From Nitrospira sp. (GTDB lineage Bacteria; Nitrospirota; Nitrospiria; Nitrospirales; Nitrospiraceae): DNA of 33,426 bases. The position numbers were made by a program, and so were the translations under genes. Within the stretch, counting starts at the first letter, position 1, and every line of letters begins with the position of its first letter. The stretch is taken from positions 1-33,426 of the forward strand of contig SWDH01000044.1 of assembly GCA_005116945.1 (NCBI GenBank), written 5' to 3'. The notes under the pieces are model-generated. The model was not told the DNA's origin and made no database searches. It saw only the letters and a program-made list of their open reading frames with translations. Shown in pieces: positions 1 through 33,426 of this stretch.

Positions 1-350
1 CTTCGGTTGGCATAACGTCCTGCACTGATAATGCAGTAAGTGATCTTGATTTGGTATGGAAAAATAAATGGGCGGGCTGCCTTTACTACTAGCAAGACGG
101 GCACCTGCTACTTCCCTCGCATTCTTCCTCGCTTGCTGCCTCCTCATCAGGGATGGAGGCTGATTGATCTTCCACTGCGCGCGACTCATCGAAAGGTCAA
201 GGCTAAGATCGAGAATGCGCTGGGGCAGATTCATCGTTGCTCAACCTGAGCCTCAACCTTAACCTTTTCTGTATTAAGACTGCGCGTTGCGCGAGCACAG
301 AGACTATCCCAATGGCCCTGCCTGCTCCTGTTCTTTCACCCTCTTCTCGG
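1..350. other. Gene-free stretch with repeat fragments
   Basis: No convincing gene is seen. The short open frames here have no ribosome binding site or recognisable family. Two pieces resemble half-arms of the hairpin family described elsewhere. Around 160-190 the sequence GGCTGATTGATCTTCCACT is close to the reverse complement of 8095-8118. Around 274-296 there is a GCGCGTTGCGCGAGCA core, also seen near 14520 and 15575. The stretch reads as decayed accessory DNA. Confidence 0.4.
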
Positions 351-447
351 GAGGGTAGTCTGGTTGATCCTCGATTGCGCGCGTCGAACGAGCACATTCC
401 TATTGTGCGCGTTCCGCGAGCAGGAGGACGACCAGGCTGCCCTCCTC
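351..447 (+). repeat. Hairpin repeat, copy A
   Basis: Imperfect palindrome of about 97 nt. The left outer arm GAGGGTAGTCTGGTTGATCC pairs with the right arm ending ACCAGGCTGCCCTC. The inner arms GTCGAACGAGCACA and TGTGCGCGTTCCGCGAGCA pair around a short loop TTCCTAT. The same apical core recurs at 9057-9146, 15431-15480, 17507-17606 and 26118-26207. It lies 3 bp beyond the stop codon (451-453) of the minus-strand IPT remnant. Confidence 0.85.
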
Positions 448-450
448 TTT

Positions 451-600
451 CTATTTTACGAGGAACGGTTTCGAGTTTTCTCCCGAGGCGGTGGTGACGG
501 ACAGGAGGACCAAGCCTTTTTTCCCGCCGCTTGGCACGGTCGTGGTGATGCTGTCGTCGGTCTGGTGAAACTGAGCTGGCTGGCCCGGGCCGAAGGAGAC
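451..600 (-). pseudogene. IPT/TIG domain C-terminal remnant
   Basis: The minus-strand frame ending at the TAG at 451-453 reads, over its last 45-50 codons, like the end of an IPT/TIG (immunoglobulin-like) domain: a GVSFGP strand, SITTTVPSGGKKG, then LLSVTTASGENSKPF before the stop. That pattern (VPxGxxxG, VxTxxG, SxPF) is typical of IPT/TIG beta-sandwiches in secreted or surface proteins. It is not in the frame of the upstream TPR gene, which continues through the same DNA as low-complexity sequence. I infer that a deletion or frameshift joined two unrelated gene pieces. It is too short to be functional alone. The hairpin repeat begins 3 bp downstream of its stop. Confidence 0.55.
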
Positions 601-1508
601 GCCCCGTAAGCAGGCCGCTGGCTCTTGCGATAGGCCGTGAGCGCCCCCGGCAGATCGCCCTGGCGCACCAATACCTCGCCGATGGCGTGGTGCCCCACGG
701 ATCGATCCCGGTCGTCCGTCGCCGTGTCGGCTGCGGCTTGCACAGCCCGCAGGGCTGCGGGCAGATTTCCGATATCCTGATACAGGCGCCCCAATTCGAC
801 CCAATCCCAATGCACGCCTGGGTCTAGCCGCGTCACCTCTTCGTACCGGGCAATGACCTGGGCGGTGGTGAGCTTGCCCTTGGTCCGGGCTTCTAACGCC
901 AGCGTGGCGATGCGCCGCCCTTCCGCCGCACTTTCGATAGCAGCCCGTTTCTGCCGGGCGGCATCGTGCGCGGTACGCAGGTCGTCCAAGATCGCCAGGG
1001 CGCCCAGTTCATCACCGGCGTTGAAGCGTGCCAACGCCGCGGCCCCTTCTGGCGTGGCCGCGATATCTTCGACCGTTTTTCGGAAGACGGCGATTTCCTG
1101 TGCATAGGCCCGATCATGGCTGGCGAGAGCCGCGACGTACTTCTCTTCCGCGGCGGTGAGGTCGGCTTGATGCTGGGCCGCACCGGTGTGCACCTGGGTG
1201 CGCAGCGCCTCAATCTCTTTGTGTAGAGTCCGCAGCTTGACATCGGCGGCTCGCTCGGCCGCCGCCTGCGTCGCCGAGGCTGCATAGAGCGCGGCAGCCA
1301 CTTCTGCCCGAGGATCGACTGCAGCAGCAGAGGCAGGGGCGGACTGCGCCTGCCCCAGGGCCGCAAGCATGACACACCCGCTCAGCACGAGACCCACAAC
1401 CCAGCGCCCCGTGACCTTACCTCCCACAGCTCTCCCTCTCTTCGACACGACGCTCGTCCACCTCGCAGACGGCTTCGCCGTCAAAGTCGCACGCAACACC
1501 GCCCGCAT
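456..1508 (-). CDS. Secreted TPR protein, probably truncated
   Basis: The ORF encodes 350 residues. Residues 1-35 are basic, followed by a hydrophobic signal segment (VVGLVLSGCVMLAAL, about 37-51) and an Ala-rich cleavage region, so export is likely; a Cys at about 45 could make it a lipoprotein. Residues 65-190 are Ala/Glu-rich and probably coiled-coil. Residues about 220-300 are two TPR units (VHWDWVELGRLYQDIGNLPAALRAV, then IGEVLVRQGDLPGALTAYRKS, shown in pieces). After TAYRKS, about residue 297, the sequence turns into Pro/Ser/Arg-rich low complexity, while another frame shows an IPT/TIG ending. The true gene therefore probably stopped being intact near position 610. GC is higher than in the neighbouring genes. 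The role is unknown; TPRs bind proteins. The start is uncertain because the N-terminus is long and basic. Confidence 0.5.
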   Translation of the reverse strand: MRAVLRATLTAKPSARWTSVVSKRGRAVGGKVTGRWVVGLVLSGCVMLAALGQAQSAPASAAAVDPRAEVAAALYAASATQAAAERAADVKLRTLHKEIEALRTQVHTGAAQHQADLTAAEEKYVAALASHDRAYAQEIAVFRKTVEDIAATPEGAAALARFNAGDELGALAILDDLRTAHDAARQKRAAIESAAEGRRIATLALEARTKGKLTTAQVIARYEEVTRLDPGVHWDWVELGRLYQDIGNLPAALRAVQAAADTATDDRDRSVGHHAIGEVLVRQGDLPGALTAYRKSQRPAYGASPSARASQLSFTRPTTASPRPCQAAGKKAWSSCPSPPPREKTRNRSS

Positions 1509-2157
1509 TGTCCTCCACTCCTAGCCGAGGGAACCGGTTTTAGAGTTGTTTCAGTAGGATGGAGATCGATGCAGATCGTGCACATCCTAGAAATTGGACT
1601 AGGGCACCGATTGCGAGCTACCCTGTGCTGGCACAGGCTTACGCCTGATCAACCTTTCGGCAATCGTTCCTGGATCTGTTGTCATTGGTCATCTACCCTG
1701 CGCAAGATGCAGCGCATTATAGAGGATTTGTTCACCGACACAAGAGAGCGCTTCCAGCAGAATTATTCTTGAGAGTGCTCACTGATCGTTTTCATGCGGT
1801 CGGAAGGATCGCATGAGGACTCCTACACGTGTCACAAGAACCGTGGCTGGACGCTAAGCCGATAGCCGCTAGGCAAGCTAACGAAATGCAGATCTCTTTC
1901 AAATCGCACAGGAGGCTGCTGATGCTGACAAGAATACAGTCCCCATCATGACGGAAGTTGCTAAAAACAGATATATCGAGCAGAAACTGGTTATAGTTCC
2001 GGTTAAGGTTCGGTTGAGGTTTCGGTCCGAGTTCTAAGTATTACATAATCCGACTCAGGCATAGTTCAAGAACGAAATACGCCTGTATATGAAATGGTTT
2101 ATGCGTTCGCATTATCACTCAGGATCAACTATTCTCACTCGTATCATAATCGACTAC
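1509..2157. other. Gene-free decayed region
   Basis: About 650 nt without a supportable gene. The open frame at 1569-1772 has no recognisable family. A plus-strand frame at about 1883-2037 reads ADLFQIAQEAADADKNT and continues to a stop without an ATG near a ribosome binding site; it may be a broken gene piece that I cannot identify. At about 1990-2030 there is a run of GGTT-rich words (GGTTAAGGTTCGGTTGAGG). Its complement-like words recur at about 238-262 and about 4768-4788, suggesting a minor dispersed repeat. Confidence 0.4.
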
Positions 2158-2198
2158 GGATCTGGGGGTTGGGGGTTCAAGTCCCTCCGGGCGCACCA
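2158..2198 (+). tRNA. 3' half of a tRNA-Arg-like gene (partial)
   Basis: The segment shows the end of an anticodon stem (ATCTG), a variable loop, a T-arm GGGGGTTCAAGTCCCTC whose ends pair, then CGGGCGC, A and an encoded CCA ending at 2198. The 3' acceptor strand would need GCGCCCG at a 5' end, as in many bacterial tRNA-Arg genes, but no such 5' half, D-arm or intact anticodon stem lies upstream. It is therefore a fragment, probably the att-site scar left when an element integrated into, or recombined out of, a tRNA-Arg gene. A minus-strand open frame across it is an artefact of tRNA sequence. Confidence 0.65.
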
Positions 2199-2469
2199 CC
2201 TTCCTTGTGCTCCGGGACAATTCTTCAACTAGAGTAAGAACAGAACACACTGTATGGACAACGTCACTATTCCATGGCGTGAGGCGCCGACATGTCCGCA
2301 CAGGCTCGAACATCTTGCGGGCAACTTCCTCTCGAACTGGCAACGGACGACGGCAGACAAACACACAACACTGAATTGGACATACTGAAATCTTGCGACG
2401 TTTTCTTCTTCCATTCTTGGCTCGCCCCCCTTACGATACATCGAATGGACTGCTGAGGGATCTCCTTCT

Positions 2470-4677
2470 ATGTCAGATTTGTTGCTTGATCAACTCGAAC
2501 AACTCGTCCAGGGTCACCACTGGGACCCTCTGGCAATTCTTGGCGCTCATCCGATAAGCCAGGGCGGTTCCCCTGCCGTTGCGATTCGATGTTTCTTGCC
2601 GGAAGCCAACGATGTAGCCCTGCTCCTCAGTGAGCAAGGACCACTGCCCATTCCGATGACACGCATCCATAAGGCTGGCTTATTCGAAACCATTATCCCT
2701 GGGCCGATCGGAATAAGCCCTTATCGATTCCGCATCACCGACCATTGTGGTCAGGTCTCTGACCGGCACGATCCCTATGCCTTCCCGCCGCTCCTCACCG
2801 ACTTTGAACTGCATCTCTTCGCCGAGGGTACCTTCTTCAAAGCCTATGAGACGATGGGCGCTCATCTCCGAACGGTACAGAATATCGCCGGGGTCCATTT
2901 TGTTGTCTGGGCGCCCAACGCTATGCGGGTGAGTGTTGTGGGTGGCTTCAATGCATGGGATGGACGGTGCCATCCCATGACGAACCGCGGAGCGACCGGC
3001 CTGTGGGAACTTTTCATTCCTGAACTCACGGACGGCACACTCTACAAATATGAAATTCGTTCACGCCATCACGACGCACCACTCCTGAAAGCTGATCCCT
3101 ATGCCTTCGCATCGGAGCTGCGGCCCAAGACCGCCTCGATCGTCCGTGAGCTTTCTTCGTACCGCTGGAATGATCAGTCCTGGATGACGGCACGAGCACA
3201 GCAAGATCCGCTTGCCGCACCTCTCTCAATTTATGAGGTCCACTTCGGCTCCTGGATGCGTATACCGGAGGAAGGGAATCGCTGGCTGACCTATACCGAG
3301 CTGGCAAGAAAGCTCATCCCTTATGTGAAAGACATGGGCTATACACATGTTGAGCTGTTACCAATTACAGAGCATCCGTTTGATGGGTCATGGGGCTATC
3401 AGACCACCGGCTATTTCGCTGCCACCAGCCGCCATGGGTCCGCTGAAGACTTTATGGCTTTTGTCGATACGGCCCATCAGGCCGGACTAGGCGTATTGAT
3501 GGACTGGACGCCCGCACATTTTCCAGATGATCCGCATGGACTCGCCCAATTTGACGGCACCCATCTCTATGACCACGCCGACCCACGCCTCGGCTACCAT
3601 CCGGACTGGCACAGCCGCATCTTCAATTACGATCGCGCCGAGGTCCGGAACTTTCTTTTGAACAGCGCGCTTTTTTGGCTGGATCGATACCATATCGACG
3701 GTCTACGGGTCGATGCCGTCGCGTCGATGCTCTATCTCGATTATGGACGGAAAGAAGGAGAATGGATTCCCAATCGCTTCGGCGGGCATGAAAACATCGG
3801 AGCCGTCACGCTGCTAAAAGACTTGAATGTCCTGGTCCACCGTGACTTCCCTGGCGCAATGACCATCGCCGAGGAATCCACGTCTTGGCCGGGAGTCTCA
3901 CGCCCCACCTATGCCGGAGGACTGGGCTTCACATTCAAGTGGAGCATGGGCTGGATGCACGACATGTTGAACTACTTCAGTCTTGACTCTATTCACCGCA
4001 GATTTCACCACGATCAACTGACATTTGGGCTCCTGTATGCCTTCAATGAAAACTTCGTGTTGGTATTGTCGCACGATGAAGTCGTGCATGGAAAACGGGC
4101 GCTACTCGACAAGATGCCCGGCGATGAGTGGCAGCGATTTGCCAATCTCCGTGCCCTCTATGGCTTCATGTACGGACATCCCGGGAAGAAAATGCTATTC
4201 ATGGGTGGAGAGTTCGGGCAATGGCATGAGTGGAACCACGATACCAGCCTGGAATGGCATCTCTGTGATTTCGCACGGCACGCAGGGCTCCAGCGCCTGA
4301 CACGCGACCTGAACCATCTCTACCGCGAAGAGCCCGCGCTGCACGAAGTCGATCACAGCTGGAATGGTTTCCAATGGATCGACTTTTCCGACACAACACA
4401 ATCCGTCATTGCCTTCCTTCGAAAAGCTAAGGATCCTGAGAATGACATCGTATGCCTGTGCAACTTCACCCCTGTTCCTCGCGAGCACTATCGAGTTGGC
4501 GTGCCATACGAAGGTTACTATCGTGAGATCTTAAACAGCGATGCCGCAGCCTATGGGGGCAGTAACATGGGAAATGCCGGGGGCCTTCACAGCAACGCGG
4601 TCCCCTCCCACGGAATGCCCCACTCACTCGCAGTCACACTCCCGCCGTTGTCAGTGTTGTTCCTCAAACGGATCTGA
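2470..4677 (+). CDS. glgB: 1,4-alpha-glucan branching enzyme GlgB
   Basis: Cytoplasmic glycogen branching enzyme (EC 2.4.1.18), GH13 family. It cuts an alpha-1,4 glucan and re-attaches the piece by an alpha-1,6 bond. At 735 residues it is close to the E. coli enzyme (728). It begins with the N1/CBM48 modules (residues about 10-220; HHWDPLAILGAH, VWAPNAMRVSVVGGFNAWDG), followed by the catalytic barrel and a C-terminal beta domain. The catalytic residues are visible: nucleophile Asp415 in DGLRVDAVAS, the acid/base Glu468 in AEESTSWPGVSRP, and Asp536 in LSHDEVVHGK. The ATG at 2470 follows GAGG at 2456-2459. No other glg gene is adjacent, so it seems to be a single-gene unit. A palindromic repeat follows the stop and lies between this gene and the convergent peptidase gene. 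Confidence 0.97.
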   Translation: MSDLLLDQLEQLVQGHHWDPLAILGAHPISQGGSPAVAIRCFLPEANDVALLLSEQGPLPIPMTRIHKAGLFETIIPGPIGISPYRFRITDHCGQVSDRHDPYAFPPLLTDFELHLFAEGTFFKAYETMGAHLRTVQNIAGVHFVVWAPNAMRVSVVGGFNAWDGRCHPMTNRGATGLWELFIPELTDGTLYKYEIRSRHHDAPLLKADPYAFASELRPKTASIVRELSSYRWNDQSWMTARAQQDPLAAPLSIYEVHFGSWMRIPEEGNRWLTYTELARKLIPYVKDMGYTHVELLPITEHPFDGSWGYQTTGYFAATSRHGSAEDFMAFVDTAHQAGLGVLMDWTPAHFPDDPHGLAQFDGTHLYDHADPRLGYHPDWHSRIFNYDRAEVRNFLLNSALFWLDRYHIDGLRVDAVASMLYLDYGRKEGEWIPNRFGGHENIGAVTLLKDLNVLVHRDFPGAMTIAEESTSWPGVSRPTYAGGLGFTFKWSMGWMHDMLNYFSLDSIHRRFHHDQLTFGLLYAFNENFVLVLSHDEVVHGKRALLDKMPGDEWQRFANLRALYGFMYGHPGKKMLFMGGEFGQWHEWNHDTSLEWHLCDFARHAGLQRLTRDLNHLYREEPALHEVDHSWNGFQWIDFSDTTQSVIAFLRKAKDPENDIVCLCNFTPVPREHYRVGVPYEGYYREILNSDAAAYGGSNMGNAGGLHSNAVPSHGMPHSLAVTLPPLSVLFLKRI

Positions 4678-4681
4678 TAAA

Positions 4682-4712
4682 GCAGGATTCTGAAAAAGCC
4701 CGCCGCCTGCTG
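4682..4712 (+). repeat. End fragment of the 3'-palindrome family
   Basis: GCAGGATTCTGAAAAAGCCC starts 4 bp after the glgB stop and matches the terminal arm of the repeat at 32431-32602 (CAGGATGCTGAAAAAGCCC). It is only the end piece; the complete copy follows at 4790. Between them a small inverted repeat GATCAGA (4728-4734) and TCTGATC (4757-4763) could form a hairpin. Confidence 0.5.
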
Positions 4713-4789
4713 ATGGTTAAGATTAGGGATCAGATCAAAGTCTGAAGAAAAAAGAGTCTGATCGTCGCTCAACCTTGACCTTAGCCTCT

Positions 4790-4918
4790 TGCAGGATGCT
4801 CAAAAAGGCCGGCCAGCAAGGCCGCAGGCGAGTCAAAACCGGAGGCGTACCCTCAGGGGTACGTTGAGGATTTCGATGAGCCGAGAACGAAGCTGACGGA
4901 CTTTTTCAGCGTCCTGCG
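4790..4918 (+). repeat. 125-170 nt palindromic repeat, copy 1
   Basis: The outer arms GCAGGATGCTCAAAAAGGCC and GACTTTTTCAGCGTCCTGC are complementary. The centre has a second palindrome, GTACCCTCAGGGGTAC. Related copies lie at 20416-20540 (same orientation) and 32431-32602 (inverted). This copy sits in the convergent gap between glgB and the DUF882 gene. The stem flanked by A/T runs could act as a two-way terminator, but that is inference. Confidence 0.85.
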
Positions 4919-4928
4919 GGGAAGAGGA

Positions 4929-5495
4929 TTACCAGGTCCTGAAAGGACCGCAATCGAGATGGATAAACTTCGCGCGCGGATAGTACCCTACCCCACCGTA
5001 CTGGAGCTTCAATGCGGCATGCCGAATCTCACGAAGCTTGACCCCGGGCATATAGAAATCGACCGCCTGCCCCTGAACATGCAGACTGTGCTGCGCGACT
5101 CGCCGGCTCCGCTTGACAAGCAAGGCATTGTACTCAGGCGACCGATAGCCGGAAATGACGTGAATCTCTCCTGCGCCAGCGAGCGTCTTCTGCACGAGAT
5201 TGACGTGCTCCAATAATTGCACATCGATAGCGGCAACTTCTCCCGTGTGATGGCAGCGTAACACATGATTCACTTCATCCAGCGCCGTCAAGTCATAGTG
5301 CCCCTCGTCATCACGATAGCGAACTCGCAATCGCTCGTTTGTATGCACGTTGAACAAGGTGAGTTCGCCGTCAGGAAGCTCGTTTGCACGCACGGATGCG
5401 GGCAACAACAGCTTGCTCCCGAGCAACAGCAGCCCGACAACAGACGTTTTCAAGAACGTGCGGCGAGTCCAAGACGAGGAATCTGAATGCTGCAA
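4929..5495 (-). CDS. DUF882/YcbK-like peptidase M15, Tat-exported
   Basis: 188 residues, the usual length for DUF882 (YcbK/MepK-like) proteins, which are zinc peptidases of the D-Ala-D-Ala carboxypeptidase-like fold acting on peptidoglycan cross-links in the periplasm. The N-terminus has a twin-arginine signal (WTRRTFLKTS, Arg11-Arg12) and a hydrophobic stretch (residues 16-32, VVGLLLLGSKLL). The catalytic domain shows ISGYRSPEYN (114-123), SLHVQGQAVDF with His139 and Asp146, GGVGYYP (167-173), and the HLD motif with His179 and Asp181. His139, Asp146 and His179 are the expected zinc ligands. It ends CGPFRTW as in typical members. It is convergent with glgB and has no operon partner. Confidence 0.92.
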   Translation of the reverse strand: MQHSDSSSWTRRTFLKTSVVGLLLLGSKLLLPASVRANELPDGELTLFNVHTNERLRVRYRDDEGHYDLTALDEVNHVLRCHHTGEVAAIDVQLLEHVNLVQKTLAGAGEIHVISGYRSPEYNALLVKRSRRVAQHSLHVQGQAVDFYMPGVKLREIRHAALKLQYGGVGYYPRAKFIHLDCGPFRTW

Positions 5496-6328
5496 TGAAC
5501 CGCTCCAGGAGAATGTGCGATGCAGTCTGTCGTCACAGGGAAGCTGCTTGTATCAAAAGCGACCGAGTCAGTCAACTCCTTCATGAAGATTTTTTCGTGT
5601 GAGCAATCTCTTCGGCTCCATCTCGCTTCCGCATGACTGAACATCTATCGGGCTGGGTCTATTCATGCAAGAGAGTCATGGTTCAGTGAACATCTTTGCA
5701 ATATACACAGGTGAGGAGCCGGCCCAATGGTGGTGAGAAGAATGCGCGATCATGCGCATCACGGCATGAAGATTCTTCTCCTTCTGGGAACAGAGCGAGC
5801 GGAAAGCTGTTATAGCAGGTCTTCCCTTTCGCTTGGATGGGGAAAGAGAAAACGATATGGCAGTCGAATCAATAACTGTTCAACTGTAATACACAATCAT
5901 CGACTAGGTGTCTCCTGCCCATCACTCACCGATTCTCACTGTATTATCTGTATTCCTTTGAATACACCTAGGGCTGTTCGGATCCATGGTATCCGGGAGG
6001 GTCCTTCCCTAGATCCCACTCAGCACAACCGGTTCAGGGAACCCAAGAAACTGATTCTACCGCCGCCACGGCACCCATCTCACTTCTTCGTAAAATAGAA
6101 GTGGACGCCGTGCCTGTTCACTATCCAAGCGGCGAATCTATTCATGCACGCTTGTTGGAACGGTGGCCATCATTCTCGAAGATACATTCATGAGCACCAT
6201 GAGCGAGTTCACGCCTCGTATCCTTTTGGATTCTGCGCTGTATCTATACTGATACATGCCGTCATACAGAACACCCCTTTCCCCCCTAAATTTCCTGCTT
6301 TTTCGCCTTCTAATAGCCGAAAATTCTC
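5496..6328. other. Long gene-free upstream region
   Basis: About 830 nt without a gene I can support. The open frame at 5727-6098 has an atypical composition and no domain, and the minus-strand frame at 6138-6449 runs across the PilZ gene; both look accidental. Small palindromes are present, for example GTATC-TATACT-GATAC near 6240-6255. The length upstream of a sigma-54-type promoter leaves room for activator-binding sites, but I identified none. Confidence 0.4.
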
Positions 6329-6344
6329 CGGCACGATAGTTGCT
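6329..6344 (+). promoter_or_regulatory. Sigma-54 (-24/-12) promoter
   Basis: CGGCACGATAGTTGCT matches the RpoN consensus TGGCACG-N4-TTGCW at every defined position except the first. The invariant GG (6330-6331) and GC (6342-6343) are separated by exactly 10 bases. The predicted start of transcription is about 6355, giving a leader of roughly 34 nt before the PilZ start at 6389. A sigma-54 promoter requires an enhancer-binding activator; none is encoded in the window. Confidence 0.75.
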
Positions 6345-6388
6345 GTACAGTACGGACGTCAGCCCGATTTCCCAAAGCAGAGGTATTC

Positions 6389-6763
6389 GTGGAGAATGTG
6401 CTTCCCACTGTCTTTGAAACCAATAGGTGTGCGCCGCACAAAGATCCACGGCTGCATGATCGAAGGCCAGTCTGTCTCCGCGTCGCAGTAGCAGACAAGT
6501 CAGGAATGGCCGAGGGCGAAGTCCTTGATCTGTCCCTTCGTGGATGCGGACTATGCCTGAAAAAACGTCTCGTACGAGGACAGTACCTCTGGCTCAAAAT
6601 ATATCATGTGCAGGGGAAATCAACCCCGGTCTGTGACTTGGTGCGGGTGAAGTGGGTTGAAGACGATCGGGTGGGGGTGGAATTCCTGTATATCGCGCCA
6701 GAGAACCTCCAGCGACTTCACAGAATCTTTGGCGATCAAATTATGTTTGCATTGGAGGACTAA
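6389..6763 (+). CDS. PilZ domain protein (c-di-GMP receptor type)
   Basis: 124 residues, nearly all one PilZ domain. PilZ proteins bind cyclic di-GMP and pass the signal to motility, surface or secretion machinery. The two binding motifs are intact: RxxxR as Arg21-Leu-His-Asp-Arg25, and D/NxSxxG as Asp47-Leu-Ser49-Leu-Arg-Gly52. The beta-barrel end VKWVEDDRVGVEFL (87-100) and a C-terminal helix (about 103-118) follow. No signal peptide or membrane segment is seen. The start is GTG at 6389, with CAGAGG at 6378-6383 just upstream. It lies 34 nt below the predicted sigma-54 start site, and its TAA is directly followed by the ATG of the next gene, so the two are probably translationally coupled. 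Confidence 0.88.
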   Translation: MENVLPTVFETNRCAPHKDPRLHDRRPVCLRVAVADKSGMAEGEVLDLSLRGCGLCLKKRLVRGQYLWLKIYHVQGKSTPVCDLVRVKWVEDDRVGVEFLYIAPENLQRLHRIFGDQIMFALED

Positions 6764-7150
6764 ATGCGCGCGCCTTGCTCCCCGCAGATATCCGTCGAAC
6801 ATATCGAAGCAGGACTCCCCTCCAGTTCGGCTATCGGAATCGATGTCACGAGTATTTTGCTCGAAACGTGGTGCGCGCACGAACTCCAATGGGTCGTCGA
6901 TGAATGCAATATATCTCCCGTCTGGACACAAATCATCCAACATCTTCGAGGGTACCTCGGCACCTTATGGGTGTCAGGTGCTCTGCAAGGTGATAAAGCA
7001 AGAGAGGCTTTTGTTGTCACCTGTGATCCATCCACCATGACCCCGGAGGACATTCTCCATGGTCGTGTGATTTGTCTTGTCGGCGTCGCGCTCGTGACAC
7101 CTGGAGAATTCACCTTCTATCGTATCCACATCCAGCAGAACAAGTCATAG
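6764..7150 (+). CDS. Stand-alone phage tail-sheath C-terminal domain
   Basis: 128 residues. Residues about 42-126 match the C-terminal domain of contractile tail sheath proteins: WVVDECNISPVW, then LRGYLGTLWVSGALQG, AFVVTCDPSTMTPEDI, HGRVICLVGVALVTPGEF and a final strand. In a normal sheath of 400-500 residues this is the conserved part that binds the inner tube and interlocks sheath rings. Here the large N-terminal domains are absent, and residues 1-40 are unlike any sheath I recognise. No tube, baseplate or other tail gene lies nearby. The ATG abuts the PilZ stop, so it is coupled to a c-di-GMP receptor gene. It could be a domesticated adaptor for a contractile injection system elsewhere, or a remnant. 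The domain call is fairly sure; the role is unknown. Confidence 0.72.
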   Translation: MRAPCSPQISVEHIEAGLPSSSAIGIDVTSILLETWCAHELQWVVDECNISPVWTQIIQHLRGYLGTLWVSGALQGDKAREAFVVTCDPSTMTPEDILHGRVICLVGVALVTPGEFTFYRIHIQQNKS

Positions 7151-7400
7151 AGACTCTCTATCTCGCAGCCCCTACCAGCCGCAATACACCTCCTAGTGGG
7201 GTACGTAACCCTATTCAAGGGAAAATATTCGCTAGTCCCATTTCTGAGAAACAAGAAAAACAACCAGCACGTACCTCATTCCTCCTGGTGCATGGAGCCA
7301 TTACAATGGACGCTTCGGAGGAGCTGGCAGTTCTGTCTATTGTGTCTTGGAATCGATGAACGAGGAATAGAGAGTCCTCGCTGCCGTAATTTGTTTCTCC

Positions 7401-7736
7401 TTATCCCAACAAGCCCAAAACGTCGGACTCGCGGACGAGAACAAGTTCTTTATCGTCCAGCTCGACTTCCGTCGTACGGTATTTCTCGTAGAGAACGCGA
7501 TCGCCGGCTTTGAGGACCGTAGGCCTGAAGATCTTTTCCTCTTTTTCCTGTTTCTTTTTGGGCTTACTACCCGACTTTTCTTCAGGTGTTTCCCAGCGCC
7601 CCTTCCCCACGGCCAGAACCATTCCTTCTACGGGCTTCTCCTTCGCCGTGTCGGGGATGAACAACCCCCCGGTAGTTTTTCCCTTAGCTTCCGACGGTTC
7701 AATCAGTGCCCAATCATGTAACGGTTGAATTCCCAT
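7401..7736 (-). CDS. GroES-like co-chaperonin with charged insert
   Basis: 111 residues of the Cpn10/GroES family, which cap the GroEL chamber as a heptamer. It opens MGIQPLHDWALIEPSEA like GroES. The mobile loop (17-33) carries GGLFIPDTAKEK, with LFI in place of the GroEL-binding IVL tripeptide. It ends DDKELVLVRESDVLGLLG. Between GRW (46-48) and LKAGDRVLY (75-83) it has about 15-20 extra residues rich in Lys and Glu (SGSKPKKKQEKEEK), in the region of the GroES roof loop. No groEL follows, so it is an orphan. A strong ribosome binding site AAGGAGA lies 7 nt before the ATG at 7736. It may be a specialised second co-chaperonin. Confidence 0.85.
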   Translation of the reverse strand: MGIQPLHDWALIEPSEAKGKTTGGLFIPDTAKEKPVEGMVLAVGKGRWETPEEKSGSKPKKKQEKEEKIFRPTVLKAGDRVLYEKYRTTEVELDDKELVLVRESDVLGLLG

Positions 7737-8200
7737 GGTGTGTTCTCCTTGTATGGTTCAAGCCCCAGCAACAGGCTACGTCGTTCTGCAGATGGCGTCA
7801 ACCAGCCGAGACGGAGGGGGCCTGGTTACTCCCCTTGCTCGCGCAACGTGCGGTCGCGAATAATGCGAGGGGGCAGACCGACCGTTGTTCTTGCTCGCAG
7901 TGCCCCCCACGATACAGCGATAGTCGCTGTATCGCGCAGTAAAGAACAATCCGCCTACTCCCTCTGGGGAGACTGAAGAATCAGAAAACCCTCGCCGAGG
8001 CTAATGGCAGGTCACGGGAAATCGATTGTCCTGTAATCGGATGATCGGATGGGTGAAAACTATCTGCCCGCAGATAGGCAGGTAACAAACTCGCGCGCAG
8101 TGGAAGATTAATCAGCCCCACCCTACGCGTAGAGCCCTGCATGACTCAAACATCTTTTTCTCCGCTTGCCTCCTAGGTAGCCTCCGATGAACAACTTAAC
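7737..8200. other. Repeat-rich gap upstream of groES-like gene
   Basis: No gene is seen. Besides the hairpin at 7868-7972, a perfect small hairpin TATCTGC-CC-GCAGATA lies at 8061-8076. A half-arm, CTCGCGCGCAGTGGAAGATT, lies at about 8090-8109; its reverse complement resembles 166-190. Confidence 0.4.
7868..7972 (-). repeat. Hairpin repeat, divergent copy (reverse)
   Basis: Read on the minus strand, GGGAGTAGGCGGATTGTTC pairs imperfectly with GAACAACGGTCGGTCTGCCC, and TTTACTGCGCG pairs with TGCGAGCAAGAA as in copy E (26118-26207). The apex differs from the other copies: it is a perfect palindrome, GATACAGCGA-TAG-TCGCTGTATC (7911-7933). At 7810-7860 a partial arm of another copy (GCGCGAGCAAGGGG on the minus strand) adjoins. 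Confidence 0.65.
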
Positions 8201-8392
8201 TTACAGTGAGAGTCCTACGTAATGACCAAGAGGACCTAGTGTGGCTATGGCTAAATGCCCAGGTTTACCAACAGCCTCTCCGTGATAGGCTGCAAGGCAA
8301 TCAGAGGGACGCCCGGGGAAAATATTCGCATGATCGACGATGCGCAAAGCCGATCTGATTGCCTCTATATCGTAATCCATTTGAGCGGACAT
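8201..8392 (-). CDS. Small hypothetical protein (uncertain)
   Basis: 63 residues, beginning MSAQMDYDIEAIRSALRI and ending GPLGHYVGLSL. I do not recognise it. Support is modest: ATG at 8392 with AGGA about 9 nt upstream, codon use that looks like the neighbours, and a position divergent from the response regulator with only 38 nt between the two starts. Residues 5-20 may form a helix. There is no signal peptide or membrane helix. It could be an accidental frame. Confidence 0.35.
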   Translation of the reverse strand: MSAQMDYDIEAIRSALRIVDHANIFPGRPSDCLAAYHGEAVGKPGHLAIATLGPLGHYVGLSL

Positions 8393-8430
8393 GATGCGGT
8401 CCTATCTACGGGCGGAAAGACATCATAATA

Positions 8431-8838
8431 GTGAATCCTCGCTCCATCCTTCTCATAGACGACAACGATCAGATCCGTGCCCTTCTCCGTCGGATACTGG
8501 AAGCAGCCGGGTACTTCGTGATGGATGCGGCCAATGGACGTGAAGGACTCAGGCAGTTCCGGAATACTCCAGTTGATCTCGTGATCACAGATCTGCTCAT
8601 GCCGGACAGTGACGGTTTGGAAGTCACCATGACGTTGCGGCAAGAATCGCCCCACGTAAAGATCATCGCCCTGACTGGAGGCGAGGGAGAGCCTAACCTC
8701 CTCAAGGTGGCAAAACTCCTGGGTGCGCATCGCACGATGAAGAAGCCCCTTGAGATGACCGAATTCCTGAAAGCCGTGCAGCAGGACTTACAGGAAGGCC
8801 CGTTGCAAAAAGAACCTGGGCCACAAGATACTCCGTGA
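8431..8838 (+). CDS. CheY-like single-domain response regulator
   Basis: 135 residues: one receiver domain (about 4-118) plus a short Pro/Gln-rich tail and no output domain. The phosphorylation site is Asp54 in VDLVITDLLMPDSDG. The acidic pocket is Asp10-Asp11 (LLIDDND), the switch residue Thr82 (IALTGG) and the conserved Lys105 (MKKP). A partner histidine kinase or diguanylate cyclase is not in the window, so it is an orphan. The start is GTG at 8431; the purine run GGCGGAAAG at 8411-8419 is somewhat far (11 nt), so the exact start is less sure. It acts in the cytoplasm by phospho-dependent protein contacts. Confidence 0.92.
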   Translation: MNPRSILLIDDNDQIRALLRRILEAAGYFVMDAANGREGLRQFRNTPVDLVITDLLMPDSDGLEVTMTLRQESPHVKIIALTGGEGEPNLLKVAKLLGAHRTMKKPLEMTEFLKAVQQDLQEGPLQKEPGPQDTP

Positions 8839-9056
8839 TCGACGCAGCCGATGGCAATCGATGCGAGAAGAGACCGGAAGGTAGCTGTCATCATCCCGAC
8901 TGGTTCAACTCACGGTAGTTTCCAAAACAGTTACAGCATGTCCCCATGGGGATGGAACTCAGAGACGCCGCGCCCATGGTCATAATAAACAGACTCCCGA
9001 CCCCTTTATTTTCTCCCTACTGCGGGCATCTTCCCAATCCCCTATTTCATTTTCAA

Positions 9057-9146
9057 GGGTAGCCTGGTTGATCCTCAATTGCGCGCGTCGAACGAGCACA
9101 TTCCTATCGTGCGTGTTCCGCGAGCAGGAGGACGACCAGGCCACCC
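9057..9146 (+). repeat. Hairpin repeat, copy B
   Basis: GGGTAGCCTGGTTGATCCTC pairs with GAGGACGACCAGGCCACCC. The apex GTCGAACGAGCACA / GTGCGTGTTCCGCGAGCAGG is nearly identical to copy A. It lies 79 nt before the prfC start and 218 nt after the response regulator stop. The rest of the 8839-9218 gap shows no gene. Confidence 0.85.
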
Positions 9147-9224
9147 GTAGTTTTCTCCTCTCCCAGGTGTTAAAACATACCTTCGATATTCTGTCCGGTA
9201 GCTCGTATAGAAGAAGGAATGTCT

Positions 9225-10850
9225 ATGTCTTTGCCAAGTGAGAAGTCGTCGTCCGATGAACTAGCGAGAGAAGTCGCCCGGCGGCGCACGTTTGCCATTA
9301 TCTCTCACCCGGATGCAGGAAAAACCACGCTGACGGAGAAGCTTCTCCTCTACGCCGGAGCCGTGCATCTCGCCGGAGCCGTGCATGCGCGGTCGCACCA
9401 GCGAGCGTCGAAGTCGGACTGGATGGAGCTGGAGCAGGCACGAGGAATTTCGATCACATCCACTGCGCTCCAATTCGATTATCAGGGAGTGCGGGTGAAC
9501 CTGCTCGACACGCCAGGCCACCAAGACTTCAGCGAAGATACCTATCGCACTCTCATGGCCGTCGATAGCGCGGTCATGGTGCTCGACTGTGCCAAAGGCA
9601 TCGAGCCTCAGACCAAGAAACTCTTCGCTGTCTGCCGCAAACGTAATATTCCGATCATGACCTTCATCAATAAGATGGATCTGCCCGGCCGCCACCCCTA
9701 CGAACTCCTTGAGGAGATCGAACAGACCTTGGGCATGACGGCGGTGCCCTTCAATTGGCCCATCGGGGAAGGAGCCGGGTTTCTGGGGCTCTACGACCTT
9801 CAAGACCCCCAGGTGCTGTTCTTCCAACGGACTCTCCATAACCAGAAACGGGCACCGATGCGGGTGGAAACATTCCCCCATCCAAGCCTAGCCGAGACAC
9901 TCGGAGACGCCTATGGTCCGCTGCAGGAAGAGATCGCCTTACTCACTGGCGCCGGCACGAAATTCGATCGCGACCGTTTTCTCGCCGGCCAACTCACACC
10001 GGTTTTCTTCGGAAGCGCGCTGACGAACTTCGGAGTCGAACCGTTCTTAAACGGGTTTCTCCGACTGGCACCCCCGCCAGGAGCGCGCATGAGCTCGGAG
10101 GGTCCGGTACAGCCGACAGAAGAGAAGTTCTCTGGATTTGTCTTCAAGATTCAGGCGAATATGGATCCGCAACATCGCGATCGGATGGCATTTTTACGTA
10201 TTGTCTCAGGTCGATTTGAAAAAGATATGATGGTTCATCATGCACGCCTAGATCGAAAGATCCGGATGACACGACCGCACCGGCTCTTTGGCCGTGATCG
10301 AGAGACGATCGAGGAAGCCTACCCCGGCGATGTCGTGGGATTCGTTAACCCCGGCCTCTTTGCCATTGGTGACACGCTCAGTTCTGGAAGCCCCCGCTCC
10401 TTCGACGCGATTCCACTCTTTCCCCCTGAATGTTTCGGTGTGCTTCGCAGCCAGGACCTGACAAAGCAGAAGCAGTTTCAGAAGGGGCTCCAGCAGCTCG
10501 AAGAGGAAGGCGTGATGCAGGTGTTCTATTCACCCGATCACGTGCGACGGGAGCCGGTGCTCGCCGCTGTGGGAGAACTCCAATTCGATGTCGTTGCCTC
10601 GCGCCTCGAGAGCGAATATGGAGTGAAGACCACCGTCGAACGAATGCCGTTTGTCCTGGCCCGCTGGGTGACCGGCGACCCCGACGCGATCGCGCGCATC
10701 TACTGGCCGCAGGATACACGCCGTCTTGTCGATAAGGATGGCAGAATGGTGATGCTGTTCGGCTCAGAACGACTACTCGCCTATTGCATGAAAGAATATG
10801 CCTCCCTCAAGTTTCAGTTGCGTGAAGAAATTAAACAAATTGAAACCTAA
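9225..10850 (+). CDS. prfC: Peptide chain release factor 3 (RF3)
   Basis: 541 residues from the ATG at 9225. RF3 is a cytoplasmic translational GTPase that recycles RF1/RF2 from the ribosome after peptide release. The G motifs are intact: G1 SHPDAGKTT (27-35), the G2 region RGISITSTALQF, G3 DTPGHQDFSEDTYRT (95-109) and G4 NKMD (149-152). SKSDWMELEQARGI is typical of RF3 rather than EF-G. The C-terminal RF3 domain (about 390-520) includes GVLRSQDLTKQKQFQKGL. An in-frame ATG at 9219 exists, but the ribosome binding site AAGGA (9214-9218) abuts it, whereas its spacing to 9225 is 6 nt; I therefore prefer 9225. It is a single-gene unit. Confidence 0.96.
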   Translation: MSLPSEKSSSDELAREVARRRTFAIISHPDAGKTTLTEKLLLYAGAVHLAGAVHARSHQRASKSDWMELEQARGISITSTALQFDYQGVRVNLLDTPGHQDFSEDTYRTLMAVDSAVMVLDCAKGIEPQTKKLFAVCRKRNIPIMTFINKMDLPGRHPYELLEEIEQTLGMTAVPFNWPIGEGAGFLGLYDLQDPQVLFFQRTLHNQKRAPMRVETFPHPSLAETLGDAYGPLQEEIALLTGAGTKFDRDRFLAGQLTPVFFGSALTNFGVEPFLNGFLRLAPPPGARMSSEGPVQPTEEKFSGFVFKIQANMDPQHRDRMAFLRIVSGRFEKDMMVHHARLDRKIRMTRPHRLFGRDRETIEEAYPGDVVGFVNPGLFAIGDTLSSGSPRSFDAIPLFPPECFGVLRSQDLTKQKQFQKGLQQLEEEGVMQVFYSPDHVRREPVLAAVGELQFDVVASRLESEYGVKTTVERMPFVLARWVTGDPDAIARIYWPQDTRRLVDKDGRMVMLFGSERLLAYCMKEYASLKFQLREEIKQIET

Positions 10851-11508
10851 CCCGCACGACCGACCCACCATTCGCTAGTCTGATTCAAACAAATATACAG
10901 GCAAACCTCACAGACCACGTAACCAACTGGTTTTCACAGCCTCGCTTGTTATTAACGTACCTAATTGTTCTATCTGTAGGTAAACGAATGCATTGTCTAT
11001 CCTCTTAATAAACATATGCATAAATCATTTATCTTCTCTCATCCCCTGCAACTCCCCTACGCGTAACGATTCTGCCTCTCTCTCTTCATCAGTGATTTCA
11101 AGGTTTTTTGCAGTAACCATCCTTCTCCTGCAACGGTATGAGTCTTGCGTAGCAACCACAGTGATGAGATGAGTTGTTCACCTCATTGATCTCCCCTGAC
11201 AAAGTGTTGTGGAACGCTCAGGACTCAGGGAAGTGCGGGCTGCAGGCCGTCGTAGAAACTCAGCACAGTCCGCAGACTGTTTAATAGACCGTCCATCACG
11301 CCCATCAGGGGGCAAAGAGACAATGCATCCTTCTCGCTGTACGCGATTGCCTCTGAGTGAAGCGAGAACACCGCTGGCAGCCTGTTTAACAGACTGCCTG
11401 GATCACCGAGTTAGTTGAACAATCCGACATAGACACCTGTGCATGAGAAATCGCTTTCCCCTGGAAATGGTCTGCGAGCTGCAGAGGAAAAGGAAGAGGG
11501 GCATCCGT
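10851..11508. other. Gap with nested inverted repeats
   Basis: No gene is seen between prfC and the BACON protein. 10860-11200 is AT-rich and shows nothing I can name. 11270-11402 is structured. GCAGACTGTTTAATAGACCG (about 11269-11288) and GCAGCCTGTTTAACAGACTG (about 11378-11397) are each near-palindromes and can also pair with each other. Inside them TTCTCGCT (11331-11338) and AGCGAGAA (11361-11368) form a perfect 8-bp stem. It could be a leader structure for the following gene or another repeat. Confidence 0.4.
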
Positions 11509-12759
11509 ATGAATTGGGTAAGAGCCATCGCCGGCATCATAATGTTGTGGTCGAGTACTGTCTGGGGTGCCACGTTGACGTGGACAGCCGGCAATGAACC
11601 GGATCTGGCGGGATATCGCGTCTATCAGTGCAGTCAGTTACCCTGCACTCTATCCTCTGGCAATGCATCTCTTCTCGCCACATTGGGAACAGCGACTAGT
11701 TTCAATATTGGGACACCGGCTACGACTCAGTACTACTTTCTTACGGCCCATGACTTTGCCAACAATTCGTCTCCCGAAAGCGCCACCACAACCTTTACCC
11801 CAGCTGGTACCCCTCCACCGCCGCCGCCGCCTGCGGTAAGTTTGAAGGTCGTGGGTGATCCGGCCACAGGTCCATGGGGTGTGGAGGGTTCCACGACCGA
11901 CCTACGGGATGTCATGGCAACGGTGCGCTTAGATGGGGTCGTGCATCATATCGAAAACAACACACCCTATGGTTTCCCTAGCGACAACGGCACCACAGCC
12001 ACAACGGGGCTGTTCGGCACTGGCTCGCACACGGTTGAGTTCGTGTTTTACCCGCAAGGCACTACAAGCGAAATTGGGCGAGCCAGCGTAACTGTGCAGG
12101 AAGGGAGCCCGTCACCACCACCCGTCGAGCCTCCGGCCATCGGAGCAAGTCCGACAAATCTCTCCTTCACTGCAACACAAGGTGGCGCCAACCCCACAAC
12201 TCAAACTCTGAGCATCAGCAACACAGGGGACGGTACGCTCAGCTGGACCGCCGCCGACAATGCCTCTTGGTTGACGCTCAGTCCAGTATCAGGAACCGGG
12301 GACAGAGCCGTGACGCTGACAGTGACCACAGGCGCCTTAGCCGCAGGAACCTATAGTGCCGCGGTAACATTGAATGCCACTGAGGCCGACTCGGTTACCG
12401 TGCCAGTGACATTTACCGTTGCGACTACCTCAGCGCCACCAGCCATCGGGGCGAGTCCGACGAGTCTCTCCTTCACTGCAAGAAGGGGCGGCTCCGACCC
12501 TGCAACCCAAACCCTGAGCATCAGCAATACAGGGAATGGCACCCTCAACTGGACCGCTGTTGACAATGCCCCATGGTTGACATTGCTGACGCTGTTGGGT
12601 CAGGCCTCAGGCACAGGCAATGCCGTGGTGCCGGTCAGTGTATCAACTGATGGCTTGGCCGTCGGGACATACACAGGCAGTATCACCCTCAGTGCCACTG
12701 GGGCCACGTCGGTGACCGTACCCGTGACGCTCAACATCAAGAGGCAACGGCGTCGTTGA
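11509..12759 (+). CDS. Secreted protein with FN3-like and two BACON repeats
   Basis: 416 residues from the ATG at 11509, chosen because AGGAAGAGGGG lies just upstream; an upstream in-frame ATG at 11443 lacks this and would bury the signal peptide. Residues 1-20 are a Sec signal (IAGIIMLWSSTVWGA). Residues 21-97 resemble a fibronectin type III domain (LAGYRVYQCS). A poly-Pro linker (102-108) and an Ig-like region (109-198) follow. Two BACON-type repeats (211-304, 312-411) each begin IGASPT and contain SLSISNTG-like and NASWLTLS/NAPWLTLL motifs. The second repeat has about 7 extra residues near LLTLLGQ, and the protein ends abruptly in KRQRRR. The likely place is outside the inner membrane, perhaps on the cell surface; the binding partner is unknown. 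Confidence 0.8.
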   Translation: MNWVRAIAGIIMLWSSTVWGATLTWTAGNEPDLAGYRVYQCSQLPCTLSSGNASLLATLGTATSFNIGTPATTQYYFLTAHDFANNSSPESATTTFTPAGTPPPPPPPAVSLKVVGDPATGPWGVEGSTTDLRDVMATVRLDGVVHHIENNTPYGFPSDNGTTATTGLFGTGSHTVEFVFYPQGTTSEIGRASVTVQEGSPSPPPVEPPAIGASPTNLSFTATQGGANPTTQTLSISNTGDGTLSWTAADNASWLTLSPVSGTGDRAVTLTVTTGALAAGTYSAAVTLNATEADSVTVPVTFTVATTSAPPAIGASPTSLSFTARRGGSDPATQTLSISNTGNGTLNWTAVDNAPWLTLLTLLGQASGTGNAVVPVSVSTDGLAVGTYTGSITLSATGATSVTVPVTLNIKRQRRR

Positions 12760-12883
12760 CCGTCCCACTCGCTACGGCTGGCCTGCAAAGCATGGCCGCC
12801 CAGCGCGAACGATTTGGTTTTTGGATGGATTGGGGGGTGCCTTGTGAATCAGATATTGAGCGAGGCGAGGTGATACGCACGAA

Positions 12884-14449
12884 TTAGATCCGCAGCCTCT
12901 CGCCGTCAAAGCCTGTGTCCCGCCACTTTTCTAGCACCGCAATGCGTCGTAGTAGTTGCGCGACCGTCGCCTGATCGACTCGCCCCCCGGTTCGCTTGAT
13001 AAGTTCGGCATTGAGTCGGCGATGATCGACTCCCACCTTTCGCGATACCACACCGACAAGGGCGCGATGCTGGTCCCGCAATTCGTTCTTTTTGTCATGA
13101 AGCGGCACGATCGACTCTGAGACGCCCTTACCCTCACCGGCTGCCTCCAACTCCTCTCCTCCGATCAGGGTATCCATTCTGGCTACCCCATGCAGCGGCA
13201 TGTATTCTTTCAGCGACGTGGCGGCGGTACCGAACAAGGTGCGCTGCACCGAAGGCATGATCTCTTCCAACACGTGGTCTCGTTCAGCCTTGATGCGTTT
13301 CGCGTAGTGCACGAGGGTCGTGTCCTTCGGCAAGTACAGCCAGGCCCGTTGCGGCTTCGGCAACCCCTCCTGCATTCGAACGAACCGCCCAACGACCTGG
13401 CGAAAATACATCTCGGTGAGGACATTCGTGGCATACACGCCGACACGGAGCCTTGGGATATCGACACCTTCGCTCACCATGTTCACCGCAACGAGCCATT
13501 GCTGGGTCTTATGCTGTGCAAAGGTCTTGATCGTCTTTGAAGCGGAGGGATCGTCCGAGATGGCGACAGATGCACGGCTGCCTGTAATACGCCCGACGAG
13601 TTCGGCGACCTGCCTGGCATGGTCTTGATTCATCGCGACGATGAGTCCTCCGGCATCCGGCTGTTCTTGCTTGCGGAGCCGGCGTAACTCGGCATGGGCA
13701 TCCGTGATGACAGGGCTCAGCCAGCTATCTTGCAAGAGCGCGGTCTTGAGGCGCTCCCGCTGCAGATCGAAGGTGAGTCCGTCCTCGAATGTCGCCCGAT
13801 GTTCACGACCCTCCGAAAGCCACGCCAGCTCCCCTTCATAACTTGGAAAGAGAATCGGACGGCAGACGCTCTCGCGAATCGCGTCGGCATATCCATAGGT
13901 GAAATCGGCTTGGCTTTCACCATGCTCATATCGCACGAACGGGATAGGATTATTATCGGAGCGAAAGGGAGTCCCCGATAAGGCCAGACGAAAGACGGAC
14001 GTGTCAAACGCCTCCCGTAGCGCATTGCCCCAATCCTTGCCCTCGCCTGCATGGTGCAGCTCATCGAAAATCAGCAGAGTCGGCCGGTTTCGGCAGGCGC
14101 GCTGAAATACGGCCGGCGCCAGACAGACCTGTTGATAGGTCACAACGGCGCCATGAAAGTCGAGCGCTTCAATCGCCTGTTCATTTGTCAGAGCCGGATC
14201 CAGCTGCACCCCCACCAGGCCGGCAGCAGTCGCCCATTGCGTGCGAAGATGATTCGTCGGACAGATGACCAGCACACGACTCGCCACGCGATCGGCCAAG
14301 TATTGATGGGCAATCCGCAAAGCGAAACGAGTTTTTCCTGCAGCAGGCGTCGCCGTCGCAAGAAAATCAGGACGTGTATGGGTGAGAACAGCTGACACAG
14401 CGCGAGCTTGCCACTCGCGCAGCTTGGCCGTCCAGGGAGACACGATCAC
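12884..14449 (-). CDS. SF2 DEAD/DEAH-type helicase (SSL2-like)
   Basis: 521 residues with the core of a superfamily 2 helicase of the RAD25/SSL2/phage type. Motif I is TPAAGKT (34-40), motif Ia CPTNHLRTQW (63-72), motif II DELH (129-132) with following His, and motif III SGTPFR (158-163). Motif V is SEGVDIPRLRVGVYAT (326-341 region) and motif VI QVVGRFVR (351-358). Residues 400-521 form a helical tail with no domain I recognise. It uses ATP to move on or remodel nucleic acid in the cytoplasm. The start is GTG at 14449 with AAGAGG upstream. No nuclease or methylase neighbours suggest a restriction or defence operon, so the target process is unknown. It converges with the BACON gene, 124 nt apart. 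Confidence 0.85.
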   Translation of the reverse strand: MIVSPWTAKLREWQARAVSAVLTHTRPDFLATATPAAGKTRFALRIAHQYLADRVASRVLVICPTNHLRTQWATAAGLVGVQLDPALTNEQAIEALDFHGAVVTYQQVCLAPAVFQRACRNRPTLLIFDELHHAGEGKDWGNALREAFDTSVFRLALSGTPFRSDNNPIPFVRYEHGESQADFTYGYADAIRESVCRPILFPSYEGELAWLSEGREHRATFEDGLTFDLQRERLKTALLQDSWLSPVITDAHAELRRLRKQEQPDAGGLIVAMNQDHARQVAELVGRITGSRASVAISDDPSASKTIKTFAQHKTQQWLVAVNMVSEGVDIPRLRVGVYATNVLTEMYFRQVVGRFVRMQEGLPKPQRAWLYLPKDTTLVHYAKRIKAERDHVLEEIMPSVQRTLFGTAATSLKEYMPLHGVARMDTLIGGEELEAAGEGKGVSESIVPLHDKKNELRDQHRALVGVVSRKVGVDHRRLNAELIKRTGGRVDQATVAQLLRRIAVLEKWRDTGFDGERLRI

Positions 14450-14570
14450 TGCCGCCTCTTCTTCAGAATCGATGCTGTATGGACATCGTCACGTCGAATA
14501 AAAGTCTTCTGAGACCGCGAGCTGCGCGAGCACAGGAGATCGACAGACAGACACACCGCCCCCTCGCCCT

Positions 14571-15239
14571 CTACTTCCACCGCATTTCCAGCTCAGGATA
14601 TTTCGCTTTGTAGTCGGCATGGCTCACACCAATCACTTTGAGTGCTTCCTCGCGACCGTAGATGCTGGTAATTTCGACTTTATGGTGGATGGTGCCCGGT
14701 GCACTTTTATAGGTGAGGAAATAGTGCTGTAAGCGATCGACCAGCGCCAGCGGAACCTGGCTGATATCGGTATAGCCTCCGTAGGTCGCATCGTCTTTCA
14801 TGACGGCAATGATCTTGTCGTCCGCTTCGCCACCATCCGCCAGACTGAATCCACCGATGGGCAGGGCCGTGAGCAGAATGTCGCTGTGCGGAATCGTCTT
14901 CTCAGTGAGGACGCAGATATCGAGGGGATCGCCATCCCCGACGATGCCTGTTCGCTTGGTCCGTGCAGCAAACAAGGCCGCGACGCCGTCACTGCAATAC
15001 GTTTGCGGGACCAGCCCGTAATAGACGGGACAATAGTTTGAAAATCGCTGAGGGCGATCGACCTTGAGGAACCCGCTCACCTTATCGACTTCGTACTTCA
15101 CGGTGTCGGTCGGCACAATTTCAATGTACGCCGTGACCTCCTCCGGGGCCTTGGCTCCGATAGAGACGCCATGCCAAGGGTGAGCTCTGAACATCAAACT
15201 CATCAGTCGCAGTAGGGAATCGGCCTGGTTGCCGCTCAT
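14571..15239 (-). CDS. ppa: Inorganic pyrophosphatase, family I
   Basis: 222 residues from the ATG at 15239. It hydrolyses pyrophosphate to two phosphates with Mg2+ in the cytoplasm and so pulls biosynthetic reactions forward. The family I signature with metal-binding aspartates is GDGDPLDICVL (101-111). The active-site region also shows EIVPTDTVKYEVDK, with its Glu/Lys pattern, and RPQRFSNYCPVYYGLVPQTY. The C-terminal half (VDRLQHYFLTYK, KVEITSIYGREEAL) fits longer bacterial/plastid-like members rather than the 176-residue E. coli type. GGAG lies 8 nt before the ATG; an in-frame GTG at 15242 is also possible. It lies 121 nt downstream of the helicase start on the same strand sense (ppa is upstream). 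Confidence 0.94.
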   Translation of the reverse strand: MSGNQADSLLRLMSLMFRAHPWHGVSIGAKAPEEVTAYIEIVPTDTVKYEVDKVSGFLKVDRPQRFSNYCPVYYGLVPQTYCSDGVAALFAARTKRTGIVGDGDPLDICVLTEKTIPHSDILLTALPIGGFSLADGGEADDKIIAVMKDDATYGGYTDISQVPLALVDRLQHYFLTYKSAPGTIHHKVEITSIYGREEALKVIGVSHADYKAKYPELEMRWK

Positions 15240-15343
15240 CACTTTATCTCCAATGAATCGGGATCACACATCCACATCGGGGAAACACAGTTCTCGTCAC
15301 TTATCGGAATCTCAGGTCGATGGCAGCTCGATACATCATCCAT

Positions 15344-15395
15344 CCAAGCCTGCTCGTTTCTCTTTACAGGAGGTGGCTGACGGTTTCCCCGACTG
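15344..15395 (+). repeat. Direct repeat, first unit
   Basis: CCAAGCCTGCTCGTTTCTCT followed by TTACAGGAGGTGGCTGACGG and TTTCCCCGACTG is repeated almost exactly at 15494-15544. There it forms the left arm of a complete hairpin; here the right arm is missing, so this is a half-element. Confidence 0.8.
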
Positions 15396-15430
15396 CTCGG
15401 GTGACCACAATCTCCCCATGTTCATGTTAA

Positions 15431-15480
15431 AGGGTGGCCTGGTTGATCCTCGATTGCGCGCGTCGAACGAGCACATTCTG
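15431..15480 (+). repeat. Hairpin repeat, truncated copy C
   Basis: GGGTGGCCTGGTTGATCCTC followed by GATTGCGCGCGTCGAACGAG and CACATTC equals the left half of copies A and B. The sequence then breaks at the loop and continues into the next repeat, so this copy lost its right arm. Confidence 0.8.
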
Positions 15481-15493
15481 ATCAATGATTATT

Positions 15494-15617
15494 CCAAGCT
15501 TGCTCGTTTACGTTACAGGAGGTGGCTGACGGTTTCCCCGACTGCGCCCGTCCAACGAGGGCCTTCTGAGGCCGCGCGTTGCGCGAGCAAAGGGGAACCG
15601 TCAGCTACCTCCCTCCT
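15494..15617 (+). repeat. Hairpin repeat overlapping the DEAD helicase stop
   Basis: The left arm AGGAGGTGGCTGACGGTTTC (from 15517) is complementary to the right arm GGAACCGTCAGCTACCTCCC (ending 15617). The inner part GCGCCCGTCCAACGAGGGCC / GAGGCCGCGCGTTGCGCGAG keeps a relative of the family core. The right arm supplies the last codons and the TAG stop of the minus-strand DEAD-box helicase gene. Confidence 0.85.
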
Positions 15618-17371
15618 CTTGGCTGCTCCAGAAATAATCTCACTGCGACCTTCTGTCCTTTGATTCTCGTCCGACTCAGAGTCTGAATAATCTCCCGTGC
15701 CAACACTTCAGGCACTTCCACCAGCGAAAATCGATCCATGACTTCGACAGCACCGATGACATTGGAGTTGAGCCCGGCCTCATTGGCGATTGCCCCGACG
15801 AGGTCGCCGGGCCTGATGCCTGCTTCCCTGCCCGCCCCAATATACACCTTGGCCATCCCCGGCGTTCGTCCGCCGCGACCAGGCGCACTGAACGGTCTGC
15901 CCTGTGCCTCTCTCGGCATCATGCCACCCGTCCGCCCGCGAGGATCACCCATGGGACGGTGCCCCATCGATGACCGCTCCGGCGGCCTATTTGATACAGC
16001 TGGAATATCGACTTCCTTCCGCTCCCCACCCTGCATGCGAAAGACAAGTTTCATCGCAGCCGCTGCCACATCCAGGGGATCTCCCTGTTCGGCACAGGAT
16101 GCGACCACTGCCCGGAAGAGGTCCAAGTCACCGGCGGCAAGCACGTCCTCAATCGCGCCTTTAGTTCGTGCAAGACGCTTCGTGCGAAGGTCGGCAATGG
16201 TCGGCACCGGCGTCACGACAATTTTGGCTTTTGTAAGCTGCTCGATATTCCACAACAACCGCTGCTCGCGCGGGTCGAGTACAGTGATCGCCGCCCCTTC
16301 ACGCCCGGCCCGCCCAGTCCGTCCAATCCGATGCACATAGCCTTCAGGAGACGTGGGCAGGTCGTAGTTCACCACATGGGAGACAGAAGGAATATCCAAC
16401 CCCCGAGCCGCCACATCGGTCGCCACGAGGAGTTCGGTCTGTCCGGCCCGAAACGAATTCATCACCCGATCACGCTGGGGCTGATTCATTCCGCCATGGA
16501 TCGCTTCGGCTCGATGCCCGCGGTCTGTCAACATGGCCGTCAGCTCGTCGACTTCGATACGCGTGCGACAGAACACGAGCGCCGACTTCGGAGCTTCCAT
16601 GTCCAAAATACGAGCCAAGGCCATCACTTTATGTTGTCGAGCGACAATGTAGGCGGTCTGATGCACCCGTGGCGCAGCGCCCGCCTTGAGCGGCTCTTTG
16701 GCAATCTTGATTTCGACCGGATCCTTCAGATGGCGTTTGGCAATGGACGCAATGCGGGCCGGCATGGTCGCAGAAAAGAGCGCCGTCTGCCGCTCTTTGG
16801 GTGTCTGTTCAAGAATGGCGTCCAGATCCTCGGCAAATCCCATGTCGAGCATCTCATCGGCCTCGTCGAGGACAACCATTTGCACCGTCTTGAGCTGCAA
16901 GGTTTTTCGGCGGATATGGTCAAGCGCCCGCCCCGGCGTCGCCACGATGACATCGACCCCGCGCCTGAGAGCCTGGAGCTGTAGACCCATCGCCTGTCCG
17001 CCATACACCGGAAGGACGGAAATTTTTAATTCCTTGCCATAGCGGGTCACGGCTTCGCCGACCTGTATGGCCAACTCTCTAGTCGGTACCAGGATCAGCG
17101 CGGAGGGGCAGCGACGTGCTGAATGAGCAATACGCTGGAGCAACGGCAGGGTGAACGCCGCAGTCTTGCCGGTTCCGGTTGCGGCTTGGCCCAAGAGATC
17201 CCGGCCTGCCAACAAGGGAGGGATGGCCTCACGCTGGATCGGCGTGGGCTCTTCATAGCCGAGCGTATCAAGGGTGGTCAGTAGGGCCGCTTCCAACCCC
17301 AGCGCGGCGAAACCGGGAGAAAAACCCTTCGCCTGCGTTTCCGTCGATGGGTGAGTGCTGTTAGGTTTCAT
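15605..17371 (-). CDS. DEAD-box RNA helicase with DbpA-type RNA-binding domain
   Basis: 588 residues from the ATG at 17371. ATP-dependent RNA helicase of the DeaD/CsdA group, acting in ribosome assembly, mRNA turnover and cold adaptation. The Q motif is GYEEPTPIQ (38-46), motif I AATGTGKT (63-70), Ia PTREL (96-100), II DEAD (169-172), III SAT (200-202) and VI HRIGRTGR (347-354). A Gly/Arg/Pro-rich linker (about 460-505) leads to a DbpA-like RNA-binding domain (about 506-580, KVYIGAGREAGIRPGDLVGA). An upstream in-frame TTG (17407) lacks a ribosome binding site. The last three codons and the stop lie in a palindromic repeat, so the C-terminal EQPRGGR may have been shaped by repeat insertion. 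Confidence 0.94.
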   Translation of the reverse strand: MKPNSTHPSTETQAKGFSPGFAALGLEAALLTTLDTLGYEEPTPIQREAIPPLLAGRDLLGQAATGTGKTAAFTLPLLQRIAHSARRCPSALILVPTRELAIQVGEAVTRYGKELKISVLPVYGGQAMGLQLQALRRGVDVIVATPGRALDHIRRKTLQLKTVQMVVLDEADEMLDMGFAEDLDAILEQTPKERQTALFSATMPARIASIAKRHLKDPVEIKIAKEPLKAGAAPRVHQTAYIVARQHKVMALARILDMEAPKSALVFCRTRIEVDELTAMLTDRGHRAEAIHGGMNQPQRDRVMNSFRAGQTELLVATDVAARGLDIPSVSHVVNYDLPTSPEGYVHRIGRTGRAGREGAAITVLDPREQRLLWNIEQLTKAKIVVTPVPTIADLRTKRLARTKGAIEDVLAAGDLDLFRAVVASCAEQGDPLDVAAAAMKLVFRMQGGERKEVDIPAVSNRPPERSSMGHRPMGDPRGRTGGMMPREAQGRPFSAPGRGGRTPGMAKVYIGAGREAGIRPGDLVGAIANEAGLNSNVIGAVEVMDRFSLVEVPEVLAREIIQTLSRTRIKGQKVAVRLFLEQPRGGR

Positions 17372-17506
17372 ACAATATTGCGATGGCCTTTCTGCTCTGT
17401 ATGCCAATCAATTCATTATCGGACCATGACCGTGTTGCTGCTAATAATCCTTCCAAGCTCGCTCCTACGCTCGCTCCTAAGGGATGACCAACTGCCCTGC
17501 GGGCTG

Positions 17507-17606
17507 TGCATAGGGCGGTTGGGAGATTTCTATTGCGGCCGTCGAACGAGCACAGTTTCATCGTGCGCGTTCCGGGAGCAGGGAAATCTGTCAACCGCCC
17601 TATGCA
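17507..17606 (+). repeat. Hairpin repeat, copy D
   Basis: A 100-nt palindrome. TGCATAGGGCGGTTG (17507-17521) is perfectly complementary to CAACCGCCCTATGCA (17592-17606). The next parts GAGATTTC and GGAAATCT also pair. The apex GTCGAACGAGCACA / CGTGCGCGTTCCGGGAGCA is the shared family core. It ends 5 bp from the stop codon of the small gene at 17612. Immediately left (about 17454-17480) TCCAAGCTCGCTCCTACGCT resembles the unit at 15494. Confidence 0.88.
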
Positions 17607-17611
17607 CCATC

Positions 17612-17809
17612 TTATTCCTCCGGCAGTTGTATCGGCCCCGCCCACTCCCCTTTGGCCAGCGTCACTTCCTGAAAACCGCCGTCCGGCCATTGAAACTGAC
17701 CAACCTCATCGACTTGCACAATAAAGGGATCGGCTTCATGTGCCAGACCTCGGAACCAATACCAGCCAGCTGCTGTGGGTTTCCCTTGGGTCCATCGATA
17801 ATCGGCCAT
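17612..17809 (-). CDS. Small Trp-rich hypothetical protein
   Basis: 65 residues with five tryptophans: KPTAAGWYWFRG (10-21), then FIVQVDEVGQFQWPDGG, and the C-terminus GEWAGPIQLPEE. I do not know its function. The pattern GWYWxRG ... WxDG ... GEWAGPI is reminiscent of small conserved hypothetical proteins often seen in phages and environmental bacteria. It has no signal peptide or membrane helix. The ATG is at 17809, with only a weak purine stretch (GGTAAC) upstream. It is divergent from hrpB, with 67 nt between the starts. Hairpin copy D begins 5 bp after its stop. Confidence 0.6.
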   Translation of the reverse strand: MADYRWTQGKPTAAGWYWFRGLAHEADPFIVQVDEVGQFQWPDGGFQEVTLAKGEWAGPIQLPEE

Positions 17810-17876
17810 ACGTCTGTTACCGTTTCGCCTCGTTCACGAGTCTGATAGAGTCTCTCGCATGCAGAAGGAACCTATC

Positions 17877-20393
17877 ATGTCCAGGCTTCCAATAGAAGAT
17901 GTGTTACCGGCACTCCGTCACGCACTCGCGGAGGGTCGAAACGCCGTGCTGACTGCTGCGCCCGGCGCAGGAAAAACGACGCGGGTACCGCTGGCCTTGC
18001 TCGACGCGCCTTGGCTCGGAGGCAAGAAGCTGCTCATGCTAGAACCGCGGCGGCTCGCCACACAGGCGGCAGCCCGTCGCATGGCCACCGCGCTCGGCGA
18101 ATCGGTCGGTGAAACAGTCGGCTATCGCATGAGGCTCGATACGCAGGTGAGCCCCAAGACCAGAGTCGAAGTCGTCACGGAAGGGATCCTCAGTCGCCTG
18201 CTTCAGCACAATCCGGCTATGAGCGAGTATGCCGTCGTCCTCTTCGACGAATTCCACGAACGAAGCCTGCAAGCCGACACCGGCCTTGCGCTCTGCCTCG
18301 ACACGCAACGAATCTTTCGCCCGGAGCTCCGCCTGCTTGTGATGTCAGCCACGTTGGATTGTGGGCCTATCGCAGATCTCTTAGGCCACGCACCGGTCAT
18401 CGCCAGCCAAGGACAGATGTTTCCGGTAGAACTCCGTTATCTCCAACAACCCCTCTCCGGCCACCTGGACGTCGCAGTTGTCCAATCGATTACGCGCTCG
18501 CTTGCACAGGATCCAGGCAGTCTTCTGGTCTTTCTGCCGGGCATGGCAGAAATCCGACGAGTCGAGCGAGCACTCCTCGATCTAAACTTAGGTTCGCACA
18601 TCCTCATCGCACCGCTCCATGGCGACCTACCGCAAGATACGCAGGATCGGGCGATCGCGCCCACGCAACCGGGCATAAGAAAAATCGTGCTGGCCACGTC
18701 GATTGCCGAAACGAGTTTGACCATCGACGGCATTCGCGTCGTCATCGATGCCGGCTTACTGCGCGGGCCCCGCTTCGATCCGCGATCGGGATTCACGAGA
18801 CTGGAGACGATTCGCGTGACTCAGGACTCCGCCGAGCAACGTCGTGGCCGCGCCGGTCGTGTGGAGCCGGGCGTCTGCGCTCGCCTCTGGACCGCTGCAG
18901 AACACCAATCGTTGGCCCCACGTCGTCCACCGGAAATGCTCGATGCCGACCTGGCGCCACTGATGCTTGAACTAGCCCTCTGGGGCGCCGCTGACCCAAC
19001 CGAATTGTCCTGGCTCACTCCCCCACCGCCAGGGGCTGTGGCCCAGGCGCGAGAACTGCTCACCAACCTCGGCGCGCTCAATGGTGAACGGCAGATCACA
19101 GCGCATGGCAGACAGATGGCTGAACTGCCATTGCATCCCCGCCTCGCGCATATGCTACTCACGGCTGTGTCATTACGACTTGGCAACCTTGCTTGCACAC
19201 TCGCCGCCCTGCTCAGTGAACGAGACATTGTGCGAGGCTCCTTCGGTCAACGGAATGCCGATCTGCGGGTCCGTATGGATATCTTACGCGGACAGCACGA
19301 TCACGCAGCCGGTGACACCATCGATCGTACGGCTTGCCGGCGAGTCACGCGCACCGCCGACCTCTGGCAACGACAATTTCTGCGATCCACTCGTTCGAAC
19401 CAGCACGAGAACCTCGATGAAGTCGGGCGTGTGCTCGCGCTCGCCTATCCTGATCGCATCGCCCAGCGCCAATCCGGCACTGACGCCCGCTATCTCATGG
19501 CCAATGGCCGTGGCGCTCTCTTTGCGAACCCCGATCCGCTCGCATCGGAAGAGTATCTGGTTATTGCCAGTCTGGATGGCGGTCAGCAATGGGCGAGGAT
19601 AGATCTGGCTGCGCCAGTATCGCTTCGAGATATTGAAACCCTCTATGCAGATCGGATCCGACTCGTCGATGAGGTGATGTGGAACGACACATCTCAGGCA
19701 GTTCAGGCCACGAGACAGCACCGATTCGGTTCGCTCATTCTGTCCGAGCAGGGCCTTCCCAAGCCGGACCCTTCGATGATTTCGGCGGCGTTATTACATG
19801 GGGTTCGTCAAGCAGGGCTCGACAAGCTGGCTTGGACGACGGAACTTCGTCAATGGCGGGCGCGAGTCACGTTCCTACACCGAATCGAAGGACAAGTGTC
19901 GCGATGGCCCGATCTGTCCGATGACGCATTACTACAGACGCTCGACGACTGGTTGAGCCCCTATCTCTCAGGGCTCACCACGCTCGACCGAGTCATACGG
20001 CTCGATCTCACCCAGCCGTTGCATGCGCTCCTCTCCCGGGAACAATCACGCCAACTCGAACGGTGGGCTCCCACCCATCTGAGCGTCCCAAGCGGATCGA
20101 CGGTTCGTGTGGAATATGAAACGCCCGATCTGCCCATCCTGGCTGTGCGGTTGCAAGAGATGTTCGGCTGCAAGGACACGCCTCGTCTCGTCGATGGAAA
20201 GATTCCGGTCATGCTACATCTCCTGTCACCGGCAAAACGGCCCGTGCAGGTCACAAAAGATTTAGCCAGCTTCTGGGCCAACACCTATCAAGACGTCCGC
20301 AAAGAACTTCGCGGCCGCTATCCTAAACACTCCTGGCCGGAAGATCCGCTCACGGCTCCGCCGACAGCCAAAGTCAAACGGCAAACGCGCTAG
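17877..20393 (+). CDS. hrpB: ATP-dependent helicase HrpB
   Basis: 838 residues from the ATG at 17877, close to E. coli HrpB in length. DEAH-type SF2 helicase of unsettled cellular role. Motif I is APGAGKTT (28-35), motif II DEFH (124-127) followed by ER, and motif III SATLD. Motifs V/VI appear as ATSIAETSLTIDGIRVVIDAG and EQRRGRAGRVEPGVC. The HA2-like helical domain is followed by the HrpB-specific C-terminal region ending near SFWANTYQDVRKELRGRYPKHSWPEDP. The start at 17877 is preferred because AAGGA lies 7-9 nt upstream; the in-frame ATG at 17859 has no ribosome binding site. A palindromic repeat begins 23 nt after the stop. Confidence 0.95.
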   Translation: MSRLPIEDVLPALRHALAEGRNAVLTAAPGAGKTTRVPLALLDAPWLGGKKLLMLEPRRLATQAAARRMATALGESVGETVGYRMRLDTQVSPKTRVEVVTEGILSRLLQHNPAMSEYAVVLFDEFHERSLQADTGLALCLDTQRIFRPELRLLVMSATLDCGPIADLLGHAPVIASQGQMFPVELRYLQQPLSGHLDVAVVQSITRSLAQDPGSLLVFLPGMAEIRRVERALLDLNLGSHILIAPLHGDLPQDTQDRAIAPTQPGIRKIVLATSIAETSLTIDGIRVVIDAGLLRGPRFDPRSGFTRLETIRVTQDSAEQRRGRAGRVEPGVCARLWTAAEHQSLAPRRPPEMLDADLAPLMLELALWGAADPTELSWLTPPPPGAVAQARELLTNLGALNGERQITAHGRQMAELPLHPRLAHMLLTAVSLRLGNLACTLAALLSERDIVRGSFGQRNADLRVRMDILRGQHDHAAGDTIDRTACRRVTRTADLWQRQFLRSTRSNQHENLDEVGRVLALAYPDRIAQRQSGTDARYLMANGRGALFANPDPLASEEYLVIASLDGGQQWARIDLAAPVSLRDIETLYADRIRLVDEVMWNDTSQAVQATRQHRFGSLILSEQGLPKPDPSMISAALLHGVRQAGLDKLAWTTELRQWRARVTFLHRIEGQVSRWPDLSDDALLQTLDDWLSPYLSGLTTLDRVIRLDLTQPLHALLSREQSRQLERWAPTHLSVPSGSTVRVEYETPDLPILAVRLQEMFGCKDTPRLVDGKIPVMLHLLSPAKRPVQVTKDLASFWANTYQDVRKELRGRYPKHSWPEDPLTAPPTAKVKRQTR

Positions 20394-20415
20394 TCCTCCT
20401 CAGAAGCACACTCCC

Positions 20416-20540
20416 GCAGCCTACTCAAACAGTCTGTCCAGCAAGGCCGCAGCGAGTGAAGGCCCGAGGCGTACCCTTGTGGTACGTTGAGGGTCTGAAC
20501 GATGCGAGATCGAAGCTGGCGAGCTGTTTCAGCAGCCTGC
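20416..20540 (+). repeat. 125-170 nt palindromic repeat, copy 2
   Basis: The outer arms GCAGCCTACTCAAACAG and CTGTTTCAGCAGCCTGC pair. The interior CCAGCAAGGCCGCAGCGAGT, GAGGCGTACC-CTTGT-GGTAC and GAACGATGCGAGATCGAAGC parallel copy 1. It fills the convergent gap between hrpB and the beta-grasp gene and touches the stop codon of the latter (20540-20542). Confidence 0.85.
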
Positions 20541-20818
20541 TAAACGGGGATGTCACGAGTCCCATCATACGACGTTCTCGATTGGTAGGAGAGCTTCACG
20601 ATGTCGCCGTCCTTGATCACCGTATCTTCGCCGCTTACTTTTTTATTTACGGCAATCATGACCTCTCGGTTTAACAGGAACTGTAGCAACGGGCCCATGC
20701 GATCTTGATTCGATTCAATGAGTTTTCTCACCGTGGTCGGCTCGGAAGCCTTACAGTCGAATTCTGTCTCTCCGACCGCATCGCGAAGCGTCAATCCAAA
20801 AATCAGTACGGTAATCAT
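20540..20818 (-). CDS. MoaD/ThiS-like beta-grasp small protein
   Basis: 92 residues from the ATG at 20818, preceded by AAGG. The fold pattern is that of MoaD/ThiS ubiquitin-like proteins: MITVLIFGLTLRDAVGE, a helix region (TVRKLIESN), NREVMIAVNKKV and the hallmark DTVIKDGDIVKLSYQ. Active sulfur carriers end in Gly-Gly; this protein ends TSYDGTRDIPV and has no diglycine, so sulfur transfer by thiocarboxylate seems unlikely as written. The stop codon's last base is the first base of a palindromic repeat, so the end may be truncated. It starts 25 bp after the FAD/Fe-S oxidoreductase stop on the same strand, so the two are probably one operon and may act together. Confidence 0.7.
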   Translation of the reverse strand: MITVLIFGLTLRDAVGETEFDCKASEPTTVRKLIESNQDRMGPLLQFLLNREVMIAVNKKVSGEDTVIKDGDIVKLSYQSRTSYDGTRDIPV

Positions 20819-20843
20819 AGGAACCTTGTATCCTGTTCGTAGG

Positions 20844-23684
20844 CTATTTCGTGTATATCCTCTGCCGGTCTGCAGCCTCGTAGGCTTCTTGGAGCAGTTG
20901 AGCCACATGTTTGACTTCCGCTGTGCCTTGCAAACCCGTGCGTAATTGAATCATGCAGGCAGGGCAACTGGTGGCTACAACTTCAGCGCCACTCTGCTCG
21001 ACGGCCTGCCGTTTACGTTCGACGATGCGCTGTGATGTCTCAAAATCCTTCACGAGATAGGTCCCGGCTCCGCCTGCACAGCGGTCGGCGTCCGGCATCT
21101 CGACGTACTCCACGCCCGGCAAGCCGGCCAAAATCTTGCGAGGCTCTTTCGTCACTCCTGCCGCTCGCAGGTGGCAGGAGGAATGATAGGCCACCTTGCA
21201 CTTCGAGGGATGCGAATTGGCCATGGCTGGCTTCACCGGCGATTGCGACACAAATTCTGAAATGTGTGTGACCCGTTTGGCCAAAGCTTGAGCCGCCGCC
21301 TGTTCCGGCTCACCAGCGAACAAAGTGGGGTAGTCCTTCAGCATAAGGGTGCAGGACGCGCATCCGGTCACGACCTTGTCGTACCCAGCCATCGATACGA
21401 GATTCACCCGTGCCCCTTCTTTGGCCAATGCACGATGCCCGTAGGTTTCGATGGGCGTCCCGGAACAGCGTTGCGGCGGCAGATCCGGCTCGACCCCATG
21501 TTTTCGTAGCACCGCGATCACGGCATCCCCCACCCCATCGTCGAAATAGTTCGCCGCGCAGCCATGGAAATAGGCCACGGGAGTGCGAGTTGGTTTCTCG
21601 ACCTGATGAATCAGTTCGGGATAACGATCACGGAGCTGTCGCCGGGCCAGTCGAGGCAGTACCAACTGAGGCGACAATCGTGCCGTCTCGGCGAGGCCAC
21701 GCATGAATGGTTTCGTGACACGACCCAGTAGACGCCGCATCAGTGGACGATCCCATATCGATTGATACCTCGCTAAAAACTTTAAGAATAGTTCAAATCG
21801 CGCTGTTTGTGCGTGGAAACGGAAGATGAATCCTGCCATCTTATTCGGATGCTCTGCACGCCGATCCAGAATGAGCTGGGAGACATCGACACCAGCCGGA
21901 CAGGCGGTACGGCAAGACTTACAATTGAGACAAGCCTCCACCACTCGCTTCGAATTGAGATAGCTGTAGTTCGTATCGGTGACGATCTCGAACCACCCAC
22001 GTGAACTCATGTCTTCCGATTGAAAAACATCATAGACCGGACACACGGCATTGCACTTGGCGCAAGTCGCGCAGGATTTTGACAATCGCTCATAGTCGAT
22101 ATGGTCCGTGAAAGGCCGGTCGCTGATCTTGATACCGGGGTTGAGCACCCCGGACGGATCGAAGCTCTGCTTCACCCGCACGAACAGGTCGTAGAGCTCC
22201 GGGCCGAACATCGTCTTCACATATTCAGCGCGCACCCGGCCATCTCCATGTTCCCCGCAGATTGAGCCGCCGAAGCGGCCTAAGACAGCTTGGTGTATCT
22301 CGTGATAGCCCTGCACCATCTTCTGAAAATCGTCTTGATCGTTCACGTCGAGCAAGGGAATGATGTGGGCATTTCCATTCCCGATATGACCGAAGATCGC
22401 AACCGGCACATGCTGCTCTACGAAAAACTCTTCCAGATACCGGATGAGTTCGCTGATCCGTTCAGCCGGCACCACCACGTCATCAACGAAGTTAATCGGC
22501 TTCTTTTTGGGATCAAATCGGTAGAGGGTGGGATAGAGCGCCTTGCGGGCCTTCCATAATTGGTCGCGCTGCTCAGGATCAAACGCCATCACAGGATCGG
22601 AGGCGAGGCGATAGCGGCGACAGATCCCGGTCATGCGCTCAGCCTGCGCGCGAAGATCAATCCCTGCGTCGTCGGCATCCAACTCGACAAGGAGGGTGGC
22701 GGCTGCATCCGCCGGGATACCGTGCTTCGACCGCCCGATCAAATTGAGCGTGTTGGCATCCATCACTTCCAACGCGCTCGGACTTAACTCTAGCAGCTTC
22801 GGCACTGCGTCTCCGACATCTTCCAATCGATGAAAATGAATCAGCGCCGTCAGAGTTGCCAGGGGTTTTTCGACCAGTCCAATGGTGGCTTCACTGAACA
22901 GACCGAGCGTGCCCTCACTGCCGACAAATAGTTTGGGAAGATCGAAGCGACCTTGTGCCATCCCATCAACGAGACCGAAGAGGTTGTAGCCACAACTGTT
23001 CTTGCTGACAGTCGGACGTTTCTGCGCGATCAGTGTGGCATGGTCTTGTAGCAGCGACCGCAAATCGTGAAGCGGTGCATGGGCCTTCAGTAGGTCAACG
23101 CAGGTCGGATCGTCGAGCCCATAGGCCTTGGCATCCAGCCACTCGCCGGATTGCAAGCAAACACGGAGCGCCGCCACATTATCTTTGACGGCGCCGTACC
23201 GCAGCGTGTGGGGGCCGGAAGAGTTGTTTGCCAACATCCCACCGAGCTTGCACATCTCGCCGCTGGAGGGGTCTGGCCCGAATAACAGACCGTCGCGCGC
23301 CAGCCGCTTGTTCAATTCAGCTAGAACAATACCGGGTTGTATCCGAGCCCAATGCTCTTCTCGATTCAGCTCGAGAATCCGATTCATCCGCGAGACGTCC
23401 AGAATGATTCCGGACCCGATCGCCGAGCCAGTCAGATTCGTCCCGGCAGCGCGCGGCGTCAGCGGGATGCCCCGCTGTACCGCGTAGCGCAGCGTGGCGG
23501 CAATGTCCTCCTCGGACTCGACAAGCACGACGGCCTTCGGCGCCATCCGATAGATGCTCGCATCCACCGCATAGGCCGTGAGTGTCGAATAGTCGTCTTT
23601 TACTTTATCTGCGCCTATCACGGCGCGGAGATCTGACGCGATGGCGCGGGATCGTTCAGGCAGAATGAGCGTAGGTGAGGTCAT
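20844..23684 (-). CDS. FAD/Fe-S oxidoreductase, GlcD-GlcF (D-lactate dehydrogenase) type
   Basis: 946 residues fusing a glycolate/D-lactate oxidase flavoprotein to its iron-sulfur partner. Residues about 45-185 are an FAD-binding type 4 (PCMH) domain, with PRAAGTNLTGSAIG and GGMLANNSSG. Residues 230-500 are the FAD-oxidase C domain, with HIGNGNAH and GEHGDGRVRAEY. Two 4Fe-4S clusters follow: CATCAKCNAVCP (538-549) and CLNCKSCRTACP (585-596). Two CCG domains complete it, with RCSGTP, GCASC, SSCHLRAAG, RCAGGAG and SCPACM. The likely reaction is oxidation of a 2-hydroxy acid (lactate, glycolate or a relative), with electrons passed through the clusters to a quinone or carrier; the substrate cannot be fixed from sequence. 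It has no signal peptide. The start is ATG at 23684 with a weak ribosome binding site. Confidence 0.92.
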   Translation of the reverse strand: MTSPTLILPERSRAIASDLRAVIGADKVKDDYSTLTAYAVDASIYRMAPKAVVLVESEEDIAATLRYAVQRGIPLTPRAAGTNLTGSAIGSGIILDVSRMNRILELNREEHWARIQPGIVLAELNKRLARDGLLFGPDPSSGEMCKLGGMLANNSSGPHTLRYGAVKDNVAALRVCLQSGEWLDAKAYGLDDPTCVDLLKAHAPLHDLRSLLQDHATLIAQKRPTVSKNSCGYNLFGLVDGMAQGRFDLPKLFVGSEGTLGLFSEATIGLVEKPLATLTALIHFHRLEDVGDAVPKLLELSPSALEVMDANTLNLIGRSKHGIPADAAATLLVELDADDAGIDLRAQAERMTGICRRYRLASDPVMAFDPEQRDQLWKARKALYPTLYRFDPKKKPINFVDDVVVPAERISELIRYLEEFFVEQHVPVAIFGHIGNGNAHIIPLLDVNDQDDFQKMVQGYHEIHQAVLGRFGGSICGEHGDGRVRAEYVKTMFGPELYDLFVRVKQSFDPSGVLNPGIKISDRPFTDHIDYERLSKSCATCAKCNAVCPVYDVFQSEDMSSRGWFEIVTDTNYSYLNSKRVVEACLNCKSCRTACPAGVDVSQLILDRRAEHPNKMAGFIFRFHAQTARFELFLKFLARYQSIWDRPLMRRLLGRVTKPFMRGLAETARLSPQLVLPRLARRQLRDRYPELIHQVEKPTRTPVAYFHGCAANYFDDGVGDAVIAVLRKHGVEPDLPPQRCSGTPIETYGHRALAKEGARVNLVSMAGYDKVVTGCASCTLMLKDYPTLFAGEPEQAAAQALAKRVTHISEFVSQSPVKPAMANSHPSKCKVAYHSSCHLRAAGVTKEPRKILAGLPGVEYVEMPDADRCAGGAGTYLVKDFETSQRIVERKRQAVEQSGAEVVATSCPACMIQLRTGLQGTAEVKHVAQLLQEAYEAADRQRIYTK

Positions 23685-23757
23685 AGTTAAAATACTTGTT
23701 CATTCTAGATGGACTTTGACAGAGAGAACAAGCTGTCAGGCGTGAGAGGATGAGGGG

Positions 23758-25836
23758 CTAGAACCGACCAGATTTGATATCCGAATTGATATTACCACTG
23801 ACCTTGGCTCGAATTGCTGAAGCGTGCGCCTTCATCTTTTCCGCTTCTCCGTTCCGATTTGCTTTCTGGAGAAGCACTGAATAGCTCTCTAGACACTGAG
23901 CAACATCTACAGTTTCTGTTCTCAAAATATGCTGGTAGATTGCGAGCGCCTCTTGATACAAAGGCTCGGCATCTCCAAGACGACCTCGCTCGCGGTATAC
24001 CTCCGCCAGCGTTTGCAGATTGTCTGCGATCACTGGATGGCCAGATCCATACATGTTCTTGTTGATCAACAAGGCTCTTCGTACTTGCGTCTCAGCGTCA
24101 CTCAGTTTACCTTGGACAACATTCACCTTAGCCAGACGATTGAGACTCAGCGCGACATCCGGATGTTCCAAGCCGAACACATCTTCGCGAACCTTCTGGC
24201 TCCACGTCGCCAACTGCACTACGTCCACGAGCCGACCTTGCTTCAGGTATACGTCCGCAAGAATATCAAGAATCCACATTCCATCGGGGTACTTGGTCCC
24301 AAATCGCTTCTCCAGAATCATAGAGGCTCTCTGGGCAAGTCTTTGGGCCTCATCGTAATGACCATAATCATAGGCAATCGTGGCCAAATCACCAAGACTC
24401 CAGGCAAGGTTTGGATGATCGGCGCCTACCGTGGCTTCGAATCGAGAAAAAGCCTCGCGATACATTTGCTCGGCCTCTGCGTATTGACCTTGAATATGCA
24501 GAATTCTTGCGAGAGTCGTACGATCTCCATGGTCTGAACCATCGGATGGAGTAGCCGTTTCGGCAAGTGATACAGAACGCTGAGCTAGTCGTTGAGCCTC
24601 ATCGTAACGCGCTAGGTCATAGTTGAGTTCAGCGAGGTTGTCCAAGCTTGCGGTGAGATCCTTGTGATCGGGCCTCACGGTCTTTTCTCGAAGAGTCAGC
24701 GCTCGCTGGTACAACGATTCCGCTTCTTTGAAATGCGCTTGTCGGTGTGCCAGCCTCCCAAAGATATCGAGCGTGACAGCAATCTCCTGGCTGTCCTGAT
24801 CGGAGGATGTTTCCTTGATTTCCAAAGACCTCTTCGCAAGTGCGCTGACTTTGTCGTACTTTCCCCAGCTGATATACAACTGTGCGAGATTGTCGAGTTC
24901 CCAGGTGAGGTCCGTGGTTCCTTTGTCAAACTCAACCCTTCGCAGTTCAAGAGCCTCTTGATACCTTCTCTCCGCCTGAGAATACTCCGCTTCTCTGTGA
25001 TACACATATGCTAAAGTATCGAGTGTTTCGATTCGTCGCTTGGAAGACGATCCAGCTGACGCCTGTTCCAGCGCTTTTTCCAAGAGCCGTACAGCCTCCG
25101 CGTGCTGCCCTTTCTTTAGCGCTTCGCGCCCCTCTGTGAAATCGTGTCTCCATTGCCAGAACTGCATAATTGAACTGATAAAAGGTGCAAGCGCAATCCC
25201 CGCTCCGAGAACAAACAAAACCGAAAACACAACTCCCTGCTTTATGATCGTGTTCGGGCCAGATAGGTCTTCCAGCTTGGAGAGCTTATTCACGCGCACC
25301 TTTGAAGCTACATTGACAAACGTTGCCTTAACGCTTCTGGACAGCAAGAAATAGGGAATCCAGATGAGACAACTAATGCCGGCAACAATTGTCTGCTTGG
25401 TGAAAATCGGGTTCCCTCCATCTAGCAAAAGCATGTATGGAAATGGAAATGATCGCGTGATGAAAATCCCGAAGGATCGTTCTATTACGAGTGAAAGCAA
25501 GTATGTCAACAGAAAGGCAACGATCATCCTCGGTGCACGTTGTCGCAGCATAAAAAAATCCTGAGTGACCCATAAGAAAAGGTACATCAACAAGGCAATC
25601 TTGCTTGTGAGACTGAAGATAAGGAGCGGTTTGAGAAGAGGGTAATCGCCTGCTATCGCCCAGACGTCTGAGGAGACGAATGTGCCGATCACGTTAATAA
25701 GGATAGTACTCGCAAGGTAAGCAGCTGTGACCAGCCAAAGATACAGCCACCCTCCTATCCTCTTAGGGGCCGAAAACCCTGTTTCAACGCTAGTCATCTT
25801 CGTATCAAGACCCATTCGCCACGCTACTGCCCACAA
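23758..25836 (-). CDS. Membrane DUF2569-like domain fused to kinesin-light-chain-type TPRs
   Basis: 692 residues. Residues about 26-170 hold four hydrophobic helices (30-54, 68-92, 103-122, 148-166) and begin RIGGWLYLWLV, the signature opening of DUF2569 inner-membrane proteins. A fifth helix (200-222) leads to a long array of about ten TPRs (231-680) of the 42-residue kinesin-light-chain spacing, such as GQYAEAEQMYREAFSRFEA and GRLGDAEPLYQEALAIYQH. I infer a membrane-anchored protein-interaction scaffold; topology and partners are unknown. The start is uncertain: TTG at 25836 has GGGGA about 7 nt upstream, while in-frame ATGs at 25815 and 25797 lack one. GC appears lower than in the neighbouring genes, which may mean later acquisition. 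Confidence 0.75.
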   Translation of the reverse strand: MWAVAWRMGLDTKMTSVETGFSAPKRIGGWLYLWLVTAAYLASTILINVIGTFVSSDVWAIAGDYPLLKPLLIFSLTSKIALLMYLFLWVTQDFFMLRQRAPRMIVAFLLTYLLSLVIERSFGIFITRSFPFPYMLLLDGGNPIFTKQTIVAGISCLIWIPYFLLSRSVKATFVNVASKVRVNKLSKLEDLSGPNTIIKQGVVFSVLFVLGAGIALAPFISSIMQFWQWRHDFTEGREALKKGQHAEAVRLLEKALEQASAGSSSKRRIETLDTLAYVYHREAEYSQAERRYQEALELRRVEFDKGTTDLTWELDNLAQLYISWGKYDKVSALAKRSLEIKETSSDQDSQEIAVTLDIFGRLAHRQAHFKEAESLYQRALTLREKTVRPDHKDLTASLDNLAELNYDLARYDEAQRLAQRSVSLAETATPSDGSDHGDRTTLARILHIQGQYAEAEQMYREAFSRFEATVGADHPNLAWSLGDLATIAYDYGHYDEAQRLAQRASMILEKRFGTKYPDGMWILDILADVYLKQGRLVDVVQLATWSQKVREDVFGLEHPDVALSLNRLAKVNVVQGKLSDAETQVRRALLINKNMYGSGHPVIADNLQTLAEVYRERGRLGDAEPLYQEALAIYQHILRTETVDVAQCLESYSVLLQKANRNGEAEKMKAHASAIRAKVSGNINSDIKSGRF

Positions 25837-26277
25837 CCATTTATCCCCAACATCTTCTTAATTCGAATTTGGAACGGGTAACTTTTCAAAGCAAAAGGAT
25901 TTCCCTTCGTCAAACTTGACTTGTCTTGCGACCAAACACTTGGGTGGCCGGCTCATATTCCCGTCCGCTATTGGAATTGTAGGCTTGGGTAACTAGAAGG
26001 CAAGGACTTCTTCTGTTCCGCTCACACCACTACGCGCCTCTTTCTCACCCGCCCCCCACTGGCACGCCGAGACGTGCCCAGGTGAGGGCCTCCAATCCTC
26101 ATTACCTCTCATCAAGTGAGTGGCTGAGGCTGCCCTTTACTGCGCGCATCGAACGAGCACATTCTGATCGTGCGCGTTCTGCGAGCAAGAAGGGCATCTG
26201 GCCGCTCCCCTCCTTCCTCCTGGCAGACGTTTTCCGCATCCTGCTAAGATGCGACCCATAGCCAGGAGCACGCGCTT
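25837..26277. other. Divergent intergenic region
   Basis: About 440 nt between the divergent TPR and dehydrogenase genes. It holds hairpin copy E and otherwise nothing I can name as a gene. AGGAG at 26263-26267 is the ribosome binding site of the dehydrogenase. Confidence 0.4.
26118..26207 (+). repeat. Hairpin repeat, copy E
   Basis: GAGTGGCTGAGGCTGCCCTT pairs with AAGGGCATCTGGCCGCTC. The inner arms TGCGCGCATCGAACGAGCAC and GTGCGCGTTCTGCGAGCA form the shared apex around TTCTGATC. The outer stem is unrelated in sequence to copies A/B and D but fully self-complementary apart from a few mismatches. Confidence 0.85.
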
Positions 26278-27243
26278 GTGACCGACAGACGTCCCACCCT
26301 GTATCTTTCACGTCTTCTCCCCGAACCCGTTATGGTCATCGTGCGGGAGCGATTTCGGCTGGTACAGGAACCACTCGACATATTGCCGGCTCCATCAGCG
26401 CTGCGTGAGGGGCTTTGCCAAGCCGATGCCGCGATCGTCACCCTGGGTGATTGCATCGACGCCGAAACAATTCACGCAGCCACTCGACTGAAAATTCTCG
26501 CGAACTATGCCGTCGGATATAACAACATCGACCTTGCCTCCGCGCGACAGCGTGGACTGATCGTCACCAACACACCGGACGTCTTGACGGATGCCACCGC
26601 CGATCTGACCTGGGCTCTGCTCCTGGCGACGGCACGCCGTGTTGTTGAAGGGGATTCCCTTGTTCGGTCCGGCCGTTGGACCGGGTGGAGTCCCACACAA
26701 CTTTTAGGGGCGGAAGTCTCCGGCAAGACCTTGGGAATTATCGGCATGGGACGGATTGGACAAGCGGTAGCTCAGCGCGCTGTAGGATTTCGCATGCCGG
26801 TACGCTACCACTCACGCCAACCGATTGCCCCTTCGTCTCTCCCTTGCGAGTGGGAGTATCGATCGTTGCAAGAACTCTTGAGTGAGGCCGATATCGTGAC
26901 AATCCATGTACCTCTCACCCCGGCCACCCATCATCTGATTGGCACGAGGGAATTGGCTTGGATGCGCCCCACCGCCTTCCTCATCAATACGGCTCGTGGC
27001 CCGATTATCGATGAAGGAGCGTTAGTCGACGCCCTTAAGACCGGAGTCATCGCCGGGGCGGGACTCGACGTGTATGAGCAGGAACCGGCTATTCACAGCG
27101 CGCTGGCACAGCTCAAGCAAACGGTGTTGCTCCCTCATCTGGGCTCTGCCACGTTACATGCGCGGACGCAGATGGGATTGGTGTGTGTGGACAATATTCA
27201 AGCGGTGCTGGGCGGGCGTCCTGCTCCCAATAAAATCCCATAG
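26278..27243 (+). CDS. D-2-hydroxyacid dehydrogenase (glyoxylate/hydroxypyruvate reductase-like)
   Basis: 321 residues, the usual size of the D-isomer 2-hydroxyacid dehydrogenases. It is a cytoplasmic NAD(P)H enzyme interconverting 2-keto and D-2-hydroxy acids, closest in pattern to glycerate dehydrogenase/glyoxylate reductases. Evidence: LANYAVGYNNID (74-85), the nucleotide-binding GMGRIG (156-161), catalytic Arg240 in LINTARGPIIDE, Glu269 in LDVYEQEP and His287 in LLPHLGSAT. The residues after the Rossmann beta-2 strand are YHSRQP; an Arg here often goes with NADPH preference. The start is GTG at 26278 with AGGAG 10 nt upstream. It is a single-gene unit, and the neighbours on both sides face the other strand. 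The exact substrate is not decided. Confidence 0.93.
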   Translation: MTDRRPTLYLSRLLPEPVMVIVRERFRLVQEPLDILPAPSALREGLCQADAAIVTLGDCIDAETIHAATRLKILANYAVGYNNIDLASARQRGLIVTNTPDVLTDATADLTWALLLATARRVVEGDSLVRSGRWTGWSPTQLLGAEVSGKTLGIIGMGRIGQAVAQRAVGFRMPVRYHSRQPIAPSSLPCEWEYRSLQELLSEADIVTIHVPLTPATHHLIGTRELAWMRPTAFLINTARGPIIDEGALVDALKTGVIAGAGLDVYEQEPAIHSALAQLKQTVLLPHLGSATLHARTQMGLVCVDNIQAVLGGRPAPNKIP

Positions 27244-27297
27244 CAGCGGCAAAAAACTTGAGGCAAGGAGAATACGCGTGACTGTTTCTAGGGCGGA

Positions 27298-29574
27298 CTA
27301 GTTGGCGTAGCGAAACGCAGCTGCAGGCTGAGCTGGCCCCCTGCGTGTGAGGACTGAGTCGAGTCGTTGCGGCACATCGTGGAAAGTCGGAATCGATCCG
27401 TATATTTCAGCCGCCTGACTCCACTGTTCTTGAGTTTCGTAGAGCAAGCCAAGTTCGTAACGAATGGCTTGGGCCTTGGCTCCTTGGCACTTCGGATCTT
27501 GCAACAGCAGTTCAAGTTGCGCACTAGCGGACTGGCATTCTCCCTGCTCTTTCAAACATATTGCGATCATCAGACAAGAATCCGCGAAAAATTCATGGCT
27601 CTTCATCGATAAGGAGAATTCTTCCCTCGCCTCGTCCAGCAATCCCATATTCTTGTACGCGACGCCCAGTGTGTAGTGTGTTTCAGCGTCAATCGTGTTC
27701 CCTGATGGAGCTGAAACCGATTTCTCGACGGCAGGCGCCGGAGCTTGGAGCTTTGGCGAAAATGTCGACGCCCATTTGGCGACCAATGGACTGGCCGAGG
27801 CGAGTTCTTTAACCTTGGCATAGAGACCTGCTTGCTGAGCCTGCGTCTCATTCTGTGGCTGAGCCAACAGCAGTTCGAGCGCACGGGAATATTGCAGGGC
27901 CGCACCAGCAGTATCGCCTTTGGCTTCAAGCAGGGAGCCGAACAACTCTCGAGCCTCGGCATGGTCCGGCTGCGCCGTGACCAAGTGACTCAGCCATTCT
28001 TCAGCCTCAGCTTGCTGCCCAGCAGCCATATAAGTCCGAAACTGCTCGCCCATCGAGAACAGAACAGACGAGTCTGTCGCTTCTGACAATGATGCCCCGG
28101 GCTCGTCCGGTTCGGGACTCGATACATTAGACTCGTGGTCCTGCGCAATGGGTTCCGGTTCTGCAAACTCGGGTGGCTCCAAGTGGGCTAGCACAGGCTC
28201 CTCGTCAACAAGTGAACCATGCCTCTCGTGCCGAGGGATGGCGGTGGAAGTCACATTCCAGGCATCGTCTGGAGCAGCATTGGCTACCGAAAATGTTTCC
28301 GTCGGTTGAGCCTGGCGCGACGGCATGGCGTTGTCCGGAGGCGCAGCGGTCTCGGATCGAGCAGAGGCAAGTGGCTCATCGACAGCCGTGCCATGCATAA
28401 GAGCAGACAGCCTCTTCACGGTCGGGCTATCCGGCGCCAGCTCGACGACCTTCTGGAATAATTCCTCATGCAACGTCGGCATCCCGGGCTCAGGATGTTC
28501 GAGCAACAGCTCGATGGCCTTTCCATACTGGATCACCGCGTTGGCAGCGTCGCCTTTCTCTTCGTGGAGCTCTCCGTAGAGTTCAAGTATCGCAACCGAA
28601 TGAGGTTCGACCGCTAAAAAGTCAGTCATCAACGATTCAGCCTTCTCATACTCCTGAGCGCGCAAGGCGGCTCCGGCAAGGTAGCGATACTCCCCAAGCG
28701 CCACCTGTAGATCTCCGCGTTGCAGATGCAACTTTGCGAGTAATTGACAGACATCCGGATTACCAGGCTCTTTGGTCAGCAACTGATTAAGAATGGCCTC
28801 AGCTCCGGCAAACTGCTTGGCTTCAATACGGCGGGTCGCTTCCGAAAGCAGATTGAGCGGCTCGCCACTTTTAGGCATCAAACCCGCTACAGGCTGGGCA
28901 GATCCAGGCTTGGCTGCAGGGTTAGAACTCCCTTCAGTCTTTTTAAAATATTCTATAAACTGGAGCGCTTCGCTATTGGCGGGATCGATCCGTAAGACGG
29001 ATTGATACGCATCTTTTGCCTCCGCATGGCGCTGCTGTGCAGACCGTTCACGCCCTAACTGTAAATAGACGGTTGTCGCTTCGTCCTGCTTATTTTCTTG
29101 TATACACAATTCCGCCACTCGTTGCTGGGCATCGAGATTGGACGGATCCAGGCCGACGATTTTCTTGTAGATATCTAACGCCTCTTTGCTTTTCCCCCCT
29201 TTAAGACAATGCTTTCCAAGTGTGAGGTAATCTTGAACCGCACTGCTCAGCAAACCACGTTCCGCATTGAGGTCTCCGAGATGCCGGTACACATCATACC
29301 GTGACGGATCGAGCTTCAAGATCTTCTTGAACGTGGCGATTGCCTTGAGAGTGGCCCCTTCGGCCCGGAACGCATTGGCCGCCTGCAGAAAGGCGGAGAC
29401 CGCATCGTTGGTGGCCTGACGCTTAACGTGTAACTCTCCGATTGAATTGAAGATACTCCCATCTCCCGGCCACTCGCTGGCGAGTTTCTTCCACTCATTG
29501 ATAGCCGCGTCGAACTGCCCTCGTGAGGCGAAGAGCTGTGCACTATGCAACACGTTACCGCGGTCGATCGCCAC
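27298..29574 (-). CDS. Large cytoplasmic TPR protein
   Basis: 758 residues without signal peptide or membrane helix. The N-terminal half (about 5-395) is a run of TPR units, such as RGQFDAAINEWKKLA and LLSSAVQDYLTLGKHCL. An acidic, Pro/Glu/Ser-rich linker of about 100 residues follows, then a second TPR block (about 500-740). The module near residues 330-392 (ELYGELHEEKGD, YGKAIELLLEHP) is repeated near 543-605 (ELFGSLLEAKGD, YSRALELLLAQP), so part of the protein arose by internal duplication. The start is GTG at 29574 with GGAGG 6 nt upstream, which is strong. It is probably an assembly or regulatory scaffold; nothing in the sequence names the partner. It converges with the dehydrogenase gene, 54 nt apart. 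Confidence 0.85.
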   Translation of the reverse strand: MAIDRGNVLHSAQLFASRGQFDAAINEWKKLASEWPGDGSIFNSIGELHVKRQATNDAVSAFLQAANAFRAEGATLKAIATFKKILKLDPSRYDVYRHLGDLNAERGLLSSAVQDYLTLGKHCLKGGKSKEALDIYKKIVGLDPSNLDAQQRVAELCIQENKQDEATTVYLQLGRERSAQQRHAEAKDAYQSVLRIDPANSEALQFIEYFKKTEGSSNPAAKPGSAQPVAGLMPKSGEPLNLLSEATRRIEAKQFAGAEAILNQLLTKEPGNPDVCQLLAKLHLQRGDLQVALGEYRYLAGAALRAQEYEKAESLMTDFLAVEPHSVAILELYGELHEEKGDAANAVIQYGKAIELLLEHPEPGMPTLHEELFQKVVELAPDSPTVKRLSALMHGTAVDEPLASARSETAAPPDNAMPSRQAQPTETFSVANAAPDDAWNVTSTAIPRHERHGSLVDEEPVLAHLEPPEFAEPEPIAQDHESNVSSPEPDEPGASLSEATDSSVLFSMGEQFRTYMAAGQQAEAEEWLSHLVTAQPDHAEARELFGSLLEAKGDTAGAALQYSRALELLLAQPQNETQAQQAGLYAKVKELASASPLVAKWASTFSPKLQAPAPAVEKSVSAPSGNTIDAETHYTLGVAYKNMGLLDEAREEFSLSMKSHEFFADSCLMIAICLKEQGECQSASAQLELLLQDPKCQGAKAQAIRYELGLLYETQEQWSQAAEIYGSIPTFHDVPQRLDSVLTRRGPAQPAAAFRYAN

Positions 29575-29670
29575 GTGACACCTCCGTACCGATCAAACGC
29601 TAACAGTGTCACTACATGTTGTCAACGAAATGAGGCATTTAGGGATGAGGGGGAATCAGCAGAAACACGA

Positions 29671-29698
29671 AGGCCTGCCTCAATACCGAGGCAGGCCT
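29671..29698 (-). terminator. Probable terminator of the cold-shock gene
   Basis: A perfect 11-bp stem: AGGCCTGCCTC (29671-29681), a 6-nt loop and GAGGCAGGCCT (29688-29698). It lies 31 nt beyond the cold-shock stop. On the minus strand the stem is followed by TCGTGTTTCTG, only moderately T-rich, so efficiency is uncertain. Confidence 0.6.
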
Positions 29699-29729
29699 CC
29701 CGATGACACCATGTCATAGAATAACGACG

Positions 29730-29948
29730 TCAGGACTCGGCAATGATCGCCTTCAAAACATTTGACGCCTGAGGCCCTTTTGCGCCTTGCACGACCTCGA
29801 ACTCGACATTTTCGCCCTCTTTCAACGTTTTGAAACCTTCTCCTTGGAGCGCGGAGTAATGCACAAAGACATCGTCCCCGCTCTCAAGACGAATGAACCC
29901 AAACCCCTTGCGATCGTTGAACCACTTGACCGTACCTTTTGCTTTCAC
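29730..29948 (-). CDS. Cold-shock domain protein (CspA family)
   Basis: 72 residues from the GTG at 29948. Small single-stranded RNA/DNA-binding beta-barrel that melts RNA structure and supports translation. The RNP1 motif KGFGFI (14-19) and RNP2 VFVHY (27-31) are intact, preceded by [10 protein letters not shown], and the end SNVLKAI is typical. I chose GTG 29948 because AAGGAG sits 7 nt before it. The longer frame starting at GTG 29975 would place that ribosome binding site inside the gene and add 9 residues foreign to the family. A promoter at 30121-30149 would give a leader of about 165 nt, as in cold-inducible csp mRNAs. Confidence 0.95.
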
Positions 29949-30120
29949 AACAATACTCCTTTCCTCAACGGCCACGCATAGTTGCGCGGTCGGCCGTAAA
30001 ACTAGGTTGGCTACACACGTGATGACACGAAATAGACAGGAAGAAGAGTAGGCTGACGTGGCGGGTCATTGGAAAAACAACATCGATCACGACACTCATC
30101 TCTGTGACAACTCGCGCAGC

Positions 30121-30149
30121 ATGTATCACGGCATTTCAAATCTTGTCAA
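30121..30149 (-). promoter_or_regulatory. Sigma-70-type promoter for the cold-shock gene
   Basis: On the minus strand a perfect -35 box TTGACA (30149-30144) is followed after 17 nt by ATACAT (30126-30121), a fair -10 box. Transcription would start near 30114, leaving about 165 nt of untranslated leader before the GTG at 29948. The -10 match is imperfect and no experimental start is known. Confidence 0.5.
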
Positions 30150-30242
30150 GCCATTCTTTGGCCACACCTTTGCGCCGGTAAAGTGGACAACCCTCGCCCG
30201 CTCGCCTATAGTGTCAAACGGGCGAGGAGCGTGATTCTTCGA

Positions 30243-31334
30243 ATGTTTCTACGAACGCTGCTAGATCGCTACATTTTCGCCGAACTCCTTTCCCCATTTA
30301 GTGTGAGCCTTGGTGCGCTGTGTTTTGTGATGCTCACGCGGGAACTCCTGCGTTTAGTGGAGTTGCTGGTCTCCAAAGGCGTGGGCATTGTCGCAGTCCT
30401 GCAAGTCTTTGCTCATCTGATGCCGTCGTTCCTCGTGCTCACCCTCCCGATCGCCGGAATCATCGCCTCGATTACCGCCTTCGGACGCCTTTCCTTTGAC
30501 AAAGAATTGGTGGCCATGCAGACGGCAGGGCTGAGCCTTGTGCGATTGGCACGGCCTGTCGCACTCTTTGCCTTACTCGTATTCGGGCTGACCTTGTGGT
30601 TGGCACAATGGGGACAACCCTGGAGTTCCACGAATCTCAAAAAAGTGGCGCTCAATCTCCTGCGCGATCAGCTGGTGTTAGCACTCGATCGGGGAACATT
30701 TAACGAGCCCATCCCCAAGATGATGATCTATGTCCCGGACGGAAACCCCGGAGATGCGATGACTGGAATCTTTGTCTCCGACGAGCGGAATGCGGACGAT
30801 CCTCGTATCATCGTGGCGCAACAGTACGAGGTCATCGTGGATGCGTCTACCGATCAAGTCGCCTTACGCCTCAAGCACGGCGTCATTCATAGCCGTCCGA
30901 ATCAGGCCGATCAATACGAGCACGTGTCATTCGCAAGCTATGACCTGAAACTCCCGCTCAACCAAAGCGGCTACTCTGCCACGGAGGAGCGTCCGTCGTA
31001 CGAGGCCATTATCGCCCAACTGACACAATCCCAATGGCGCGACCCATCCGCCCTCCGACGATTGATGGAGTATTATAAAGACCTAGCCTTCCCAACGGCC
31101 TCACTGGTATTTTGTCTCTTAGGTGTCCCGGTCGGCATTGCCTCGAAACGATCCGGTCGAATCGGTGGATTTGCAGTCGGGGTGTTAGTCGTCATCGTCT
31201 ACTACATGTTGAACATCGCATGCGAGTTTCTGGTCACAACGGCAACCCTGCCGCCCTTTGCCGGAGCCTGGATACCCAACATCACGTTCGCTATCACCAC
31301 CGTCGCGTGGTTTAGCATCATGAGCCGCCGGTAA
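30243..31334 (+). CDS. lptF: LPS export permease LptF
   Basis: 363 residues from the ATG at 30243. Inner-membrane subunit of the LptB2FGC transporter, which pulls lipopolysaccharide from the inner membrane and feeds the periplasmic bridge. Three N-terminal helices (about 16-36, 58-80, 99-121) are followed by a periplasmic beta-jellyroll (about 125-270) and three C-terminal helices (about 285-303, 311-331, 338-359). LTLPIAGIIASITAFGRLSFDKEL and MQTAGLSL are characteristic of the family. GAGGAG at 30222-30227 lies rather far (15 nt) from the ATG. An in-frame GTG at 30183 would add 20 residues, so the start is not certain. lptG follows after 3 bp. Confidence 0.93.
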   Translation: MFLRTLLDRYIFAELLSPFSVSLGALCFVMLTRELLRLVELLVSKGVGIVAVLQVFAHLMPSFLVLTLPIAGIIASITAFGRLSFDKELVAMQTAGLSLVRLARPVALFALLVFGLTLWLAQWGQPWSSTNLKKVALNLLRDQLVLALDRGTFNEPIPKMMIYVPDGNPGDAMTGIFVSDERNADDPRIIVAQQYEVIVDASTDQVALRLKHGVIHSRPNQADQYEHVSFASYDLKLPLNQSGYSATEERPSYEAIIAQLTQSQWRDPSALRRLMEYYKDLAFPTASLVFCLLGVPVGIASKRSGRIGGFAVGVLVVIVYYMLNIACEFLVTTATLPPFAGAWIPNITFAITTVAWFSIMSRR

Positions 31335-31337
31335 CCT

Positions 31338-32429
31338 ATGCCCATTCTCTTCCGCTATTTGCTTCGCGAATACGCCAAAATCTTCACGATGTGCTTTAGC
31401 GGACTCATGACGATTTATCTTGTGATCGATTTCTTTGAAAAAGTTCGCCGTTTCTTGCGCTATGACGCCAGCTGGATCGACGTCCTCACATATTTCCTCC
31501 TGAAAGCCCCTGCGATTTCCTTCCAAATTGCACCGCTGGCCATCCTCATGGCGACACTCCTCACATTTGGCGTACTGTCCAGAGGCCATGAGATCACAGC
31601 CATGCGCAGTTGCGGTATCAGCTTAATCTGGATTACCTCCCCTTTTCTTGTCTTTGCCGTGGGGATGAGCCTCGTCCTCTTGCTCTTCAGTTCTACTATC
31701 ATCCCTTTGGCCGGGAGCAAATCAGAGGAGATCCGGACCACGCGCATCGAGAAAAAGCTGCCTGCTGCAGCCGTGACACTCAAGCAGCCATGGACACGAG
31801 TGGGCGCCGATGGCCTCATGCACGTGACCAGTGTCTCAGTCGGCGGGGAACTGTTGGGTGACGTACGACTCTTTCACTTTACTCCCAACTTCCAACTGAT
31901 CGAGGTGACAGAAGCCGACGAAGCCCGCTATCACGATTCCTCGTGGACCCTGCACCAGGGGCGATACAGACGATTTTCTCTCGATGGAACCATATCGACC
32001 ACCGAATTTGATCGCCAGCCCATCAAGTTAACCCTCATTCCCGATGACTTCACCACGTGGCTCGCCGGCGATTCAGAATTGATGACGTTCCATGATATCC
32101 GGGCCTACTCCAGACGACGACAGCAGCACGGATCTCAGGCGGCGCGGCTCACGACAGACTATTACAGTCGAATCGCGTTCCCCTTCGTCACGATCATCAT
32201 GGTTCTGGTCGGGATTGCATTGAGTCTGCGACGGAGCGGAACCAGAGGGGGCAGCATGGCAATAGGCATTGGGCAGGCGTTGGCCGTCGGCTTCTGCTAT
32301 TGGACGACACACTCTATTGCGATCGCTCTAGGCCGTGGGGGGGTCTTGACGCCTTTTATCGCCGCATGGATGGCAAACATACTCTTTATGAGTTTCGGTC
32401 TGTATCTGATGTTCAAGGTACGGTATTAG
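31338..32429 (+). CDS. lptG: LPS export permease LptG
   Basis: 363 residues. Second transmembrane subunit of the LPS export ABC transporter, paralogous to LptF and with the same layout: three helices (about 14-35, 54-78, 99-121), a periplasmic jellyroll (about 125-265) and three helices (about 275-295, 305-325, 333-355). LAILMATLLTFGVLSRGHEITAMRS, quoted here only as a region (about 71-95), is the coupling-helix segment that contacts the ATPase LptB. The order lptF-lptG with 3 bp between stop and start indicates translational coupling. No strong separate ribosome binding site is present. The lptB, lptC and lptA genes are not in the window. A palindromic repeat starts 1 bp after the stop. Confidence 0.93.
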   Translation: MPILFRYLLREYAKIFTMCFSGLMTIYLVIDFFEKVRRFLRYDASWIDVLTYFLLKAPAISFQIAPLAILMATLLTFGVLSRGHEITAMRSCGISLIWITSPFLVFAVGMSLVLLLFSSTIIPLAGSKSEEIRTTRIEKKLPAAAVTLKQPWTRVGADGLMHVTSVSVGGELLGDVRLFHFTPNFQLIEVTEADEARYHDSSWTLHQGRYRRFSLDGTISTTEFDRQPIKLTLIPDDFTTWLAGDSELMTFHDIRAYSRRRQQHGSQAARLTTDYYSRIAFPFVTIIMVLVGIALSLRRSGTRGGSMAIGIGQALAVGFCYWTTHSIAIALGRGGVLTPFIAAWMANILFMSFGLYLMFKVRY

Positions 32430-32430
32430 A

Positions 32431-32602
32431 TCAGGATGCTGAAAAAGCCCGTCAGCTTCGTTCTCGCATCGCTCAGAGGCTCCAACGTACCTCATGGGTA
32501 CGCCTTCGCCTCTTTGCTTGCTGCGGCCTTGCCTGCGGAACGGCGCGTCCTGGCGCGCCGGGGCTGGGCGGGTGAGAACCGTGGCCTTTTTGAGCATCCT
32601 GC
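32431..32602 (-). repeat. 125-170 nt palindromic repeat, copy 3 (inverted, longer)
   Basis: CAGGATGCTGAAAAAGCCC pairs with GGCCTTTTTGAGCATCCTG. Relative to copies 1 and 2 it is inverted (ACGTACC-TCAT-GGGTACGCC in the centre) and about 45 nt longer. The extra part includes a GC-rich stretch GGCGCGTCCTGGCGCGCC near 32541-32558. It lies directly after lptG and about 100 nt before the fabF-like gene. Confidence 0.85.
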
Positions 32603-32702
32603 ACGATAAAGCGTATGTGAGACATCATCGACTGGCTGGTTGACTGATCTTGGTGCTTCCGGTAAGTAGAAGCGAGAGCGTGACTGAAAGGATTTCAAGA
32701 AG

Positions 32703-33426
32703 ATGCGAGCGCGTGTTGTTGTCACAGGAATGGGAATCGTCTCTCCGATCGGGATCGGAGTGAGTGAGTTTTGGAAGTCGGCCCTTGCCGGTCAATCAGG
32801 AATTTCTACCATTACCTCGTTCGACCCGTTTCCCATGGACGGTTATCGCTCGAAGATCGCAGGCCAAGTCCGTGACTTTGCGATCGAACGGTTTCTCGAC
32901 TCAGCCCACGGCGAACGAGTGGATCGCTACGCGCAGTTCGGCCTTGTATCGACAAAAGAGGCGTTGGTGGACTCAGGTCTTCAGATGGGGAAAGAAAACC
33001 CTCACCGCATCGGAGTATTCGTCGGAGCCGGCATGGGAGGGATGGTGATGGGCGAGCGTGAAATCACACAGCTCTACCAGCAGCAGAAACCCCATCGTGT
33101 CCATCCGAACTTTATCCCCGTCATCACCCTCAATTCCGCCTCCGGCATTATCGCAATGGCTTACGGCGCCAAGGGCCCCAACTTGACCATCTCGACCGCC
33201 TGCTCTTCCAGCGCCCACGCACTCGGTCAAGCGCTCCATTGTATCCGTGAGGGCCGAGCTGATGTCGTCATCGTTGTCGGCGCCGACGCCAGCATTACTC
33301 CTCTCGTCTTCGCCGGATTTTGTTCTCTACGCGCCCTCTCCTCCAGATTCAACGATCAGCCGGAGAAGGCCTCGCGACCCTTCGATCGATCGCGAGACGG
33401 TTTCATCATGGGAGAAGGCGCCGGAA
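32703..33426 (+). CDS. fabF: Beta-ketoacyl-ACP synthase II (FabF-like), 3' end outside window
   Basis: 241 codons are visible and the frame runs off the window end without a stop; a full enzyme has about 410 residues. It condenses malonyl-ACP with a growing acyl-ACP in fatty acid synthesis in the cytoplasm. It begins MRARVVVTGMGIVSPIG, as in FabF. The catalytic cysteine is Cys167 in ISTACSSSAHALGQAL. VFVGAGMGGM and ASRPFDRSRDGFIMGEGAG are family motifs; the His residues lie beyond the window. ATG at 32703 follows a purine run (AAGGATTTCAAGAAG). No acpP is seen immediately upstream, so it may be one of several synthase paralogues. A related KS of a special pathway cannot be excluded. Confidence 0.88.
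   Translation, partial: MRARVVVTGMGIVSPIGIGVSEFWKSALAGQSGISTITSFDPFPMDGYRSKIAGQVRDFAIERFLDSAHGERVDRYAQFGLVSTKEALVDSGLQMGKENPHRIGVFVGAGMGGMVMGEREITQLYQQQKPHRVHPNFIPVITLNSASGIIAMAYGAKGPNLTISTACSSSAHALGQALHCIREGRADVVIVVGADASITPLVFAGFCSLRALSSRFNDQPEKASRPFDRSRDGFIMGEGAG

Follow-up and report, generated by a model that had tools for sequence, protein, structure and literature searches.

Hairpin repeats of Nitrospira with a common apex and exchanged outer stems, often placed antisense at gene ends

What keeps a long hairpin stem paired when both of its strands are exchanged from copy to copy? The question arises at the left end of a 33,426-nt stretch of Nitrospira DNA (contig SWDH01000044.1, the whole of which is called here the window), in which an earlier note, made from the letters alone, had named five hairpins with one fixed apex and four unrelated outer stems, each complementary to its own partner. 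All five are present, all lie on the + strand and each folds as a hairpin in the way described. Of the half copies that the note had also mentioned, six were located, five on the + and one on the - strand. The features of the window are as follows.

158..184, + strand: left half copy, type C
277..300, + strand: right half copy
350..445, + strand: complete hairpin, outer stem type A, core 374-422
7868..7972, - strand: copy with a known outer stem, apex partly replaced by the palindrome ATACAGCGACTATCGCTGTAT (by-eye comparison with the copy at C22:428029)
8091..8117, - strand: left half copy, type C, on the opposite strand
9057..9146, + strand: complete hairpin, type A, core 9078-9126
14512..14535, + strand: right half copy
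15364..15396, + strand: left half of an older type C copy
about 15430..15483, + strand: left half copy, type A, cut close to the apex loop
15518..15612, + strand: complete hairpin, type C, core 15541-15589
15605..17407, - strand: DEAD-box helicase gene with a DbpA domain (Pfam DEAD and DbpA), its last codons and stop forming part of a hairpin stem
17506..17607, + strand: complete hairpin with a rare outer stem of 23 outer pairs, core 17532-17580
26118..26207, + strand: complete hairpin, type B, core 26139-26187

The hairpin at 350..445 is antisense to the gene on its right and lies a few bases from that gene's stop codon, while the 3′ arm of the hairpin at 15518..15612 includes the stop (CTA, read as TAG) of the helicase gene 15605-17407(-). 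In the stretch 15364-15612 the left half of a C copy, the left half of an A copy and a complete hairpin of type C follow one another. The note's reverse divergent copy at 7868-7972 held good for its outer stem, which is known from elsewhere, but not for its apex, and here the sole match of the core model described below (7836-7901, - strand) was not significant (E=0.57). No Rfam family matched the window at gathering score.

Other sequences of the window were noticed in passing. The open reading frame 456-1508 is weakly TPR-like and its last approximately 55 codons match relatives that are probably read in the other frame; this other frame (451-810, minus) ends in ASGENSKPFLVK, resembling the end of a paralog at C25:191851, ASGESSKPFLVK, and a frameshift near position 600 is likely. 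A second, larger hairpin family (GCAGGATGCTGAAAAAG ... CTTTTTCAGCATCCTGC) occurs at 4787-4917, 20411-20540 and 32427-32606. It also ends at stop codons (TAG-CAGGATGCTG...), and in places core hairpins are nested in it. A third, short element (TTCTCACCCGCCC...CGCCGAGACG...) was seen at 26042-26078 and 32542-32578, as well as at C32:67512, C22:10036, C22:412811 and C32:88433; by eye, four core hairpins contain it within the left strand of their apex, at nearly the same position each time.

The genome from which the window comes (3.39 Mb in 46 contigs, 82% complete) contains the hairpin, which is about 90-100 nt long, in high copy number. The core GTCGAACGAGCACA gave 54 matches with at most one mismatch, and the reversed pattern gave 1. 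From 21 copies we built a covariance model of the 49-nt apical core, and it matched at least 134 places at E≤0.1, which is a lower bound because 150 of the 2988 candidates were scored. This is far beyond the few copies that, according to the earlier note, would have spoken against a repeat family. The 49-nt apex is irregular, with conserved bulges and mismatches. It is common to the copies as had been claimed, but it is not invariant, since its variants covary (GTCGAAC/GTTCCGC, ATCGAAC/GTTCTGC, GTCCAACGAGGGCC/GGCCGCGCGTTG).

Exact matches to the degenerate core were found in at least 114 stretches, and the 80 matches listed all carry the names Nitrospira, Nitrospiraceae, Nitrospirae or Nitrospirota. 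The core matched all 32 genomes of the genus and all five from other genera of the family, and was present in 2 of 24 genomes from other families of the order with one match each. Under stricter filters, 31 of 148 genomes of a phylum sample had a match, all of them from the window's family; among the non-matching genomes listed, one (G192) belongs to that family. The element is thus almost confined to one family, which by the names of the records should be Nitrospiraceae. A search of the Nitrospira literature for repeats, palindromes and stem-loops, with subscription journals mostly outside its reach, retrieved, among the papers listed, no description of such a hairpin family. The table row for Nitrospira moscoviensis in the RepRanger work, as far as that source was accessible, gives large counts of palindromic elements, and counts alone, without family, polarity or position (PMC12306157); one Nitrospira genome paper mentions palindromes, in its accessible text for CRISPR.

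To evaluate the outer stems, we took the flanks of all 134 copies, anchored at the core, and scored their pairing with no bonus for wobble pairs. Arms reached a median score of 13.25 with their own partner and of 4.0 with swapped ones, the 95th percentile of this control being 11.5, and 107 of the 134 copies scored 10 or more. Chance inverted repeats are thereby excluded, and the complementarity of each stem to its own partner, as the note had it, stands. The stem is of nearly fixed length, its left arm measuring 21-27 nt in 103 of these 107 copies. We left the 18 of 134 copies that scored below 8 out of the clustering, the counts of mismatches, fold stability, stem-base conservation and T-runs, and the tests of double changes. 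The remaining 116 fell into 12 clusters of outer stems (31, 30, 16, 14, 9, 3, 3, 3, 3, 2, 1 and 1 copies), a number that hangs on the chosen cut-off; in place of the four unrelated stems seen in the window, the whole genome thus holds about 12. Right arms from other clusters never paired as well as the copy's own for 96 of these 116 copies (86 of 134 over all). The copy at C23:61124 is a hybrid that combines a left arm of type C with a right arm of type A. When the clusters are compared, the stem base has a bias to purines on the left and pyrimidines on the right and nothing else, reaching at most 0.9 bit when weighted by cluster, and the flanks on both sides of the hairpin are pyrimidine-rich on the + strand.

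The same behavior was observed elsewhere: in other genomes 137 of 162 further copies scored at least 10, with 10% in the swapped control, these copies being drawn from the at least 114 loci recovered by a scan for the exact core and so not a random sample. A statistical test of covariation, which the note had proposed, gave a divided answer. Changes on both sides of a pair exceeded all shuffles in clusters 8, 9 and 6 (23, 19 and 20 pairs; shuffle maxima 17, 13 and 15), but in clusters 7 and 3 (5 and 7) did not rise above the maxima (5 and 7); the shuffles, 300 for each of the five clusters, ignore relatedness.

Mismatches within the outer stems are strongly unequal. In the genome of the window we counted 176 G.T or T.G vs. 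33 A.C or C.A mismatches, and in the other genomes 199 G.T vs. 43 A.C (20 of the 162 copies excluded). As a strand-blind palindrome would give equal numbers, this excess indicates that the folded form is one strand of defined polarity. With RNA parameters the + strand folds more stably in 95 of 116 copies (2 ties), and with DNA parameters in 113 of 116; the folded form may be RNA or single-stranded DNA. The surplus of G.T supports selection on the folded strand, though it could in part reflect strand-biased deamination.

The copies have a defined place with respect to genes. According to a simple codon-score gene call, 131 of the 134 are intergenic, and the gene on their 3′ side lies on the opposite strand in 95 cases and on the same strand in 32. 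The 3′ end of the hairpin was within 45 nt of the stop of the opposite-strand gene in 60 of 96 cases (0-9 nt in 26), whereas on the 5′ side a sense gene had its end that close in 2 of 30. For 105 complete hairpins of other genomes with 700 nt available on each side, a long frame ended antisense at the 3′ side in 45 and sense at the 5′ side in 4, vs. 6.1% for random positions. As the folded strand is antisense to the adjoining gene, the gene's own RNA would carry the complement, which folds less well. At C14:40104, C22:508054 and C22:150714 three different genes end, by the simple gene call, at a TGA within the type C 3′ arm, so that insertions seem to have re-set gene ends.

We followed three genes through the 32 genomes of the genus: the DEAD-box helicase, a SnoaL-like gene (Pfam SnoaL_3) beside the copy C22:86231, and a gene which we take to be RadA-like, its Pfam matches being weak ones to ChlI, Lon_C and KaiC-type alone. 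A complete hairpin stands at the stop of the helicase in 20 of the 25 orthologs read past it, with outer stems of types B, C and D all occurring, and 16 of the 25 SnoaL-like loci have a complete hairpin within the limit, again of several types. A hairpin at the stop could thus not be scored in 5 of 25 and 9 of 25 loci, respectively, although two of these nine have one that lies a single base past the limit. The end of the SnoaL-like protein, HHGSAVMG and stop, is identical in 23 of 25 rows with or without the element; of the exceptions, L390 ends in R and L394 is not a true gene end. In 16 of 16 SnoaL-like and 18 of 20 helicase hairpins scored, the stem extends past the stop and takes in the gene's last codons. 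Pairing over the stop and six coding nucleotides was 0.95 and 0.84, vs. 0.48 and 0.50 for left arms from other loci, and none of 2000 samples was as high at either gene. The left arm of the SnoaL-like copies mostly tracks codon and stop use: ATGGGG-TAG occurs with ATGGGGTGG or TAG in the left arm, ATGGGC-TGA with ATGGGCTGA and ATGGGA-TAA with ATGGAATGA, though exceptions exist.

The third gene behaves differently. Of 25 RadA-like orthologs read as far as the stop, only that of the window's genome has a complete copy abutting it, so that this site shows the presence and absence among orthologs by which MITEs are recognized. Two relatives of approximately 98% and 93% identity (L408 and L421) have a copy of the core no more than about 100 nt away, in a nested arrangement with the second hairpin family; at the remaining stops there is the second family, in several relatives, or other sequence, and by eye L415 and L417-L420 have a hairpin with another tip. 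Among the fetched relatives we found no cleanly empty site with a duplicated target; their intergenic stretches were replaced or deleted instead. We also rejected the helicase loci of G001 and G011 as filled counterparts of an empty site in the element-free G016: CCGCTCTTG stands beside the stop in all three, and as the short match in G016 is equally a possible remnant, the comparison is no proof of insertion. Near the site of C14:40104, relative L201 has a bare palindrome, GGGGAGTGGCCACTCCCC, where a B-type outer stem was expected; it may be a hairpin collapsed through deletion of the apex.

A pair of close relatives bears directly on how stems change. The genes at the copy C22:268001 and at its counterpart in L150 have protein ends that are about 97% identical, and at the same stop codon they carry hairpins with a related core and unrelated stems; as such relatives were fetched for holding the core, the pair is silent on how often the site is filled. 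Unrelated stems at nearly identical gene ends require replacement of the copy or re-writing of an arm. The earlier proposal of selection on a folded element is therefore borne out as regards a conserved folded single strand, but stepwise selection alone is insufficient.

Copies are also nested in one another. When the stretches from the window's genome were scanned by pattern for half copies of like strand, 27 of 126 complete copies had one within 160 nt, with a left half before in 11 cases, a right half after in 11 and both in 5. At C14:44120 and C22:127700 the outer halves are clearly complementary by eye, that is, a complete copy lies in the apex loop of another; in the other three cases of this layout the outer halves had no clear mutual match. 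One loop insertion, at C14:44120, has CTTC on both sides as judged by eye.

The reading that we favor, at about even odds (roughly 0.5), is that of a mobile hairpin, non-autonomous and strand-specific, in which the apex would serve as the recognition signal while the outer stem would be rebuilt locally and then held to folding by selection. The irregular 49-nt apex would be read by a protein, and the active form would be the single strand antisense to the neighboring gene. A new copy would come to lie either with its 3′ end directly at a stop codon or within the apex loop of a copy already there. Carrying little sequence signal, the outer stem would need only to pair over about 24 nt; one arm could be copied into the other at the site, by template switching or snap-back synthesis, which could pull in the last codons of the gene, and selection would then keep the stem foldable, tolerating G.T but not A.C.

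Several large clusters share both stems, which indicates that many copies moved with their own stem. Point mutations with compensation can shift a stem within a cluster, but would hardly replace 24 bp between close relatives, and replacement of copies, as seen in nesting and in the several stem types at a single site, is thus part of the process. That left arms match the codons of the adjoining gene in two cases, the helicase and the SnoaL-like gene, suggests copying of one arm from the other. On the other hand, in the window's genome the 26 copies near stops showed no excess of pairing with coding sequence (5.15 vs. 5.35 pairs in a swapped control, a weak one as it mixes copies with different stop positions), which counts against arm copying as a general rule. 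Most stems there extend a constant distance from the core regardless of where the stop is, and some matches to gene ends may be inherited from one old insertion and not copied anew. One-step inverted copying by template switching can create or mend a stem, according to the accessible part of a study which describes it for RNA genes and not for an interspersed, stop-codon-anchored repeat (PMC8794818).

The main rival to a mobile element with local re-writing and selection is a functional RNA at gene ends, which we regard as rather unlikely. Here the + orientation, antisense RNA would fold and either block or end antisense transcription or protect RNA ends. Stems would vary since only their pairing matters, and the tolerance of G.T is what RNA predicts; the strict position and orientation at stop codons, the occupation of most orthologs of the helicase and SnoaL-like genes at the same site, the pyrimidine-rich flanks of the + strand and a T-run 3′ of the stem on that strand in 23 of 116 copies agree with it as well. 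Yet whole stems differ between orthologs whose protein ends are nearly identical, the RadA-like stop is occupied by a complete copy in the window's genome alone, and nesting and half copies resemble insertion. The other 93 of the 116 copies lack a T-run on the + strand.

More doubtful is a mechanism in which the apex alone is the element and about 24 nt of target beside the stop become one arm, with an inverted copy as the other. If such an inverted target-site duplication were true, it would be a new kind of mobile DNA, each copy wearing the end of its host gene as a stem.

Mobilization as a REP/REPIN element by a RAYT (Y1) transposase has a slim chance. The family is like REPs in being intergenic, in its more than 100 imperfect hairpins per genome and in being probably non-autonomous, and the window's genome has three Y1_Tnp matches. 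The hairpin of 90-100 nt differs, however, in its conserved apex and changing stem and in having no link to Y1. An association with a RAYT/Y1 transposase, for which the earlier note had advised looking, failed to appear: Y1 gave no match in 13 of 32 genomes, and these include G001, G009 and G018, which at 99% completeness gave 85, 96 and 97 core hits of 99 scored. The core was present in 2 of 31 Y1 loci (90 kb), no more than its density in the window's genome predicts. On these counts we rejected a RAYT as the mobilizer. The Y1_Tnp matches of the window's genome include an intact gene of 223 aa, presumably RAYT-like, and a broken paralog (L032 and L033), and the 1.5-kb flanks of both were free of core matches. 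The stem base has no conserved 4-nt head, while in REPs such a head, GT(A/G)G, is conserved and the repeats flank RAYT genes, as stated in the accessible portion of PMC2817692. With the Y1_Tnp and integron integrase profiles no mobilizing enzyme was found in the 32 genomes. The repetitive hairpin-forming elements of sponge mitochondria resemble the Nitrospira family as mobile-looking hairpins, single and in tandem, but in the accessible text their stems are conserved and substitutions fall in the loops, which is the reverse of the Nitrospira arrangement (PMC2800124).

Ordinary intrinsic terminators of the adjacent genes would also be strong hairpins directly 3′ of stop codons, but this is very improbable and we rejected it: only 2 of 116 copies have a T-run 3′ of the stem on the gene strand, and it is the opposite strand that folds better. 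A terminator scan of window positions 1-20000 gave 19 sites and none of the four complete copies there, though with its loops of 3-8 nt it would miss many. Like these hairpins, the attC sites of integrons fold on the antisense strand beside a stop codon and keep structure while sequence varies, and they have conserved boxes at the hairpin base, arrays and an integrase; membership is scarcely credible and is refuted by an integron integrase above the curated cut-off in 2 of 32 genomes, by conservation at the tip instead of basal R boxes, and by an RYYYAAC-like box whose AAC changes together with its partner (GAAC/GTTC, GAGC/GCTC).

The family offers a natural experiment on how pairing persists in long stems whose sequence is exchanged, under a common apex and with a dozen or so self-complementary stem families. 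Stop codons and synonymous codons of host genes covary with non-coding arms, and selection vs. copying by template switch becomes directly testable. For Nitrospira, the hairpins are a high-copy feature of the genome that bears on where genes end.
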